Source of the DNA: an uncultured Bacteroidota bacterium
GTDB lineage: Bacteria; Bacteroidota; Bacteroidia; Chitinophagales; Chitinophagaceae
Direction: 5' to 3'
Assembly (NCBI GenBank): GCA_903839875.1
Contig: CAIMDZ010000149.1
Location: 1-62,483, forward strand
Length of the DNA stretch: 62,483 bases
In this document: positions 1-62,483 of the stretch, piece after piece
Position numbering within the stretch: the first letter of the stretch is position 1
How the letters are laid out: each line of letters starts with the position of its first letter
The notes under the pieces: generated by a model
Database searches by the model: none
The model's input: the letters and a program-made list of their open reading frames with translations, nothing else
What the model was told of the DNA's origin: nothing
Program-made: the position numbers and the translations under genes

Positions 1-58
1 AACGACTTTCGACTGAAATACTTCGACTAACGACTTTCGACTGAAATACTTTCGACTA
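1..58. repeat. Two tandem copies of a ~29-bp repeat
   Basis: The unit AACGACTTTCGACTGAAATA followed by CTTCGACTA occurs twice back to back, the second copy with one extra T. The repeat runs off the window edge, so the true copy number is unknown. It is too short and spacer-free to be a CRISPR array. Confidence 0.8.
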
Positions 59-61
59 AAA

Positions 62-98
62 TTTGGTTATTTCAAAAAACATTTAGACATTTGTCTAA
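62..98 (+). promoter_or_regulatory. Probable promoter and operator of the sdpR-sdpI operon
   Basis: A perfect 7-bp inverted repeat, TTAGACA-TT-TGTCTAA, lies at 83-98, 20 nt before the ATG of the ArsR-type gene. A TTTG at 62-65 followed after 20 nt by GACATTTG (86-93) resembles the Bacteroidota -33/-7 promoter. The palindrome covers the -7 box, which suits autorepression by the downstream repressor. The promoter and repressor assignments are inferred. Confidence 0.5.
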
Positions 99-118
99 TT
101 ATCTAACAATCGCAATTA

Positions 119-373
119 ATGGATAACCTTTTTAAAGCGCTCAACGACCCCACCCGCCGCGAGATCCTTACCCTCCTCAAAAAGAAGGACCTCACCGCCG
201 GCGAGATCGCCGATGCCTTCAACATTACCAAACCCAGCATCTCGCACCACCTCGATATCCTCCGTCAGGCCGACCTGGTAAGCAGCGAAAAAAAAGGACA
301 ATTCGTACTCTACTCCATCAACACCACCATGCTCGATGACCTTATCACCTTCATTTTAAAACTTAAAAAGTAG
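119..373 (+). CDS. ArsR-family autorepressor (SdpR-like)
   Basis: 84 residues, the size of a minimal ArsR/SmtB winged-helix protein. The start MDNLFKALNDPTRREIL and the recognition-helix segment NITKPSISHHLDIL are typical of the SdpR branch, which lacks the metal-binding cysteines. No Cys-Val-Cys metal motif is present. It lies 36 nt upstream of an SdpI-like gene, the classic pairing in which the repressor is thought to be relieved when SdpI sequesters it at the membrane. A palindrome over the putative promoter fits autoregulation. Family assignment is confident; the physiological signal is unknown. Confidence 0.85.
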   Translation: MDNLFKALNDPTRREILTLLKKKDLTAGEIADAFNITKPSISHHLDILRQADLVSSEKKGQFVLYSINTTMLDDLITFILKLKK

Positions 374-409
374 AAAGTCTAAAGTAGTAAAAAGTAAAAA
401 ATAGAAAGT

Positions 410-1069
410 ATGAAAAACTTTGAACTCAAAAAAGAGATCTGGCTCTGGTTAATAATGTTGTTGCCCATCGCCTACCTGTTTTATGTATACAACTCCCTGC
501 CCGAAACAGTACCCACACACTTCGGCATGGATGGTAAGCCCAACGGATGGAGCTCCAAAGCCTCATTCATCTGCATTATACCCGGAATGCTGATAGGCAT
601 CTATACCCTGTTCACCGTCATACCCTTCATAGACCCCAAGGGCAGGATAACCGCCATGGGCAAAAAGTATTTTATGTTCAAGCTGTTCCTGATGCTCTTT
701 ATGGTTGCACTGTCATTCTTCATGATACAGTCGGCCATCAGCAAAGACGGCGGCAATGCCAATATGATGTTCGTAATGGTAGGCGCCCTCTTTGCCTTCC
801 TCGGCAACTACATGCAGGCCGTAAAACCCAACTACTTCATCGGCATCCGCACCCCATGGACACTCGAAAACGAAGTAGTCTGGCGCAAAACCCACGCCCT
901 CGGCGGCAAGCTCTACTTCATCGCCGGCCTGCTCATCATGATACTGCCATTCATCCTGACAAATACCATCTTTTTCCCGGTATTTATAGGCTTAGCCGTA
1001 ACCGCATCCGTCATCCCCATCATCTATTCCTACATCGCCTTCAGGCAGGAGAAAAAGAAAGTGTTGTAA
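410..1069 (+). CDS. SdpI-family membrane protein (DUF1648)
   Basis: 219 residues with about six hydrophobic segments. The N-terminal region carries the DUF1648 signature (LPETVPTHFGMDGKPNGW, about residues 29-46). The C-terminal half has the SdpI motif region NYFIGIRTPWTLENEVVW (about residues 142-159). In Bacillus, SdpI gives immunity to the SdpC toxin and anchors SdpR; here the partner repressor lies directly upstream, but no SdpC-like toxin gene is visible nearby. The product is probably an inner-membrane protein. The role in toxin immunity is inferred only from the family. Confidence 0.85.
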   Translation: MKNFELKKEIWLWLIMLLPIAYLFYVYNSLPETVPTHFGMDGKPNGWSSKASFICIIPGMLIGIYTLFTVIPFIDPKGRITAMGKKYFMFKLFLMLFMVALSFFMIQSAISKDGGNANMMFVMVGALFAFLGNYMQAVKPNYFIGIRTPWTLENEVVWRKTHALGGKLYFIAGLLIMILPFILTNTIFFPVFIGLAVTASVIPIIYSYIAFRQEKKKVL

Positions 1070-1858
1070 AGAAGGAATTTTAGGTACTTTGCTTCAGTAC
1101 TGGCTCCGGCGTCTGTTGCCACGCTCGCTTGTACTTTCGGGGCTATTGTCATAGTGAGTGACCTTTTGTTGCACACAATCTCTTTGAAAATGACATGTTT
1201 TAACCAATATGTTCTATTAAAAATGAGGTCATTGCGACCGCGTGCCGCCATAGCTTTAGCGGTGGCGCAGGAACGAAGCAACCTCACATAATAAGGGAGT
1301 AACAAAACGTGTAAATTGTAAAATGCTGATTTTCATTAATTTACTATTCATGTCATTGTAAGCTTATCGAACTACCCATCAAAGCCGCATATCCCGATTT
1401 TTTTCGGGGTCATTTCGAACGAAGCCCCTTTTCAGTACGCAGAGAGAACAATATAACTGAGACCATTGAAAAGACATTAATCTGTAACTCGGAAAATTAC
1501 GGAATATGAATTTTCCAAAACCCTTTCCTGATATGGAAACTATATTTTTACATATTCTGTAATACGGAATAACATAAAAACTATCAAAACCTACGCTCAT
1601 TATGAGTATAAGTGAAAATGTATTCCGTAGTTATTTTAAGTTACAGTGCATAATCCTTACAATGACGTTTTTGTAGCGAATTGATTACCAGGCTGGGTGG
1701 CGTATGTGAAGGACCTACCTTCATCTTTTATACAACATTGAAAAGAACTATCCTGCTCCTTTCATTCGTGACACACCCAACAGCGGCGGAAATTTGATTT
1801 ATAGCCTATTCAGGAACATTTTATTTGTCCTGTCTAGATTTATTCTTAATTTTAAGGT
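1070..1858. other. Gene-free stretch with degenerate intergenic repeats
   Basis: No convincing coding region is seen here. The stretch holds imperfect hairpins, for example CCCGA-TTTTTT-TCGGG near 1393-1408, and a sequence around 1227-1290 with GCGACCGCG, GGTGGCGCAGG and ACGAAGCAACCTCA. The latter resembles the dispersed repeats common between genes of this phylum. The open frames that cross it have no recognisable protein character. Confidence 0.5.
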
Positions 1859-2023
1859 ATGGAAAAACAGAAAACTCAACAGCTTAGTTCAGTGCCACCG
1901 TTTGCACGTCCGTTGACTGATGACGAACTTAGAAAAAGGGTTAAGGAAGCCGAAAAGGGGCCATTCTATACGTCTGATGAGGTTAAAGAAATGCTTAAAA
2001 AATGGAAGAGAAAACGCGCGTAG
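1859..2023 (+). CDS. Small antitoxin-like protein upstream of ParE-like toxin
   Basis: 54 residues, highly charged and helical (MEKQKTQQLS... ending KKWKRKRA). The gene overlaps the start of the next gene by 22 nt, the usual arrangement for type II antitoxin-toxin pairs with translational coupling. No named antitoxin fold can be assigned from the sequence. The call rests on size, charge, overlap and the identity of the neighbour. Confidence 0.6.
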   Translation: MEKQKTQQLSSVPPFARPLTDDELRKRVKEAEKGPFYTSDEVKEMLKKWKRKRA

Positions 2024-2337
2024 TTGTCTATTCCCAGGAAGCGACTAAAGACCTGAACAATATTTTTGTCTATGGAACAGATGCATTTTCTCCTTTTTCA
2101 GCAGAGACTTTTATCCTTGAATTAGTAACTAAAATTGATGAACTTGCAACTAAGTATCTTTACCATACTGAATGTCGTTTCCTGCCCACCAAGTCACGGA
2201 AATACAGAATGATGCGTTTCTTTTCGTACCAGGTTGTCTATCGAATAGCTAAAAATAGAATTGAGGTGTTAATAATTATCCACAGTAGTCAAAGCAAAAA
2301 TACGATCAGAAAAGCCCGAAGTATAAAAATTCAATAA
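2002..2337 (+). CDS. ParE/RelE-superfamily toxin
   Basis: 111 residues. The pattern VVVYSQEATKDLNNIFVYG at the N-terminus and the C-terminal basic strand region (YRMMRFFSYQVVYRIAKNRIEVLIIIHSS) match the ParE/RelE toxin fold. ParE members poison DNA gyrase and RelE members cut mRNA on the ribosome; which applies cannot be decided here. The gene overlaps its putative antitoxin gene by 22 nt. It is full length for the family. Confidence 0.8.
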   Translation: MEEKTRVVVYSQEATKDLNNIFVYGTDAFSPFSAETFILELVTKIDELATKYLYHTECRFLPTKSRKYRMMRFFSYQVVYRIAKNRIEVLIIIHSSQSKNTIRKARSIKIQ

Positions 2338-2378
2338 CCTGTTATGCTGCCTGAATTTGAAAAACGAAGCCAACAGCG

Positions 2379-3119
2379 ATGAAAGCCATTCTAACAATAT
2401 TCCTGACCGTGTGCGCTGTATATAGTCATGGCCAGGAGCTAACAGGAGCTCATGGGCCTGCGAATACCTGGGAACCGCACTGGGTAAAAATAGAGAGCAC
2501 GAATATTATTTATTACTTTCAGGACACAGCCCGGATTCAGAAAAAAGTAGAGCGCTATATCAGCGATCATGAGGCGGCCTACGTGAAAATAAATGAAGTG
2601 TTCCAGGCAGTATTGCCAAGCAAAATAGTATTCTACGTATGGATAGACCGGGAACTTGCAAAGCAAATCCTTCACCGCGAACTTGGATTTACCCTTCCAA
2701 AAACCTGTATCACTCATGCCGCAATTGATCAGACAGTGGGCCATGAAATGACACACACGCTTGCCTAATGGGCATGGGGAACCGAGCCTACCGATAATAC
2801 AAGATTAATCAACGAGGGCGTTGCAGTGGCGTTTGACCAGTCGGGTTATAACCGGATTGGGTTTGCAAGAAAAAAACTTGCGCTGTCGAGCAAAGAATTT
2901 CGCAGCGTGCTTGATTTCTGGAAGTCAGACCACATTGAAGAAGGCATAACGTACCCTGTAGCCGGCGCATTTGTTGAATTCCTTTTCCAGAAAAGTACGA
3001 TTGATCAGTTCAAAAGCATTATTAAGGGCCAGACTATACGTAATGCTAAAAAAACATATGGCAAGGATAAGTTTGAGGAATTAATAGACGAATTTGATAA
3101 GCTGGTGGGCTTGAAATGA
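2379..3119 (+). pseudogene. Secreted zinc metallopeptidase-like gene broken by an in-frame TAA
   Basis: Both halves share one reading frame. The first 129 codons give a signal peptide (MKAILTIFLTVCAVYSHGQ) and end in GHEMTHTLA, containing an HExxH zinc motif (H122, E123, H126). A TAA at 2766-2768 follows directly. The frame then continues WAWGTEPTD...LINEGVAVAFDQ; the Glu in NEG, 20 residues after the second His, is where gluzincins place the third zinc ligand. Without the stop the protein would have 246 residues. It may be a fresh nonsense mutation, a sequencing error or rare readthrough. A re-start at about 2826 would lack the catalytic site. Confidence 0.75.
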
Positions 3120-3263
3120 CACCCGCATTTTGATCAAAGCATTTTATAGAAAGTTCAATTTCATATTTAATAATTTTTATTTTTTCAATCTATGTGAAAT
3201 TGTAACTGCAATCCAAATTCCCAATCCCCTCCAACTAATTCCTTTTAATTCACATTATTTCCC

Positions 3264-3271
3264 TATCTTTG
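3264..3271 (+). promoter_or_regulatory. -7 box of the rpsO promoter
   Basis: TATCTTTG fits the Bacteroidota TAnnTTTG consensus and is followed by CCGCTC, the same run seen after the tRNA -7 box at 12717. It lies 42 nt upstream of the chosen rpsO start. No clear -33 element was identified. Confidence 0.55.
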
Positions 3272-3312
3272 CCGCTCGAAAAAAACATAACCATTTTAAA
3301 ATTTTGATGCAA

Positions 3313-3585
3313 ATGGCTCAAATTACAGCTGAAAAGAAAGCAAACATTTTTAAAACTTACGGTAGAACTGAAACCAATACAGGCTCTATCGAAGCACAGA
3401 TCGCTATGCTCACAGAGCGTATCAATCATATCTCAGGACACCTGAAGGACAATAAGAAAGACTTCTCGAGCAACCGCGGACTGATGCAGATGGTAGGACG
3501 CCGCAAACGCCTGCTCATATATCTGAGCCACAACAACCTCGAATCATATCGCGGTCTGATAGAAAAACTTGGGTTACGTAAATAA
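3313..3585 (+). CDS. rpsO: 30S ribosomal protein S15
   Basis: 90 residues from [17 protein letters not shown] to the C-terminal LIEKLGLRK. The conserved S15 core [22 protein letters not shown], split around residues 18-39, and the [19 protein letters not shown] stretch are intact. The frame is open far upstream, but that extension is AT-rich and precedes the promoter, so it was not used. ATG 3307 (Met-Gln-Met) is an alternative start. A terminator follows, so it is probably transcribed alone or with partial readthrough to pnp, the classical neighbour. Confidence 0.95.
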
Positions 3586-3602
3586 GCGGTAATAATAGAG
3601 CT

Positions 3603-3632
3603 ATTCCCAACTTTGGTTGGGAATTGTTTTTT
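3603..3632 (+). terminator. Rho-independent terminator after rpsO
   Basis: A perfect 9-bp stem, ATTCCCAAC-TTTG-GTTGGGAAT, is followed by TGTTTTTT. It begins 18 nt after the rpsO stop codon. Confidence 0.85.
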
Positions 3633-3962
3633 AAAACCGATCCCAGGTAGAATACTTCACACAGGATGGATCAGTGCACAAAAATGTTTCACGCAAAGGC
3701 GCAAAGGCGCATAGACACGAGTAATATTTATCAGGAAAATAAACGCATTATGCAGTTATCAAGTTCGCAAAGCCCGCATTTCGTTTATGCACTAACCTGC
3801 CTGCCGGCAGGCAGGTTTATCCGGTTTCAAGTATAGTTGAGTTGCACAAACAGCGTTGCTATATGGCTGTGTTTCAATAAGTTTCCATTTTATCGTGTAG
3901 CAAAGGTCACATTTAATAACGTCTGCTACCTATTTTTTTACCGAGGACTAAATCATTGATGT
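3633..3962. other. Intergenic rpsO-pnp stretch with a 24-bp perfect palindrome
   Basis: There is no gene here. The notable item is the perfect palindrome centred on CTGCCGGCAG, at 3794-3817 (arms AACCTGCCTGCC). Related CCTGCCTGCCGG pieces recur at 45098-45125 and 45240-45260, so it belongs to a dispersed palindromic repeat family. Confidence 0.7.
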
Positions 3963-6407
3963 ATGATTCCAAAACCAATTTCCGTGTCGCTGAAATCAGC
4001 CGACGGACGCGAAATATCCATTGAGACGGGCAAGATGGCCCGCCAGGCCGATGGCGCAGTAGTAGTGCGCTCGGGCAATTGTATGATACTGGCTACTGTT
4101 GTAGCCTCAAATGACCCTAAGCCGGGGCAGTCGTTCTTCCCGCTTAGCGTTGACTACCAGGAAAAGTTTGCATCAGCAGGCCGCATCCCGGGTTCTTTCT
4201 TCAAGCGTGAAGCACGCCTGAACGATTATGAGATACTGACTTCACGCCTCATTGACCGCGCACTGCGCCCATTGTTCCCCGATGATTACCTGTGCGAAGT
4301 GCAGGTGCTCGTAACGCTTATTTCTTCGGATGCCGAGATCATGCCCGATTCAATGGCTTGCCTGGCTGCATCTGCTGCCCTTGCGGTTTCTGATATTCCA
4401 ATCCAGGAAGTTATCTCAGAAGTGCGCGTAGCGCGTATCAATGGCGTATTTGTAGTTAACCCTACACGCACCCAACTGAAAGACGCAGACATAAACATAA
4501 TAGTAGCCTCTACCGATAAGAACATTATGATGGTGGAAGGCGAAGGAAAGGAATGTGATGAAGCCGGCCTTGTGAAGGCTATTGAAGTGGGCCACGAAGC
4601 TATCCGTGAGCAGATAAAACTGCAGCATGAACTGCGTGAAAAAGCAGGCATCAGCGGCAAGCGTGAATATACAAAGCCATATACCAACCCTGAACTGGAA
4701 GCTAAGATTGAAACTTTTGGCAAGGAGCGCATCTATGCAATAGCAAAGGGCGCATTGGGCAAGCACGAGCGCGGTGATGCGTTCAAGCAGGTGAAGGAAG
4801 ATTTCAAAGCCCTGTTTAGCGACGATGTGCTGTCCGAAAATTATATGAAGTCTGAAGATGCAGCATTGCTGGGCACTTACTTCCACGACCTGGAAAAGAA
4901 AGTGATACGTGATATGATGATCAACGAGAAGGTGCGCCTGGATGGCCGTACCCTTGAAGTGGTTCGTCCGCTGACGATGGAAACAGACCTGCTGCCTTCA
5001 CCGCACGGATGTGCTTTGTTCACACGTGGTGAAACACAATCTCTTACTACCATTACTCTTGGTACTGTGGATGATGAACTGCTGCTGGAGACCGCACAGA
5101 CCTCTGACTACCTGAAATTTATACTGCATTATAACTTCCCGCCATTCTCTACCGGCGAGATCAAGATGATGCGCGGACAAAGCCGCCGCGAAGTAGGTCA
5201 TGGCAATCTGGCTATGCGCTCACTGAAGCAAATGCTTCCGGCTGAATATCCTTATACCGTTCGTGTAGTTTCTGATATTCTGGAAAGCAATGGCTCTTCA
5301 TCCATGGCTACTGTCTGCGCGGGTTCACTGGCGCTGATGGATGCAGGTGTGCCGATACCAAAACACGTAAGTGGTGTGGCTATGGGCCTGATAGCAGAAT
5401 CCGGCAAGTTTGCCGTACTTACAGATATACTTGGTGATGAAGATCACCTGGGTGATATGGACTTTAAAGTTACCGGTACACGCGATGGCATCTGTGGCAT
5501 ACAGATGGACATCAAGTGCGACGGGCTGAGTATGGAGATCATGATGAGTGCGCTGGAGCAGGCTAAACGCGGCCGTTTACACATACTCGACGCGATGTAT
5601 GCCTGTATCCCTAACTCACGTGAAGACCTGAAGCCACATGCACCACGCATAGAACAACTGAACATTGACCGTGAATTCATTGGTGCGGTAATCGGACCGG
5701 GCGGTAAGATCATACAGGAAATACAGCGCGAAACCGGAGCCAAGATCAACATAGAAGAAGTTGGCGAACAGGGTATCATCAAGATATTCTCGAACAATAA
5801 AGAAAGTATTGATAAGGCGCTCGGATGGATTCGTGGTATAGTAGCCATACCAGAAATAGGCGCAACTTATGAAGGTACTGTGAAGAGCATTATGCCCTTC
5901 GGTGCATTCGTAGAGTTCATGCCGGGCAAGCAGGGTTTGCTGCACATATCGGAAGTTAGCTGGAAACGCCTCGACACTCTTGACGGTGTGCTGAAAGAAG
6001 GCGACAAGGTGAAGATACAACTGGTAGGTACAGACCCTAAGACCGGTAAACTGCGCCTGAGCCGTAAGGTGCTGATGCCAAAACCAGACGGTTATGTAGA
6101 ACCAGCTCCGCGTGAGCGTCGCGAAGGTGGCGATGACCGCCCACGTGGTGGTGGCGACAGGCATGGTGGCGGCGACCGCAACCGTGGTGGCGACAGGCAT
6201 GGTGGTGGCAACAAGGGCGGCGGTGACCGTGGACCGCGTGATGGCGGCAACCGCGACCGCAGTGATCGCGGACCACGCGAAGACCGTGGACCACGCGAAG
6301 GTAGTGACCGTCCGCAACATCAGCATAACGAACCAAGAATAGACGTAACAGAAATACAGCAGGCTCCGCAGATTTCATCGAGCGATGAAGCAGATCTGGC
6401 GCTCTGA
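3963..6407 (+). CDS. pnp: Polynucleotide phosphorylase with long RG-rich tail
   Basis: 814 residues. PNPase performs phosphorolytic 3'-5' RNA decay as a trimer. Two RNase PH domains (about residues 10-150 and 320-550) are separated by the helical domain. A KH domain (VIGPGGKIIQEIQRETGAKI, from about residue 574) and an S1 domain (ATYEGTVKSIMPFGAFVEF, from about 633) follow. After about residue 712 comes a roughly 100-residue low-complexity tail dominated by Arg, Gly and Asp (RGGGDRHGGGDRNRGG and similar), ending in an acidic DEADLAL. Typical PNPases end soon after S1, at about 700-720 residues. The tail is probably disordered and RNA-binding, which is an inference. The gene follows rpsO, the conserved order. 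Confidence 0.95.
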   Translation: MIPKPISVSLKSADGREISIETGKMARQADGAVVVRSGNCMILATVVASNDPKPGQSFFPLSVDYQEKFASAGRIPGSFFKREARLNDYEILTSRLIDRALRPLFPDDYLCEVQVLVTLISSDAEIMPDSMACLAASAALAVSDIPIQEVISEVRVARINGVFVVNPTRTQLKDADINIIVASTDKNIMMVEGEGKECDEAGLVKAIEVGHEAIREQIKLQHELREKAGISGKREYTKPYTNPELEAKIETFGKERIYAIAKGALGKHERGDAFKQVKEDFKALFSDDVLSENYMKSEDAALLGTYFHDLEKKVIRDMMINEKVRLDGRTLEVVRPLTMETDLLPSPHGCALFTRGETQSLTTITLGTVDDELLLETAQTSDYLKFILHYNFPPFSTGEIKMMRGQSRREVGHGNLAMRSLKQMLPAEYPYTVRVVSDILESNGSSSMATVCAGSLALMDAGVPIPKHVSGVAMGLIAESGKFAVLTDILGDEDHLGDMDFKVTGTRDGICGIQMDIKCDGLSMEIMMSALEQAKRGRLHILDAMYACIPNSREDLKPHAPRIEQLNIDREFIGAVIGPGGKIIQEIQRETGAKINIEEVGEQGIIKIFSNNKESIDKALGWIRGIVAIPEIGATYEGTVKSIMPFGAFVEFMPGKQGLLHISEVSWKRLDTLDGVLKEGDKVKIQLVGTDPKTGKLRLSRKVLMPKPDGYVEPAPRERREGGDDRPRGGGDRHGGGDRNRGGDRHGGGNKGGGDRGPRDGGNRDRSDRGPREDRGPREGSDRPQHQHNEPRIDVTEIQQAPQISSSDEADLAL

Positions 6408-6488
6408 GGAGACCTCTCCCCGGTCCTCTCCCCTTCGGCAAATGCTCAGGGTAAACTTGGAAAGGGAGGTGTGACGTAAATATTGAAG

Positions 6489-6518
6489 CAGCCCCGGTTT
6501 CCGGGGCTGTTTTGTTTG
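6489..6518 (+). terminator. Terminator after pnp
   Basis: A perfect 9-bp stem, CAGCCCCGG-TTT-CCGGGGCTG, is followed by TTTTGTTT. It lies about 80 nt after the pnp stop. Confidence 0.85.
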
Positions 6519-6547
6519 AGTAAAATAAGTTTCTTAAATTTGTTATT

Positions 6548-6721
6548 ATGGTTTTAGTCCTAAAAAAAGGCGCAAGCGAAAAAGATGTGCAATTAATTAA
6601 GAAAAAATTGCAGAAAAAATCACACAAAGCAGGTGTGAATGTCAAGAAGTATTCAGGCAAAATAAAACTGAAGGAAGACCCCATGGCGATACAAAAAAAG
6701 CTGCGTGATGAATGGGGATAG
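6548..6721 (+). CDS. Putative antitoxin of PIN-domain toxin pair
   Basis: 57 residues (MVLVLKKGASEKDVQLI...), very Lys-rich. The stop codon overlaps the start of the PIN-domain gene by 14 nt. The central segment KYSGKIKLKEDPMAIQKKLRDEWG is the kind of C-terminal tail that wraps a toxin. No known DNA-binding fold was recognised. The role is inferred from size, charge and overlap with the toxin gene. Confidence 0.65.
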   Translation: MVLVLKKGASEKDVQLIKKKLQKKSHKAGVNVKKYSGKIKLKEDPMAIQKKLRDEWG

Positions 6722-7085
6722 ATATCTATTGGACACAAACATTGTTCTTTATATTTTGAATGGCGACAAAGACCTTTCCTCTTTTTTAAACAATCAATAC
6801 ATCTTTATTTCAATAATTACCGAAATGAAATTGCTGAGCTATCATTCTATTTCAAAAAATGAGATACACTTTCTCAAGAATTTCATCGACGAAACGGAGG
6901 TAACACCTTTGGATGATAAGGTCAAAGACGTTGCCATTTCAGTCAGGAAAAAATACAAACTAAAATTACCGGACAGTATAGTGGCGGCAACTGCAATCGC
7001 CTACGACATTCCACTTATTACCGCCGATAAACAATTTAAGTCAATTACAGAACTGCAACTTTTGTATTTTGATCCCAACGTGTGA
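6708..7085 (+). CDS. PIN-domain toxin (VapC-like ribonuclease)
   Basis: 125 residues from the ATG at 6708; a GTG three bases upstream is also possible. The PIN acidic residues are present: D9 in LLDTN, E39 in TEMKLL, D89 in LPDSIVAATA and D107 in ITADKQF. VapC-type enzymes cut RNA, often tRNA or the sarcin-ricin loop, and are held inactive by the antitoxin encoded immediately upstream. The overlap suggests translational coupling. Confidence 0.85.
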   Translation: MNGDRYLLDTNIVLYILNGDKDLSSFLNNQYIFISIITEMKLLSYHSISKNEIHFLKNFIDETEVTPLDDKVKDVAISVRKKYKLKLPDSIVAATAIAYDIPLITADKQFKSITELQLLYFDPNV

Positions 7086-7112
7086 CAATAATTTTTTGAT
7101 CTAACATCCCCA

Positions 7113-7556
7113 ATGAAAAAACTCCTCTATATACTGCTACTGCTACCTGCGCTGACAAACGCCCAGCGCTACACCCGTGCAGAGATAAAACATGCTGCAG
7201 ATAGTTTGCTGCGCACTTTTGTGCGGGAAGATATGTTTGTGCGGTGCCAGAGCGACCTGGACAATGAATCGAGGATTGCGTATAGTTATACAAATAAGAA
7301 GAGAAAAATATGCTATGGTGATATACCGGAGCAGGCAAATAACCGGACTAAGGGGAGATTCAATGGTACCACTATCCGCTACTCAATGATCTACCCCTGC
7401 CCAAAGTGCGCTATATGCGATGTGGTAAAGGGACGGATATATATATCACTCACCCGATGGCTGGATATGGGAAAGGCTCCGGACATCTCATTCATTCCTG
7501 ATTATGTATGGGAGAACGATACTTGCAGGCCAGTGACACCATTATCGCTCAAATAG
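7113..7556 (+). CDS. Unrecognised small secreted protein
   Basis: 147 residues beginning with a clear signal peptide (MKKLLYILLLLPALTNAQ). The mature part contains a Cys-rich segment, MIYPCPKCAICDV, around residues 93-105. It could bind metal or form disulfides in the periplasm. I do not recognise the family. The gene lies alone between the PIN toxin and pccB on the same strand, with about 50 nt to pccB. Confidence 0.6.
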   Translation: MKKLLYILLLLPALTNAQRYTRAEIKHAADSLLRTFVREDMFVRCQSDLDNESRIAYSYTNKKRKICYGDIPEQANNRTKGRFNGTTIRYSMIYPCPKCAICDVVKGRIYISLTRWLDMGKAPDISFIPDYVWENDTCRPVTPLSLK

Positions 7557-7605
7557 CATATCCGTATAAAGGTTTTGAGGTTTTATTATTAAGTTTGTTG
7601 CCGTT

Positions 7606-9144
7606 ATGGAAAAGAAAGCTTTATTAAAACGCAGGAATGAGGAAGCATTATTGGGTGGTGGTAAAAAGCGTATAGAAGCACAGCATAAAAAAGGAAAACT
7701 TACCGCCCGCGAGCGGCTTCAGTTATTACTGGATGAAGGATCATTTGAAGAGATCGGCAAGCTGGTCACACACCGCAGCCGCGATTTCGGGATGGAGAAG
7801 GAGATATATCCTGGTGATGGCGTTGTGACAGGCTATGGCACCATACATGGCCGGCTGGTTTATGTGTTCTCACAGGATTTTACCGTATTCGGCGGCAGCC
7901 TTTCTGAAACCCATGCCGAGAAAATAGTAAAGGTAATGGACCTGGCCATGCAAAACGGCGCACCGGTTGTTGGCCTGAACGACAGCGGCGGCGCAAGGAT
8001 ACAGGAAGGTGTGGTTTCCCTTGGTGGCTATGCTGATATTTTTTACAGGAATGTAAAAGCATCCGGCGTGGTGCCACAGATTTCGGCTGTAATGGGACCT
8101 TGTGCAGGTGGCGCGGTTTATTCACCTGCCATTACCGATTTTATTTTGATGGTAGAGCATACATCATACATGTTTGTTACCGGACCTAATGTGGTGAAAA
8201 CAGTGACTCATGAAAATGTAACGAGTGAGGAACTGGGCGGCGCGCATGCACATGCCTCAAAATCGGGTGTTACACATTTTGCAATGGCCAATGAAGTGGA
8301 ATGCATAGAGCATATTAAGAAACTGCTCAGTTACATGCCGCAGAATTGTGAAGAAGATGCACCTGTCTATCCATACGAGCCCGCGGACGAGGCAAGGGCA
8401 AAGCTAAATAGCATCATACCTGATAATCCTAATCAGCCTTATGATATTAAGGAAGTAATTGAAGAGGTTGCCGATGAGGGTTCTTTCCTCGAAGTGCATA
8501 AAGAATATGCCGAGAATATAGTGGTAGGCTTTGCGCGCATCGGTGGCAGAAGCATTGGTGTGGTAGCCAATCAACCTGCTTACCTGGCTGGTGTGCTGGA
8601 TATAAACTCAAGCAAGAAGGGCGCGCGCTTTGTGCGTTTCTGCGATGCATTCAATATACCACTTCTGGTGATAGTAGATGTGCCAGGCTTCCTGCCCGGC
8701 ACCGACCAGGAGTGGAACGGCATCATCATAAACGGAGCCAAACTGCTCTATGCATTGAGCGAAGCGACCGTACCCAAAATAACCGTAATAACCCGCAAGG
8801 CGTATGGCGGCGCATATGATGTGATGAACTCAAAACACATAGGCGCCGATCTTAACTATGCATGGCCCACAGCCGAGATAGCTGTGATGGGTGCAAAAGG
8901 CGCGGCAGAGATCATCTTTAAGAAAGAGATTTCGGACGCAGCTGACCATGAGGCTATACTTAAAGAAAAAGAAGCAGAGTATATCGAGAAGTTCGCTAAC
9001 CCATACGGAGCTGCCGCCAGGGGCTTTATTGATGAAGTGATCATGCCAGACGAGACCCGCACGAAGCTAATAAAGGGCTTTAAGATGCTGGAGAATAAGG
9101 TTGCTAAGATGCCTAAACGGAAGCATGGGAATATACCGTTGTAG
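7606..9144 (+). CDS. pccB: Acyl-CoA carboxylase carboxyltransferase subunit (propionyl-CoA carboxylase beta type)
   Basis: 512 residues, the normal size for this family. It transfers the carboxyl group from biotin to an acyl-CoA, probably propionyl-CoA, giving methylmalonyl-CoA. The two crotonase-like halves are visible: the N-terminal [17 protein letters not shown] and [20 protein letters not shown], and the C-terminal [20 protein letters not shown] with [19 protein letters not shown]. No biotin-carboxylase or biotin-carrier gene lies next to it here. Methylmalonyl-CoA decarboxylase alpha subunits share the fold, so the exact acyl-CoA is inferred. Confidence 0.92.
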
Positions 9145-9183
9145 CAGCCATCTTTGCTTTTCCCTGTAATTCAAAACACTGAA

Positions 9184-9714
9184 CTACTCAGTCAGAACAT
9201 CCGTTTCAGTTGTTGTGATATTGGTTGTAAGATCAGTAGCAGTTGTATTGATAACAATTGTAGTTGCAGCAGGATATTTTGCAACCTTGATTTGTCCACT
9301 ACCGAAAATTGACTTGCCCTGCACCTGCTGGGACGGGATATACAAACTGTCATTTACTACGTATGCGCTTATTGGCGAAGTAAAATAATTCTGAAAATTT
9401 TCGATCATAATATTGTTAATCGCGGAGTTGCCAGCCACAATTGATACCGGATATTGAGCGCTTTCGGATGCAGAGCTTTTCCCCTGCGCCTGCCAGTTGC
9501 CTATGAACACCAGCCTCGAAACAACAGTACAATTTGCTCCCTGGTAACCTATAGAACAAGTGCAGGCGCCGTTAGTACACACCCCGCCATTGGCACATAA
9601 TGTAGAACGGCATTTGTCGCGGTTGCAGGATGTGGAAATAATTGCCGCGAAGGTTGTAACTACAGCCAGGCAAACCAGCAGACTTGTTTTGATAAGATTT
9701 TTCAGCGATTGCAT
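9184..9714 (-). CDS. Lipoprotein with an EGF-like cysteine module
   Basis: 176 residues. The N-terminus is a lipoprotein signal with a lipobox-like TSC (Cys about residue 30). Directly after it comes an EGF-like pattern, CRSTLCANGGVCTNGACTC followed by SIGYQGANC, six cysteines in the usual spacing. The remaining 120 residues are Thr/Ser-rich and beta-like, similar to many small Bacteroidota surface proteins. The function is unknown. The gene converges with pccB. Confidence 0.7.
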   Translation of the reverse strand: MQSLKNLIKTSLLVCLAVVTTFAAIISTSCNRDKCRSTLCANGGVCTNGACTCSIGYQGANCTVVSRLVFIGNWQAQGKSSASESAQYPVSIVAGNSAINNIMIENFQNYFTSPISAYVVNDSLYIPSQQVQGKSIFGSGQIKVAKYPAATTIVINTTATDLTTNITTTETDVLTE

Positions 9715-9824
9715 AAGATCATGTTTAGAATAAAATTAGCACATTATTCAGGAAAATGTCCAAAAATTGTATTCGATTTTTATCCGGTGCAACCGCTGAT
9801 TAATATTCTAGGGAAATACGTCCC

Positions 9825-11360
9825 CTACTCCCATTCTATTGTCGCCGGTGGCTTTGAGCTGATGTCATATACCACGCGGTTGATGCCACGTACCTGGTTG
9901 ATAATGTCGCTGGATATCTTTGCCAATAAGTCGTAAGGTAAATGCACCCAGTCGGCGGTCATGCCGTCAACTGATGTTACGGCACGAAGGGCACAGGTAA
10001 ATTCGTAGGTGCGTTCATCGCCCATTACGCCCACACTCTGCACGGGCAGTAATATTGCTCCGGCCTGCCATATTTTATGATACCAGCCGCTGTCGCGAAG
10101 GTGTTGAATATAAATTGCATCTGCTTCCTGCAGCAGTTTTACTTTTTCTTCTGATACGGCGCCAAGTATGCGTATGCCCAGGCCCGGACCGGGGAATGGA
10201 TGGCGGCCAATAAATACGTCATCAATGCCCAACTCGCGGCCTACCCTGCGCACTTCGTCTTTGAACAACAGGCGCAGCGGCTCAATAAGCGACAGGTGCA
10301 TGATCTCCGGCAGTCCACCTACATTGTGGTGCGACTTGATCGTCTGGGATGGGCCACCATGCACAGACATGGATTCAACTACATCGGGATAAATAGTACC
10401 CTGGCCCAGGAAGCTTACATCTTTCAGCTGCAGCGCTTCGTCATGAAAAACTTCTATAAACAATCGGCCAATTATCTTTCTTTTTGTTTCGGGATCGCTT
10501 ACTCCCTCCAGTTCTTTGTAAAAGGTTTTGCGGGCATCCACGCCCTTGGTATTCAGGCCCAGGTGTTTGTACCCCTCCAGCACCTGTTCGAACTCACCTT
10601 TGCGCAGCAGGCCGTTGTCTACAAATATGCAATAGAGGTTATCACCAATGGCTTTATGTATCAGGGTGGCCGCAACGGTAGAATCAACACCGCCGCTCAA
10701 TGCCATAACAACTTTCTTACCACCAGTCTGCGCCTTGATACGTGCTACAGTTTCTTGTATAAAAGCAGCCGGTGTCCAGTCTTGTTTGCATCCGCATATG
10801 TCTATGAGGAAGTTCTTCAGTATTTGCCTGCCATCGGTGGTATGTGTCACTTCGGGGTGAAACTGTATGGCGTAAACAGCATGTTTTGCATAGGCATCAC
10901 TTGCCTTAAATGCTGCAACAGGTATACTATCTGTGCGCGCAATCAGTTTGAATCCTTCCGGCAACTTCTTAATCGTATCGCTATGGCTCATCCATACCTG
11001 TGTGCCCTGCGGAACATCAACGAACAACGGATCATGGCCAATATCCTGCAGATGCGCCCGGCCGTACTCACGGTGGGCTGATTTACCTACTTCACCACCG
11101 GCCTGCTTTGCCAGCAACTGTGCACCATAGCATACTGCCAACACCGGCAGATGCGCCGCCATGGCAGCAATATCGGGCGACGGAGCATCGGCATCATTTA
11201 CCGAGCAGGGGCTGCCGGATAGTATGACACCTTTTAGATCAGCATCGTATTGTATCGGCTTATTGCAAGGCTGTATTTCGCAATACACATTCAATTCGCG
11301 GATGTTACGCGCAATCAGTTGTGTGTACTGGGAACCAAAATCGAGAATTAATATTTTCAT
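9825..11360 (-). CDS. guaA: GMP synthase (glutamine-hydrolysing)
   Basis: 511 residues, full length. GuaA converts XMP to GMP using ATP and glutamine. The class I amidotransferase domain carries the nucleophile Cys in [19 protein letters not shown] and the catalytic His-Glu in FHPEVTHT. The ATP-pyrophosphatase P-loop is [14 protein letters not shown], and the C-terminal dimerisation/XMP region ends PPATIEWE. The start [20 protein letters not shown] is canonical. Confidence 0.97.
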
Positions 11361-11502
11361 ACCCCAAACCCCTAAAGGGGCTTCGCTTTTTGCTAAACTC
11401 CCGGCTAATGATCATAGATCAACGGTAGTCCAGTTTTGTTAAAAAATAGTTTTGCCTCGCGTCTTCCGTAACATGGGTAGCCCCCCTTTAGGGGCGGAGG
11501 GG
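11361..11502. repeat. Short CCCCTTTAGGGG-type hairpins between guaA and DUF3467 gene
   Basis: CCCC-TAAA-GGGG is at 11369-11380 and CCCC-TTTA-GGGG at 11483-11494, the second nested in GTAGCCCC...GGGGCTAC (11477-11506). These are short palindromes of the type dispersed between genes in this phylum. The second could serve as a terminator-like structure for the gene on the minus strand, but it lacks a T-tract. Confidence 0.5.
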
Positions 11503-11817
11503 CTACGCCTGAGCCGTAGGCGCACCGAAATTAAACGGCATAGCTGTTGTTTCCTGGTCCTTGATATTGCCGTATTGCGCTTCAAAGCGCTTTACATTAT
11601 CTATCAGGGCCTTCATCAGACGCTTGGCGTGCTGAGGAGTCATTACTATACGCGATTTAACTTTAGCTTTTGGTACGTTGGGCATAACATTCACAAAATC
11701 TATTACAAATTCGGCAAATGAATGGGTAATAATAGCCAGGTTGGCATACTCGCCATCAGCCATTTCTTCAGAAAGTTCGATATTCAGTTGTTGTTCGGGG
11801 ATTGGTTGATCAGCCAT
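11503..11817 (-). CDS. DUF3467 domain protein
   Basis: 104 residues. The pattern LNIELSEEMADGEYANLAIITHS, followed by FVIDFVNVMPNVPKAKVKSRIVMTPQHAKRLMKAL, is typical of DUF3467, a short conserved bacterial family of unknown function. The protein is soluble and has no signal peptide. It is on the same strand as guaA, upstream of it, with about 140 nt between them. Confidence 0.8.
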   Translation of the reverse strand: MADQPIPEQQLNIELSEEMADGEYANLAIITHSFAEFVIDFVNVMPNVPKAKVKSRIVMTPQHAKRLMKALIDNVKRFEAQYGNIKDQETTAMPFNFGAPTAQA

Positions 11818-11917
11818 ATAAGTGCTTTTGTGAGGATGCGAAATTAGGCTAATTTAGGCAAAAAGTGGCAATATCAACCCAATCAACTATTTCTGATCCT
11901 GAGCCCCCCAAAGGTCA

Positions 11918-12000
11918 ACTTTTCACCCCATAAACATTCCACTCAACCACTCAACCAATCAACCTGTCAACTTATCAACCAATCAACCAGTCAACTTTTG
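11918..12000. repeat. Degenerate CAACCAATCAACC tandem repeat
   Basis: Short units of the form TCAACCA(A/C)TCAACC and GTCAACTTATCAACC repeat irregularly. There is no reading frame and no spacer-repeat regularity. Simple repeats like this are common between genes of such genomes. It lies just upstream of the gldD promoter region. Confidence 0.6.
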
Positions 12001-12043
12001 TCATCGTGAGTCTAGCCGAACGACAACCTTTCAACTAATCACT

Positions 12044-12051
12044 TATCTTTG
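12044..12051 (+). promoter_or_regulatory. -7 box close to the gldD start
   Basis: TATCTTTG matches TAnnTTTG exactly and ends only 5 nt before the gldD ATG. If used, the mRNA would be leaderless or nearly so. No good -33 element is visible. Confidence 0.35.
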
Positions 12052-12056
12052 ACCCC

Positions 12057-12647
12057 ATGCAGCGGATACTGATCGCATTAATTTGCTTATTTTTTATTGG
12101 CTCCTGCAAGCCACCTGTGTTTCCACCCAAGCCACCTGGATACTTCAGGATAGATACACCTGCCGAACACCTGTATAAGTTGTTCGACCAGCCCGGCTAC
12201 CCCTATACTTTTGAATATCCGGTATATAGTGTACCGGAGCATGATACGATGTTTCTTGCAGATTCTATTGATACCCGGTACTGGATCAATATCAATTTCC
12301 CTGAATTAGGTGCAATAATAAACATCACTTATAAGGAAATCACCCCCAAACAACCCCTTAGTAAGCTGGTAATGGATTCTTACGGGATGTCATTTTTTCA
12401 CCATGAAAAAGCCGATTATATTCAGTCAACAGAATTCAGGAATCAGCACGGCTCATCGGGTATTATTTATATATTGGGTGGCAATGCGGCCTCGAAATAC
12501 CAGTTTACAGCTACTGACTCCACTAAAAACTTCATCCGCGGTGCACTCTATTTTAACGTTACCCCCAATGCCGACTCCCTGAAACCGGCATCTGACTTTA
12601 TTGAACGGGATATTGAGCATATGCTGTGGACGCTGAAGTGGCGGTAA
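12057..12647 (+). CDS. gldD: Gliding motility lipoprotein GldD
   Basis: 196 residues. The lipoprotein signal ends at Cys17 in LICLFFIGSCKPP, and the mature start PPKPPGYFRIDTP is the GldD hallmark. In flavobacteria GldD is an outer-membrane-associated lipoprotein needed for gliding and T9SS function. Its presence agrees with the T9SS sorting domains found later in the window. It is usually next to gldE or other gld genes, but none is seen here. It is the last clearly chromosomal gene before the mobile region. Confidence 0.85.
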   Translation: MQRILIALICLFFIGSCKPPVFPPKPPGYFRIDTPAEHLYKLFDQPGYPYTFEYPVYSVPEHDTMFLADSIDTRYWININFPELGAIINITYKEITPKQPLSKLVMDSYGMSFFHHEKADYIQSTEFRNQHGSSGIIYILGGNAASKYQFTATDSTKNFIRGALYFNVTPNADSLKPASDFIERDIEHMLWTLKWR

Positions 12648-12692
12648 TTTAATGACTAAATGGCTTATAATGGCTCAATTTCTCAATTAATG

Positions 12693-12724
12693 TTGTTTTG
12701 ATCGGTGTTTAATTCTTATTTTTG
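12693..12724 (+). promoter_or_regulatory. Original promoter of the interrupted tRNA-Arg gene
   Basis: TTG at 12693-12695, 21 nt, then TATTTTTG at 12717-12724 fits the Bacteroidota promoter, followed by CCGCTC as at rpsO. It lies 18 nt upstream of the tRNA 5' half at 12743. It now transcribes only a severed half gene and whatever lies downstream in the element. Confidence 0.6.
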
Positions 12725-12742
12725 CCGCTCTTTAAAAAGATT

Positions 12743-12773
12743 GGTCTCATAGTTCAATGGATAGAATAGAAGT
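12743..12773 (+). pseudogene. Severed 5' half of tRNA-Arg (element 1 attachment site, left)
   Basis: The first 31 bases match the 5' end of the intact tRNA-Arg at 29253 with one difference (A instead of G at tRNA position 7). The match stops in the anticodon stem/loop. Position 7 here would pair as A-U with U66 of the 3' half at 29317, while the present tRNA has a G-U wobble. This suggests the left piece is the ancestral chromosomal 5' half. The crossover therefore lay within the 5' half or anticodon region. Confidence 0.8.
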
Positions 12774-12792
12774 ATAATCCTCTGAACTAATC

Positions 12793-12874
12793 AACTGATT
12801 GATTATCAAAGTTTTATCGCTGTTTTTAAAATTATTGGGGGACATTTGGGGGATATTTTAGACGAATTTACGAT
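12793..12874. repeat. Left-end arm repeats B and A of element 1
   Basis: Repeat B (12793-12816, core AACTGATTGATTAT) matches 29226-29249 at 22 of 24 bases. Repeat A (12835-12874, containing ACATTTGGGGGATATTT) matches 29163-29202 at about 37 of 40. All copies have the same orientation. On the left the order is tRNA-B-A, on the right A-B-tRNA. This is what arm-type integrase sites flanking a core would look like. Confidence 0.8.
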
Positions 12875-13016
12875 CATCCGTGTGTCGTTTTTTGTTCTTA
12901 TAAAGTTACTATAAATCACTCGAAAAATCTAATTTTTGTTCACTTATTTATGAGTAACAAGACAATGAAGCGAACATAATAAAACCCGTCATTTCTGGCA
13001 GGTTTATTTTAGTTGG

Positions 13017-13548
13017 TTATGCGTTTTTCAGTAAATCCATTAATTTGTTGGCAGTGATATGGCTAACAAATTCTGTTGAAATAATCTCTTTAGTATAATA
13101 TTCAAGAATAACCCTGCTGGATGTTCCATGTAATTCAGAAGCATTCCCACCATTATCAAGTTTTATTTACTTCAATTAAGAAAGTGGATACTTGGAATAG
13201 TAAATTCCTATTCAAAGTATTTAATGTTGTTGATTTTATTTCATTACCCTTACCTGGGCGTTTATCATATGCTTTATGAGGGCGTGAACTTACTTTATCA
13301 GGAACTACTAATGCAATCCCTGTAGATTTCATTTCCTTCATAACTTTTGTATAGTGGTTCCTTTCAATTCTCTTATTGGTTAACGGCACTCTATATTGTA
13401 TCTGATATGATGGCGCATATCCGCCGTCCAATTCCCAAAATATCTCATTATACACTTTGTTAGTACAAATTTTATGAAGGGTTTTTAATACCTGATGTGC
13501 TGGTTTTATGCGCTCTGGTTTTATGTCCTTGAATTTTAAGTCTTTCAT
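13017..13548 (-). pseudogene. Unrecognised element-1 gene, probably frameshifted
   Basis: The upstream frame gives 130 residues from MKDLKFKDIKPERIKPAHQ to STFLIEVNKT, stopping at 13156. The region just downstream continues in another frame as KLDNGGNASELHGTSSRVIL, then EYYTKEIISTEF up to a TAA at 13017-13019. This is well-formed protein sequence. The two pieces join near the AAAA run at about 13160-13164, suggesting a one-base slip. The joined product would be about 175 residues. I do not recognise the family. The conserved-looking core (WELDGGYAPSYQIQYRVPLTNKR) suggests a nucleic-acid-related role only by context. Confidence 0.55.
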
Positions 13549-13624
13549 AATAATTAAAGATAAAACCTTACTTGGACATATTACACTTTCTGTTTCAAAT
13601 GTAATAGTAATATAGTTGTTATTT

Positions 13625-13658
13625 TTTGTATATGTTAACAAATTTAGACGTAGTTTTG
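13625..13658 (+). promoter_or_regulatory. Possible promoter of the 13678 gene
   Basis: TTTG at 13625-13628, 22 nt, then TAGTTTTG at 13651-13658, 19 nt before the start codon at 13678. The spacing is slightly long for the consensus. Confidence 0.35.
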
Positions 13659-13677
13659 TGATAATTAAAACAACAAA

Positions 13678-14058
13678 ATGAAAAAGCAAACTAAGGGAGC
13701 ATTCGGTAAAATAATAAAAGAATTAGGTTCATATGCAGTTGAATCGGCAACTCGAAATGCCGGGAAACCACCTACGACATTTATAGAAGCAAAACAAAAG
13801 GATATGCCAGCAGGTTCCAATCATACTTTTATGACTTGGGTGGCAGGCGAGCAAGTATGGATTACAGCATTAACATCGGAAGACCCTACATTAAATGAAT
13901 ATAGAATGTCTTTTCCTAACGGCGTTGTAAGGTATTCAACAATAGACGAATTTATGGGAACACCATATGAGCCTTTTATACCGCTTATAAAGAAACTATC
14001 TGATAAGATAGATGAAGCGGATATGAAGATTGAAGATGGCGAATTATATACAAGATAA
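13678..14058 (+). CDS. Unrecognised element-1 protein, 126 aa
   Basis: 126 residues, MKKQTKGAFGKIIKELGSYA... ending KIEDGELYTR. It has a basic N-terminus and an acidic C-terminal helix, with no signal peptide or membrane segment. It is transcribed divergently from the 13548 gene. The function is unknown. The gene precedes the ParB/methyltransferase fusion by 160 nt on the same strand. Confidence 0.6.
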   Translation: MKKQTKGAFGKIIKELGSYAVESATRNAGKPPTTFIEAKQKDMPAGSNHTFMTWVAGEQVWITALTSEDPTLNEYRMSFPNGVVRYSTIDEFMGTPYEPFIPLIKKLSDKIDEADMKIEDGELYTR

Positions 14059-14221
14059 TAAAGCACTTTTATTAGTGAAACCTATAAACCCTATCAATTT
14101 TTTAAGACACCGTCACAACAGTTCAGGCAAAAAAGTTTTACAGAATTTTTGCCAGAATTTTTTACATTAATTAATTATCTACTTTATCTTAATTTTAAGA
14201 CAAACTATAAAACTCTAACAT

Positions 14222-16201
14222 ATGTACTGGACAATAGATAAACAAGTTTTTTTGGTTCCACTATCATTAATAACCTTTTTGGAGGATGATGTTTATTCAC
14301 CAATTGATTTGGTTGATGAAGCAAAGTTTATTGATGATATAAAAACCAATGGACAAACACAGGATGTTTTTTTAACAGAAGATAATCTTTGCATCGGTGG
14401 CAGGAGAATTTGTAAAGCTTTAAAAGCTATTGGGAAAACACACGCAAACGCCCAGCGTGTTATGATAGAACCGAAATTTTACCCGGTATTTTTATATTCT
14501 AATAATAATTACAGGCTAAAAACAAAACTAGAATGTTACAGGGAGGTGAAAATAATTTTAGCCACTATACCCAGACACCGAGGCACACCAGAGCCACCCA
14601 CACCCGCACCAACGGAAGATGAAAAGCCTGTTGATACGCCGAAATCATTTGCTGATAGAATGGTTGCTGGTGAAAAAATGATTTCTCCGGAAGATTTACA
14701 GTATTATGAAAACAATAAAGGGGCTATTGAAGTTGAATTGAAATCTAAAATCATACTACCAGATGATTTTGATTTTGAAGAAGCATCAGTTGCAACAAGA
14801 TTTCCGATTAATGTCCCTGATGATGATTTTTTTGCTTTTTTAGATGAACCAGAAGAAGCAACACCTAAACCCATACCAACACCAATACCAACTATACACA
14901 TACCACCTAAACCCATACCAACACCAATACCAACTATACCCATACCAACACCCGTAACAACTATACTCATACCCATACCAACACCCGTAACAACTATACC
15001 CATACCAACACCCGCACCACCAAAACGAAAAACACCTATTCAAAAGGCTGTAAAATTGGCAGACAATGGCACAAATAGTACAGAGTTCCAAAGGATGCAG
15101 TATATAGAACGCATTGATGAAAAATACCCCGGCAATGACTTATTACAATTGTTGGCTACCAAATGTCCTAATGTGGATTTGGTTTGGAAAGCAGCAAAAA
15201 AAGTTGAAGAAAGAAATAACCAAAAAGAAAACCCTACACCAGCACTAAAAATTCCAACTACAACACGTTATTACAACCTATTTAACAAGTCAAATTGGGA
15301 AATGGATGAGGTTGAAAATAACAGCATAGATTTTACATTAACTTCTCACCCCTACTGGAAACAGATTAAATATACTGAGGAGAATAAAAATGAAATGGGG
15401 CAGGAGCCAACAGTTAAAGACCATATAATTAATTTAGTTAAAACCTACACAGAAGTTTTTAAGAAAACAAGGCGTAGTGGAAATTTATTTGTGAATATGA
15501 AGGGCACATTTGATAGACATATTAATCATTTGGTGGAGCAAAAATTTGTTACAGCAATGTGTGGAATTGGTTGGCATCATCAAGATACTTTTATCTGGAA
15601 CAAAAAAGGTGGAGGTAAAAGGTCTGGTAATAATAATTATCAACCGCCAAACAGTTATGAACAAATTTTCTGGTTTACTAAAACACCCAACTTCTATTAT
15701 AAGCCGATAGAAATTCCAATTCCAAAGGATGAACCAATAACAGTAACATTTAAAGCGGCAGAAACACGGGTAGAAAGCAAGGGGTTAACCTGCTATGATA
15801 AAATTGATGTTAGCCGGGCTTTTACCTCATTCACAAATGTTATTGATGAAACATATTTTCTTGATGTTATCAATGCTAATAGTGCCGCAACCGACAGCCG
15901 ATTTATGAATAAATTATATGGTGAACACGTTGCACCATTTCCTATGAATTTGCCCCTTTTATTTCTGTTACAATTTTGTCCGGATAACGGGCGGGCACTT
16001 GAACCATTTTTGGGCCGTGGTGCTGGGTTGGTAGCAGCCCTTATGTTAGGACATACTTGTTTTGGTTACGAAACTGTACCGAAGTATTTTGAAACAGCAC
16101 AAAAACTACTGGCAGATGTGGTAAAAGATATTGATTATTACAGGGAGCAAATGAGGGAAATAGAATTGCAATACCAACAGAAATTTAATAAGGCAGCATA
16201 A
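14222..16201 (+). CDS. ParB-like domain fused to a beta-class DNA methyltransferase with altered catalytic motif
   Basis: 659 residues. The N-terminus (about 20-85) looks like a ParB/Srx-type domain: IDDIKTNGQTQDVFLTEDN, then CIGGRRICKAL. Residues about 216-268 are a Pro-Ile-Thr repeat linker. The C-terminal half carries methyltransferase motif IV as T374-SHPYW and motif I as EPFLGRGAG (about 594-602), the order of beta-class N4C/N6A enzymes. The canonical motif is (S/D)PPY; here the first Pro is His376, encoded by CAC, one base from CCC. Genes of this kind are frequent on mobile elements, where they modify the element or antagonise restriction. Activity is therefore doubtful. Confidence 0.75.
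   Translation: MYWTIDKQVFLVPLSLITFLEDDVYSPIDLVDEAKFIDDIKTNGQTQDVFLTEDNLCIGGRRICKALKAIGKTHANAQRVMIEPKFYPVFLYSNNNYRLKTKLECYREVKIILATIPRHRGTPEPPTPAPTEDEKPVDTPKSFADRMVAGEKMISPEDLQYYENNKGAIEVELKSKIILPDDFDFEEASVATRFPINVPDDDFFAFLDEPEEATPKPIPTPIPTIHIPPKPIPTPIPTIPIPTPVTTILIPIPTPVTTIPIPTPAPPKRKTPIQKAVKLADNGTNSTEFQRMQYIERIDEKYPGNDLLQLLATKCPNVDLVWKAAKKVEERNNQKENPTPALKIPTTTRYYNLFNKSNWEMDEVENNSIDFTLTSHPYWKQIKYTEENKNEMGQEPTVKDHIINLVKTYTEVFKKTRRSGNLFVNMKGTFDRHINHLVEQKFVTAMCGIGWHHQDTFIWNKKGGGKRSGNNNYQPPNSYEQIFWFTKTPNFYYKPIEIPIPKDEPITVTFKAAETRVESKGLTCYDKIDVSRAFTSFTNVIDETYFLDVINANSAATDSRFMNKLYGEHVAPFPMNLPLLFLLQFCPDNGRALEPFLGRGAGLVAALMLGHTCFGYETVPKYFETAQKLLADVVKDIDYYREQMREIELQYQQKFNKAA
14866..15026 (+). repeat. 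In-frame ACACCAATACC-type tandem repeat encoding Pro-Ile-Thr linker
   Basis: Units such as CCCATACCAACACCAATACC recur with AACTATACCCATACCAACAC variants, encoding PIPTPIPT and VTTIPIPTP. This is a flexible spacer between the ParB-like and methyltransferase parts. Such repeats expand and contract easily, so linker length probably varies between relatives. Confidence 0.8.
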
Positions 16202-16219
16202 ACAATTAAAAAACGCAAA

Positions 16220-16495
16220 ATGAAAATTCAAATTAACAAAGAAGAAGCAAGGCAACCTTTTTATGCCACACAACCAAACTGGTTTAACAATTTAACCGAA
16301 GCAGAAAAAGATGCTTGGTTGGATGGTTATATAAAATTACTGTTGGAAGAAAACCCAGAAATGTTTTTGGTTGAAAAAACTGATTACAATAAACCATTTT
16401 GTTTATTCACCCCTGATGAAGATGGTAGAAATGCTGCAAACAAAAGACTGGATTTGGAAGGCAGAAATGATGATATAATTATCTGTAAAAAATAA
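16220..16495 (+). CDS. Unrecognised small protein, 91 aa
   Basis: 91 residues (MKIQINKEEARQPFYATQPNW... ICKK). It follows the methyltransferase gene by 18 nt on the same strand, so it is probably co-transcribed. It is soluble, rich in Asp, Asn and Lys, with a WFNNLTEAEKDAWLDGYIKLL helix region. No family was recognised. Confidence 0.6.
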   Translation: MKIQINKEEARQPFYATQPNWFNNLTEAEKDAWLDGYIKLLLEENPEMFLVEKTDYNKPFCLFTPDEDGRNAANKRLDLEGRNDDIIICKK

Positions 16496-16591
16496 TTACA
16501 AACAATCACTTAGAAAAACGTTTTGTAGATATTGCCTTTCAAGAATGCCAAGATATAATTAGCCTCTTTCAATAACCCAAAAATAAAAACA

Positions 16592-16852
16592 ATGAAACAT
16601 CAAACCAAAAATGGCGCAAAAACGGTAGCATTATTAAGCTTTAAGCTGCAAAATCCCGGTAAAGATATAGTTATCACACAAAGGGATTGCACAGATGAAT
16701 TGGTAGAAATAACCAGAAGGTTATTTGATTTGAATATTTGTCCTACGGGCGATATAACAGAATACAAAAACGCTTTACTGGATATTTACCAGATTTATAA
16801 TGGTGATATGGATAAAACCATAGAACATATCGTTAAGGGAGTAAAGGAGTAA
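16592..16852 (+). CDS. Unrecognised small protein, 86 aa
   Basis: 86 residues (MKHQTKNGAKTVALLSFKLQ... HIVKGVKE). It has the composition of a small soluble regulatory protein, possibly alpha/beta. It is the last gene of the run 13678-16852 and is followed by 420 nt without a clear gene. Confidence 0.55.
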   Translation: MKHQTKNGAKTVALLSFKLQNPGKDIVITQRDCTDELVEITRRLFDLNICPTGDITEYKNALLDIYQIYNGDMDKTIEHIVKGVKE

Positions 16853-16859
16853 ACCTTTA

Positions 16860-17274
16860 CGCAAACGTTCTTTGAAATATTGGAATACCTATAACCCTAT
16901 ACAGTCTGTATTTCTATGTAGACTCTTTTTTTAATAAAATCAACCCGCCATGTAAGATTGAGTTGGGTATTAGGATACACAGGTCAATTTGAAATCTATA
17001 TCTGAAAGGTTAGGCATGGTAACAGCCAGTGGTGGCTCTTATGCAGGGTAACGAAAACTTTCAAGTTTTAGTATGCCATTTACAAGAAACTGAAAATGCT
17101 ATTTTAACTAATTCCGGGATAGGGCCAGTGCGTCCAATGTCTAAATTGATATTCCTGTACGGGAAATAGAACATGCCTGCAAGAGCAAGCCCTATATTCT
17201 ACTATATACTCTTCGATCAGTCTCAATTTAAGATTGGGTAGTGAACTTCGTGAACTCAGTACCTCGCTCACTCT
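16860..17274 (+). other. Possible structured non-coding RNA region
   Basis: No credible gene lies here, but many helices can be drawn. GGCAT (17013-17017) pairs with ATGCC (17073-17077), enclosing AGCCA-GTGG-TGGCT (17024-17037) and AAAACT-TTCA-AGTTTT (17054-17069), a three-way junction. Further on, ATAGGGC (17119-17125) can pair with GCCCTAT (17189-17195). It does not match the tmRNA, RNase P or riboswitch cores I know. The strand is assumed from neighbouring genes. Confidence 0.35.
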
Positions 17275-17565
17275 TTGCCAGTCTTATATTTCGTGCGTCT
17301 GTCGCCGCACATTCGTTGTGAGCTGAACAAAGAATGGCCCAATACGAAACAAAAAATTCAAGAACTAAATCAGCATATAAAAAATCTTGAAACTAAACAT
17401 TTGAACCAGGTGGATGCACTTGAATACAAACAATTGGAAAAAGACATAGCCTATATGTATGATGTCATTCGTGATGGAGGCACGACTTTTAATATTCGAC
17501 TTCGGTGGGAAATGCTTATCCCCATTATCTTCGGGGCTATCGCATTAATTGCAGGGCTCATTTGA
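17275..17565 (+). CDS. Possible small tail-anchored protein, start uncertain
   Basis: The open frame begins with a TTG and has no ATG near its start. The C-terminal half looks real: a coiled-coil stretch (KQKIQELNQHIKNLETKHLN, continuing to about residue 62) followed by a single hydrophobic segment, MLIPIIFGAIALIAGLI, at the very end. This could be a truncated gene whose 5' end was lost at the junction near 17270. The function is unknown. Confidence 0.4.
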   Translation: MPVLYFVRLSPHIRCELNKEWPNTKQKIQELNQHIKNLETKHLNQVDALEYKQLEKDIAYMYDVIRDGGTTFNIRLRWEMLIPIIFGAIALIAGLI

Positions 17566-17598
17566 GAATTCCGCAGCTGAATAAACAAATACATGAAA

Positions 17599-18171
17599 TT
17601 ACTTATGCTTTGACAAATCATTACGTATTTTACTAAGCGCCTCAGGTGTAACGCCCAGGTAAGAAGCAATCATTTTTTGTGGCACTCGCTGCACAATTTC
17701 AGGATAGGTTTGTATGAAGTCCAGATATCGTTCCTGCAAAGTAGCGCTCATGAGTAGGATAATTCTTTTTTGCAGTACTGCTACTCTTTTTGTCAATTTA
17801 TCTAAAGCTAATTTTGGCTGTAAGAGTTGAGTGTCGAGGTTAATAATCTTTTTGTCAAATACTTCTATTTCTGAATCTTCAATTGCGTCGACAAATAACT
17901 GTGTGGGCATATTTTTGACATGAGATTCAATATCCCCGATTATCCAACCTTCCGGAGCAAACATAAAAATATGCTCCTTACCCTTTTCGTCTATTGCGTA
18001 GCTTCGTAGGCAACCCTTCTTTACAAAATAAAACTTCTCTGGTTTTTCACCTTTCCTTCGTAAAATTTCGCCTTTTGCAATATGCTTGATTACGACACTA
18101 CTCTTGAGTAACTGAAGTTTCTCAGAGGAAATGGATTTTTCATTGGAAATTTCATCAAGGAGTGATTTCAT
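17599..18171 (-). CDS. Crp/Fnr-family transcriptional regulator
   Basis: 190 residues. The N-terminal cyclic-nucleotide-binding-like beta-roll is seen in KGEILRRKGEKPEKFYFVKK and GCLRSYAIDEKGKEHIFMF. The C-terminal helix-turn-helix is RVPQKMIASYLGVTPEALSK. It lacks an Fnr-type cysteine cluster. Proteins of this type are abundant in Bacteroidota and usually control adjacent stress or membrane genes. It is divergent from the yceI-like gene, the most likely target. Confidence 0.85.
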   Translation of the reverse strand: MKSLLDEISNEKSISSEKLQLLKSSVVIKHIAKGEILRRKGEKPEKFYFVKKGCLRSYAIDEKGKEHIFMFAPEGWIIGDIESHVKNMPTQLFVDAIEDSEIEVFDKKIINLDTQLLQPKLALDKLTKRVAVLQKRIILLMSATLQERYLDFIQTYPEIVQRVPQKMIASYLGVTPEALSKIRNDLSKHK

Positions 18172-18269
18172 TGGCTAAGAATTAATAACAAAGGTAGTTT
18201 GTTTCTTAATCTACATTAAGTGAGATGGTTTAATTATTGTTGAACTTTGTGCAAACAAAAATCAAAAAC

Positions 18270-18806
18270 ATGAAAAAAATGAAAATCGGGTATGCGGCGT
18301 TTATCATATTGATTGCCTGCACTGCATTCACAACAGCAAATTCCATTAACTGGAAGGTAACGGAAGGCTATTCCATAAAATTCACCAGTAAAGATCCATC
18401 AGGCGTATTTACAAAGTTCAAAGGTGATATAGCATTTGACGAAAATAACCTCAATGCTTCAAAAATTGACGTTGCAGTAGATGCTTCTTCTATAAATACA
18501 GGTAACGGCATGAAAAATAAGAAAGCCAAAGGCGGAAAATTCTTTGATGTCGAGAACTATCCCGAAATAAAGTTTGTTTCAAATAAGTTCTCTAAGACCG
18601 CTACTGGCTATGAAGTGAGAGGTACACTTGATATGCATGGCGTAAAAAAAGAAGTAGCTATTCCATTTACATTCGTGAATAACACATTTACTGGCAGTTT
18701 CGTAGTAAACAGGCTTGATTACAATATTGGTCCTGAAAAAGGAATGTCAGGTCATGCTGGTAAAGAATTGACAATTGATATTTCAGTACCCGTAACAAAA
18801 CAATAA
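18270..18806 (+). CDS. YceI-family secreted lipid-binding protein
   Basis: 178 residues from the ATG at 18270, with a signal peptide (MKKMKIGYAAFIILIACTAF). The YceI beta-barrel pattern is clear: SIKFTSKDPSGVFTKFKGDI, then KIDVAVDASSINTGN, MKNKKAKGGKFFDVENYP and GTLDMHGVKKEVAIPF. YceI barrels bind isoprenoid or fatty-acyl chains in the periplasm. The stop overlaps the next ATG by one base (TAATG), so translation is coupled. The divergent Crp-type gene probably regulates it. Confidence 0.88.
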   Translation: MKKMKIGYAAFIILIACTAFTTANSINWKVTEGYSIKFTSKDPSGVFTKFKGDIAFDENNLNASKIDVAVDASSINTGNGMKNKKAKGGKFFDVENYPEIKFVSNKFSKTATGYEVRGTLDMHGVKKEVAIPFTFVNNTFTGSFVVNRLDYNIGPEKGMSGHAGKELTIDISVPVTKQ

Positions 18807-19162
18807 TGAAGAAAATATTCATACACGGCATCGTTGCTGGCATTCTATCTGCGATAGCAGGAGTAATTTATTTCACGATCTATCAAAATACGCTGGAAAC
18901 CGCTTTTGGTAAAATAGTTAATATTCCATCAATAATCGGCGGCTCGGTGTTGGGGTCAATGTTGATTGCTTGCGGCTATGTTCTGTTGCAAAGAATGAAC
19001 AAAATAAAATTGGCAGGATGGTATCAGGTGTTGGTTTCAGTGATTTCTTTTGCTACAATTATCGGACCTATTAGCATGAGCTTGCCACTGAGCATAGAAA
19101 GTCCAGAGTTATTCCCACTTGCAGCACATTTTCATACGGAATATTGGGGCCTTTTTGAATAA
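18806..19162 (+). pseudogene. Membrane protein gene truncated at its 3' end
   Basis: 118 residues with three hydrophobic segments (GIVAGILSAIAGVIYFTIY; IIGGSVLGSMLIACGYVLL; VLVSVISFATIIGPISMSL). After PLSIESPELFP the sequence turns into HFHTEYWGLFE. I would expect another membrane helix here, so the C-terminus appears replaced at a junction near 19117-19160. It is coupled to the YceI gene. The family is unnamed; truncation is inferred from the missing last helix and the convergent gene running into it. Confidence 0.5.
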
Positions 19163-19619
19163 AAGTTAGGCAGCCCTCATCATTGATCCCTAACCTTGTT
19201 TTCACCGGGCTTCTGTTACTAATACGTTTTTTCTCGTAAATCAGACCAGTTGTTGGAGCGAAGTCATTCATAAAGAAAAGCGTATTGAAATAGAAAAGCG
19301 GATGTCCTGATATTTCATCTGTGCCAATTGGTTTTAGCATTAGGTTGTTCACGTGTATTTTTTGCAATGGCATTTTTAATACCATTATTCTGTCGCTAAA
19401 CAGCCTGTTGAAATAAGTGCATACCGGCCTGCTAAATATTCTGCTGCAAGTGTATATTGACACAGTGAAGTTGCCCTCATTCTTTTCGCCAATACTTTTT
19501 ACGCTGCTTGATGTAACTACTGAATGCCGTAACAAATAAAGCCGCAAGTGATTCCGAAAACAGAAGAGGATACTTAGGAATAATATCAGGCTCACCGCCA
19601 GTTTTTGCTTAACATTCAT
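19071..19619 (-). CDS. Unrecognised membrane-anchored protein with junction-derived C-terminus
   Basis: 182 residues from the ATG at 19619, with one N-terminal membrane segment (KLAVSLILFLSILFCF). The body (SIYTCSRIFSRPVCTYFNRL... KTRLGINDEGCLTF) reads like a real protein. The last 30 or so residues are antisense to the truncated membrane gene, so the natural end was probably lost at the same junction. The function is unknown. Confidence 0.45.
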   Translation of the reverse strand: MNVKQKLAVSLILFLSILFCFRNHLRLYLLRHSVVTSSSVKSIGEKNEGNFTVSIYTCSRIFSRPVCTYFNRLFSDRIMVLKMPLQKIHVNNLMLKPIGTDEISGHPLFYFNTLFFMNDFAPTTGLIYEKKRISNRSPVKTRLGINDEGCLTFIQKGPNIPYENVLQVGITLDFLCSVASSC

Positions 19620-19775
19620 ATTTCGCAATACTAATTAAAGGTGGTATAATTTAGACACCAAAAAGCAATATTATTTTGCCTTATTACCAAGGAATTCGGT
19701 GACTTTATGTTTGTACCACTTTGGGTAACCTCAAAATCGCAATGAACAGGTTTGTGAAAATGAACAATGTGGTAT

Positions 19776-20507
19776 TTAGCAATTCTCATTTCTCCAAAAT
19801 GATCCAGAACCGTCAGGGTGCTGATGAGTTTGCCAATCAAATATTTTTATTTTTTTAAAGGTAGGAGGAATATTATTAGGTGTAATGCCGTGATCTCCCT
19901 TCATCAATTCGCAAATTTCCAGAGTATCAAAATGAATACCATCAGATATCCAAACGTCAGCCGTGGCTTGAGCCATAAGACAGCTTATTTTTATTGAGTT
20001 TGCAATACAATATTTATAAAATGACTCATTTTCCACAGATAAATATAGTATTTGAAGGTGACCATTGTTAATTAATAGTCCCTCGGAAAACGGTATTTCT
20101 AAATGGTAGTTGTCATTATTTCTTATTAGATCAATTGGATCAAGAATTCCAATATCCAACAAATGCTTATCTTCTTCATTCAGAAGATGCTTTTGATTAT
20201 TAACTAATTCATCTGCCATATCTGGAGATAATGTATCTAAATAACCATTCTTTGTAAATTTATTTAGGTCTTCAATAATATTATCAGCTATTATATCGGC
20301 AAGCTTTTTATCTTTTTGATTATACCTATAAATAACTTCACGATTACTAATTTGGTAAGCAACATCAGTCAAAATGAATAATTTAGGCATTCGGGTATTC
20401 CCATATCCATTCTGCCATAGACTAAGATTTTGAAGATCACCACCAGACGAGGAGTACCAGCAAATTTCACTCTTGTCGTAATTTTTCAAAAGTTCCGCTA
20501 ATTTCAT
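19776..20507 (-). CDS. Unrecognised protein, 243 aa, downstream of WYL regulator
   Basis: 243 residues (MKLAELLKNYDKSEICWYSS...), soluble, no signal peptide. The N-terminal third has CWYSSSGGDLQNLSLWQ, then PKLFILTDVAYQI. It has some resemblance to Bacteroidota proteins that pass a position or identifier through a small alpha/beta domain, but no family was recognised. It lies 31 nt after the WYL-type gene on the same strand, so the two are probably co-transcribed. The C-terminal FDWQTHQHPDGSGSFWRNEN may be natural. Confidence 0.55.
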   Translation of the reverse strand: MKLAELLKNYDKSEICWYSSSGGDLQNLSLWQNGYGNTRMPKLFILTDVAYQISNREVIYRYNQKDKKLADIIADNIIEDLNKFTKNGYLDTLSPDMADELVNNQKHLLNEEDKHLLDIGILDPIDLIRNNDNYHLEIPFSEGLLINNGHLQILYLSVENESFYKYCIANSIKISCLMAQATADVWISDGIHFDTLEICELMKGDHGITPNNIPPTFKKIKIFDWQTHQHPDGSGSFWRNENC

Positions 20508-20538
20508 TTTTGTGAAGTTTTAATTGTGACTCTATTAC

Positions 20539-21453
20539 CTAAATGTTTTTGTCCAAAGCGTTGATCACATTTTCATTAATATATTCTCTCAACTTGGTTT
20601 TTAGTATTTCATCTTTGGTGTTGACAACAACATGCGCCAACATCCCTGTTATCATTCTTGCAACGGCATACAAACCAATCTCAGACACATCCAGCGTTAA
20701 CTTATAGTCGTACTCATATACTCTGTTGTTAAACTCCTTTGTAATTCCGTGCTTTTTGGGCAGATGCATTATCCTTTTGCGGAACCTGTTAAAATCACGC
20801 GCTATCATTTCACTGGAGTGTGTCGTGAGGAGCAGTTCTACATTGAATATTATTGCACCTTTCCAATAGAAGATACCAAAATCATCAAATCTTCCTTCGT
20901 CCAGGTTGACCTGAATGTCAAATCGTTTAGGTGTCAAAATCGTGTCTTCAATCCTGTTGAGATTAAATGTTCTCACACCCTTATCTTCACCTTCTGGATA
21001 AATTGCGAGAACGATAGGAGATTCTGTTATTATTAATTTAAGTGGTAGTATCCTCTTATCGGATGCTGGTTTACCATTTCCTGGTTTGTAACGCATCTGA
21101 ACCAACCTCTTTTCTTTAATTGCCTTATCTAAGTCCTTGATCTTTTTTTTAAGCGCAGTATCGTAAATACCTTCGAGTGGCTTATCATCATTGGTGATTC
21201 TTGTTCTTGATACCTTATCCTTCGGTGTTTTAAAATTCGTATTTCTGGGTATAAGCTGATATCCTTTATTTCGTTCGCTTTTGAGGTAATAGTCTGTTTG
21301 CGTTTCCTTTATCTTTTTCAGCCTACGTTCAATAGATTTTGGCTCCAAATTAAAGGTCTTACAAAGCTCTTCTTTGGATATACTGCGTTTCTTTTTGAGC
21401 AGTTTTGTTATCTCAACAATTTCTTTCAATACATTCTCTTCCTTCCTTTTCAT
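20539..21453 (-). CDS. WYL-domain transcriptional regulator
   Basis: 304 residues. The N-terminal helix-turn-helix is KKKRSISKEELCKTFNLEPK followed by SIERRLKKIKE. The middle has the WYL-type fold region: IKEKRLVQMRYKPGNGKPAS, then RILPLKLIITESPIVLAIYP and GVRTFNLNRIEDTILTPKRF. The Trp-Tyr-Leu tripeptide itself is replaced by Val-Leu-Ala, so the ligand pocket is atypical. A C-terminal extension similar to the WCX region follows. Related regulators control phage-defence loci such as BREX and CBASS. It is divergent from the operon starting at 21753 and probably acts on the palindromes between them. Confidence 0.75.
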   Translation of the reverse strand: MKRKEENVLKEIVEITKLLKKKRSISKEELCKTFNLEPKSIERRLKKIKETQTDYYLKSERNKGYQLIPRNTNFKTPKDKVSRTRITNDDKPLEGIYDTALKKKIKDLDKAIKEKRLVQMRYKPGNGKPASDKRILPLKLIITESPIVLAIYPEGEDKGVRTFNLNRIEDTILTPKRFDIQVNLDEGRFDDFGIFYWKGAIIFNVELLLTTHSSEMIARDFNRFRKRIMHLPKKHGITKEFNNRVYEYDYKLTLDVSEIGLYAVARMITGMLAHVVVNTKDEILKTKLREYINENVINALDKNI

Positions 21454-21554
21454 GATTAATTAACTACGGATTGATACAGACGTATATTTAGAACGCAAAG
21501 GTATTGATTATTATTCCCAGCAAACAAGTCACTATAAATTTATTGTTAGTCGTA

Positions 21555-21688
21555 AATGTCTATTAAAATACCATAAAAGTCAATACAGCTTTGATTATTT
21601 AATAATTCAGTGTGTTGCTCATAATTTCTTTTATTTTTAGGCAAGCTGTATTGGACCTACTTTTGTATTCGGTATTTAAATAGACATA
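21555..21688. promoter_or_regulatory. Nested inverted repeats between WYL gene and the 21753 operon
   Basis: The outer arms are ATGTCTATTAAAATACC (21556-21572) and GGTATTTAAATAGACAT (21671-21687), one mismatch. The inner arms are CAATACAGCTT (21581-21591) and AAGCTGTATTG (21643-21653), perfect. They lie in the 300-bp divergent intergenic region. They could be dimeric WYL-regulator operators or a folded leader RNA. Confidence 0.6.
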
Positions 21689-21752
21689 AAATTATGGAAG
21701 TACCGGCGAGAATTTGATTATATGCAGTCTTAAACATCAAAATATCCATCTA

Positions 21753-22448
21753 ATGCAAATTGATACCAACAAGAAAACCAGTGAGGCGGTTCAAACAGAC
21801 AAATACAAAAGCGAGGTGGAGCAACTTACGAATTCCCAACTCAGTATTTCGGAACTTATTGCCTTATTTGACCAACCCAATAAGCACGATCAATACAAAG
21901 ATATTATTGCTGCCTTTCTCCGCAATGACTTAACCATCAAGATTAAGAAAACGAACAGGTTCTCAAAGTGTATTGAAGAAGATATGTATATCTCATTGGC
22001 TAATGGGTGTATGCGCCATGAACCAAACCTATTTTTCCGCTTCCTGGAGCAGTTACCAGAAATTACTCTGCTAACCGATGCTATTCTTGGTGCAGATAAG
22101 CGATTTAAAGGTTACCATATAATAATAAGAACCTTTAAGGATGAGAAGTTACTTCAATTCCTTGACCTGTGTCAGGCAACCCTGGTAGAGAAAATAGTTC
22201 TGATATCCCTTTTACATATTTTCCTTAGGAGCAATAAAACCAGTATAGATGCATCGGAGCTGTTCATATTCATTCCTAAGAGTTACTACGTCAACTTCCT
22301 TTTCTTCCTGAATGTAGGATGTACCCTCGTTGACCAGAAGCTAATATCATATAATACTGAGAGATTCTCAAATGAATTGGTGTTTTATATTAACCAGCGT
22401 GTAATGCAGTTATTGAGCGGATACATAGTGGAACATATTTCGAACTAA
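21753..22448 (+). CDS. Unrecognised protein, 231 aa, first gene of WYL-linked operon
   Basis: 231 residues from the ATG at 21753 (MQIDTNKKTSEAVQTDKYKS...). The start 39 nt upstream is less likely. It is mostly helical, with hydrophobic helices EKIVLISLLHIFLRS and NFLFFLNVGCTLVD in the second half, which may pack as a helical repeat bundle rather than cross a membrane. No enzyme motif is visible. It is the first of about ten same-strand genes with short gaps. Confidence 0.6.
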   Translation: MQIDTNKKTSEAVQTDKYKSEVEQLTNSQLSISELIALFDQPNKHDQYKDIIAAFLRNDLTIKIKKTNRFSKCIEEDMYISLANGCMRHEPNLFFRFLEQLPEITLLTDAILGADKRFKGYHIIIRTFKDEKLLQFLDLCQATLVEKIVLISLLHIFLRSNKTSIDASELFIFIPKSYYVNFLFFLNVGCTLVDQKLISYNTERFSNELVFYINQRVMQLLSGYIVEHISN

Positions 22449-22469
22449 ATATTAATACCTAAAAAAAGC

Positions 22470-22871
22470 ATGAAGATGACTCAACAAGATTTTAAGAACT
22501 TCAACCTGTACGTGACGCCAAACGGCATAATCCTGTGGTCTAAGCTCAGTACTGATTTCCCATTCTTCATTATGGATAGCCAAAGAATGGGATGTAAAGT
22601 ATTCCTATCAGATGAAATGCAAGGCGTAGAATATCATTTTCAGGGAAGGTCTTTGGATCTGGTATCAACAGCAGTGTTTACAACGTTTATTTTACCAGAC
22701 GGATCGACGCATTGGGTGGTTACAATACCCTTTAATGGTTTGATGGTGATCCTGGGGGATTATTTTCCCGATAGCATTTTTAGTCAGCATTATAAGTTTT
22801 CCAGTAAGGATTTTCCATACGGTTATCGGAATTACCCATCAATGGCATTTTCGGTGGGTCATCCAGAATAA
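22470..22871 (+). CDS. Unrecognised protein, 133 aa
   Basis: 133 residues (MKMTQQDFKNFNLYVTPNGI...), beta-rich, with aromatic-Gly patterns (FPYGYRNYPSMAFSVGHPE) at the C-terminus. It follows the previous gene by 21 nt. No family was recognised. Confidence 0.55.
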   Translation: MKMTQQDFKNFNLYVTPNGIILWSKLSTDFPFFIMDSQRMGCKVFLSDEMQGVEYHFQGRSLDLVSTAVFTTFILPDGSTHWVVTIPFNGLMVILGDYFPDSIFSQHYKFSSKDFPYGYRNYPSMAFSVGHPE

Positions 22872-22929
22872 GTAAATCATATTTTTGAGTCAAAAACCAA
22901 ATTATTAATAACAGTTAAAAACAAACAAC

Positions 22930-23058
22930 ATGGCAAAAATCATGCAAATCACGAAAGCTAATAAGCTTGATAAGCGCACAACGTCTGGTATAGCCGCATC
23001 AGGAAAATCAAGGTCATCTAAAACCTTGGCAAAAAAGATCATGAAAGGTAATCGGTAA
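22930..23058 (+). CDS. Very small basic protein, 42 aa
   Basis: 42 residues (MAKIMQITKANKLDKRTTSG...), with about 11 Lys and Arg. It sits between two unrecognised genes with gaps of 58 and 24 nt and shares the leader sequence AAAACAAACAACATGGC with the next gene. The repeated leader supports the start choice. It could bind nucleic acid. The confidence is moderate because of the small size. Confidence 0.5.
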   Translation: MAKIMQITKANKLDKRTTSGIAASGKSRSSKTLAKKIMKGNR

Positions 23059-23082
23059 TTGTAATAGTGAAAAACAAACAAC

Positions 23083-23316
23083 ATGGCAAAGATTAGTGTT
23101 TACTTTAGCATCTCGCAGAACGGGAACGTCAGCAATACCATTTACGGCAAGTTGGATGTTGACAATGACCTCAAGAATGCATTGATTCGGGATCAGCAGA
23201 ATAACGGTGGTGCCTATCTCTGTGAGCAAATAGAACACTTTTGCTTTTCGGACATTCAGCCTGTTATGATGCCAGGCATCCCGTTTAAGGTGGTACATGC
23301 TCACATTTCTGGTTAA
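23083..23316 (+). CDS. Unrecognised small protein, 77 aa
   Basis: 77 residues (MAKISVYFSISQNGNVSNTI...). The alternating hydrophobic pattern suggests a small beta-alpha fold. It has the same AAACAACATGGC leader as the gene before it. No family was recognised. Confidence 0.5.
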   Translation: MAKISVYFSISQNGNVSNTIYGKLDVDNDLKNALIRDQQNNGGAYLCEQIEHFCFSDIQPVMMPGIPFKVVHAHISG

Positions 23317-23325
23317 AGATATTTT

Positions 23326-23934
23326 ATGGGATTCAATCCAACGACTAAGCGAATCGGTTTATTTAAAGAGCGTGATTTCAGCAAAATCTATATCAGTGAT
23401 TTTACCTGGGATGATATTAGTCCTCTATTATTGAGTAAAAGAGATATAAGGGTTCTCTTATTTGTGATCGCATTCGATATAAACGATTATTTGACGAAAA
23501 ACGTCACGATTGACCCTTCATTTTCCTGTATTGCGCCTCCAGTATATTATGTATATTTCGAAGAAAATGGTCAACATAATACACCGTACTTTTTGCCTTT
23601 CAATGAACCAGTTTCATTTGAGTTAATCCAGGAGAAAATATCGGTGATAGGTAAACCTCCCTCGGAATATACTATCAGATTGAACAACGGCATTGAGGTT
23701 GGTAGCTATTTATGGGACGATTGTACCTTCCTGATGCCTGAGCTGTTGTTTAATGAATACGCACCACGGATATTAACCTTTATACCGTACCATTTAAATG
23801 CCGATCTGCTAACTCAGTTGATTAATAACCCAGAACACATCATACATATTGATGAACAAAACAACATTGTTGAGATCGAGCGTGTTGACAATTTTGAGAA
23901 GTATATGTGGGGAGTTTATCATGACAGACTTTAA
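23326..23934 (+). CDS. Unrecognised protein, 202 aa
   Basis: 202 residues (MGFNPTTKRIGLFKERDFSK...), soluble, mixed alpha/beta. It starts 9 nt after the previous stop, so coupling is likely. No catalytic motif or known fold was recognised. The C-terminus has the segment HIDEQNNIVEIERVDNFEKY. Confidence 0.55.
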   Translation: MGFNPTTKRIGLFKERDFSKIYISDFTWDDISPLLLSKRDIRVLLFVIAFDINDYLTKNVTIDPSFSCIAPPVYYVYFEENGQHNTPYFLPFNEPVSFELIQEKISVIGKPPSEYTIRLNNGIEVGSYLWDDCTFLMPELLFNEYAPRILTFIPYHLNADLLTQLINNPEHIIHIDEQNNIVEIERVDNFEKYMWGVYHDRL

Positions 23935-24006
23935 AACAGAGATATACAAGCAACAGCCAGTTATTTCGGAATGGAGATGATTAGTTCAGGAGATTAAAAC
24001 CAGTTT

Positions 24007-24261
24007 ATGAAGTATACGCTTAATGTTAGGAATCGTTTTGTTGATGACTTTGATGTTGCGAATATCCAACCATCAAACTTTTCAAAGCTATATGAGGCTA
24101 TAAAGGTATCAGGGTCAGATTTCTTTTCAACCGATTACACAAAACGAATAATTCTTGCTTTTGAGACGCTTATTTATTTTATGAACAATGCCGAATATGA
24201 AAAATGCGCTATCATTAAAAATGCTCTTTTCATTAACTGGATACAGAAGGAAAGGAGTTGA
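24007..24261 (+). CDS. Unrecognised small helical protein, 84 aa (paralogue of next gene)
   Basis: 84 residues (MKYTLNVRNRFVDDFDVANI...). The second half, AFETLIYFMNNAEYEKCAII, aligns with AYNALMHYNCHERYTEKCIL in the next gene, so the two look like diverged tandem duplicates. The function is unknown. Confidence 0.5.
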   Translation: MKYTLNVRNRFVDDFDVANIQPSNFSKLYEAIKVSGSDFFSTDYTKRIILAFETLIYFMNNAEYEKCAIIKNALFINWIQKERS

Positions 24262-24319
24262 CCAAAGAGTTGGTTGGTGAACGATGTAATAATTATGCTT
24301 TACTAAAATTGGTTGGTCG

Positions 24320-24601
24320 ATGAACAACATACATAGCTCAGATTTTACGGTTGGAAGTATATTAATTGAGATCCAGGCTGAGATTGAAAAATGGAATATT
24401 GATGCTTACCATAAAACCTTTATGGATTTAAAATCCTATGGTCAGTCAGTATTTGATGAGAATACCGCTCGAAAGGTATATGCTGCGTACAATGCCTTAA
24501 TGCATTATAACTGTCATGAGAGATACACCGAAAAATGCATCTTGATCAGGCATGAATTAGAGCGATTGAAGACAAGGCTGTTCTGGCAAGACGATAATTA
24601 A
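24320..24601 (+). CDS. Unrecognised small helical protein, 93 aa (paralogue of previous gene)
   Basis: 93 residues (MNNIHSSDFTVGSILIEIQA...). It resembles the preceding gene around the Tyr-x-x-x-x-x-x-Glu-Lys-Cys segment and has the same length and helical pattern. Duplication of a small gene inside the operon suggests a paired or multimeric product. Confidence 0.5.
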   Translation: MNNIHSSDFTVGSILIEIQAEIEKWNIDAYHKTFMDLKSYGQSVFDENTARKVYAAYNALMHYNCHERYTEKCILIRHELERLKTRLFWQDDN

Positions 24602-24635
24602 CAGACTTGTATTTACAACTTTGAAATTTACTGAA

Positions 24636-25034
24636 ATGGACAGACCTGATGTAGATTTGAATGATGGAATCCTTACACCATTGATTGGTTTTGATGGAGA
24701 CCAGATTAAGTACATAAGCGCAATCCATGAGTTTGAGAGGAGTTGCGAGAGGAAATTGATAGAGACGTTTTCCCTGGTCAACATTTGTGGCTTGGTTAAA
24801 ACAGATCCATACTCATTGCCCTATAATAAAGAAATTGTGGTTTTCTTTGGTAGGGATGAATACCGTAGTCACCCATACATATTCCGCAGAGCCGCCAGGT
24901 ATATCGTAAAACAGCTTTTGGAGGAGGATATGTATATGGTGAGATTCTACTTGTTTATAAATGTTCTTACAAAAAAGAATATATTTACATCAGGGGTTGA
25001 GTATAGATTCAGGTATTACAGCAAAGACAAATAG
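24636..25034 (+). CDS. Unrecognised protein, 132 aa
   Basis: 132 residues from the ATG at 24636 (MDRPDVDLNDGILTPLIGFD...). A TTG 15 nt upstream is also possible. It is soluble, with a Lys/Arg-rich C-terminal half (FRRAARYIVKQLLEEDMYMV). No family was recognised. It runs directly into the last gene of the operon, with a 49-nt gap. Confidence 0.5.
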   Translation: MDRPDVDLNDGILTPLIGFDGDQIKYISAIHEFERSCERKLIETFSLVNICGLVKTDPYSLPYNKEIVVFFGRDEYRSHPYIFRRAARYIVKQLLEEDMYMVRFYLFINVLTKKNIFTSGVEYRFRYYSKDK

Positions 25035-25083
25035 TTGTAAACCCCTTAATTTAAAATCCGTAACTAAATTCAATTATGGTAAT

Positions 25084-25932
25084 ATGCTAATCACAAAAGA
25101 AAGTTTTGCTGATATTTTCTCAAACCAACCGGATATTGATGCTGTTCCTCATAACGGAACTAATCCGCCTTATGTCGGTATGGGAAATCCAAACAGTTCA
25201 TTATTAGTGGTAGGAAACGAAAAAGCACTAAATAAAGAAGATGATCAACCTATAATAAATCATGAACTATTGAATAATTGGAATCATTGGTATGATATTT
25301 TAAACAATCACAACGATTTGATTGACCCTTTTAATATAGAATTGATGAATAGACCTGTTTCCATGAATGGGTTTAATCCATTTAACCCTTTATTATTTGC
25401 ACCTACACTTGAAAGAGTTCAGGGTATAGGGGGGCACACTTATTATGGGCTTCAACGATTAATTAATGCTTATGAGAATGAAGGCCCAATTACTGGATTG
25501 TTTGAGACAAGTTTTGCTAACAATACCTTTTCAAAATGCTTTATGACAGAAATGAGTGCAAACCCTTCAAGAACTACAAAAAAAGCTGGCTTTAATTCGG
25601 CTGATTTTTTTACAAGTAGCCGATACTGTTTTATGACAGGGATAGCTGCGTCTTTTTATCAGGGTTTTAAAACAACCATTCTTTACTGTGGCCGCAACCG
25701 CAAATATGTGGGGAACCCTGACTCGGAAGAAAGATTAAAAATAATAAGGATTTTTAATCCGAAGCTTGAACATGAGCATCGACGTATTGTAGTTTTCGGT
25801 GAAAAAAATATAGAATATTATGACACTGACAACGGTGCTCGTGTTATCTTATGTAGGCATCTATCAAATGGCTTTGGAAATGCTGATGCAAAAGCAGTTG
25901 CGAATTGTATGAAATTTAAATTGACCCTTTAA
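25084..25932 (+). CDS. Possible uracil-DNA-glycosylase-superfamily-like protein
   Basis: 282 residues from the ATG at 25084. The N-terminal PPYVGMGNPNSSLLVVGNEK recalls the GxPxAxxLxVGExPG motif of the uracil-DNA glycosylase (UDG) superfamily. Near the C-terminus VILCRHLSNGFGNADAKAVA could correspond to the HPS-like second motif. The catalytic residues are not obviously conserved, so this may be a distant non-enzymatic relative. It is the last gene of the WYL-linked operon. The fold assignment is an inference. Confidence 0.4.
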   Translation: MLITKESFADIFSNQPDIDAVPHNGTNPPYVGMGNPNSSLLVVGNEKALNKEDDQPIINHELLNNWNHWYDILNNHNDLIDPFNIELMNRPVSMNGFNPFNPLLFAPTLERVQGIGGHTYYGLQRLINAYENEGPITGLFETSFANNTFSKCFMTEMSANPSRTTKKAGFNSADFFTSSRYCFMTGIAASFYQGFKTTILYCGRNRKYVGNPDSEERLKIIRIFNPKLEHEHRRIVVFGEKNIEYYDTDNGARVILCRHLSNGFGNADAKAVANCMKFKLTL

Positions 25933-26022
25933 ACATTGTCGAAATTTGGGCGTATGGGCAAGCAGATTACTCATTTAAAAAGGATTGTTTGAACATTGAC
26001 AGTGAGAATATAGTATACTGAA

Positions 26023-26799
26023 TTATGACCGTCTTGGATCAAATATAAGTTTACAAAGGGCAGTTTTACGCGCCCCGTTGTCCAACCAGAGGGGTTTAGT
26101 TTCAGGATTATCAATAGTGTATTGGGCCAGGACTTTTAACGCTTGCTCTTTATCGCTTTCAGGTATAGAAATATGTCCATTCCAACCAGTAGGATCCTTA
26201 ATGAATTTGGCACTCTGGATTTCATTTTCCCGGAACACTGATTTCAACCAATTGCGAAAGTAGTGGTAGGACGTGCCAACCAATTTTACACGTTTAACAA
26301 TAGTGCTGGCGGTAGTATCGCTTTTCTTTTTTGAAGATTTCTTAGGTTCTACTTCTTCAACCTGAGTATCTTCAATAACTGGCTCATTACCTTCAACCAC
26401 TACTTCATGGTTCTCTGTGTTCTCGGCAATTACTTCCAGTGCATCTACAACTGTTTCAGTGGCAGGCTCATTACCTTCAACCACTACTTCATGGTTCCCT
26501 GTGTTCTCGGCTACAACGGTGTCGGTAGCTGGCTCATTGCTATCAGGAACATGCTCAACCATTGTTTCAAGGTCATCTACATTTGCAGGAATTAAATCAG
26601 TAGCCACTTCATCAGAAATGATTTCTGTGTTTTCGATTACTTCCGAAATTGCCGGTGCTTCTTCGGTTACTAAATTTTCATCTGGATTCACTTCCAAATT
26701 TTCACTTACTGAAATAGTGGAAGCATCCACTAAATTATCACTGATTGCTTCTGCAACTGGCTTAGTGATTTGATTCTTACCTGTTTTTTTCTTTGACAT
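26023..26799 (-). CDS. Element protein with acidic tandem repeats and a conserved C-terminal domain
   Basis: 258 residues. The N-terminal 150 are very acidic and disordered, with repeats of the form ENTGNHEVVVEGNEPATETV about 28 residues apart. The C-terminal 95 residues (VKRVKLVGTSYHYFRNWLKS... LCKLIFDPRRS) look folded and basic. Function unknown. It converges with the WYL-linked operon and lies upstream of the small HTH gene in the element's right part. Confidence 0.6.
   Translation of the reverse strand: MSKKKTGKNQITKPVAEAISDNLVDASTISVSENLEVNPDENLVTEEAPAISEVIENTEIISDEVATDLIPANVDDLETMVEHVPDSNEPATDTVVAENTGNHEVVVEGNEPATETVVDALEVIAENTENHEVVVEGNEPVIEDTQVEEVEPKKSSKKKSDTTASTIVKRVKLVGTSYHYFRNWLKSVFRENEIQSAKFIKDPTGWNGHISIPESDKEQALKVLAQYTIDNPETKPLWLDNGARKTALCKLIFDPRRS
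26381..26545. repeat. 84-bp-spaced coding repeats in the acidic region
   Basis: GGCTCATTACCTTCAACCAC followed by TACTTCATGGTTC is at 26381 and again at 26465, nearly identical, with a third partial copy at 26531. They encode the acidic 28-residue repeat of the minus-strand gene. Confidence 0.75.
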
Positions 26800-26926
26800 A
26801 ATTTATCGTTTTTTATTTCGGCTAAGTTGAACCTATAGACCGAATAAACCCCAACGATCCTAGCTATAGCAGTTATTATTTGACCTATAGATAAGCTTTT
26901 CAATGATGGCATTCTTGATAGGCAAT

Positions 26927-27241
26927 TCATTGCTCCTCATTAAGGGCTTTAATGCGCATTGCTATTGTATTTTTTCTTTTAATAGTATGCGATGCCATGA
27001 AATCTGAAACGGCTTTTTCCGTGTATAATATAGTGTTTTGAATTTTGACGAATTCAATGATCCTCGCATCTCGCCAGTTATTAATAGTTTTAGTAGAAAC
27101 TCTGAGCTTAACAGCAAGCTCTTTAGTGTTGTACACTTTTCCAAGTCCTTTTATTTCATTAGACTTGAATGATTCAGCGATGAGATTAATCTTTTCCTCT
27201 AAGGAGAGGATGTCGTTTTTCGTTATGATGTCTATTGTCAT
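26927..27241 (-). CDS. Helix-turn-helix protein, excisionase-like
   Basis: 104 residues from the ATG at 27241. Residues about 40-75, YNTKELAVKLRVSTKTINNW followed by RDARIIEFVKI, form the MerR/excisionase-type winged helix common beside Bacteroidota integrases. It lies 275 nt from the integrase gene on the same strand. It may be a recombination directionality factor for element 1. The role is inferred from family and position. Confidence 0.7.
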   Translation of the reverse strand: MTIDIITKNDILSLEEKINLIAESFKSNEIKGLGKVYNTKELAVKLRVSTKTINNWRDARIIEFVKIQNTILYTEKAVSDFMASHTIKRKNTIAMRIKALNEEQ

Positions 27242-27515
27242 AATATTTTTCTTGTTAGAGCTATGTATAACCATAGCTAATCACCTTTGATATTTAATTG
27301 GAGAGTTATTGCAAGAGGATTGATGCTCTGTTTTAGCCTTGTGGGTGGGCAATCTTTCGTTATTATAGCAGCCAATAAGGCACAGAGAGAATAAAAAAAA
27401 CGCTGGCATAACTGCCAACGCTTCAATTTTTTTCACCACTCTGTAAGTCTATTGAAATACTGGTTCAAAAGCAATCATTTGTGAAAAAACAAAAGATTGC
27501 TTTGAACCAGCCCAT

Positions 27516-29120
27516 TTAACCTACCTGAAATTCTATATCAGTAATATCATTTCCTATTTTATTACTTACGCTTACTTTATTTAGTGGCTTAAAGTCTTTA
27601 TTATTCACATAGTTTTCAAGTACGCCTAATGTACTATGTCCTAATTGTTCTTGCATTCTATAAGTATTGGTATCGTTGTAAATCATTAGTTGTGTATAGG
27701 TATGTCTGGAGGTGTGTGTTGTTATTCTATTGATACCAACCAATTTGGATAAATCATCTAATCTGTGTTGATATGTTTTATGTCCTACTAAATATGCCCT
27801 ATACAGTTCGGGTGTTATTTTTATTTGTTCTTTAAATTCTTTGTCTTTTTCAGGTAGGTTAATAAAATCGGCATTATTCAAAATAGGAAATACGAAAGTG
27901 TTGCCCTTTTCAATTTTATGAATAGATAACCTAATTGCTGTTTCTTCTATTACCTGTTTAATCAAATTCTGTTTCACTTTAACCATTACATCAATCAATT
28001 CTTTTACTTCTCTTTCGTTGTCATTTTTAAATGAATAACCACCATATTCCGAATAGTTTTTTATTTCTTTCGGGTTTACAGTCTTAACACAAAAATTATC
28101 TATTCTTTCTTGTAACTGGGTTAACGTAAAACTTTTATCCATACCGTAGTGATAGCCGTTGATAAGTCCACCATCAAGAATTTCATTAAATCTGTTCTCC
28201 ATACCAATTGATTTCATTAGTATTTTACAAAGCATATAATTCAAATCAGTTTTCATAGGCTTGTAAGTTTTGAACATTACATAGTTTAATTGAGGGTCAT
28301 AATTTTTACCAGTCGGGACAAGTTCTAACCCTTCACGTACATTAAAAGTAGAAATGATAGTACCCCACCTTAATAGTAGCATATCAGATACACGCATTCC
28401 CTGGGCGTAAACTTGAAACAGAAACATATATCGGGTTATGTCTAAATTCGGGTTGGTAATAACTACGGTTTTTAATTTACTCAATTCATCTAATGTTAGT
28501 ACACGCCTGTCAATATCTGAATGTTGGTCATAATCAATAGTTTTAAATGGGTTGAAAGGAAGTGCGTAAGGTTCTTTCTTTAATTTTCTATTGATAATAG
28601 AATTAATGATTTTAAGATAGTGTGTGACTGAATTACTTGAAAGGGTGTTAGGGTCTTTTGCTGTTTTAAAATAATGCTTTAATTGTTCTACAAAATCAGG
28701 TGTGATTTCGCTAAACAATAAATCTTTTTTCTTTAATGTTGTAAGGTACTTTTCTAATTTAATTTTTACACTTTCGTGTTTTGTCTTGGAGCCTTGGTTA
28801 GTGGTTAACTCTAATTGTCTATCCCAAAATTTCAAAAACGAATTATTATCTTTTGAAGTTTGTGTAACAATTACACCTTGTGTTTCTTCTACTTCTTTAA
28901 ATGCTTTTTTGATTTGTGCATTTAAATTTTTATAGGTTGGTCCCATACCAGACATAAACCGTTGGTCTACCTCATTCCAATTGTTTTTAAACTGGATAAT
29001 ATTTACCTTAATACCCAGTGCTTTTTTCTTTCTGTTTTGCCTACCTTTGCTCTGTAAAAACAAATAACAATCAGTATCGGTTGCTTTGTTCTTGTAACAA
29101 ACTATATAGTTTTGACTGTT
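27516..29120 (-). CDS. Tyrosine recombinase (integrase) of element 1
   Basis: 534 residues from the ATG at 29120. The catalytic set is present: Arg243 in QGMRVSDMLLLRW, H469-x-x-R472 in THTSRHTYTQ, the His of QLGHST and the nucleophile Tyr504 in LENYVN. The N-terminal arm-binding and SAM-like core-binding domains precede this. An unusually long insertion (about residues 270-430) lies between box I and box II. It lies 133 nt from the tRNA-Arg gene and is surrounded by repeats A and B. It presumably catalyses integration at the tRNA. Confidence 0.9.
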   Translation of the reverse strand, partial: NSQNYIVCYKNKATDTDCYLFLQSKGRQNRKKKALGIKVNIIQFKNNWNEVDQRFMSGMGPTYKNLNAQIKKAFKEVEETQGVIVTQTSKDNNSFLKFWDRQLELTTNQGSKTKHESVKIKLEKYLTTLKKKDLLFSEITPDFVEQLKHYFKTAKDPNTLSSNSVTHYLKIINSIINRKLKKEPYALPFNPFKTIDYDQHSDIDRRVLTLDELSKLKTVVITNPNLDITRYMFLFQVYAQGMRVSDMLLLRWGTIISTFNVREGLELVPTGKNYDPQLNYVMFKTYKPMKTDLNYMLCKILMKSIGMENRFNEILDGGLINGYHYGMDKSFTLTQLQERIDNFCVKTVNPKEIKNYSEYGGYSFKNDNEREVKELIDVMVKVKQNLIKQVIEETAIRLSIHKIEKGNTFVFPILNNADFINLPEKDKEFKEQIKITPELYRAYLVGHKTYQHRLDDLSKLVGINRITTHTSRHTYTQLMIYNDTNTYRMQEQLGHSTLGVLENYVNNKDFKPLNKVSVSNKIGNDITDIEFQVG

Positions 29121-29162
29121 CATAATTTTTAGCGATTTTATGTATTGCAAAACTACATTAAT

Positions 29163-29249
29163 TTGGGGAACATTTGGGGGATATTTCAGACGAAATTACG
29201 ATTTGGGGGAGCAAGTAAAAAAGATAACTGATTGATTATAAATGTTTTA
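29163..29249. repeat. Right-end arm repeats A and B of element 1
   Basis: Repeat A is at 29163-29202 and B at 29226-29249, in the same orientation as the left copies at 12835-12874 and 12793-12816. They lie between the integrase and the tRNA, where integrase arm sites are expected. Confidence 0.8.
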
Positions 29250-29252
29250 CAC

Positions 29253-29327
29253 GGTCTCGTAGTTCAATGGATAGAATAGAAGTTTCCTAAACTTTTGATA
29301 CAGGTTCGATTCCTGTTGAGACTACCA
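29253..29327 (+). tRNA. tRNA-Arg(CCT)
   Basis: 75 nt including the encoded CCA. The acceptor stem is GGTCTCG with TGAGACT (G1-U72 and G7-U66 wobbles). The D stem is GTTC/GAAT. The anticodon stem GAAGT/ACTTT encloses the loop TTCCTAA, so the anticodon is CCT, reading AGG. The T stem is ACAGG/CCTGT with the loop TTCGATT. The 5' half was supplied by element 1 and the 3' half is overlapped by the serine recombinase gene on the other strand. A terminator follows. Its present promoter is unclear. Confidence 0.9.
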
Positions 29328-30894
29328 GAGGCGGAAACTGCAAATTTTCATTGCAGTTTCCGTTTTTCTTTTCCCTTAAAATGCTGTTCAGGCTTGCAAA
29401 GTAGCCGAATATCTCATCAACTTCTTCGGTTCGACACTCGTCATTTTTACGATTATACAGCACTCCCTTCGGAAATATCAAGAATTGTAACTCCTGCCGT
29501 TGCCTGTAATCGCCCAAATCCCATGCTGTAGCGAGTTTCGAGGATGCCTCTATTGCAAAGTCAATATATTCCTCAAGGTTCGACACCCCAACGGAACACT
29601 TTGACAATTCCTGCTCAATATTCTTCTTTTCATCCACGAATATCGCATTATACTTGTCAAACATACTTTTGTTTATTTCCTCAAGAATAAACCGCTCCTC
29701 CAGCCTGTCAATCTTCTTGTTTACCTCAGCTAATTTTGCCTTGAGGTCTGTCTCAACTTGTTCAGACTGTTCGTTTAGCTGGTTAAAGGATGCAATCATT
29801 TGTTCCTTGATAAGATACTTGGTATCGTCATTGACATTCAGGGCAAAATCGGAAAGCCTATACCGGAATTTATCGTTAAGGTATTCTGCCTGCCTGTTAC
29901 ATTTGCAGCCCGGTGTGTTGCACTTATAGTAATACTTCTGGTTCTTATATGCCTTGTAAGCTCTTAAATATTTACCGCATCCCTCGCACTTGTAAAACTG
30001 CTTCAGCGGAACCTCTTTATTTTCCGGTGCAATGGTATAGCCCTGCTTATTTTCTGATAGCACACCATTCACTTGTAAAAACAGTTCGTGGGAAACCAGC
30101 TTTTCCTGTTTACCTTCTACAACCTGCCCTTCGAGTAGGTTATGTACCAATAGACCGCAATAAAAAGGGTTCCTGAAAATCTCCGACATTCTTTGGCTGG
30201 ATAATTTTACCCCCTGTGCTGCCAGTTTGCGCCTTATTTCCTCGGTTGACAACTTATCATGCGCTTTCCAGTAAAAAGCCTTCCTGAGTAATTTACCAGC
30301 CGCATTTACGACTATTTCCTTCTTCCCGTTTGTTTTGACAATATCATATCCGGTCGGCGGGGCCGTACACCATTCGCCACGCAGCAGGGCTTCTTTTACG
30401 CCCGACATACATTTTTCTCTGCGTTGTTGATTATCGTACTCGCTAAATATGAACTGTATGTTTTGCTGCAGGCTTCCGCTTGCAGTGGTGGCATCAGATG
30501 GTTGTGTAACCGAACATAAATAAATGCTTTGCTTCTTTAATTGGTCTGCTAAATAGATAGCGTTAGCACCTGAACGACTAAACCTGTCAACGCTATAAAC
30601 GATGATGCAGGAAACCTTATCGCTGCTCCTCTTTACAAATGACAGCATGTTATTAAACTCCCTGCGCTCGTCAGTCTTTGCGCTTTCATAAGTACCCCCG
30701 AAATAACCAACGACTTTATAGCCGTTCTTATCCGCATATTGTTCACACGCTTTCTTCTGTGTTTCCAAGCTGAAATTATTGTCAGCTTGTTCTTTGGTTG
30801 AAACCCTTGTGTAAATAACGCAATTGCCGCCGTTGGATTTGCTTTTCTTCTTTCCTTTTGCGAATTGTCCGAATAATACAAGTTCCTTACTCAT
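29287..30894 (-). CDS. Large serine recombinase of element 2
   Basis: 535 residues. The resolvase catalytic domain has Ser32 in CVIYTRVSTKEQ and the Arg-containing VYSVDRFSRSGANAIYLADQ. The recombinase domain (EALLRGEWCTAPPTGYDIVK), a Cys-rich zinc ribbon (CEGCGKYLRAYKAY... CNTPGCKC) and a coiled coil follow. The last 13 codons plus stop (ending TGIEPVSKV) are antisense to the tRNA 3' half, and the terminator stem is also coding. The gene therefore abuts its own attachment site. It starts 4 nt inside the next upstream gene. Confidence 0.9.
   Translation of the reverse strand: MSKELVLFGQFAKGKKKSKSNGGNCVIYTRVSTKEQADNNFSLETQKKACEQYADKNGYKVVGYFGGTYESAKTDERREFNNMLSFVKRSSDKVSCIIVYSVDRFSRSGANAIYLADQLKKQSIYLCSVTQPSDATTASGSLQQNIQFIFSEYDNQQRREKCMSGVKEALLRGEWCTAPPTGYDIVKTNGKKEIVVNAAGKLLRKAFYWKAHDKLSTEEIRRKLAAQGVKLSSQRMSEIFRNPFYCGLLVHNLLEGQVVEGKQEKLVSHELFLQVNGVLSENKQGYTIAPENKEVPLKQFYKCEGCGKYLRAYKAYKNQKYYYKCNTPGCKCNRQAEYLNDKFRYRLSDFALNVNDDTKYLIKEQMIASFNQLNEQSEQVETDLKAKLAEVNKKIDRLEERFILEEINKSMFDKYNAIFVDEKKNIEQELSKCSVGVSNLEEYIDFAIEASSKLATAWDLGDYRQRQELQFLIFPKGVLYNRKNDECRTEEVDEIFGYFASLNSILREKKNGNCNENLQFPPLVVSTGIEPVSKV
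29332..29367 (+). terminator. Terminator of tRNA-Arg
   Basis: A perfect 12-bp stem, CGGAAACTGCAA-ATTTTCA-TTGCAGTTTCCG, followed by TTTTTCTTTT, begins 5 nt after the tRNA CCA. It lies inside the recombinase coding sequence on the other strand. Confidence 0.8.
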
Positions 30895-31112
30895 GCTGCT
30901 ATATTCATTTGATTATCAATGTGTAGTACAATTTTCTTGCCATTCTTTCTGCTCGAATGAATGTGATATGCAATTTCTGTGAAAGTTTTGATAATTCTGA
31001 TGAGTTCCGCAGCTTTTTTATCATCCCAATCCTTAAAAGTACCGAGGCTTTTTACTTCCTCTACGGTTATGTCATCCTTTCTCTTAAACCATTCTATGTT
31101 TTCTTTCTTCAT
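30891..31112 (-). CDS. Small protein overlapping the recombinase start
   Basis: 73 residues (MKKENIEWFKRKDDITVEEV... NQMNIAA). Its stop overlaps the recombinase ATG by 4 nt (ATGA), so translation is coupled. It is helical and charged. It is a candidate regulator or recombination directionality factor for the serine recombinase. No family was recognised. Confidence 0.6.
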   Translation of the reverse strand: MKKENIEWFKRKDDITVEEVKSLGTFKDWDDKKAAELIRIIKTFTEIAYHIHSSRKNGKKIVLHIDNQMNIAA

Positions 31113-31143
31113 AAACCTGGGTTATCACGTGACCAATATTCAA

Positions 31144-31172
31144 TACAAGGCAGGGATTTCGCCTGCCTTGTA
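31144..31172. repeat. 11-bp-stem hairpin in element 2
   Basis: TACAAGGCAGG-GATTTCG-CCTGCCTTGTA is perfect over 11 bp but has no T-tract on either side. It lies between the 31112 and 31196 genes. Confidence 0.6.
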
Positions 31173-31195
31173 GTAGAATCTGAATAGGGGGGTAT

Positions 31196-31444
31196 TTACT
31201 TGCTGTCATCATTATCGTTACTTTCTTCTTCTTCATTTTCTTCATAATCGTCTATGAGGTCTTCGGCCTCATGTATAGTGTCGCGTTCGTCCCGGTCATA
31301 CTCAACCTCAATGGTGATGGTTCCATTATCCTCATCGGTCTCAACCATCTGATGGGTTATTTCGTTTTCAATAAGCAGGTCTGCTACTTCGATTAATACG
31401 CCTACCGGCACTTCCAATTGTTTAGTTGTAACTGTTTTTTTCAT
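31196..31444 (-). CDS. Acidic small protein, 82 aa
   Basis: 82 residues. A short N-terminal folded segment (VTTKQLEVPVGVLIEVADLL) is followed by an extremely Glu/Asp-rich C-terminus (ENEEEESNDNDDSK). The N-terminal part resembles that of the 32509 gene product in its LxVEVxxLLI pattern. Acidic tails of this kind may mimic DNA, but that is a guess. It is on the same strand as its neighbours in element 2. Confidence 0.55.
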   Translation of the reverse strand: MKKTVTTKQLEVPVGVLIEVADLLIENEITHQMVETDEDNGTITIEVEYDRDERDTIHEAEDLIDDYEENEEEESNDNDDSK

Positions 31445-31533
31445 TTGTCATTTGTTTTTTGTGATTAATACTTACTCTACGCCTGTTTTTGTTTTTGCCC
31501 GGTGGCTCCCTTGATCTGCTTTTCATTTTTCTG

Positions 31534-32481
31534 CTATTTACTGAAGTCCAACTGACTGAATTTTACGAACGGAACAAGGTCTGCTAACTGAAATCGTAAG
31601 GCTACCAGCTTTACTTTTTTTTCTCTGGTGATGTAAAGCCGAATCGTTTTATTTGCTGACTTTGATAACGCTTCGATACTTTTTTGAAGGGTTATGACCT
31701 CATTCTTGAGTGGATAGTTGTATGGCACGAACTTAAAATTCCACGCTTCTATCATCGCTTTTAAAGCCTTGCTCATGGTTATTAAGGTTTTCCGTTCCAC
31801 TTCAGCCCTATCAAACCTCAGCAGGTTTTCGATAATGCAACGGAAGCGGATACTGACCCATTTCACCTTTTCCAAATCAGAGCTATACCAATACTTTTTA
31901 GGGTACTGGAGCATTTCAGTTACCGTGTAGTTGTCATTCACATAATCTCCGATTTCATCAACCAATTCAGAGCGTACCCATTCATACGGTTCTTCGTCTT
32001 CGTTAACGTTGAGTTTGGGCTTTGTTACGGTTGCTGCCTTCTGTTTAACGTTAAACGGATCTTCGGGTGCTTGCTTTTTAATTGCATTCCTTGAGTTAAA
32101 CGGTAAGGACTGCTGGTCTTCCTCATATTCCTCCTGGGCAGGTGCAGGCTTTTTCGGCAAAGCCGGGATAGAGTATGATTGTTTAGTAGCAGGCTTTTCG
32201 TCATCACTTTTATTAGCCGTTACGTTAAAACTTACGTTAAACGGTTGCTCAGGGACATGATGACTATATTCATCTGCTGCTTCATGACCGTCCTCTATGT
32301 TAGCTTCATTTTCCTCATCGCTATCGTTAAACGGTTCATTATCGTTCAACGTAACAACCTGTTGAGCTGCCCGGTTATAAAAGGCCGCCTGTTTACAACT
32401 ATCCGAGCAATACTTCTTTGTGCTTCTGCCAGCCAGCATGGGTTCTCCGCAATGCAGGCATTTTTTTACTGTTTCGTTCAT
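31534..32481 (-). CDS. Zinc-finger protein with PFN repeats, element 2
   Basis: 315 residues. The N-terminus is a zinc finger: CLHCGEPMLAGRSTKKYCSD followed by SCKQAAFYN (C-x2-C...C-x3-C). A disordered middle has recurrent Pro-Phe-Asn motifs (NEPFNDSD, EQPFNVSFNV, SLPFNSRN, EDPFNVKQ). At DNA level these coincide with GTTAAACGG-type repeats also found in the non-coding region 33030-33190. The C-terminal 140 residues are helical and basic. It may be a DNA-binding replication or maintenance protein of the element, which is an inference. Confidence 0.55.
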   Translation of the reverse strand: MNETVKKCLHCGEPMLAGRSTKKYCSDSCKQAAFYNRAAQQVVTLNDNEPFNDSDEENEANIEDGHEAADEYSHHVPEQPFNVSFNVTANKSDDEKPATKQSYSIPALPKKPAPAQEEYEEDQQSLPFNSRNAIKKQAPEDPFNVKQKAATVTKPKLNVNEDEEPYEWVRSELVDEIGDYVNDNYTVTEMLQYPKKYWYSSDLEKVKWVSIRFRCIIENLLRFDRAEVERKTLITMSKALKAMIEAWNFKFVPYNYPLKNEVITLQKSIEALSKSANKTIRLYITREKKVKLVALRFQLADLVPFVKFSQLDFSK

Positions 32482-32508
32482 TCCTTTTGGTTTTTAAAGT
32501 TTTACTTT

Positions 32509-32790
32509 TTATTCCTCCTCATCATCGAGGTCAATACCGACATTGTTTCCGCTGTCGGAGCCATGACGGTAGTAACCGAAATCGGAAACCAACGTTTTAA
32601 TATTTTCCAATGCCTTTTTGTGCCTTGTCAGCTTTGCATTGGTACTTGTTTTTACGAGCAGTGTATTCTCCTCCTCGTTTATTCCTTCCACCGTGAAGAA
32701 AATTTCATTGTTGAAAAGGATGCGCATTACATCCATCAGTACGTCCACATGAACGGTGTGGGACTTCACTTGTGCATTAGTCATTACCAT
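32509..32790 (-). CDS. Small protein, 93 aa, element 2
   Basis: 93 residues (MVMTNAQVKSHTVHVDVLMD... DLDDEEE), alpha/beta-like with an acidic C-terminus. It resembles the 31196 product in layout. It sits directly next to the iteron-bearing region, so it may be its first expressed gene. Confidence 0.5.
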   Translation of the reverse strand: MVMTNAQVKSHTVHVDVLMDVMRILFNNEIFFTVEGINEEENTLLVKTSTNAKLTRHKKALENIKTLVSDFGYYRHGSDSGNNVGIDLDDEEE

Positions 32791-33269
32791 TTTTTATTGA
32801 ATTTGGTTGGTACAAAGTTCCGACCGATTTTAGGGGTAGGATGCCCCTATTGGGATACCTATCTTTTTGAAGTTTTTAAGAACACTTGTAGTTACCCTTG
32901 AAAAAGAGCCTACCCTTTTTATCGCCGGAAAAAAATAAAATTACGACAGGATGGAAGGGTGGTATGCCCCTATTGGTGTACCTATTTTTACAAAAAAATT
33001 TGCGATGGATTGAGAAAGGGGCAGGCGTGAATACTGTTTAGCGTTAAACGGCTATTACGTCAACCGGGATTTACGCTAAACGGAAAGCCGGGCATAAATA
33101 TCGTTGCTGAGTGTGTTCTGTGAACACGTTGCCAAATATTATCCTGATTTGAATTACGCTAAACGGAAGCAGGACATTAGCGTAACGGCTTGCGGGAAAA
33201 ACATCCAAAGACGTCTGTTTTAGACATCAGAGACGTCATTAGACGTTTACAGACGTCAAAGTAAAGGCG
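32791..33269. promoter_or_regulatory. Iteron-rich non-coding region, candidate origin or operator
   Basis: Three repeat families occur. (1) ATGCCCCTATTGGGATACCT (32841) and ATGCCCCTATTGGTGTACCT (32964) are 29-bp direct repeats. (2) GTTAAACGG / GCTAAACGG units lie near 33048, 33086, 33156 and as GCGTAACGG near 33179. (3) Five AGAC(G/A)T units start at 33209, 33222, 33231, 33241 and 33251, mostly one helical turn apart. Such arrays are typical of plasmid-type origins or multi-site operators. No gene is visible inside. Confidence 0.55.
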
Positions 33270-34151
33270 CTACTCCAATTCACCTTTGTATTTTTTGCGC
33301 TCGTTGTATGGCAGTTCTTTTATTGCTCTTTTTATTTCTTCATCCACCATCTTTATGGCGCTTTCCAATCCTAAGTCAACAAAGTAAGGCCGGATGAACT
33401 TTAGGTCTTCTATCAGCCTGCTATCCGTCTTGTAGTTGGGCATTCGCAAATACTTCTTATATATATCAGAGTTCTGAATGGTAGTGAATTTTGTACCTGT
33501 CATCAGGTGAATAAATCTGGCTATGCCGCTTGCAGAATTTTTGTCCCTTGCTTCGATACCAAATGATGCTTTAAGGAAATAGTACATGGTAAGTAGCTGT
33601 CTTGCCTTTGTAAAGTCCTTGTCCGGTTCATCTATTACGTCATCGGTATCGTTTAACGTAACAGCAGGCGGTGGCGTTGGCTCGGCATTGCCTGTATCAG
33701 CCAAATAAAGAAAATGCAGCGATAAGGAAAGTAAATGTTTCGCATCGGAAAGAAACAAATCAATTTCCTCGTCTGATAGTGATTGCTCGGCAGCACTTTT
33801 CATTGAGTTAAGTTGCTCCAGCGTAAGTATGTCCTTGTGAGCAAGAACTAAGCGAAAGTCAAAATATTTATAGAATTGAATATCCGTATAAGCCTTTAAT
33901 CTTCCCCGGTATTTTTTCAGCAGTTCAGTTTCCGCATCAGCGTATTTTTTCCAGTCCTTACTGTCTTTGGTTTTCACATACTCTTGTATGGAATCTATTG
34001 CTCTCAGCAGATGTTCTGTCAGTTCAATTTTTTCATCGGTCGAATAATCCTGCACCTTCAGCAACGTCTGATACTCTTGGTCAAATTTTATTATAAGTTT
34101 ATTGAATATCTGCAACCGTGAGGGCATATGTATTTCTTTATTGTCTGCCAT
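33270..34151 (-). CDS. Unrecognised element-2 protein, RteC-like C-terminus
   Basis: 293 residues. The N-terminal half is helical (FNKLIIKFDQEYQTLLKVQD). The C-terminal segment GIARFIHLMTGTKFTTIQNS followed by DIYKKYLRMPN and PYFVDLGLESAIKMVDEEI resembles the ending of RteC-type and similar proteins on Bacteroidota conjugative elements. In Bacteroides, RteC regulates excision. Its gene contains one GTTTAACGTAAC iteron-like unit (33650). The role here is inferred from context. Confidence 0.5.
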   Translation of the reverse strand: MADNKEIHMPSRLQIFNKLIIKFDQEYQTLLKVQDYSTDEKIELTEHLLRAIDSIQEYVKTKDSKDWKKYADAETELLKKYRGRLKAYTDIQFYKYFDFRLVLAHKDILTLEQLNSMKSAAEQSLSDEEIDLFLSDAKHLLSLSLHFLYLADTGNAEPTPPPAVTLNDTDDVIDEPDKDFTKARQLLTMYYFLKASFGIEARDKNSASGIARFIHLMTGTKFTTIQNSDIYKKYLRMPNYKTDSRLIEDLKFIRPYFVDLGLESAIKMVDEEIKRAIKELPYNERKKYKGELE

Positions 34152-34268
34152 GCTGCAAAAATATCAAAAGCAAGTTGCTAAAGGATATATTAAATAAATG
34201 ACCACCAATCATCTGAATTTTCAGTTGTCATGCACTACTAATGATTTATATCTAATGCTACGCACCGT

Positions 34269-34320
34269 TAAAAGACGGTATTTTTTACCGTTTTTTAACG
34301 GTAAAAAATACCGTCTTTTA
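34269..34320. repeat. Perfect 24-bp inverted repeat with 4-nt loop
   Basis: The arms at 34269-34292 and 34297-34320 are perfect complements, separated by TTTT. Each arm is itself a smaller inverted repeat (ACGGTA-TTTTT-TACCGT). Each strand could thus form one long hairpin or two short ones. There is no adjacent T-tract appropriate for a simple terminator. It lies between the RteC-like gene and the T9SS cargo. Confidence 0.9.
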
Positions 34321-34492
34321 CCCCTTGACAGAACTAAAAATTATTCTAAAATTTACACCTTCGTGCCAGCGAACAAAGTTCAAAATGTGAAAAATGATTT
34401 GTTGCATTAATATTTTATGATTAGTTTTATTACCCGCTAAGGCAAACCACATGAATCAGAAATTCGTCCACTTAGGTCTTTTCGTGCTTCGA

Positions 34493-34534
34493 GCGGCAAC
34501 CCCGCACATTTGAGCGGGGTTGCCGCAATTTTTG
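34493..34534 (+). terminator. Strong GC-rich terminator-like hairpin
   Basis: A perfect 13-bp stem, GCGGCAACCCCGC-ACATTTGA-GCGGGGTTGCCGC, is followed by AATTTTTGTT. It lies in non-coding DNA with no convincing upstream plus-strand gene, so it may end an unseen short transcript or insulate the cargo genes. Confidence 0.7.
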
Positions 34535-34620
34535 TTGATGGTCATTTAGAAACGTAGAAATTTACGTTATTCAATTTGTTAATAATTTTGTCAGTTTTAT
34601 CATCATTAAAATACACTTTT

Positions 34621-37600
34621 ATGAAAAAAATACTATTTGTATTACTTTTATGCAACGAATTTTTAGCGGCGCAACCAATAGTGCCCGGAGCATACATTGG
34701 CCCCCTCACGATTAATCCAGCGGTTTTATCCGCGTCTCTCACAAGTGGCGGCGGCTCGATACCTTCGACGCTAAGTTCAACAACAATGCCGGTCACTACG
34801 GCGCAGTGGCATTTTTCTGGACAAAACAACAACGGCGGAAGTGCCTCCGAAGACTGGGTATATTCTCTGGTAGCTACCGATAAGAAAGAAATTATTGCCG
34901 TAGGCTATCGGGAATGGAATGACTGCTCGAGTATCGAAAGATACAGGCCGATAATTTTCAAACTCGATCACAACGGAAAATTAGTTTGGAGCAAACCAAT
35001 TGTTGAAGACTGTGTTCATCCTGTTGCGAGCACTTACGATTTTAGTAGTTCTTCAACTCCAACGCCGGGGTCTGAATACACAAGTGGAGCTTTTTTTTCA
35101 TCCGTAACTAAGGCTGCTGATGGATACATTGCAATAGGTCGCGGAGGAGGTGGAATGTTCATAGTCGAGGTAGACGACAATGGCAACTTTATTAATGGTA
35201 CCCCTATTGATATAAAGCCACCTGCAACTCCCACTTACCCTTCATCTTTGACGTTAAGCAGTCCGACCGCAGATGGAGTAAGCGTAGCGGTTGATCCGAA
35301 CACTAATTCGGCGAAGAATTTGATTGTGGGTGGTTATATCCGTGGCACAGGGTTCAATGGTGCCGGTATATTGGAACTAAACTATGTGTCAGGTTATTGG
35401 CAATTGAATAAGTCGTTTTATGATGGGAATGGTGCTTCAACTGGAGATGGAGCTACAGGAAGTAATATTGTTAAAATAATAACAAAACATCTGCCGGGAA
35501 CAAGTAGTGGGAGCTATGAAATATTTGCTTGTGGAGGAGTAAGTTCAACTTATGATAACAACATCATTACTGGCGTATCTAACGCAGACGGACACGTCTT
35601 TGTTTCAACAGATTATTATCGAACTTTTGACAAAGACATCTGGATACTAAAAATGGACAACAATATGACGTCCACATCGATAAAAGAAGATAAATACAAT
35701 AAGAGCAACATTATTATCGGAGGTTACGATCTGAATACTATAAATACAACGACATATCCTTATCAAGAAGTAGGACCTGTTACAGCAAGAAACATGGATG
35801 CTTCGTCACCCCATGACATTAAATGGTATGATGGTACCGGCACTCTTCATTTGTCCGACGCTACACAATACCTTAATGCCATTAATAACAAAAACGAATT
35901 GGCATATGATATGATTTTTGCCCAAGATGGGAACTTGGCAGTAATAACACACGTAAATGTAATTGGAACTAACTTTAAGAATGGCATGGATGCAACTGCG
36001 GGTCTTGTTGTAACAAATGGCAGTATTACTGCCGCTCCTCAATATGACGAATACGTAGACGGTGACGCGTTTCTATTAAAAATAGATCCCAGTAAAATAG
36101 GCAATACATCATCCGACCCGAGCCTTATCGCTGCTAAAAATGTAGGGCATTTTAGCGGGAAGGATTTTTTCATGCAAATCAAACAAGACCTTGAAGGGCA
36201 TTACATTATTGCAGGTTCAACTGCTGATAAATATAGTTCAACTGATATCAATTTACCAGATCCTCTTTATGCAGAAGATAATGCATTTATTGTATGTACG
36301 GATAATAGTTTCCCCGGCACAGGCGATATTTGGCGGCGTAGTTTTTTAACTCATGATACCAGAGCAACGGAAGTGGGACCATCAGCGACCCACGACAATG
36401 AAGAAGATATGAATTGTGTATTTGCTCTTGACGTAACTGCCGATGGAGGCTACGTAATAGGAGGCAACAATAGGAATAACGGAGATGATTTTTCGATTAC
36501 CAAATTCGCGCCATTGCATCAGCAACTGATGGAGCAGGGGATCGGAGGTAGCTATGAGACTTTCGGCGGAACAACGGTACCCGCAATTCATGATATTACG
36601 GGCACCGAAACGTGGAATTCAGATATGACAATTGCGTCTTGGGTTGTTGTTGAAAACGGTGCAGCTTTGGATATTTACAGTACAACAAGTAGTCCTATTA
36701 CCATCAAATTTGCTGCGAGTGATCAGCTGTATGATTATTGGAATGCACCTGATAATTTCGCGAGTGGCGGTGGGCTTTATGGTTGTGGGATTTTAGTAAA
36801 ACCCGGTGGAGTACTTCACGTTTGGAACGCAAATCTGAAAGGTATCAGCATTACAGGAGAACATAATGTTTGGGACGGAATAGTGGCTCAAGGTTCGCCT
36901 GTTGATCCGTCTGTGTACCCATACGCCCCACAGGCATATGTAACATTAGCTGGGGTAACTATAGAAGACGCTCGTGTCGGAGTATATGCAGCGGACGACT
37001 ACCGAGCATATTTTAAATACCCCGCTACGGTTAGTGGGGCAATGACCGGTTATAACTATACAAGTCACTATGATGGCACCTATCTGTTGGGCGGTGCTAA
37101 AATTGAAACAAATGACAGTTGGTCTGGTGCCCATACCAAGTTCGTCAATTGCCGATACGGAGCGGAATTTGAAAATTACATCTGGCTTTACAATGCAAGC
37201 ACGCTGACAAATACTCAATTTATCTCCACGGCGGCTGGCATGGGAGATATTTGTTTCTATACGGACCAATATGGCGATTTACTGCCCTCAAATACTTACA
37301 TCAACGAATGGCAATGGTCAAACTTAAATGTCTATGGCTGCTCCTTCACATGCGATCTTAGTTTTCCCGGCTACCTCCGTCCAATTGGCATCGAAGCGAC
37401 TGCGTCTGGCTTGTATGCATACAATTCTGTCGGTTACTCGGGGAATACATTTAGCAATTTGAGTCAGGGTATTCAAATAAATGAAGGATGCCCTTCTTTG
37501 GTAGCAGTTGATTATATCACCAATAACCTTTTTGACAATAATTTGGTAGGGGTGAATGCTTCGGGGAAGATTTATAATATGCTTATTAGGTATAACGAAT

Positions 37601-39009
37601 TTAACCTCGCGAATTCAACTTATGGTTATGGCATCAATCTTGCAGGATGTCATGGCTACGACGTTTCATATAATTCTTTTGACAGGTCAAGCACGGGAAC
37701 TCCTACATGGGGGTACGGCGGGATTTTGGCTAATAATGGTACGCCCTACAATGAAACAATAAATAATAACCACTTCAATCACATTCAGCTTGCGACTATC
37801 GCGGATCAGCAAAATGGTGACGCTATTGCAGGAACTGGGCTCCAATACAGATGCAATGTGTACGACTATAATGTGGACAATATCGATATGATAAGCTCGA
37901 TTGCCTCAACTCTTACCTATCCTTGTGTTATAAGACCAATTCAGGGCAATTGTACCGGGAGTATATACGACCCTGCAGGTAACCAGTTTTACAACCCTTG
38001 TATGTACAGAGATTTAGATGCAGATGCATATGTTACAGAAGGTGTTTTATACAATAACAATCGATCAAGCAGCGTATATGATCCGTTGACATGCAACACA
38101 TCCAATTATACTAATTTTCCATGTCTTACGTTTGGTAGTAGTCCAGATTCTACTGATGCTTGCCCATTTGGTCATACGTATACACGTCCGGCGCACATCA
38201 CAGGATTAACCGACCTTGCGACGCTTGATGAGACTATCAGCGAGACAACCGATGCAGCCACTTTGGTTCAACTGCAGGGACAGCACGATGATTTGGTTGG
38301 TTATTTAGCCCGCTACTATGCATTAAACGGCATGTTCGACTCTGCTGCCGCTTTATTTGCAAGCTACAATATGTACCGTGAAGCACTGCCTTTCTATCTC
38401 ACGGCAGGTGATTATCAGTCTGCCTCAACTATGTATCAAAACTTGCCTTTAGCATCTGACGACGATAAACTATTTGCATGGGAGGCAGGTATAGCTATTA
38501 ACTTATTTAGCAACGGAAAGACATGGTTCGACATTGATTCTGCCAGCCTTGATTCGATGAAGCGTTTAGTTCAATACAACAAAGCATCTGGTTACATGGC
38601 GGGTGGTACTGCTGCGCTTTTGGGTGCCGCCCCAGTTACCTGGCCTATTCCGGTTTTGGATACAGCCTCCCTCGATTCGATTCTGGCTATTAGTGATCGA
38701 AATGTTGATACAAGCGGTGGTGGCGGCGGAGCAAAAAGTTCGCACGGTACTGTCTCCAAGGAGAAAAAATCTTCAAATTTTTCTGCGTACCCAAATCCAA
38801 CAAGCGGGGCATTTACAATTGTAACTTCTACTTCAGGTGAATTCACGTTGTTTACATTGCTTGGTCAGCAGCTCGGAACCTATCCGATATTGTCGGGCAA
38901 GACCGATATAGAATTGCCACGGAATTTGGCATCCGGTATTTATCTTGGTCGCTTTAGGTCTAATAATGGTGACACACCGAAGGAAATAAGAGTTGTGTAT
39001 CAACCATAA
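34621..39009 (+). CDS. Large T9SS-secreted protein with beta-helix-like central region
   Basis: 1462 residues from the ATG at 34621, signal peptide MKKILFVLLLCNEFLAAQ. The N-terminal 650 residues hold repeated propeller-like DGxYxIGG blocks (GGYVIGGNNRNNGDDFSITK). The centre resembles a right-handed beta-helix (VYGCSFTC... NTFSNLSQGIQINEGCP... NNHFNHIQLATI). The C-terminus is a type A T9SS sorting domain (FSAYPNPTSGAFTIV ... LASGIYLGRF ... IRVVYQP). Such proteins are exported across the outer membrane and attached to the cell surface or released. It has lower GC than its chromosomal neighbours and sits in element 2. Confidence 0.8.
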   Translation: MKKILFVLLLCNEFLAAQPIVPGAYIGPLTINPAVLSASLTSGGGSIPSTLSSTTMPVTTAQWHFSGQNNNGGSASEDWVYSLVATDKKEIIAVGYREWNDCSSIERYRPIIFKLDHNGKLVWSKPIVEDCVHPVASTYDFSSSSTPTPGSEYTSGAFFSSVTKAADGYIAIGRGGGGMFIVEVDDNGNFINGTPIDIKPPATPTYPSSLTLSSPTADGVSVAVDPNTNSAKNLIVGGYIRGTGFNGAGILELNYVSGYWQLNKSFYDGNGASTGDGATGSNIVKIITKHLPGTSSGSYEIFACGGVSSTYDNNIITGVSNADGHVFVSTDYYRTFDKDIWILKMDNNMTSTSIKEDKYNKSNIIIGGYDLNTINTTTYPYQEVGPVTARNMDASSPHDIKWYDGTGTLHLSDATQYLNAINNKNELAYDMIFAQDGNLAVITHVNVIGTNFKNGMDATAGLVVTNGSITAAPQYDEYVDGDAFLLKIDPSKIGNTSSDPSLIAAKNVGHFSGKDFFMQIKQDLEGHYIIAGSTADKYSSTDINLPDPLYAEDNAFIVCTDNSFPGTGDIWRRSFLTHDTRATEVGPSATHDNEEDMNCVFALDVTADGGYVIGGNNRNNGDDFSITKFAPLHQQLMEQGIGGSYETFGGTTVPAIHDITGTETWNSDMTIASWVVVENGAALDIYSTTSSPITIKFAASDQLYDYWNAPDNFASGGGLYGCGILVKPGGVLHVWNANLKGISITGEHNVWDGIVAQGSPVDPSVYPYAPQAYVTLAGVTIEDARVGVYAADDYRAYFKYPATVSGAMTGYNYTSHYDGTYLLGGAKIETNDSWSGAHTKFVNCRYGAEFENYIWLYNASTLTNTQFISTAAGMGDICFYTDQYGDLLPSNTYINEWQWSNLNVYGCSFTCDLSFPGYLRPIGIEATASGLYAYNSVGYSGNTFSNLSQGIQINEGCPSLVAVDYITNNLFDNNLVGVNASGKIYNMLIRYNEFNLANSTYGYGINLAGCHGYDVSYNSFDRSSTGTPTWGYGGILANNGTPYNETINNNHFNHIQLATIADQQNGDAIAGTGLQYRCNVYDYNVDNIDMISSIASTLTYPCVIRPIQGNCTGSIYDPAGNQFYNPCMYRDLDADAYVTEGVLYNNNRSSSVYDPLTCNTSNYTNFPCLTFGSSPDSTDACPFGHTYTRPAHITGLTDLATLDETISETTDAATLVQLQGQHDDLVGYLARYYALNGMFDSAAALFASYNMYREALPFYLTAGDYQSASTMYQNLPLASDDDKLFAWEAGIAINLFSNGKTWFDIDSASLDSMKRLVQYNKASGYMAGGTAALLGAAPVTWPIPVLDTASLDSILAISDRNVDTSGGGGGAKSSHGTVSKEKKSSNFSAYPNPTSGAFTIVTSTSGEFTLFTLLGQQLGTYPILSGKTDIELPRNLASGIYLGRFRSNNGDTPKEIRVVYQP

Positions 39010-39035
39010 TTTCTTGATTCTAAAAATAAGGAATT

Positions 39036-40604
39036 ATGAGTTTGATAGTCAAAATAGTTGGCTTGCTATTGGCGCTGCAAATATTTGCAGCGCCAATAGC
39101 TGCATTTTCTCAATATTTTCAAAGATTATATGATGTAGATAGTTCACAGGAATGGGGCACCAATATTTTTATCAAACCGGACAGCACTTATTTTATTTTT
39201 GGCACGCAAATAAATACTACAACTACCGATAAATGGAAATTATTCAACTTAACAATATCATCAGATGGCAGTACTATTCTTGGCAAGAAGATATTAAAAT
39301 ATGACAGCCTCGATTTATTCATGGGCCTACCTGGAGAAATGAAAAAGTTGCGTAATGGTTATTTATGTCCGATGTCAGTTCAATGGTCTTTCGGTACTTA
39401 TTGGAGAGGATGGGCCGGATTTTTGAAATATAACTCAGTTGGAGATACTGTCCTTTTAAAAACCTTTACTGACACATCAATTTATTTTGATGTAATGGCA
39501 TGTTGTGCTATGCTGCCTGATTCTACTTATATTTTTGGTGGGCTACACGATCTAAATACACCATCCTCTTATCCCGGATATTTAATTCATACTGATTCTA
39601 TCGGTGACACAATATGGACGCACTCATATAAGAAGTATTCTGGCCAAAGTGCTATTATTAATAACATCATTCCATTACTGGATGGTAGAATTGTTGTAGG
39701 TGCGATGACAACGTTTCAGGAATATATTAGTGGATTTGGGAATATAGATCATAATTCTCCTTGGCTTATGTTATTAAATAATATGGGTGTAATATTGAAG
39801 GATACGGTTTATGGAAGTAAGTATATGATTGGCAGAAAAGGCGCTTGTGGTGAATTGTATGCTGACGTGAACGGTGGTTATATTGTAATCGGCAATTTTG
39901 ACTCATTGGTGACTTCTGACCCTTCCGACCCTCAGAATTTTCCGGCGTATATTGCTCATTTAGATACTGATTTTAGAATAACGTGGATCACTGAATTATC
40001 ATATGTTTCTGACGAAGGTCATCGCCAAGGGGTTCTCGTGCGCCAATTGCATGATAGTACTTATTTAATGGTTGGTGATAGTTGGGATACAACCTCCTAT
40101 GATAAAGGGTTTGCAGCGAAAATTGGTCGAACTGGAGATATTATCTGGAGCCACAGTTACGTAAGCCAGCCGTTGCAAAATGCCTATCTACGAGATGCCA
40201 TTGAAAAACCTGATGGTAGTATTGTGCTCACTGGGACGACATTTAATGATACTTTGCCATCATGGCATCAGCATAGAGATATGTGGCTAATAGATATTGA
40301 TAGTAATGGCTGCGAAGTTGCAAATTGCAATATATCAGCCGTTCCACCTAACCCTATCAAAACAGAACTTAATTTTTCTATTTTCCCGAATCCTACAAGT
40401 GGCAATCTTTCTGTAAGAGCATCCAAAAGCGGTAAATTAATTGTATACAATTTATTGGGACAGAAAATAGCAGAGTACACAATTCGAGGGACTACAATGG
40501 ATTTACAATTGCCTTCGTGGATGTCTGCAGGGCTGTATCTTGGCCGATTTAACTCAGATGATGGTTTTGAATCAGAGGAAATTAGGATTGTGTATCAGCC
40601 ATGA
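39036..40604 (+). CDS. T9SS-secreted protein, 522 aa
   Basis: 522 residues with a signal peptide (MSLIVKIVGLLLALQIFAAP). The mature part has repeated beta-propeller-like blades (TYIFGGLHDLN, GGYIVIGNFD, SIVLTGTTFNDT). It ends in a type A T9SS sorting domain: FSIFPNPTSGNLSVRAS, then LQLPSWMSAGLYLGRFNSDD and IRIVYQP. The ending closely parallels the preceding gene, so the two probably use the same export route and may be paralogues. The gap is 26 nt. A 36-bp perfect palindrome lies inside the signal-peptide coding region. Confidence 0.8.
   Translation: MSLIVKIVGLLLALQIFAAPIAAFSQYFQRLYDVDSSQEWGTNIFIKPDSTYFIFGTQINTTTTDKWKLFNLTISSDGSTILGKKILKYDSLDLFMGLPGEMKKLRNGYLCPMSVQWSFGTYWRGWAGFLKYNSVGDTVLLKTFTDTSIYFDVMACCAMLPDSTYIFGGLHDLNTPSSYPGYLIHTDSIGDTIWTHSYKKYSGQSAIINNIIPLLDGRIVVGAMTTFQEYISGFGNIDHNSPWLMLLNNMGVILKDTVYGSKYMIGRKGACGELYADVNGGYIVIGNFDSLVTSDPSDPQNFPAYIAHLDTDFRITWITELSYVSDEGHRQGVLVRQLHDSTYLMVGDSWDTTSYDKGFAAKIGRTGDIIWSHSYVSQPLQNAYLRDAIEKPDGSIVLTGTTFNDTLPSWHQHRDMWLIDIDSNGCEVANCNISAVPPNPIKTELNFSIFPNPTSGNLSVRASKSGKLIVYNLLGQKIAEYTIRGTTMDLQLPSWMSAGLYLGRFNSDDGFESEEIRIVYQP
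39065..39100. repeat. Perfect 36-bp palindrome in a signal-peptide coding region
   Basis: The sequence from GCTATTGGCGCTGCAAAT to ATTTGCAGCGCCAATAGC is a perfect palindrome centred on AATATT at 39082-39083. It encodes the hydrophobic core of the signal peptide (LLLALQIFAAPIAA), 29 nt after the start codon. Confidence 0.9.
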
Positions 40605-40735
40605 GGTTAAGAAATAGGGGAAATTAGAAATTTATGCAACTTTGGCTAATTGAGAGCATTAAAGGATTTTGTTGAAAATAGATTGCAATAGGCAGAACCG
40701 ATATTTTTTGAAAATTGATAACATTGACTAAAAGT

Positions 40736-41227
40736 ATGAGGTGGGAATTTCAAATATTGTTATTGTTTTGGTTGTTTTTTGCTGCCTGCAAGAAGACGGG
40801 AAGCATTGGGACATCGAAATCAACTGTAGACTCAAATAAAATTGATTCAACCGCTCAAGTTAGGATTTACCCTTTCACCGACACATTTTATGGAGAATAT
40901 AATGAGCATAATGATGATATTTCACCTTACGATTTTTCAGGTTATTCAACTGTTCTAATTCACCATGTCAATTCTGACAGTATAGTAATTGATGCGCAAT
41001 CGATCGGTTTGCCGCATGGAAGTGTGTCATTCCCAGGCATTATTGATATATCAGAACATATAAGTATTTCAAACATTTATACTTTTTATGTGCAATGGTA
41101 TTATGATAGATCGGATAAGTATATTTGTACTATTGACGATGATAGTTTAAAGTGTATTATTAGCCAAACTACCGCTGGAGCTGCCTATGGTATTTATAAT
41201 GGTTCTTATACGGGATTCAAGAAATAA
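40736..41227 (+). CDS. Small lipoprotein, 163 aa
   Basis: 163 residues from the ATG at 40736, with lipoprotein signal MRWEFQILLLFWLFFAACKK (Cys about residue 18). The mature part is beta-rich and Ser/Asp-rich with no recognisable domain. It ends in element 2 right before the tRNA-end-like sequence at 41310. Confidence 0.6.
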   Translation: MRWEFQILLLFWLFFAACKKTGSIGTSKSTVDSNKIDSTAQVRIYPFTDTFYGEYNEHNDDISPYDFSGYSTVLIHHVNSDSIVIDAQSIGLPHGSVSFPGIIDISEHISISNIYTFYVQWYYDRSDKYICTIDDDSLKCIISQTTAGAAYGIYNGSYTGFKK

Positions 41228-41309
41228 TAAACCTCATTTACAAGTCAATCAATATATAAAATCTGCTCCTTATAAAACTTGGCTATCTTTGCTAAATTTG
41301 TAAAAAATT

Positions 41310-41337
41310 GGTTCGACAGTTTCCCTGTTCGGACTAC
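41310..41337 (+). other. Degenerate tRNA 3'-end-like sequence (right att site of element 2)
   Basis: GGTTCGACAGTTTCCCTGTT followed by CGGACTAC resembles the T-arm and acceptor end of tRNA-Arg (GGTTCGATTCCTGTTGAGAC TACC) in the same orientation. Like the real tRNA it is followed by a hairpin terminator and overlaps the end of a serine recombinase gene. Confidence 0.55.
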
Positions 41338-41342
41338 TTGAC

Positions 41343-41384
41343 AGGAAGGAAAGCTAAAATCCATATGCTTTCCTTCCTTTTTTT
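41343..41384 (+). terminator. Terminator after the tRNA-end-like sequence
   Basis: A perfect 12-bp stem, AGGAAGGAAAGC to GCTTTCCTTCCT with a 12-nt loop, is followed by TTTTTTT. It has the same position relative to the att sequence as the tRNA terminator at 29332. Confidence 0.8.
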
Positions 41385-42425
41385 GTCTCAAATGCTTTGC
41401 TGGCTTAGTTATTAGGAGAAGCACATTATCTTCTTCTGGGGTTCGAACTTCATTTTCTTCAATTATTATCTTTTCAGGAAAAGTCGAACCCAAAATTTTC
41501 CTCTTATTGCTCAAACCCATGTCAGGAAAGGCATTGCTTATATTATTCAAAAAATAAAGACCAAAATCAATAATATCCACCTCATTTTTATTGTTACTAC
41601 TTAACTCTACTTGTTTTTTAATTAATGAGTTAATCTCTGGTTCAATTTTCTCCTTCATTCCTTTATAATCTGAACTATCAATCTTCTCATCTAAGAGTAA
41701 ATTCCTTGCTTTTTCCAGCCTACCCTTTAAAGTATCTAATTCCTTTTTCACCTTAATTAATTCTATCGAATTGTCAACCTTAGAATTCCTGTTACTATTG
41801 CTTAAAATGTCTTCAAAGAATTTAATAGCTTTTTTGTTATCACTAACGCAACCAAAAATTCCCTCTATGATGCTATTAGCAGAATCAGCCCTAAACCTTT
41901 CCTTGCAACCGTCCTTACAATGGTAATAGAAATATCTTCCTCCCCTGCCTTTTGATGCACTTCCCGTCAGATTACCTCCACAAATCCTACATTTTAGATA
42001 GCCTCGCAATTCAAGTTCCTCTTTTATAGTGCCGCCGGAAAGAACATTTTTCCTTTTTCTACCTGCTAAAACATCTTGAACATCGCAAAAAAGGTTTTCA
42101 GAAATTAATGGTTCATGTTGACCTTGCACTATTATTTCTTCTTCATCTTTGTATGAAGGAACTATAATTTTACCCATGTATACAGGGCTTCTCATCATTT
42201 CCCAAAATCTTGAACGGCTGGCTTTTAAGCCACATTTATTCATTTCCTTCCTGACTTCCTCAATATGGTAAAGCCCTGTTGCTAATTTTTCAAAAGCTGA
42301 TTTCACCAACGGTGCATCGTCATTTGGCTGAATACATGGTTTATTTGCGGGAGTTCTGCCATGTTTATATCCATATGCAGTTTATTTTAAGTTTTCTCTA
42401 TATTTATGGCATAAAGCTTTTTGAA

Positions 42426-42776
42426 ATGGACAAGGCACGAGTGTATAAAATTGTCTTTGCCAGCGTCTATCCGCTGTATATAAAAAAGGTGGAGACAAAA
42501 GGACGTACAAAAGAAGAACTGGATGCCATTATTTTTTGGCTTACCGGGTATGACAAAAAAACACTGCAGCAACAGATAGACAAGAAGAGCGACTTCGAAA
42601 CGTTTTTCGCGCAGGCGCCGCAGCTCAATCCAAATGCTACCAAAATCACGGGTGTAATCTGCGGCTACCGTGTGGAAGAAATCGAAGACAAACTCATACA
42701 AAAGATGCGTTATTTAGATAAGTTGATTGACGAACTGGCAAAAGGAAAGCCATTGGAGAAGATTTTAAGGAAGTAA
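42426..42776 (+). CDS. DUF2200 family protein
   Basis: 116 residues from the ATG at 42426 ([20 protein letters not shown]...). The DUF2200 core [20 protein letters not shown] and the motif [20 protein letters not shown], followed by [20 protein letters not shown], are intact. This is a small conserved soluble family of unknown function. The longer open frame upstream runs into recombinase DNA, so that start was not used. Confidence 0.88.
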
Positions 42777-42845
42777 CGGAAATCAGATTTATGGCGTTTA
42801 GATGTAGCATATCGCTCCGGCCCATAAAAAAGTTTTCACTATTGC

Positions 42846-43244
42846 TCAATCTTCGATTGCCTCAATACCAAGTTGCTTAAGTCGCTCTAGGTTTTCCTTC
42901 ATCGCTCTGAGCTGTTCCGGCGGATGGCCCTGCCAGTCAGTGACTTCGCCGGTGACTCTAAGCGGATCCCCGGTACGGTATGACTTTGTAGGATTTCCGG
43001 GAAACTTTTTGTCCGTCAGGTTGGGATCATCTTCGAATGGCCCTGTCGGCTCTACTAAATATATTCTGCCACATCCTTCACCTGCGGCAAGCTCAGCACC
43101 CCAGGTAGCGGCATCCATGGTGGCGGTTAAGTAGACATAGGACGCTTTCTTTCTCTTGCCGTAATTTGAATTAAATCCCGGTCCAATCAGGTCGCCCTGC
43201 TTCAGATCGGCCTTTGTGCCATGATAGAATTGCTGTGTACTCAT
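42846..43244 (-). CDS. arr: Rifampin ADP-ribosyltransferase
   Basis: 132 residues from the ATG at 43244 (MSTQQFYHGTKADLKQGDLI...), close to the family length of about 140. Arr transfers ADP-ribose from NAD+ to the C23 hydroxyl of rifamycins, blocking their action on RNA polymerase. The family core FYHGTKADLKQGDLIGPGFN, KASYVYLTATMDAATWGAEL, GRIYLVEPTGPFEDDPNLTD and the end RLKQLGIEAIED are well conserved. The gene stands alone beside the mobile region. Whether it confers resistance here cannot be told. Confidence 0.92.
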   Translation of the reverse strand: MSTQQFYHGTKADLKQGDLIGPGFNSNYGKRKKASYVYLTATMDAATWGAELAAGEGCGRIYLVEPTGPFEDDPNLTDKKFPGNPTKSYRTGDPLRVTGEVTDWQGHPPEQLRAMKENLERLKQLGIEAIED

Positions 43245-43609
43245 GTCGCAGGTTGACTTACTAAACCCATTCAGTTTGCCTCTTAATTGGTTTCTCTGAA
43301 TACTGTCAGACAGGTAGCATACCAAAATCATTTCAGCTATTTCAGTAAAAAACAATACTCAATTAAGAAAGTCTTGCATTAAATGCAAAATCCAACAACT
43401 GCCGGTCTGAAATTATCAGGATATAGTTCTTGGAGAACAAGTCCTTTACCAAATTATTAAATATTGCTGAATCATGAAATTGTACCTTGTTTTTCAATTT
43501 GGAGCAGGCAATGCAAGATATTACTTTTGGTAAGATTATTCATGCTCGCAATCCAGGCAGAATCGTCAGGGGAAGTACTTGTCAATTATTTTTGTTAAAT
43601 ACAACTACG

Positions 43610-44266
43610 ATGTTACAGAAAATGATACAAATAAGTAAATGGGCGCGAATTCATGTATGGCAGGCGAGGTTGTTAACTTTCGTTTGTTATACACTATTGT
43701 TTGGCATACATTATTCTTGCGGCCGGGTTTTGCAATACAGGATTTTTACAATACCTGAAGTATGGGTATATGCCAGCTTTTGCGTTGGTATAGTAGCTTA
43801 CATTTTCTATGAACTGCTATACAGGAATATGGTTATACAAAAACGTTTTGCATTTCAGAAATTCTCGTGTTTGACGATCCTTTTTGTGTCGTTTTTTGGA
43901 TTATTTGTACTGTTTAATCAGCCTGCGGGCACATTTCCGCTACTGCAAAATAATGTATATGCCGCACTTCCTGTCAAAGATGCGCCGGCTAAAGCAGATG
44001 TATTGGCACCTCGTTCGGCTGAAGTGAAGTCAACAAGTGAACTGGCATTAGGCTGGCAAATAGCGTTAATTGCATTGGTTATTATAGGGGCCATTGTCCT
44101 GGAACTTGCGCTTGCATTGCTAGCCTGTGAGATAGCATGCGCCGGTAATGGACTTTTAGCCATTGGTGTTTTCGTTTTCGGCACTGGCGGCGTGGTTTTT
44201 CTAACTGTTTATCTTATACGACAAATTTTGGGCCGGGGAAGGAAACGCAGCAGGCGGCGGCATTAG
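43610..44266 (+). CDS. Membrane protein with basic tail, 218 aa
   Basis: 218 residues from the ATG at 43610 (MLQKMIQISKWARIHVWQAR...). It has about six hydrophobic segments, the last pair rich in Ala/Gly (IALIALVIIGAIVLELALAL), and an Arg-rich tail (GRGRKRSRRRH). The open frame reaches back to 43487 but that part is poor in protein character. No family was recognised. A MITE-like element is inserted exactly at its stop codon, keeping the TAG. Confidence 0.6.
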   Translation: MLQKMIQISKWARIHVWQARLLTFVCYTLLFGIHYSCGRVLQYRIFTIPEVWVYASFCVGIVAYIFYELLYRNMVIQKRFAFQKFSCLTILFVSFFGLFVLFNQPAGTFPLLQNNVYAALPVKDAPAKADVLAPRSAEVKSTSELALGWQIALIALVIIGAIVLELALALLACEIACAGNGLLAIGVFVFGTGGVVFLTVYLIRQILGRGRKRSRRRH

Positions 44267-44443
44267 GGCTTGTCAGGAAATAAGTTGTGTAAAAGTGGCG
44301 CAGTTATTTTTCTTTTTTTCATCCCGATAGCTATCGGGAGCGAATATCCGGAATATTTAATCCCAATAGCTATCGGGATACAACGCAGAAAAAATGGAAA
44401 AGAACAAGTCAATAAGAACAAGTTATTTTCTGACAAGCCCTTA
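44263..44443. mobile_element. MITE-like element with terminal inverted repeats
   Basis: About 175 bp (44266-44440) with imperfect terminal inverted repeats GGGCTTGTCAGGAAATAA and, from the other end, GGGCTTGTCAGAAAATAA. It is flanked by TTA on both sides (44263-44265 and 44441-44443), a possible 3-bp target duplication. It holds no gene but carries CCCGATAGCTATCGGG (44323-44338) and CCCAATAGCTATCGGG (44362-44377). It is too small to encode a transposase. Confidence 0.7.
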
Positions 44444-44468
44444 GCGCCCGATACCATGTTCTTTTAAG

Positions 44469-44600
44469 GGATAAATAGTATCCATTTATACCCGTCCATC
44501 ATCTTTTTCTATGGTCAGGCAACTCGGATGGTTTTAATGATATGTCATCGGCATGATTGTAAATGTCACGGGAGAGGAATGCACTGCAATAATTTGTGTC
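44469..44600 (-). pseudogene. Fragment related to the DUF975-type gene at 46071
   Basis: The stretch with ATCCATTTATACCCGTCCATC, TGGTTTTAATGATATGTCATC and GGAATGCACTGCAATAAT matches 46232-46360 closely. That part codes for the ADDKSLKPAELLDRSKKMTD region of the neighbouring gene. Frames are broken here, so it is a degraded partial duplicate. Confidence 0.65.
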
Positions 44601-44678
44601 TTCCTGCAACATTCCAGGCATTGCAGCAATTGAAAATCCCTCTGGAAGCACCTTTGATTTTCAGAAAAAGAAGATTGT

Positions 44679-44861
44679 TTATTCTTGTAATGGTTTTTTA
44701 CTTTTACGCTCTCCTTCAAAAAGGGTATATAGTAAGAATAGACCGACCATAAAACAGATAATAGTTAACACCAACAAATAGGGATTCATTTCAATAATCC
44801 ATTTTAATGGTAAAAACCCTAATAGAATGAAAAATACAATAAAAATGGCCAATAGTTTCAT
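44679..44861 (-). CDS. Small two-helix membrane protein, 60 aa
   Basis: 60 residues: MKLLAIFIVFFILLGFLPLK, then a second hydrophobic segment (YLLVLTIICFMVGLFLLYTL) and a charged end, GERKSKKPLQE. The good promoter directly upstream supports expression. Function unknown. Confidence 0.6.
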   Translation of the reverse strand: MKLLAIFIVFFILLGFLPLKWIIEMNPYLLVLTIICFMVGLFLLYTLFEGERKSKKPLQE

Positions 44862-44884
44862 TAGTCCGATTAATAGTACAAATG

Positions 44885-44915
44885 CAAAATTATCAATATT
44901 GGGTCAATATTCCAA
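44885..44915 (-). promoter_or_regulatory. Promoter of the 60-aa membrane protein gene
   Basis: On the minus strand, TTG (44913-44915), 20 nt, then TAATTTTG (44885-44892), 23 nt before the start codon. It fits the phylum consensus well. Confidence 0.55.
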
Positions 44916-45491
44916 GTTTAAACGTTATTTAAACGTTATTCGGAAGTTATTAATAAGTTATTTGTATTCTGTTCTTTTGTAATGCTAACTTTTACTTTGA
45001 TTAATACTAATAATTATTCATAACGAAGGTCAGGTATCTATTGCCACATCTGAATTTGAAAACCAATTATACTTCACGCCCTATAGATCTGCCAGCCAGC
45101 CTGCCTGCCGGCAGCTACCCTGTACACACATGTATTTGTAGGATCCCGATAGCTATCGGGATGGAATGCCTCAGCGAGGCTACCTGTTAGTAGTTTTAGA
45201 TGTAATAATGCCGTTGTGCCCCTTCGGGGCTACCCAACCTGCCTGCCGGTAGGCAAGTTCGCGATGGAAAATGAGTCGTAAAATGATAATATAATAAGAT
45301 GTGTGTACCGGGTAGCTGCCGGTAGGCAAGCTCATCCCGTTGCAGTATAATTAGAACGAATAAAAGAAAAGTAACAGATTACTGGCTAAATTTTTCTCTA
45401 TCACCATCAACCCGTTGGCTTATTCAATCCATAGGTTTGCCAAAAAAAAGCGGTAAAATACAATACAACGACATGCGGATGTGCTATTCTG
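44916..45491. repeat. Gene-free repeat cluster with long inverted repeat
   Basis: CCGGCAGCTACCCTGTACAC followed by ACAT (45108-45131) has its inverse at 45299-45322 with one mismatch, 167 bp apart. Between them lie CCCGATAGCTATCGGG (45145-45160), GCCTC-AGC-GAGGC, GCCCC-TTC-GGGGC and another CCTGCCTGCCGG piece. It is a cluster of the dispersed palindromes seen elsewhere, possibly a composite MITE. No gene is seen. Confidence 0.7.
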
Positions 45492-45836
45492 CTATTCTTG
45501 AAGTGACACCCAATATTTTAATAATAATATCAGCGTAGTAAATATGATGAAATAAAATACCCATGCTATCCTATTAATAATTCTGTAATAACGCCTTCCT
45601 GTTTTGGATTCAATCTGAGCGATTGTGGACATGTCAAACAGTTTAAATGGAACGAATGGCTCTAATTTTCCTTTTTTCGCACTCATTTTTACTTTGTATT
45701 TATAGTTGACCATCTTACCTAAAATGGCATAGGAGATTACTTCAATAATAAGCAGAATAAGAAAGAAAAATTCTTTTTGATTGAAAAACATTGGAGTAAA
45801 AATATTGAAAAAATTTAAAAAATAAAAGCTATTCAT
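45492..45836 (-). CDS. Small membrane protein, 114 aa
   Basis: 114 residues with two hydrophobic segments (EFFFLILLIIEVISYAILGK and WVFYFIIFTTLILLLKYWVS) around a basic loop. The N-terminal 20 residues are unusually Phe-rich and the true start may be Met16. No family was recognised. Confidence 0.55.
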   Translation of the reverse strand: MNSFYFLNFFNIFTPMFFNQKEFFFLILLIIEVISYAILGKMVNYKYKVKMSAKKGKLEPFVPFKLFDMSTIAQIESKTGRRYYRIINRIAWVFYFIIFTTLILLLKYWVSLQE

Positions 45837-46070
45837 AGATTATTTATTCAATCATTATATAAGAAATATTCTTTGCCTTTGCGAAATGTAAATATTAGGA
45901 ATAACCCCTCCACATCCTTCCCTTTCCGGCAGTTTCCCGATGCGGAGCCCCAGCTTGTTCCTGATCATCAGGAACGGCAAATAAACGCGATATGTTACCG
46001 GCATTCAAAGGAACTGAAACTGAACGGGGAGAAACCTCTTTTAATAATCTTCAGCTGAATGCAATTAGTC

Positions 46071-46673
46071 TCAATGCTGCATCTTAATGTTTGCTGCCGG
46101 CTTATCCTTTATATCATCATAAAATTTAGCCGTAGTTATATTCGCATATGGGATCAGCCAAAGAAACCCTATTCCCAAAGTAAGAATGCATAGTAGCGCC
46201 AGGAGAAAGAATCTTAAGCAAAGATAAAATAGCTTCCATTTATAACCGTCCGTCATCTTCTTGCTGCGGTCCAGCAACTCCGCTGGTTTTAATGATTTAT
46301 CATCAGCAAGAATGTAAAATGTCATTGAATAGGAAAGCACTGCAATAATTCCCGGAATGATCAGAAGCAGCATCCACAAAATAACATATAGTATCATCAG
46401 CAGGTATGTAACCAGCGCCTGGCTGAAAAATTTGAAGCCTTCAAATATCTGTTCAAGCCTGGCTTCTTTGCCGCGCGAAATGGATAAGGAAAACTCAGTA
46501 ATACCCAGTATCAAGGGTCCTTCTATCAGTAACCCAATGAGACCAAAATTTCGCATAGCTCCAAAGACGCCTATTATCAGTGAATAAACGAGAAAGGTTC
46601 CGACCGCCAGTCCCCATCTTCCCTTCAGCGATTCTCTTGCCATGCTCATCAAAACAACATTATCTGTTTTCAT
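46071..46673 (-). CDS. DUF975-like integral membrane protein
   Basis: 200 residues with five or six hydrophobic segments. The N-terminus (MARESLKGRWGLAVGTFLVY, near residue 11), the central ILGITEFSLSISRGKEARLE QIFEGF region and the C-terminal FLWLIPYANITTAKFYDDI are typical of the DUF975 group. The role is unknown; such proteins are often stress-linked. A partial degraded copy lies at 44469-44600. Confidence 0.75.
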   Translation of the reverse strand: MKTDNVVLMSMARESLKGRWGLAVGTFLVYSLIIGVFGAMRNFGLIGLLIEGPLILGITEFSLSISRGKEARLEQIFEGFKFFSQALVTYLLMILYVILWMLLLIIPGIIAVLSYSMTFYILADDKSLKPAELLDRSKKMTDGYKWKLFYLCLRFFLLALLCILTLGIGFLWLIPYANITTAKFYDDIKDKPAANIKMQH

Positions 46674-46873
46674 AGTTTTTTTTCAAAAGAAGCAAATAAG
46701 GTTATAGGCAGGAATGATAACCATCAGAGATGTGGCTGATTTACCTCAAGGATATATGGTGCAGGAAACGCGTGGCATGACAAGAAATGTACCATGGAGC
46801 GAAAGTTTCAATAATCAAACAGGTCAATATGTACGAGTTATTTTTGCACATGCCCTTAGCATCAATTGAATCT

Positions 46874-47764
46874 TTAAATATCCGGTTTTATTTCTTCCTT
46901 AAATTCCATATGTACATTGATATAACACAAAACAGATGAGAATATCATTGTAAATAATGTTACGAGGCTTAATGATTGATGTATTTCCGGATTTTCTTTT
47001 ATAACCAAAGGGGTGAAAAGATAATTTAAGCCTGTAAGAAAGAAAATGACTATCGGAAAAATCCAGGTTATCTGCATGTCAATTCTTACTGGCTGGTCTG
47101 TTTTTGACCGTGAAACATAAAATGCGAAAATCTGGAAGATCAGGTAAACCGTTAAGTACCAACCTAAAAAATTTATATAAGGCACGCCAAAATAGGCGCC
47201 TCCGTCTTTCCAAATCCAGTTCTTCAAAATAGTGGATGCTACAGGGTCAAAACACAAGTCATTTGCAGTCATTAAAAAGGCACTTACCAGGGGAATGGTG
47301 AAAACAGCGCTGCCCGTAATTTTCCTATGGAATTGCCTCGTTAAAATAAGTCCCAAAGTCCATGAAATATAACCCATCGAAAAATAAGCGGGCAATATAA
47401 CCAATGGCACATTACCTAATTTGGGAACTAAAATTTCAGAATAATAATAGTTGCCAAAAGGAAGTCCATAAGCAATACTTGCACTTTCCATACACCATGA
47501 AACCACTGATGTTACCATGAAAAATACAAACATATTTTTTAAGCCATATCGCCCGATACCATGTACCGAGGCTGCTAAAGTTAAAATGAATACATCCAGG
47601 GCGGCAAAAGCTTCTACCGGAAAATTTATAAAGCTGCCTTTCATAAGAAAGAGTCCTACTTGCGAAATTAAATAGGCTATGCCGATGATATAAAGGAGAT
47701 AATCCTTTTCAAGGAAATTCCCTATAACAGATGAGGTCACTGCTATGTCATTTCTATTTTTCAT
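46874..47764 (-). CDS. Carotenoid biosynthesis membrane protein, CruF-like (DUF422)
   Basis: 296 residues from the ATG at 47764, with about eight membrane segments. The DUF422 signature region is intact: SWCMESASIAYGLPFGNYYY, then LMTANDLCFDPVASTILKNW and YFGVPYINFLGWYLTVYLIF. CruF-type enzymes hydrate the 1',2' end of carotenes. The gene overlaps the lycopene-cyclase-domain gene by 11 nt, so they are translated as a unit and probably modify the same pigment. The exact product cannot be told. Confidence 0.8.
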   Translation of the reverse strand: MKNRNDIAVTSSVIGNFLEKDYLLYIIGIAYLISQVGLFLMKGSFINFPVEAFAALDVFILTLAASVHGIGRYGLKNMFVFFMVTSVVSWCMESASIAYGLPFGNYYYSEILVPKLGNVPLVILPAYFSMGYISWTLGLILTRQFHRKITGSAVFTIPLVSAFLMTANDLCFDPVASTILKNWIWKDGGAYFGVPYINFLGWYLTVYLIFQIFAFYVSRSKTDQPVRIDMQITWIFPIVIFFLTGLNYLFTPLVIKENPEIHQSLSLVTLFTMIFSSVLCYINVHMEFKEEIKPDI

Positions 47765-48413
47765 GACAGAATTTATAAATTGTTCCTGCAACCATACCAA
47801 AAGACGTAAACCATATTAATTCCTCAATGGGTATTTTTCCTACAAATATTCCCGATAAATTTTGCAGCATCCACCAGTCGCTGATAATATCAGGATACAC
47901 TTTAAGAAATACAGTATAGCCCACCAGGGCAACCAGGAAGGCCAGCAGCCCGCTTACCAATGAGTTCACGCGTAAATCTTTTCTTGTGAAGAAAACCAGA
48001 GCAAAGCTCATTTGCAATCCAATAATACTTGAATAGATGGAATTGATTTTAAGCAAATTGGTAAAGATCAAAAAGGGTAAAAGAATCAAGAATATCATGG
48101 GAATCAATCTCCCTGCGTTAATGTTTGATACAGTGTTCGCCTTATTAAAAAACACCTCGTAAGGAACAGCTAATAATCCACCCAAAATAAAACTGTATAA
48201 AAATTCCTGCCAAATAAAATTGATAACAGAAATATACTTTAAAGGATACCAATAGTCTTTCAAAAACCAGGCAAAGTCGGTAAGAATTGCTATAAAGCCA
48301 ACATTTGTTCCTATAACCAGCATTTCTTTGCGTACATCTTTGCTTTTAGCAAAAAACACGATCCATAAGGAAAGCGGTAACAAGGTGCCAACTAAATAAG
48401 CATAAGTGTACAT
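47754..48413 (-). CDS. Lycopene cyclase domain protein
   Basis: 219 residues from the ATG at 48413, about seven membrane segments, the size of a two-unit heterodimeric-type cyclase. The conserved Pro-Ile-Glu-Glu motif is present at the end as VGKIPIEELIWFTSFGMVAG, with an earlier WQEFLYSFILGGLLAVPYE at the equivalent place in the first half. The family makes beta-rings on lycopene in carotenoid synthesis. It is upstream of and overlaps the CruF-like gene. No phytoene synthase or desaturase gene is in the window. Confidence 0.78.
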   Translation of the reverse strand: MYTYAYLVGTLLPLSLWIVFFAKSKDVRKEMLVIGTNVGFIAILTDFAWFLKDYWYPLKYISVINFIWQEFLYSFILGGLLAVPYEVFFNKANTVSNINAGRLIPMIFLILLPFLIFTNLLKINSIYSSIIGLQMSFALVFFTRKDLRVNSLVSGLLAFLVALVGYTVFLKVYPDIISDWWMLQNLSGIFVGKIPIEELIWFTSFGMVAGTIYKFCHEK

Positions 48414-48742
48414 AAGTTTTACTCTGTTTAGATAAACTAAAGTGTACAATAAATTTCGTAGGGTTACTTAAACACAGCATCACAAAACTATCTCTCCAAA
48501 ATAATAGGTTGCATGATTATAGTCAATCCAACCATTGAACTTAATCACACGCATATAGCCAGTCTAATGATAAACATCAGTGTATGGAATATCAGGAATG
48601 AATATGTTTGCAACCAGGAAATGTTGCTCAGTTTATTCAATAGGCATGGATGAAACAATTCAGGAACCTGGGTAATAGAATAGACTAAGTGAGGATCAGA
48701 TTGGAAACAGTTGTGTATTAACTTTAAATCATAATTCAATTC
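48414..48742. other. Gene-free divergent region
   Basis: About 330 bp between the carotenoid genes (minus) and the ABC transporter genes (plus). An open frame at 48545-48739 has no protein character. I see no strong promoter or repeat. Confidence 0.4.
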
Positions 48743-49675
48743 TTGGAACCGATAATAGAAACCAAAAACCTTTCAAAATCCTTCAAAGGATTCCTGGCAG
48801 TTGACAGGCTTTCCTTTGCTATAGGGCATGGCGAGGTATATGGCTTATTGGGGCAGAATGGAGCCGGGAAAAGCGCAACTATGCGTATGCTTCTGGGATT
48901 GATTTTCCCCGATAGCGGCAACATTTTTTTCAATGGTTCGGAATTCAGTAACAGCCGCAGAGACTTGCTGAAAAATGTAGGCGCAATAATAGAGCGGCCT
49001 GATATGTATGGCTATCTTAGCGGGTGGGAAAACCTGAAAATATTTGCAGCGTTGAGTGGTGGCAAAATACCTGCCACCCGACTTCATGAAGTGCTGGAAC
49101 TGGTAGGACTCAAAGGCCGTGAAAAAGATAAAGTAAAAACCTATTCGCAAGGTATGAAACAACGCCTGGGTATAGCAATTGCCCTCGTGCACAAACCGGA
49201 ACTGCTGATACTGGATGAACCAACAAATGGTCTCGACCCGCAAGGCATAGCTGAAATGAGGGCATTAATTGTATCACTGAGTCAAGACCATGGTAAAACA
49301 ATTTTGATCTCATCCCACCTGCTGTATGAAATTGAACATATTGCCACCAATATGCTCATCATGCATAAAGGCAAAAAAGTAGTGGACGGACCGGTAAATA
49401 AATTACTTAACCCTGATAAAAACCTGGTAGAAGTGATTATTCGTGCCGACAGTTCTATTGCCGGTAAATTAGCTTCTTCACAATGGCAGCAATATTTGCA
49501 ATCTAAAGAAAATACCATCATTACTTTTAAGATGAACCCCGCCAACACACCTGCACTGAACAAATGGCTGGTTGGGGAAAATATAGATGTACTGGAAATA
49601 AGAACAAAACATTCACTGGAAGATTACTTTTTATCCCTTACAAATGATACAGTTACTAAGGATAGAGTTATATAA
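48743..49675 (+). CDS. ABC-2 type transporter ATP-binding protein
   Basis: 310 residues from a TTG at 48743; an in-frame TAA lies 18 nt upstream, with no ATG in between. Walker A is GLLGQNGAGKSATMRM, the signature motif is YSQGMKQRLGIAIALVH and Walker B is LLILDEPTNGLDP. The last Walker A Thr is replaced by Ala (GKSA), a mild deviation. It lies upstream of the permease gene with a 32-nt overlap, so coupled translation is likely. The substrate is unknown. Confidence 0.88.
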   Translation: MEPIIETKNLSKSFKGFLAVDRLSFAIGHGEVYGLLGQNGAGKSATMRMLLGLIFPDSGNIFFNGSEFSNSRRDLLKNVGAIIERPDMYGYLSGWENLKIFAALSGGKIPATRLHEVLELVGLKGREKDKVKTYSQGMKQRLGIAIALVHKPELLILDEPTNGLDPQGIAEMRALIVSLSQDHGKTILISSHLLYEIEHIATNMLIMHKGKKVVDGPVNKLLNPDKNLVEVIIRADSSIAGKLASSQWQQYLQSKENTIITFKMNPANTPALNKWLVGENIDVLEIRTKHSLEDYFLSLTNDTVTKDRVI

Positions 49676-50483
49676 AATTTTCAAACGGCCCCGGACTTAT
49701 ATCAGCTTCGTGATTGCTGCCGCCATTACTTTTGTGATTCAGCTGGCAATGATTACAGATGGTAAAACCTTCATGAATTTTGCCATGCAGGGTATTAATG
49801 AACAGTTCGAAATACAGGGGAATATTATTAATGGTTATTTTGTTACCCACATCATCCTGCAGTCATTATTGGTTCATATCCCGTTATTGGTTGCCCTGGT
49901 AGCAGGCGATAGTCTGGCAGGCGAGGCTAACCAGGGTACCCTGAGACTATTACTGACCAAACCAATTAGCAGGTCGAAATTGGTATTTGTTAAGTTTTTG
50001 AGCAGTTTTATTTATACTGTTATACTGATCATATGGCTGGCGATTGTTTCATTATTGCTCTCCATACTCATTTTCGGTAAGGGCGACATGATAAACCTGA
50101 AAAGCGAAACTTTTATTATCATACTCAAAAATGATGTGCTGTGGCGATACATGGCCGCTTTTGCATTTGCTGTTCTGGCAATGACCACAATCGCATCCAT
50201 GGCTATGCTGTTATCCGCATTTGCCGATAACAGCATAGGTCCTATTATCAGTACAATGGGTATCGTTGTAGTCCTTGCTATTTTATCGAACCTGGAGATA
50301 CCTTTGTTTAACTATATTAAACCCTATTTATTCACCACTCACATGATTGGGTGGAAAGGCTTTTTCGATGATCCGGTGCCGCTGGGCGCTATTGGTCGCT
50401 CAGCTATGGTACTGGTCTGTTATACAACCGGGTTTATTGCATGCACAATATTTTATTTTAACCGGAAAGATATTACGTCATGA
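49644..50483 (+). CDS. ABC-2 type transporter permease
   Basis: 279 residues, about six membrane helices. The N-terminal region MIQLLRIELYKIFKRPRTYI and GDSLAGEANQGTLRLLLTKP ISR are typical of ABC-2/CcmB-like permeases. It overlaps both the ATPase gene (32 nt) and the LolA-like gene (4 nt, ATGA), forming a three-gene unit. The substrate is unknown. Confidence 0.85.
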   Translation: MIQLLRIELYKIFKRPRTYISFVIAAAITFVIQLAMITDGKTFMNFAMQGINEQFEIQGNIINGYFVTHIILQSLLVHIPLLVALVAGDSLAGEANQGTLRLLLTKPISRSKLVFVKFLSSFIYTVILIIWLAIVSLLLSILIFGKGDMINLKSETFIIILKNDVLWRYMAAFAFAVLAMTTIASMAMLLSAFADNSIGPIISTMGIVVVLAILSNLEIPLFNYIKPYLFTTHMIGWKGFFDDPVPLGAIGRSAMVLVCYTTGFIACTIFYFNRKDITS

Positions 50484-51172
50484 GAAAACTTTGGGGTGTA
50501 CTTCTTTTTTGTTTTGGAACATTACCCGTTTTTGCCGGAGATGCGAATGAATTATTTTACTTGCTGCGCGCCAGGGTGCTGTTGGTAAAGGATTATACAG
50601 CCGATGTAAAAATGAAAATAAATGTCACCTATATGCGCGTACCCCAGCTTAGCGGAACGCTCTATTTTAAAAGCCCCGATAAAATGAGACTCGAAAGGCA
50701 TGGCGGGCTTTCTATTTTTCCTAAAAAAAATACCAATCTTACCCTTGGCAACCTTATACCAGACGGGAAGGTAATTGTACTCGATATGGGGTATGCTGAA
50801 AAAGCCGGAAAAAAGTTGCGTATTCTGAAAATAGTACCGGAAGATGATCAAAGCAATATTGTAATCACTAAATTATGGGTGGACGAAGCTAATCTGCTTA
50901 TCCTGCACACTGAGTCAACCACCCGGAATGACGGCACCGTAACTATGGACCTGGAATTCGGTAATTACATCCCTTATGCCTTGCCGGACAAGGTTACCAT
51001 ATTCATGGATGTAAAAGACTATAAGCTTCCCAATGGTCTGGCTATGGACTATAACGATGAGTTAGATATTGCTGAGAAAGCCAAAAAAGAAAAGGCAACA
51101 AAAGGTACCATTCAGATTACTTATCTGAAATACACTATAAACACCGGGCTCGATGATGATTTATTCAAGTGA
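50480..51172 (+). CDS. LolA-like outer-membrane lipoprotein carrier family protein
   Basis: 230 residues with a signal peptide ending FAGDA. The pattern DYTADVKMKINVTYMRVPQL, SGTLYFKSPDKMRLERHGGL and KLWVDEANLLILHTESTT is typical of LolA/LppX-fold proteins annotated as outer-membrane lipoprotein-sorting proteins. It starts inside the permease stop codon. The trio may move a lipid or lipoprotein through the periplasm, which is inferred. Confidence 0.75.
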   Translation: MRKLWGVLLFCFGTLPVFAGDANELFYLLRARVLLVKDYTADVKMKINVTYMRVPQLSGTLYFKSPDKMRLERHGGLSIFPKKNTNLTLGNLIPDGKVIVLDMGYAEKAGKKLRILKIVPEDDQSNIVITKLWVDEANLLILHTESTTRNDGTVTMDLEFGNYIPYALPDKVTIFMDVKDYKLPNGLAMDYNDELDIAEKAKKEKATKGTIQITYLKYTINTGLDDDLFK

Positions 51173-51245
51173 GGTAAAGGTGACGTGGGTGAAAATGTAT
51201 ATAACCGCAACGCGTGAACCTGTCTGAATCAAGGGTAATTGTACC

Positions 51246-51359
51246 TATACGCTTTCCGGCAGCGGTACGACACTTTCTCTTACAGATTTATCTCCCGGTA
51301 TTTATTCTATCCGGATAATTAATGAAACCGGATCCATACTAAAAACAGAAAAGAGATAA
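51246..51359 (+). pseudogene. Remnant of a T9SS C-terminal sorting domain
   Basis: 38 codons read YTLSGSGTTLSLTDLSPGIY followed by SIRIINETGSILKTEKR and stop. This is the end of a type A sorting domain, with the G-x-Y-S-I-R pattern. No gene body precedes it in frame. It is the leftover tail of a deleted secreted protein gene. Confidence 0.7.
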
Positions 51360-51393
51360 AGACACAATCACAGGTCATTGCTCCTGCTCTCTT

Positions 51394-51432
51394 ACAAAAG
51401 GAAAGCCTTGCTGAGCAAGGCTTTCCTTTTGT
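51394..51432. terminator. Bidirectional terminator
   Basis: A perfect 18-bp stem from ACAAAAGGAAAGCCTTGC to GCAAGGCTTTCCTTTTGT with the loop TGA. T-rich sequence lies at both ends. It sits between the convergent genes ending at 51172 and 51466. Confidence 0.85.
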
Positions 51433-51465
51433 TACTGTTTGATCTGAACAATAAATAAATTGCTT

Positions 51466-52470
51466 TTATCTTTCAAATCTGAAACTACCATTCCATGCGC
51501 CATAATCTTTGGTAGTAATACCATTTCCGTTACTTCCCCTGTAACTTGCCTGTCCTTGCAGGATTCTGACTTTGATGATTGCTGTTTCGCCAGGCCGTAC
51601 TAAACCGGCATGTACAGCTGCCGTTCCCAGTTTTGAGTCATCTGTATAAATACCGTCAGCGCCTCCCCATGCGCTTCCATCATTTGTACCTGTTACCCTG
51701 AAAGTATAGAGGGTTCCATTATTACCCCTGTAGGCAGTTAAATTTGCCGGAGCATTCGATACGCCGGCTGCATTCGTTTGGCTGGTAATGCCAAAGGTGT
51801 AACTGCCATTCCATGCCCCGTAATCTTTGCTGCTGATACCATGCTGATTACTTCCTTTATAACCGGATTGCCCTTGAACTACGGTGACTTTAATATTCGC
51901 AGATTGTCCAATACCTACCAGGCCGGCATGCACCGCGGCAGTTCCAAGTTTTGAATCATCCGTATAAATACCATCAGCGCCTCCCCATACGCTTCCATCA
52001 TTTGTTCCAATTATATTGAATGTATAGCTAGAACCGTTATTGCCCCTGTATCCGGTCATATTGACCGGGGCTGAAACAACGGTTGGATTATTATTCTGGG
52101 GTTGATTAACATTTTGACCTGCACCGAATTGATAACTGCCGGTCCATGCCCCGTAATTTGAAGAGGTGATACCATTTTGTGTATTCCCCTGGTAACCGCC
52201 ACGGCCACTTAGTATAGTGATTGTTACATTCCCTGTTTGACCGACACGCAACAGCCCGGAATGCACAGCCGCCTTACCAAAGCGTGAATCATCGGTGTAG
52301 ATACCATCAGCGCCACCCCAGACACTCCCGTCATTTGTACCTGTGGTTGTAAATGTATAAGTGCTGCCATTATTGCCCCGTAAGCTGGTGGCATTATCAC
52401 CGGGAGCTTGCTGCGCAAATAAACAAAAAGATATAAAAACAAAGCTGATGACTAACAATCCCTTTTTCAT
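51466..52470 (-). CDS. Secreted protein with three tandem LCCL domains
   Basis: 334 residues with a signal peptide (MKKGLLVISFVFISFCLFAQ). Three copies of an LCCL domain of about 95 residues follow (about 25-115, 130-225, 235-334). Each has GTNDGSxWGGADGIYTDDS, GxAAVHxGL and GxxGxxYGAWxGSxxF. Classical LCCL domains have conserved Cys; here there are none. The family binds lipids or lectin-like ligands. The copies are highly alike, suggesting recent duplication. It is one of few such proteins with only LCCL repeats. Confidence 0.82.
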   Translation of the reverse strand: MKKGLLVISFVFISFCLFAQQAPGDNATSLRGNNGSTYTFTTTGTNDGSVWGGADGIYTDDSRFGKAAVHSGLLRVGQTGNVTITILSGRGGYQGNTQNGITSSNYGAWTGSYQFGAGQNVNQPQNNNPTVVSAPVNMTGYRGNNGSSYTFNIIGTNDGSVWGGADGIYTDDSKLGTAAVHAGLVGIGQSANIKVTVVQGQSGYKGSNQHGISSKDYGAWNGSYTFGITSQTNAAGVSNAPANLTAYRGNNGTLYTFRVTGTNDGSAWGGADGIYTDDSKLGTAAVHAGLVRPGETAIIKVRILQGQASYRGSNGNGITTKDYGAWNGSFRFER

Positions 52471-53287
52471 AACCTCAATTTTTTAATGATACCTACTCTT
52501 TAATGGATTTTCGGTTTACTCCGGAAAACAAAAATAAATCCAATGTTCGGAAGCCTGATTGACGAACATTGGTATGAGGTTTGATTTTAATCAGTACAAT
52601 GAGGGTAGTGAAGAAATGAAAAGATGCAGGTATACAACATTTATAGCTCTGATTGATATAAAGAAGATGTGAACGAACATCAAACGTTCAATAATCTCTG
52701 TAGAATATCTCTTGACTTTGGATATTTCCTGATATATATATTTTTTTGCCCTCCAGTCATTTTTTTACCCATGACAATCTAAATGCCGGCAAGTGAAGAT
52801 GACAAAGATAATAATAGCGCTTATGATGATCCTGGTTATCAGTCTTAGCGCCAGCATACAAAAAACTAAAATAAACAAATATATCAGCAATCAGGGGTAG
52901 TCAGACTACCGGCAAAAAACATAAGCGTCACCACGTTGAACCTGCCCCACAGAATTACCAGATATGCCCTAATAATATGGGCTACTATATATGCAATGAA
53001 TCACCCGGGCCTCACAATTCCACTCATCCCGGTTTGGTAATAAAAGACGATAAGCCGTATGACCCAACAGGTTACAGTTATCGGGATACCTAAACCTTAT
53101 CAACATCCTCATTATATACAATTGGCACCATTGGGCTATAAAAGGCCATAATTATCCTGAATTGAATGTTCTTCAGGCTATACTATTTCATAGTTTTTTC
53201 AGGAATAACTTTGGAAAGGTACTGACTGCGAATTCATACTATATGGTACGGGATTATTTACACAATAATTAATATTACCTTTATTCC
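52471..53287. other. Gene-poor stretch with a possible broken small secreted gene
   Basis: A start at 52799 gives a signal-peptide-like MTKIIIALMMILVISLSASI, then a stop at 52871. Another frame, from about 52923 to 53093, encodes KRHHVEPAPQNYQICPNNMG, then YYICNESPGPHNSTHPGLVI, then KDDKPYDPTGYSYRDT. The two could be one frameshifted small secreted gene. The rest is AT-rich with nothing recognised. Confidence 0.35.
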
Positions 53288-53806
53288 ATGAAGCAATTAT
53301 TTTTAATTCTATCCCTCTTCTTACTATTTGGCAAAGTACCCTCTTTTGCACAAAAGAGTAATGCTGCAAATGATAACCTCGAGTGGTTTACTGACCTGAT
53401 GAAAGCACAGGATAGATCCCTTGCAACCCGCAAGCCTATCTTCGGATTCTTTACAGGCAGCGATTGGTGCGGCTGGTGCCGTAAATTGCAAAATGATGTG
53501 TTCAGTAAAACATCATTCATCAAATGGGCTAAAGCAAATGTGATCCTGCTGGAACTCGATTTTCCAAGACAAAAACAATTACCTCCTGAAACAGCGCAGC
53601 AAAACGCCGGTTTGCAACAGGCATTCCAGGTTCGTGGTTATCCCACCGTCTGGATTTTCTTCATGGCACATGACACTGCCAATAATAAAATGAACATTAC
53701 ACCTCTCGGATCACTTGGTTACCCTTCAGGATCTGAACCGGGCAAGGAAGATGTAAAATTCCTTACCGATGCTAATGCTATTTTAAAGAATGGCAAGGCT
53801 AACTAA
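53288..53806 (+). CDS. Thioredoxin-like protein, secreted
   Basis: 172 residues with a signal peptide (MKQLFLILSLFLLFGKVPSF). The redox motif is C61-GW-C64 in GSDWCGWCRKLQNDVF, with a thioredoxin-fold cis-Pro region FQVRGYPTVWIFFM. The WCGWC motif is the usual one of periplasmic thioredoxin-like proteins. It probably reduces or edits disulfides outside the cytoplasm. It converges with the DUF1573 gene. Confidence 0.88.
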   Translation: MKQLFLILSLFLLFGKVPSFAQKSNAANDNLEWFTDLMKAQDRSLATRKPIFGFFTGSDWCGWCRKLQNDVFSKTSFIKWAKANVILLELDFPRQKQLPPETAQQNAGLQQAFQVRGYPTVWIFFMAHDTANNKMNITPLGSLGYPSGSEPGKEDVKFLTDANAILKNGKAN

Positions 53807-53825
53807 AAGGCAGGTAAAAGCACCC

Positions 53826-54353
53826 TTATTTTTTAATATTATTAACCATAAAAGCCCCTACTGCCGCACCAAGAGCAGTTTCCATCTTATATGGGCCCTC
53901 TTGTACGTTTGAGTAAGGCACTATTGTTCCGGCAACCAGCAATAAAGGAAAATCACCTTCAGTGGCATTCGATGTTACGTAAATCTCATTTCTAAATGAG
54001 CCTGCCCCGTCCTCGGCTCTTACCGTCACAACAATTGTTCCTTTTTTACCTGGTTTTACAGGCTTTGGGGGCCACGTGATCTGTAAATGGTGTGCAGGGC
54101 CGCTTAACTCATTTGGTGCGCTATGCATTTCATTAATTAACAATGGCCGGTTGCCTGTGTTCCGGAACTGGAAATGATACGTGGCACTTGAGTTGACTGT
54201 AATTCGCTCAAAGTCATAAACCCTTTTGGTAATGAAATTGATTTCAGGCCCTCCTGAATCTGCTGCCGGTGTTTGCGGATTGGTTGTTTGGGCGGAAGCG
54301 CCAACACAAAAAAGGGAAGAAATAACGAGTAATAACTTGAGTAGCTTTTTCAT
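53826..54353 (-). CDS. DUF1573 domain secreted protein
   Basis: 175 residues with a signal peptide (MKKLLKLLLVISSLFCVGAS). The DUF1573 immunoglobulin-like pattern is YDFERITVNSSATYHFQFRN, then TGNRPLLINEMHSAP and PGKKGTIVVTVRAEDGAGSF. This is very common in Bacteroidota. Function unknown. The C-terminal part contains a hydrophobic segment, METALGAAVGAFMVNN. Confidence 0.85.
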   Translation of the reverse strand: MKKLLKLLLVISSLFCVGASAQTTNPQTPAADSGGPEINFITKRVYDFERITVNSSATYHFQFRNTGNRPLLINEMHSAPNELSGPAHHLQITWPPKPVKPGKKGTIVVTVRAEDGAGSFRNEIYVTSNATEGDFPLLLVAGTIVPYSNVQEGPYKMETALGAAVGAFMVNNIKK

Positions 54354-54547
54354 ATCATCACGCAGTTAAGTCAGCACTGGATATAATAATACTACCACAA
54401 GGTACTACGATAATAGTTGATATTCGATATACAATATCTAAAATAAAAAAATAATCCGGCAAACAATTTCCCTTCATTACAATAGAAACAATATCTGAAA
54501 TACCTGATTGTTTATTATTTTTAGATTTTGAGACTGGAAAAAAGTAT

Positions 54548-56236
54548 ATGGAATTAACGCTTAAAAACTACGCAACCGTTTTGCCAAAAGAATTGATACT
54601 GCTGGCAGAAAAGAATAAGGTAAGAGAATGTGATGAAACAGAGAAAGGGCATTTTATCGCTTATGTTGACGATGGTAAAAACAGCTGCGACGTTTCACTA
54701 ACCTTCTTACCTAACGGTGAAATTTCCGCCCATTCATGCGATTGCAAAAACGGAAGTACTTTTTGCAGGCATAAAGCGGCGCTGCTCCTGAATTTAGCTA
54801 ATGGAAAGAAAACAAAAAAAGCAGTAAAGGCTAAGAAAAAAGAAAGTAAGTCGGAAACAATACTCAATGATGCAGAGCTTAGCGAACTTAAAGAATGGGT
54901 GAAAAGCGTGATTCAAAAAAATAAAGACATTGAACTTTCATTCATCCATTACTTCTCAGGCAAGCTGCAGGAATATACTCCCGAAGAAGTGACAAAACTG
55001 ACGAACGATGCAATCAAAGTTGTTGCCAGTAACAAAAAAAATGTAGATGTTACCCAACTGAAAAAACTTGTGGAATTGTGGACACAGGTACTTGAACCGG
55101 TTGTGCAGCAATACCTGGGAAATGTGCCCGGTGAAAAAACTTTCCTGAATTTTCATACACTACTCGAAGGCTGCCTGACGTTTCAGTCAAAGATAGACAC
55201 CACCAGTAACAAGGTAACAAAATATGTTGATGACCTCTTACAAAAGTCGCTTGAAAGCATTAATAACCTCGTGATTGAAGAAGCCTGGGATATGGCTGTA
55301 AGTTACTTTGTTCAATATATTCCCAAAGGCACGAATGCCGTCAGGATGCACTACTTGCTTCATCTGCAGAACGTTATCGCAACCAGCAGTGAAGAAAGAA
55401 AAAATAAAATAATTGATTTGCTCACAGACCTGTATGAGAAAAGCTATCCTGATGAAATATATAACGGCAATCAGTACACCAAAATCATTTTCGGACTTGT
55501 AGAGGAAAACGGCCTTTTCTCTAAGTATTACAACCTGTTCACGCCCATCCGCTATGAAAATGAATTCAACAAGAAACTGATTAAACTCCTGATTGAAAAC
55601 AATTATTTAGACCAGGCGAAAAATTATTGTATTCAGCAAATTCTAAACAATTACTATGAGGAACACAATGTTCCTTATAAGAAACTTTTGAAAACCATAT
55701 ATGCTGCGCTAAATGACGGGCAGAATCTTGCAAAAATAACGGCAGAACTCTTTCCTTATACCTTCGATTTCGATGACTACATCTTCATTATTAAACGCCT
55801 GACTGATGAAGAAGCAAAAAAATGGCGTACAAAAATAATATCACGTGCCAGTAATGCAAGACGCAACAGGAACTCCCAGGCAAATGAATTTATTTTTAGC
55901 CTAATGGACTATGAACAAAGCTATAAGAAGATGATCGGGTACATTGACTCATATACTCCGTACGCCACTATTCTAAAATATTTCGAACCCATATTCCAGG
56001 CTGACAAAACCGGGTTCATGTCCATCCTCCTGCGAAAGACGGACGATAGCTGGTTGTATAGAGAAAGTGATGAGAAAGACAGGGAGTGTTTCCCGGAATT
56101 GTTTGCAATTGCTGAAAAACTTTATACCGCAAACTATTTAAGAACGGTTATCGCCCAGTCTGAAAAAGACAGGTGGTATTCAACAAATCACTTTGTCCGG
56201 TATGCAAAGGAACGGTTAGCTGATAAGCAGCAATAA
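54548..56236 (+). CDS. SWIM zinc-finger protein
   Basis: 562 residues. The SWIM finger is C64-x-C66-x6-C73-x-H75 in AHSCDCKNGSTFCRHKAALL. A Lys-rich linker and then about 450 helical residues follow, perhaps a helical repeat. SWIM fingers bind DNA or protein; the large uncharacterised C-terminus is common to the family. No enzymatic motif was seen. It is a stand-alone gene. Confidence 0.8.
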   Translation: MELTLKNYATVLPKELILLAEKNKVRECDETEKGHFIAYVDDGKNSCDVSLTFLPNGEISAHSCDCKNGSTFCRHKAALLLNLANGKKTKKAVKAKKKESKSETILNDAELSELKEWVKSVIQKNKDIELSFIHYFSGKLQEYTPEEVTKLTNDAIKVVASNKKNVDVTQLKKLVELWTQVLEPVVQQYLGNVPGEKTFLNFHTLLEGCLTFQSKIDTTSNKVTKYVDDLLQKSLESINNLVIEEAWDMAVSYFVQYIPKGTNAVRMHYLLHLQNVIATSSEERKNKIIDLLTDLYEKSYPDEIYNGNQYTKIIFGLVEENGLFSKYYNLFTPIRYENEFNKKLIKLLIENNYLDQAKNYCIQQILNNYYEEHNVPYKKLLKTIYAALNDGQNLAKITAELFPYTFDFDDYIFIIKRLTDEEAKKWRTKIISRASNARRNRNSQANEFIFSLMDYEQSYKKMIGYIDSYTPYATILKYFEPIFQADKTGFMSILLRKTDDSWLYRESDEKDRECFPELFAIAEKLYTANYLRTVIAQSEKDRWYSTNHFVRYAKERLADKQQ

Positions 56237-56384
56237 TAGAATCATTAATAATTGTTTTTTTACCTAAGAAGCTAACCACCTTTTTGTCTTCCGCTTCCCT
56301 TTCCCGATAATCTCTCCCGATGGTCATATTATCATACCAAATTGAGAACTCAGGAGTATGGAGAAAATCGCATGATACAAAATT

Positions 56385-56412
56385 AAAAACCGCCCCAAAA
56401 TCTGAGGCGGTT
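56385..56412 (-). terminator. Terminator after the giant T9SS gene
   Basis: On the minus strand, AACCGCC-TCAGATTTTGG-GGCGGTT is followed by TTTAATTT. It lies 24 nt after the stop of the 56436 gene. Confidence 0.7.
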
Positions 56413-56435
56413 CACTATTGTTCAATTAACTATTG

Positions 56436-59400
56436 TTATCTCTTCACTACAATATGGAACACTGTATTCTGTCCACCTGCAGCAAGGTTCAGCAAATACA
56501 TGCCGTTGGCCAAAGTATTTCCCAGTATCAGTTGTTCATTAATAATCCCATTTTGTGCATTGAATTGCTTCCTGTATACCACCTGGCCTGCCATATCTCT
56601 CATTTCCAGCGATACCGTTTCATCCGTTGTAGTACCAAGTGAGCCCATTATGGTAAACTCGCCGCTTGTAGGATTGGGGAACAATTCCATGCGCTCATTA
56701 CTGCCATTGGTAACCGACCCCACACCTGTATTGCATTGACTGTGCGGAAGAACAATTACTGTACGGGTACCGTATACAATGCCACAGGCGTTAGTGACTG
56801 AGTAGCTGATAATGGTAGAGCCCGTGTTAACCCCTGTAACAGTTCCGTTTGTTACAGTAGCTATAAACGAGTTGGCGCTTGTCCACGAACCACCGCTCAC
56901 ATTCGCCGACAGCACAATAATAGCGCCGGGGCATACTGTAGTATCACCTGTAACCGGGGGATGAAGCGGATCAATTTGTATAGAACTTCTGGCAGTATCA
57001 GTGCCGCAGCTGTTAGTTACAACATAGCTGATTGTTACTGTTCCGGGTAATATTGCAGTAACATAACCTGCGGCATCTATTGTTGCCCCTGCTGTATTAC
57101 TGCTGAACCACGAACCTCCGGCAGCAGCATCATTCAGCGTAATGTGCGCCCCCTGGCAAACAACACCCGGCCCGGTCACAGGATCTGCAATTGCCAGCGG
57201 ATTTACAGTTACAGTAGCCAAAGCCATAGCGGTTGAACCGCAGGCGCCGGTAACTATGTAAACTATAGTATCAACACCCGGTGATACACCAAACACCTTA
57301 CCGCTATCCGAAACAAATGCCGTGGTATTTGTCCGTGTCCAGGTTCCCCCTGTAATTGTATCAGTTAGTTGTATACTGTCATTCACACATATGCTGCCAG
57401 ATCCTGTAATTACCCCTGCATTTACGTTGCCAACTGCAACGGTATAGGTTGCTATATCAGTGCCGCACGAATTAGTAACTGTGTAACTGATCATATCATA
57501 ACCTGCGGAATGCCCGGTCACCAATCCGCCTGATACACTTGCATTAGCATTGCTGGCAGTCCATGTGCCGCCTCCTGTTCCGCTTGCTGTTAAGGTTATG
57601 TTGTGACCTGTACAAACGGTTGTCGGGCCTGATATAGCGCCGGCATAAGGTAATGCCAGAATGGCTATGGGTTTTGTAGTTGAAGCTATACCACAACTGT
57701 TCGTTACAATGTAAATGATGGTATCAACCCCCACGGTTACTCCGGTTACAGCTCCGCCTGCTATGGTAGCCGTACTATTCGTACTGAGCCAAACGCCTCC
57801 GGGAGAAGCATCAGTTAAAGAAATCGTTGCACCAAGGCATACAATGGGAGACCCTGCGATAGTACCTGCATCGGGTAATGGAATGGTTGTAATATTTTTT
57901 GTTGCTGCTGCGGTTCCGCACATATTGGTAACTGAGTAACTGATTGTAGCTGTACCCGCAGAAATTCCTGTTACCAGACCGGCGGACCCAACGGTTGCAA
58001 TACCCGGTGCACCGGTGCTCCAGATTCCTCCTGTTGTCAGATCAGTTAATGTAATCACAGTGCCCGGACACAAACTTGAAGCACCCGAAATACTTCCTGC
58101 ATCCGGTAATGGATTTACAGTTATTATCTTCGAAGTTGTAGCGGTGCCACAGACATTTGTAACTGAATAATGTATAAGATCAGTTCCGGAAGCAACCCCG
58201 TTTACAACTCCCGAAATATCAATTGTTGCGACTCCGGTTGAAACACTGCTCCAACTACCTCCTGGCACAGCATCACTCATGGTAATAGCGGCGCCTGCAC
58301 ATACAGTTGATGCACCTGTAATTGTTCCTGCCACCGGCAGGGGATTTACGGTAATATTGAAAGTACTATAGTTAGTTCCGCAGCTATTGGAAATAATGTA
58401 GGATATAGTTGCAGAACCGGCTGCTATTCCGGTTACCACACCTGATGAGCTGACAATAGCATTAATTAGCGAACTACTGCCCCATATTCCGCCCGGTGTA
58501 ATATCACTTAAAGCAGTAGCAGCGCCGGTACAAATACCCGGCATGCCGGTAATTGCTGCCGGAACTACCGGTAGCGGATTAACAGTTATTGTCGCGATTG
58601 CAACAGCCGTAGCACAACTGCTGGTTACTGAATAGGATAGTGTCGTAATACCCGTTGCAACACCGGTTACAATACCTGACAATGAACCGATACTGGCCGT
58701 TGCAGGCGCGTTGGATGTCCATATCCCGCCGGCTGCCACATCGCTTAGGTGAGTAGTAGCGCCCAGGCACACTGTTGATGCACCGGTAATAGTGCCTGCG
58801 TTTGGTAATGGATTCACGGTTACCAGCTTTGTTGCAACCGCTGTGCCGCAGCTATTGATAACAGTATAAGATATAATTGCTGTTCCAACAGCGACACCGG
58901 ATACCATGCCTGAGGCCGTACCAATGATTGCTGTACCCGGCGCGGCGGAAGTCCATACACCGCCACCTGCAACATCGGACAGGGTGGTAATGGTAGTTGG
59001 GCAAACCACTGCCAGGCCGCTGATGACGCCGGCATTGGGAAGCGGATTAACAGTAAGCAGCTTAGTCGCCGCCACCATGCCGCAGCTATTGGTCACTGCA
59101 TAAGATATGATGGTAGTGCCGGCTGCTACACCGGTTACAACTCCTGTTGCTATATCTATCAGAGCGGTGGAAGGTGATACAGAGGTCCAGTTTCCGCCGG
59201 CTGTCGCATCGCTCAGTGTTGTGGTTGCTGTCGGACATACCGTTGCCGAACCGGTAATCGTATTGACACTTGGTAGCGGATCAACAGTCACAACCGCTGT
59301 AGTTACTGCCGTACCGCAACTGTTGGTTACTGAATAAGATATAGTAGTAGTGCCGGCGGCTACTCCTGTTACGTTGCCCGACAATGAACCTATCGTCGCT

Positions 59401-62219
59401 TTCGACGGGGTCACTGAAGTCCATACTCCTCCCGGCGAAACATCAGCCAGCAGTGTTGTAGCGGCAGGGCAAACTTCCGGTACACCGGTAATTGTGCCGG
59501 CGTCAGGCAACGGATTTACTGTAACCACTGCTGTTGATGTGGCAGTACCGCACACATTGGTTATTGAATAAGTTATGTGTGCTGTGCCGGCGGCTACTCC
59601 CGTTACAACACCGGTAAATAAATCAATAGACGCCTTTGATGGAGCATCTGATGTCCAGGTTCCTCCAGGCATCGCGCCTCCGCTATGACCAAGCGTTGTG
59701 GTAGCGCCGGGGCAAACAGTTAACGTTCCGCTTATTGATCCTGCAGTTGGCAGCGGGTTGACGGTAACTATAGTACTTGTTCCCGCTGTACCGCAACTGT
59801 TGGTTACCGTATAAGATATCGTGGTAGTGCCGGCCCCAACTCCTGTTACAACCCCTGACGTTGAATTGACCGTAGCCCTTGCTGGTATTACAGAAGTCCA
59901 AACCCCGCCGGCTGAGCCGTCGCTCAGGGTGGTAGTGGCGCCGGGGCAAACAGTTGCCGTACCGCTTATGGCGCCTGCGTTTGGCAGCGGATTTACCGTT
60001 ACCACAACTGTCGCTGCTGCTGTACCGCAACTGTTGGTTACCGAATAAGATATGGTAGTGGTGCCGGCATTTGATCCGGTCACAACCCCTGATGTACCGA
60101 TACTCGCAATTACAGGTGATACAGAACTCCATGTCCCTCCGGGCACTGCATCACTCAGTGTCGTTGTGGCTCCTGGGCACAGAAATGCAGTACCGGTTAT
60201 TGCACCTGAATTGGGCAAGGGATTAATAGTAACCACCGTTGTTGCGGCTGCTGTGCCGCAAATATTGGTCACCGTATAAGATATGGTGGCAGTGCCGAAG
60301 GCTACGCCTGTAACAAGACCGGAGGTTGAATTAATAGTAGCGTTTCCAGGCGAAAGTGAAGTCCAAACCCCACCCGGAGCAACATCGCTCAATGAAGTAG
60401 TGGCGGCGGGGCAAACTATTGCCGTACCGCTAATACTTCCTGCATTAGGCAGTGGATTTATTGTTACCACAGTTGTTGCAGCTACACTGCCGCAACCGTT
60501 TGTGACTGTATAAGATATAGTGGTAGTGCCCGCGGCTACTCCGGTAACAATGCCTGTTGTTGAATTAATGGTTGCGTTTGCCGGCGTTACCGACGTCCAT
60601 ACACCGCCACCTGCACCATCACTAAGTCCGGTTGTGGCAGCAGGACAAACTGATGCCGTGCCTGTTATACTACCCGCCACAGGCAGTGGGTTAACTGTTA
60701 CAACGGTATTAACTGTCGCACAACCATTATTCAGGTTATAAGTTACGGTAGTTGTGCCTGGTGTCAGACCGGTAACAACGCCCGTTGATGAACCTATGGA
60801 ACCAATAGCAGGGCTGCCGCTCGACCAGGTACCACCTGCGGGAGTAGAGTTCAATGTTGTGGTTGCAGCTCCTGCACAAACGGTGACAGTACCTGTAATA
60901 GCTGTCGGAATGGGATTTACCGTCGCTATTACTGTAGTACGTGTAGACTTGATGGCCTGCGTAGTTATGTTCCAGTTGTAAAAATAACAGCGTTGCCCCA
61001 GACCGGTATAGGCCTGACCAACAGCCGCATCACCTGATTGGCTATAGCCGCCTCCGGTTGCCGGGTAAGGACCATAAACCGTTATCGCACCACGGTATAT
61101 CTGGGCATCTGTAGCTGGCAGTTGAACACCGGTTCCGCCAACGCGGTAGTTGCTAACACCGCCCGCAACGCTAAAATTCAACGGTACAGTTACCGGTACT
61201 GTGGCGGAACCTGCCGCAGCATAGTAGGTAGCTGCAGTTTGAAGTATTGTACCGCTGTTATCAGCAAGCACTAATATTATATTGCCGGCGGTATAAGCAT
61301 AAACATCAACAGAATTAATAGTAATCGGGTTGGTGGTAGATATCCAATGCAGGTCGGAACGCTGGTCATAGATATAGGCGCCAAGCAAAGCAACAGTATT
61401 ATCAGACAATGTACCAGTTTGGATTGTAGCAGGCTGCGATACTTCGGCATAGTAGGTAGTATTAGAGCTGATAGAAGGCGTTACAAAAGTAGTTCCGGTA
61501 CCCAAACTTGTACCGCCGCTTGAAGCGCTATACCAGTTGATGGTCCCCCCGGCAGACGGCGTTGCATTCAATGTTACAGAGCCAGTGCCGCACCTGCTGC
61601 CACCGGAGCTTGCGGTAATAGTAGGATTAACAATTGTTTGGGTGCCGGTCACAGGTGCCGAGCCGGACACCGTACCAGCAGACATAGTAACACTAAACGA
61701 GCTGATAGCAAACGTGTGACCGGTAACTGCGCCCGATCCGATAGTCGGTACAATAAAGAAATAGTAGGCGTTCACGCCCGATGCAGCCAGTGTATATGGA
61801 GTACTTAGCGTCATCGTCTGAGTGCCCACACCTGCGGCTGTAAGGGTGCCGGACGTTACAGCGGTGGAGCCAACGAGCGAATTTGCAATAGTATTTACGT
61901 ACAGTGTAAACGAGGTAATGTCGGTGGTAGCAGAATAAGTACCGGTAGTGGTAAAAGTAACGGTACTCAAATTCGATGCAGCGCCTGTCTGTACCAACGA
62001 GAAATTATAAACCGGGAAACTTACTGACGGTGCGCTGGTATATGACAACAGCGGGCTAATGCTGGATACAGGTACTGCAACACCCGCAAGCGTTGTTGTT
62101 TGACCAAAACTTGTTTTACCTGCAAAGCAGACAAGCAGAAAAAGCAACCCGGCTATCCCTGTTTTATAGGGAGAAAACAATTTAGATGCCGGCAAAAAAG
62201 TTGTTGTACAATTTCCCAT
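56436..62219 (-). CDS. Giant repeat-containing T9SS surface protein, 1927 aa
   Basis: Signal peptide within MGNCTTTFLPASKLF...TSFGQ, then a roughly 430-residue N-terminal part, then 18 repeats of about 76 residues. A repeat reads GxISGxxxVCPGATTTLSD, xxGGxWTSxxPxxATI, GxVTGVxAGTTTISYxVTNx CGTA and TVNPLP. They resemble BIG2/PKD-like adhesin folds. The end is a type A T9SS sorting domain (MELFPNPTSGEFTIMGS, then LANGMYLLNLAAGGQN). Such proteins stick out from the cell and probably act in adhesion. Two of the conserved Cys per repeat suggest an intra-repeat disulfide. Confidence 0.9.
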   Translation of the reverse strand: MGNCTTTFLPASKLFSPYKTGIAGLLFLLVCFAGKTSFGQTTTLAGVAVPVSSISPLLSYTSAPSVSFPVYNFSLVQTGAASNLSTVTFTTTGTYSATTDITSFTLYVNTIANSLVGSTAVTSGTLTAAGVGTQTMTLSTPYTLAASGVNAYYFFIVPTIGSGAVTGHTFAISSFSVTMSAGTVSGSAPVTGTQTIVNPTITASSGGSRCGTGSVTLNATPSAGGTINWYSASSGGTSLGTGTTFVTPSISSNTTYYAEVSQPATIQTGTLSDNTVALLGAYIYDQRSDLHWISTTNPITINSVDVYAYTAGNIILVLADNSGTILQTAATYYAAAGSATVPVTVPLNFSVAGGVSNYRVGGTGVQLPATDAQIYRGAITVYGPYPATGGGYSQSGDAAVGQAYTGLGQRCYFYNWNITTQAIKSTRTTVIATVNPIPTAITGTVTVCAGAATTTLNSTPAGGTWSSGSPAIGSIGSSTGVVTGLTPGTTTVTYNLNNGCATVNTVVTVNPLPVAGSITGTASVCPAATTGLSDGAGGGVWTSVTPANATINSTTGIVTGVAAGTTTISYTVTNGCGSVAATTVVTINPLPNAGSISGTAIVCPAATTSLSDVAPGGVWTSLSPGNATINSTSGLVTGVAFGTATISYTVTNICGTAAATTVVTINPLPNSGAITGTAFLCPGATTTLSDAVPGGTWSSVSPVIASIGTSGVVTGSNAGTTTISYSVTNSCGTAAATVVVTVNPLPNAGAISGTATVCPGATTTLSDGSAGGVWTSVIPARATVNSTSGVVTGVGAGTTTISYTVTNSCGTAGTSTIVTVNPLPTAGSISGTLTVCPGATTTLGHSGGAMPGGTWTSDAPSKASIDLFTGVVTGVAAGTAHITYSITNVCGTATSTAVVTVNPLPDAGTITGVPEVCPAATTLLADVSPGGVWTSVTPSKATIGSLSGNVTGVAAGTTTISYSVTNSCGTAVTTAVVTVDPLPSVNTITGSATVCPTATTTLSDATAGGNWTSVSPSTALIDIATGVVTGVAAGTTIISYAVTNSCGMVAATKLLTVNPLPNAGVISGLAVVCPTTITTLSDVAGGGVWTSAAPGTAIIGTASGMVSGVAVGTAIISYTVINSCGTAVATKLVTVNPLPNAGTITGASTVCLGATTHLSDVAAGGIWTSNAPATASIGSLSGIVTGVATGITTLSYSVTSSCATAVAIATITVNPLPVVPAAITGMPGICTGAATALSDITPGGIWGSSSLINAIVSSSGVVTGIAAGSATISYIISNSCGTNYSTFNITVNPLPVAGTITGASTVCAGAAITMSDAVPGGSWSSVSTGVATIDISGVVNGVASGTDLIHYSVTNVCGTATTSKIITVNPLPDAGSISGASSLCPGTVITLTDLTTGGIWSTGAPGIATVGSAGLVTGISAGTATISYSVTNMCGTAAATKNITTIPLPDAGTIAGSPIVCLGATISLTDASPGGVWLSTNSTATIAGGAVTGVTVGVDTIIYIVTNSCGIASTTKPIAILALPYAGAISGPTTVCTGHNITLTASGTGGGTWTASNANASVSGGLVTGHSAGYDMISYTVTNSCGTDIATYTVAVGNVNAGVITGSGSICVNDSIQLTDTITGGTWTRTNTTAFVSDSGKVFGVSPGVDTIVYIVTGACGSTAMALATVTVNPLAIADPVTGPGVVCQGAHITLNDAAAGGSWFSSNTAGATIDAAGYVTAILPGTVTISYVVTNSCGTDTARSSIQIDPLHPPVTGDTTVCPGAIIVLSANVSGGSWTSANSFIATVTNGTVTGVNTGSTIISYSVTNACGIVYGTRTVIVLPHSQCNTGVGSVTNGSNERMELFPNPTSGEFTIMGSLGTTTDETVSLEMRDMAGQVVYRKQFNAQNGIINEQLILGNTLANGMYLLNLAAGGQNTVFHIVVKR
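56770..60920. repeat. 18-copy ~228-bp coding tandem repeat
   Basis: The repeats encode the 76-residue units. Blocks such as TAAGATATGGTAGTGGTGCC and AGCGGATTTACCGTTACCAC recur nearly unchanged, with a spacing of about 225-231 bp. The middle copies (about 58700-60700) are most alike. They drive the long antisense open frames on the other strand, which are shadows. Confidence 0.85.
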
Positions 62220-62483
62220 AAGAATTGAGTTTAATGTAATGGATAAAGGTAATAATTTATTGGTTTATTTTTATGCTTTTATTTTTTTGACGAAAAGCAG
62301 GTGTTTTATTAGCTTGAGGAACTACCTGTCCCGATCCTTTTGAGGCAAAGATCTATACCCTATTCATATATTTATATATTTAAAATTGTTCTTACAAATA
62401 ATAATATATTTATAAAGCTAAAATAAAATGTAATATATTTAACATGATGTCGTATGTTGTATGCTCTATCACAGTCTGTTTTC
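62220..62483. other. AT-rich upstream region of the giant gene
   Basis: It holds no gene. The sequence is very AT-rich, with a run of TATATATTTA-type words at 62365-62445. The promoter of the giant gene is presumably here, but no convincing box could be picked. Confidence 0.35.

Follow-up and report, generated by a model that had tools for sequence, protein, structure and literature searches.

A gene cluster with a WYL regulator and a candidate glycosylase-like defence protein on a tRNA-Arg integrative element of a Bacteroidota genome

The window analysed here, the whole stretch of 62,483 nucleotides from a Bacteroidota genome, contains a mobile element of 16.5 kb that is integrated at tRNA-Arg(CCT) and carries the gene cluster A-K (Table 1). 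An earlier note on this DNA had placed the cluster inside a mobile element, and we found a tyrosine integrase, a flanking att repeat formed by a tRNA half-copy and the intact tRNA, and the same site without the element in relatives. In the window the left-end tRNA copy follows gldD after a gap of 95 bp, much as in two relatives in which about 100 bp separate gldD from the tRNA. Among 12 same-genus stretches fetched, five have tRNA-Arg(CCT) approximately 100, 100, 325, 460, and 1,500 bp past gldD, gaps too short to hold the element, so the site is free of it in these five relatives; in the other seven stretches downstream of gldD, one of which stops at a contig end, we found no tRNA. The HTH_17 protein is perhaps an excisionase.

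Table 1. Features of the integrative element and of the gene cluster A-K, in window coordinates.
Feature	Position	Strand	Description or basis
Left end of element	12743..12773	+	tRNA-Arg(CCT) 5' half copy, 31 nt, one mismatch to 29253-29283
A	19776..20507	-	243 aa; L024 has a relative close to K; weak N-terminal likeness to DUF7663
B	20539..21453	-	304 aa; WYL-domain regulator, N-terminal HTH
Promoter-like site for B-A	21496..21524	-	TTTG-N17-TACCTTTG; pattern match
Operator candidate	21556..21687		inverted repeat 21556-21572 / 21671-21687, 16/17
Inner 11-nt repeat of operator candidate	21581-21591 / 21643-21653		
-7-like motif for C-K	21658..21665	+	TACTTTTG; pattern match
C	21753..22448	+	231 aa; equal-length relative divergent from WYL gene in L020
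D	22470..22871	+	133 aa; no relatives found
E	22930..23058	+	42 aa; weakest coding support
F	23083..23316	+	77 aa; same start context as E
G	23326..23934	+	202 aa; longer relatives in L009, L010
H	24007..24261	+	84 aa; paralogue of I; relative in L024
I	24320..24601	+	93 aa; paralogue of H
J	24636..25034	+	132 aa; no relatives found
K	25084..25932	+	282 aa; UDG-superfamily-like; family in 14 other loci
HTH_17 protein	26927..27274	-	HTH_17 8.2e-8; perhaps excisionase
Tyrosine integrase, beside intact tRNA	27516..29150	-	Phage_integrase 6.6e-11
Intact tRNA-Arg(CCT), right end of element	29253..29327	+	

The cluster had been described as a WYL-type regulator and a 243-aa partner opposite nine small, unrecognised genes on one strand, and each part of this description held. 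The open reading frames (ORFs) are present at their expected positions and sizes, and B, the only product in the cluster with a known-family match, combines an HTH with a WYL domain (Pfam WYL 2.1e-7, above the cut-off; HTH_11 2.7e-5, at 24.4 bits just short of the cut-off of 25). A B-family profile matched solved WYL proteins weakly (2.4e-4). For the nine non-WYL proteins scanned, all but the 42-aa E, no confident family was found in Pfam, NCBIfam, PADLOC, or PHROGs; matches of I to GajB (9e-4) and of C to TIGR04116 (0.029) and phrog_6048 (1.1e-3) were taken, by judgement only, as chance. In-frame codon usage exceeded that of the five other frames in each of the ten non-WYL ORFs (B was part of the training set), with the lowest support at E (z 2.1) and a narrow margin at F (0.112 vs 0.047). 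The 21 bases around the ATG are identical between E and F. By eye, H and I gave the impression of a UVR-like motif, which no Pfam model backs.

Between the two divergent gene sets we detected promoter-like sites and an operator candidate. The B-A site was called from the Bacteroidota-type promoter consensus, and no -33 partner was found for the C-K motif with the pattern used. The outer inverted repeat of the operator candidate is unusual, its 16/17 identity being attained in 1 of 400 shuffles; the inner repeat is not (23 of 400). The WYL protein BrxR, which represses defence genes, binds inverted repeats (PMC9122601), and B resembles it in its HTH and WYL domains, its upstream inverted repeat and its position opposite probable defence genes. 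B differs from BrxR in that its gene is divergent from the operon and its family only weakly matches solved WYL proteins, and its repeat arms are 98 nt apart vs 5 in the BrxR account (PMC9122601).

It had been suggested that the last product, K, may have a uracil-DNA-glycosylase (UDG)-like fold, and this was supported for a relative and for the K family as a profile but not for the model of the window's own protein. The model of window K (pLDDT 62, low confidence) had no UDG among the 50 Foldseek matches listed, which offered only poor ones to S-adenosylhomocysteine hydrolase (TM about 0.2) that were dismissed as noise. For a compact relative, L026 K (model pLDDT 79, pTM 0.85), the nine best Foldseek matches in the PDB were all of UDG/TDG type, within the UDG superfamily, led by the family-4 UDG 4zby (probability 0.98, E 0.011), with no match at E < 0.001 and TM-scores of 0.3-0.5. 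Against a viral structure library, the same model placed a phage DNA polymerase first (E 0.011) and named UDGs third, fifth, and seventh, none at E < 0.001. Profile comparison of 14 K sequences (the window and 13 relatives; the broken L061 gene was omitted) with three UDGs called family 4/5 by motif gave a probability of 48% and a score of 34.9, vs at most 17.6 for the best of ten other comparisons; with nine K sequences, the K-UDG score was attained by 0 of 200 column shuffles. K profiles did not score against the family-1-like and SMUG2-like UDGs of related genomes (0.5% and 0.1%, respectively). The Pfam UDG profile was not matched by K of the window, L008, or L024, the three scanned, and searches of the PDB with K found no UDG by sequence and no glycosylase by profile.

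All 14 K sequences have the G-x-E of motif A (E46), T119 followed by Trp or Tyr, F153, an acid at 156 (Glu in 12, Asp in 2), and L260, and 13 of 14 have T155 and S261; position 259 in motif C is Gln in 10, Cys in 2, and His in 2, vs His in UDGs. K is like family-4/5 UDGs in the order of the motif A region, B, and C and in the L026 fold match, and unlike them in lying below Pfam UDG detection, in the Gln, Cys, or His of motif C, and in a motif B with Glu or Asp vs the usual Asn (PMC11078745). Seen through its relatives, K looks like a member of the UDG superfamily.

Antiviral enzymes of this superfamily provide the closest comparison. Brig1, reported in 2024, is a DNA glycosylase that removes bases from phage DNA (PMC11078745), and two further Brig proteins have since been described, of which Brig3 has an operon partner, BapA (PMC13160076). 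As far as their published descriptions, rather than their sequences, allow the likeness to be drawn, K shares with Brig1 and Brig3 a probable place in the superfamily, a best or close structural likeness to 4zby, seen for K in the L026 relative (the Brig1 paper names 4zby as a close structural homologue of Brig1; PMC11078745), a location amid defence genes, possibly an operon partner, and a pocket acid (156) that follows an aromatic residue (120), as do Brig1 E147 and Brig3 D127 (PMC11078745, PMC13160076). The spacing from aromatic to acid differs, at about 26 residues in Brig1 and Brig3 against 36 for window K and 30 for its L026 relative, and cluster A-K is unlike the Brig systems in having a WYL regulator and further genes. 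Restriction glycosylases, which were known before the Brig proteins and are described as excising an unmethylated base within a recognition sequence (PMC10273834), likewise attack foreign DNA by base removal, as proposed for K. A listing-level search of the open-access literature found no publication on the K family or DUF7663.

The K family was found at 14 loci besides the window. It is rare: 215 genomes from a single family include 6 that have it, the window's own among them, and the window's genome already has an ordinary UDG. Four weak partial matches in one genus (G038, G054, G100, G163) were omitted from these counts, and repeat loci were recognised (L027 as L008; L105 as L089; and, by coordinates, L030-L032 as L026, L008, and L025). 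We saw no sign of the plasmid or phage housekeeping that the earlier note had allowed for; K had no tblastn match in 72,556 plasmid records (queries window K and L026 K) or 50,697 phage records (queries window K and L089 K). A K gene does occur on three viral contigs. Only a scan with a 12-sequence K alignment found these; viral-contig scans with single K, A, B, or C and with G, K, and A alignments yielded nothing.

The neighbourhoods of K support the suggested link to defence. PADLOC models were matched at a threshold of 1e-10 by at least one neighbour at 8 of the 14 other loci, a raw count, with broad families such as ATPases and HTH-peptidase regulators among the models matched; the scan covered 20 hand-picked neighbours from loci other than L028, L029, L061, L103, and L104. 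The types represented include type I restriction-modification (R-M), type IIG with AbiH, Septu, and TIR, among others, and at a ninth locus, L104, the genes for K and for a retron reverse transcriptase (match to PDB retron RTs, 2.5e-26) overlap. Direct same-strand neighbours of K include HsdR (63 bp away), AbiH (49 bp), Mrr_cat (37 bp), an HTH-HNH protein (24 bp; each domain short of the Pfam cut-off), and, in two loci, an NAD-dependent DNA ligase; a SRAP gene lies about 0.66 kb from one K relative. No defence neighbour was seen at L088 (one neighbour scanned) or at L061 (neighbours judged by eye), where the K gene is broken by an in-frame stop. A WYL-like ORF was noticed by eye in L104 (2075-3145); a PDB sequence search with it gave no match.

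Whether the cluster genes travel together has a mixed answer. L024, alone among the 14 other K loci, has a single same-strand run that joins a WYL gene with relatives of A, K, and H/I, and one genome (L020, G115) has a relative of C divergently oriented to a WYL gene. At the other 13 K loci no relatives of A, B, C, or G were found by tblastn. K was not found in G115, where the contig stops soon past the C relative, and relatives of B and G occur in one further genome on separate contigs. No relatives of D, E, F, or J turned up in a comparison of 21 loci, two of which are repeats; these four genes, and likewise H and I, were looked for in the compared loci only. The nine genes of the operon are thus not demonstrably one unit. 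Neither C nor the L024 A had a tblastn match in plasmids. Matches of C with internal stops (G390, G475, G160) and a 43-residue match of A (G471) were dropped. 'GEAPPP' proteins near WYL genes (L019, L020) were considered as K equivalents and rejected, their profile comparison with three UDG sets reaching at most 0.8%.

We suggest, with moderate confidence, that the genes form a defence module under WYL control on the tRNA-Arg element, with K as an effector that would remove bases from invading DNA in the manner of Brig1 and Brig3. B would act as a repressor, probably binding the inverted repeat at 21556-21687 and silencing the C-K promoter and perhaps its own, until infection or a DNA-damage signal releases repression. 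K would then probably flip out and remove a non-canonical base from the invading DNA, leaving abasic sites that may block replication or be cut by other enzymes, as for Brig1 and Brig3. The recurrence of A and the H/I-type proteins alongside K at L024, the most closely related locus, makes them probable accessory parts, and C probably belongs with the WYL switch. We infer the defence role of the cluster as a whole. More tentatively, and less likely than not, K may represent an undescribed plug-in family of defence glycosylases in Bacteroidota with changing partners (restriction enzymes, nucleases, a DNA ligase, a retron reverse transcriptase), forming here a multi-protein machine with A, H/I, and the WYL switch that would recognise modified bases in phage DNA and strip them out.

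The cluster might instead be two unrelated cargo modules, with A-B-K (and H/I) serving defence and the rest of C-J another conflict system, for example one linked to immunity or secretion. The scattered relatives fit this: those of G lie in another genome, one near a WXG100 protein, the C-WYL pair of G115 comes without a K found there (though the contig ends early), and D, E, F, and J have none found. Against it stand the single promoter-like site and tight spacing of the genes, as well as H and I, which lie within C-K and have a counterpart in L024 together with those of A and K, and we consider such a patchwork rather unlikely. We regard as improbable a role for K and its neighbours, other than defence, in repairing DNA or maintaining the element or its host, for example through the removal of damaged bases, with the WYL protein as a DNA-damage regulator. 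UDG-superfamily enzymes are chiefly repair enzymes, and the ligase and SRAP neighbours of some K relatives would suit such a role. WYL regulators are also described as active in DNA-damage responses (PMC10693628). Yet the genome already has its ordinary UDG, and K is rare and lies repeatedly amid R-M, Septu, AbiH, TIR, and retron genes. Nor do we give much chance to K being a catalytically dead UDG-fold sensor that binds DNA or nucleotides and alerts another effector of the cluster: the variable motif C and the partners that differ by locus would agree with this, but the invariant E46, T119, aromatic 120, and acid 156 fit an active pocket.

If the defence module reading is confirmed by experiments, a K related to enzymes that excise bases from viral DNA would add a variant to a recently found kind of immunity. 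A separate family beside so many kinds of defence gene would, if real, suggest that glycosylases serve as a general defence part in Bacteroidota, and its members would be candidates for enzymes with new base specificities, together with their helper partners. A glycosylase that works with a retron would make a new type of effector; no title on such a pair came up in the open-access literature search. As for the G relative at L010, it lies near the WXG100 protein (1.1e-9), and ORFs around it resemble, by eye, an FtsK-like ATPase and MORN/WG-repeat proteins.

Reading of the ORFs revealed a minus-strand pair, A (243 aa) and B (304 aa), facing nine plus-strand genes, C to K, which confirms the WYL regulator and 243-aa partner opposite a nine-gene operon described in an earlier note. 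By codon usage, all 10 non-WYL ORFs favored their own frame over the five alternatives, weakly for E (42 aa) and narrowly for F. When 10 of the proteins (E left out) were scanned against Pfam, NCBIfam, PADLOC, and PHROGs, B, the WYL regulator, was the sole member of a recognized family, and the nine non-WYL proteins were unrecognized, as had been claimed. A matched DUF7663 weakly (0.011); its relative in L024, the locus with the closest K, scored better (1.5e-4), yet fell below the cut-off.

The last gene, K, probably encodes a UDG-superfamily enzyme. A UDG-like fold had been proposed for this product, and it was recovered with a relative and with profiles, but not with the window protein itself, whose poor model (pLDDT 62) had no UDG among its structural matches. 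A compact relative (L026), modeled with nine aligned sequences, reached pLDDT 79 and pTM 0.85, and its nine best PDB matches were all UDG-superfamily, led by the family-4 UDG 4zby (probability 0.98, E 0.011), with E below 0.001 in no match. Against a viral library its matches were mixed, with a phage DNA polymerase at rank 1 and UDGs at ranks 3, 5, and 7, and a sequence search of PDB chains found no UDG. The K profile favored three UDGs labeled family-4/5-like by motif (32% with 9 sequences, 48% with 14), and all remaining K comparisons, including family-1-like and SMUG2-like UDGs, gave at most 0.5%. The family-4/5-like score with 9 sequences was equaled in 0/200 shuffles, and conserved K positions follow the UDG motif order: G-x-E, T-[WY], F-x-[TS]-[ED], [HQC]-L-[SG].

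Brig1 is described as excising alpha-glucosyl-5hmC from T4 DNA, resembling 4zby, and requiring Tyr121 and Glu147 (PMC11078745), and Brig3 as excising 5hmC and having a partner, BapA, that removes the sugar (PMC13160076). Like both, K retains an acidic residue in the corresponding motif (Glu in 12/14, Asp in 2/14) and an upstream aromatic, although the aromatic-acid distance is longer in K. Because of this likeness, we read the cluster as a putative base-excision defence gated by the WYL regulator, in which A and the H/I proteins are likely helpers. On present evidence the cluster would work like a Brig system, a likeness short of membership, Brig1 and Brig3 being compared by published description rather than by sequence. 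Within the 299-bp B-C gap, a -7-like motif is present at each side, and there is also an inverted repeat of 17 nt (one mismatch); its right arm starts 5 bp past the C-K motif. An equally good repeat arose in 1/400 shuffles, and the inner 11-nt repeat was unremarkable (23/400). BrxR, a WYL repressor, is reported to bind inverted repeats near its own promoter, and 48% of its homologues to adjoin known defence systems (PMC9122601).

Across all collections, K relatives occupied 14 distinct loci besides the window: one among 296 genomes of the phylum, six in a genome-contig scan, three further from a search of a single family (215 genomes; of the six matches, three had been found before), three further solid loci among 257 genomes, and two further loci among three viral contigs with a K gene. 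In the closest, L024 of an uncultured Bacteroidales genome (K identity 50%, A 29%), a same-strand run comprises genes for a WYL protein, an 88-aa protein resembling H/I, a WG-repeat protein, A, and K, along with two further small ORFs. Shuffle z between window and L024 was 99.6 for K, 35.7 for A, and 7.4 for H with the 88-aa protein (H versus I, 7.4); the L024 WYL protein fell short of the z 4.5 screening threshold against B. Elsewhere, B matched locus L019 (41.6) and the WYL protein of L020 (10.8), C matched L020 (11.5), and G matched L009 (45.9) and L010 (32.4). The L020 relative of C is of equal length (231 aa) and, as in the window, divergent from a WYL gene, called by PADLOC (8.6e-6) with no Pfam call, and one genome (G461) held B and G relatives on separate contigs. 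Co-occurrence held for A, K, H/I-like, and WYL genes in L024, but tblastn of the window proteins against 21 loci (two repeats) found A in no other K locus and no relatives of D, E, F, or J; A also matched a short stretch of L021. At the sequence level, gene co-occurrence does not establish C-K as one functional unit. Related GEAPPP proteins (~315 aa) near WYL genes in L019 and L020 were considered as well, and profile comparison did not support a link to UDG or K.

A neighbor matching PADLOC at 1e-10 or better was present at 8/14 K loci (L062, L063, L090, L089, L026, L008, L025, and L024), a raw count, the neighbors lying 63 bp to ~4 kb away and some models being broad. The single neighbor scanned in L088 had no match, and in L061, where K has an in-frame stop, no defence gene was found by eye. 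In the viral contig L104, no known retron RNA was found by Rfam; the gene overlap there suggests a glycosylase as retron partner. Judged from sequence, this analysis appears to strengthen the defence reading of the cluster.

Features of the window and of compared loci
Locus	Position	Feature	Context
Window	12743-29252	16.5-kb element
Window	12743-12773	Half copy of tRNA-Arg(CCT)	Left start of island
Window	14222-16201	DNA methylase (N6_N4_Mtase)	N-terminus ParB-like by eye
Window	29253-29327	Whole tRNA-Arg(CCT)	Island end, beside tyrosine integrase
Window	29287-30894	Serine recombinase gene	End overlaps tRNA-Arg
Window	41245-42309	Recombinase-like ORF (by eye)	Downstream of serine recombinase gene
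Window	42846-43355	ORF resembling rifampin ADP-ribosyltransferase (by eye)
L062		Type I R-M	Directly upstream of K
L063		Type IIG, AbiH	Also PDC-M66A (1.7e-10)
L090		PtuA-PtuB, PDC-S01
L089		TIR-like protein
L026		IetA	With subtilase
L008		Helicase	Mrr_cat adjoining K
L025		RmrA
L024		IetA-like ATPase
L104	4970-6687 (K gene and RT gene)	Gene matching retron reverse transcriptases (2.5e-26)	Overlaps K gene (profile-confirmed) by 4 nt
L103	5953-7138 (K gene and ORF)	GIY-YIG-like ORF (by eye), no PDB sequence match	Overlaps K gene by 8 nt
L028	8007-9935 (K gene and ligase)	Short NAD-dependent DNA ligase	Directly after K; Bacteroidales
L029	401-2331 (K gene and ligase)	Short NAD-dependent DNA ligase	Directly after K; Bacteroidales
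L019	11406-12350	GEAPPP protein
L020	6077-7042	GEAPPP protein
L010	1346-10267 (whole stretch)	G relative	Near WXG100 protein; MORN, WG-repeat, FtsK-like ATPase ORFs nearby by eye

The proposed location inside a mobile element was borne out by the half and whole tRNA ends, the tyrosine integrase, and the spacing in relatives. The gldD-to-tRNA distance is 16.6 kb in the window and ~0.1 to 1.5 kb in 5/12 same-genus stretches fetched after gldD (in the other seven, the tRNA was not found within the stretch); therefore, the element was inserted there, and it sits between gldD and tRNA-Arg(CCT). Besides the methylase, its cargo includes genes for a YceI protein and for a protein that combines a cNMP-binding domain with a Crp-like one. 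The overlapping end of the serine recombinase gene suggests a second element stacked at the tRNA-Arg site. Separately, the L010 stretch with the G relative is a possible secretion-linked conflict locus.
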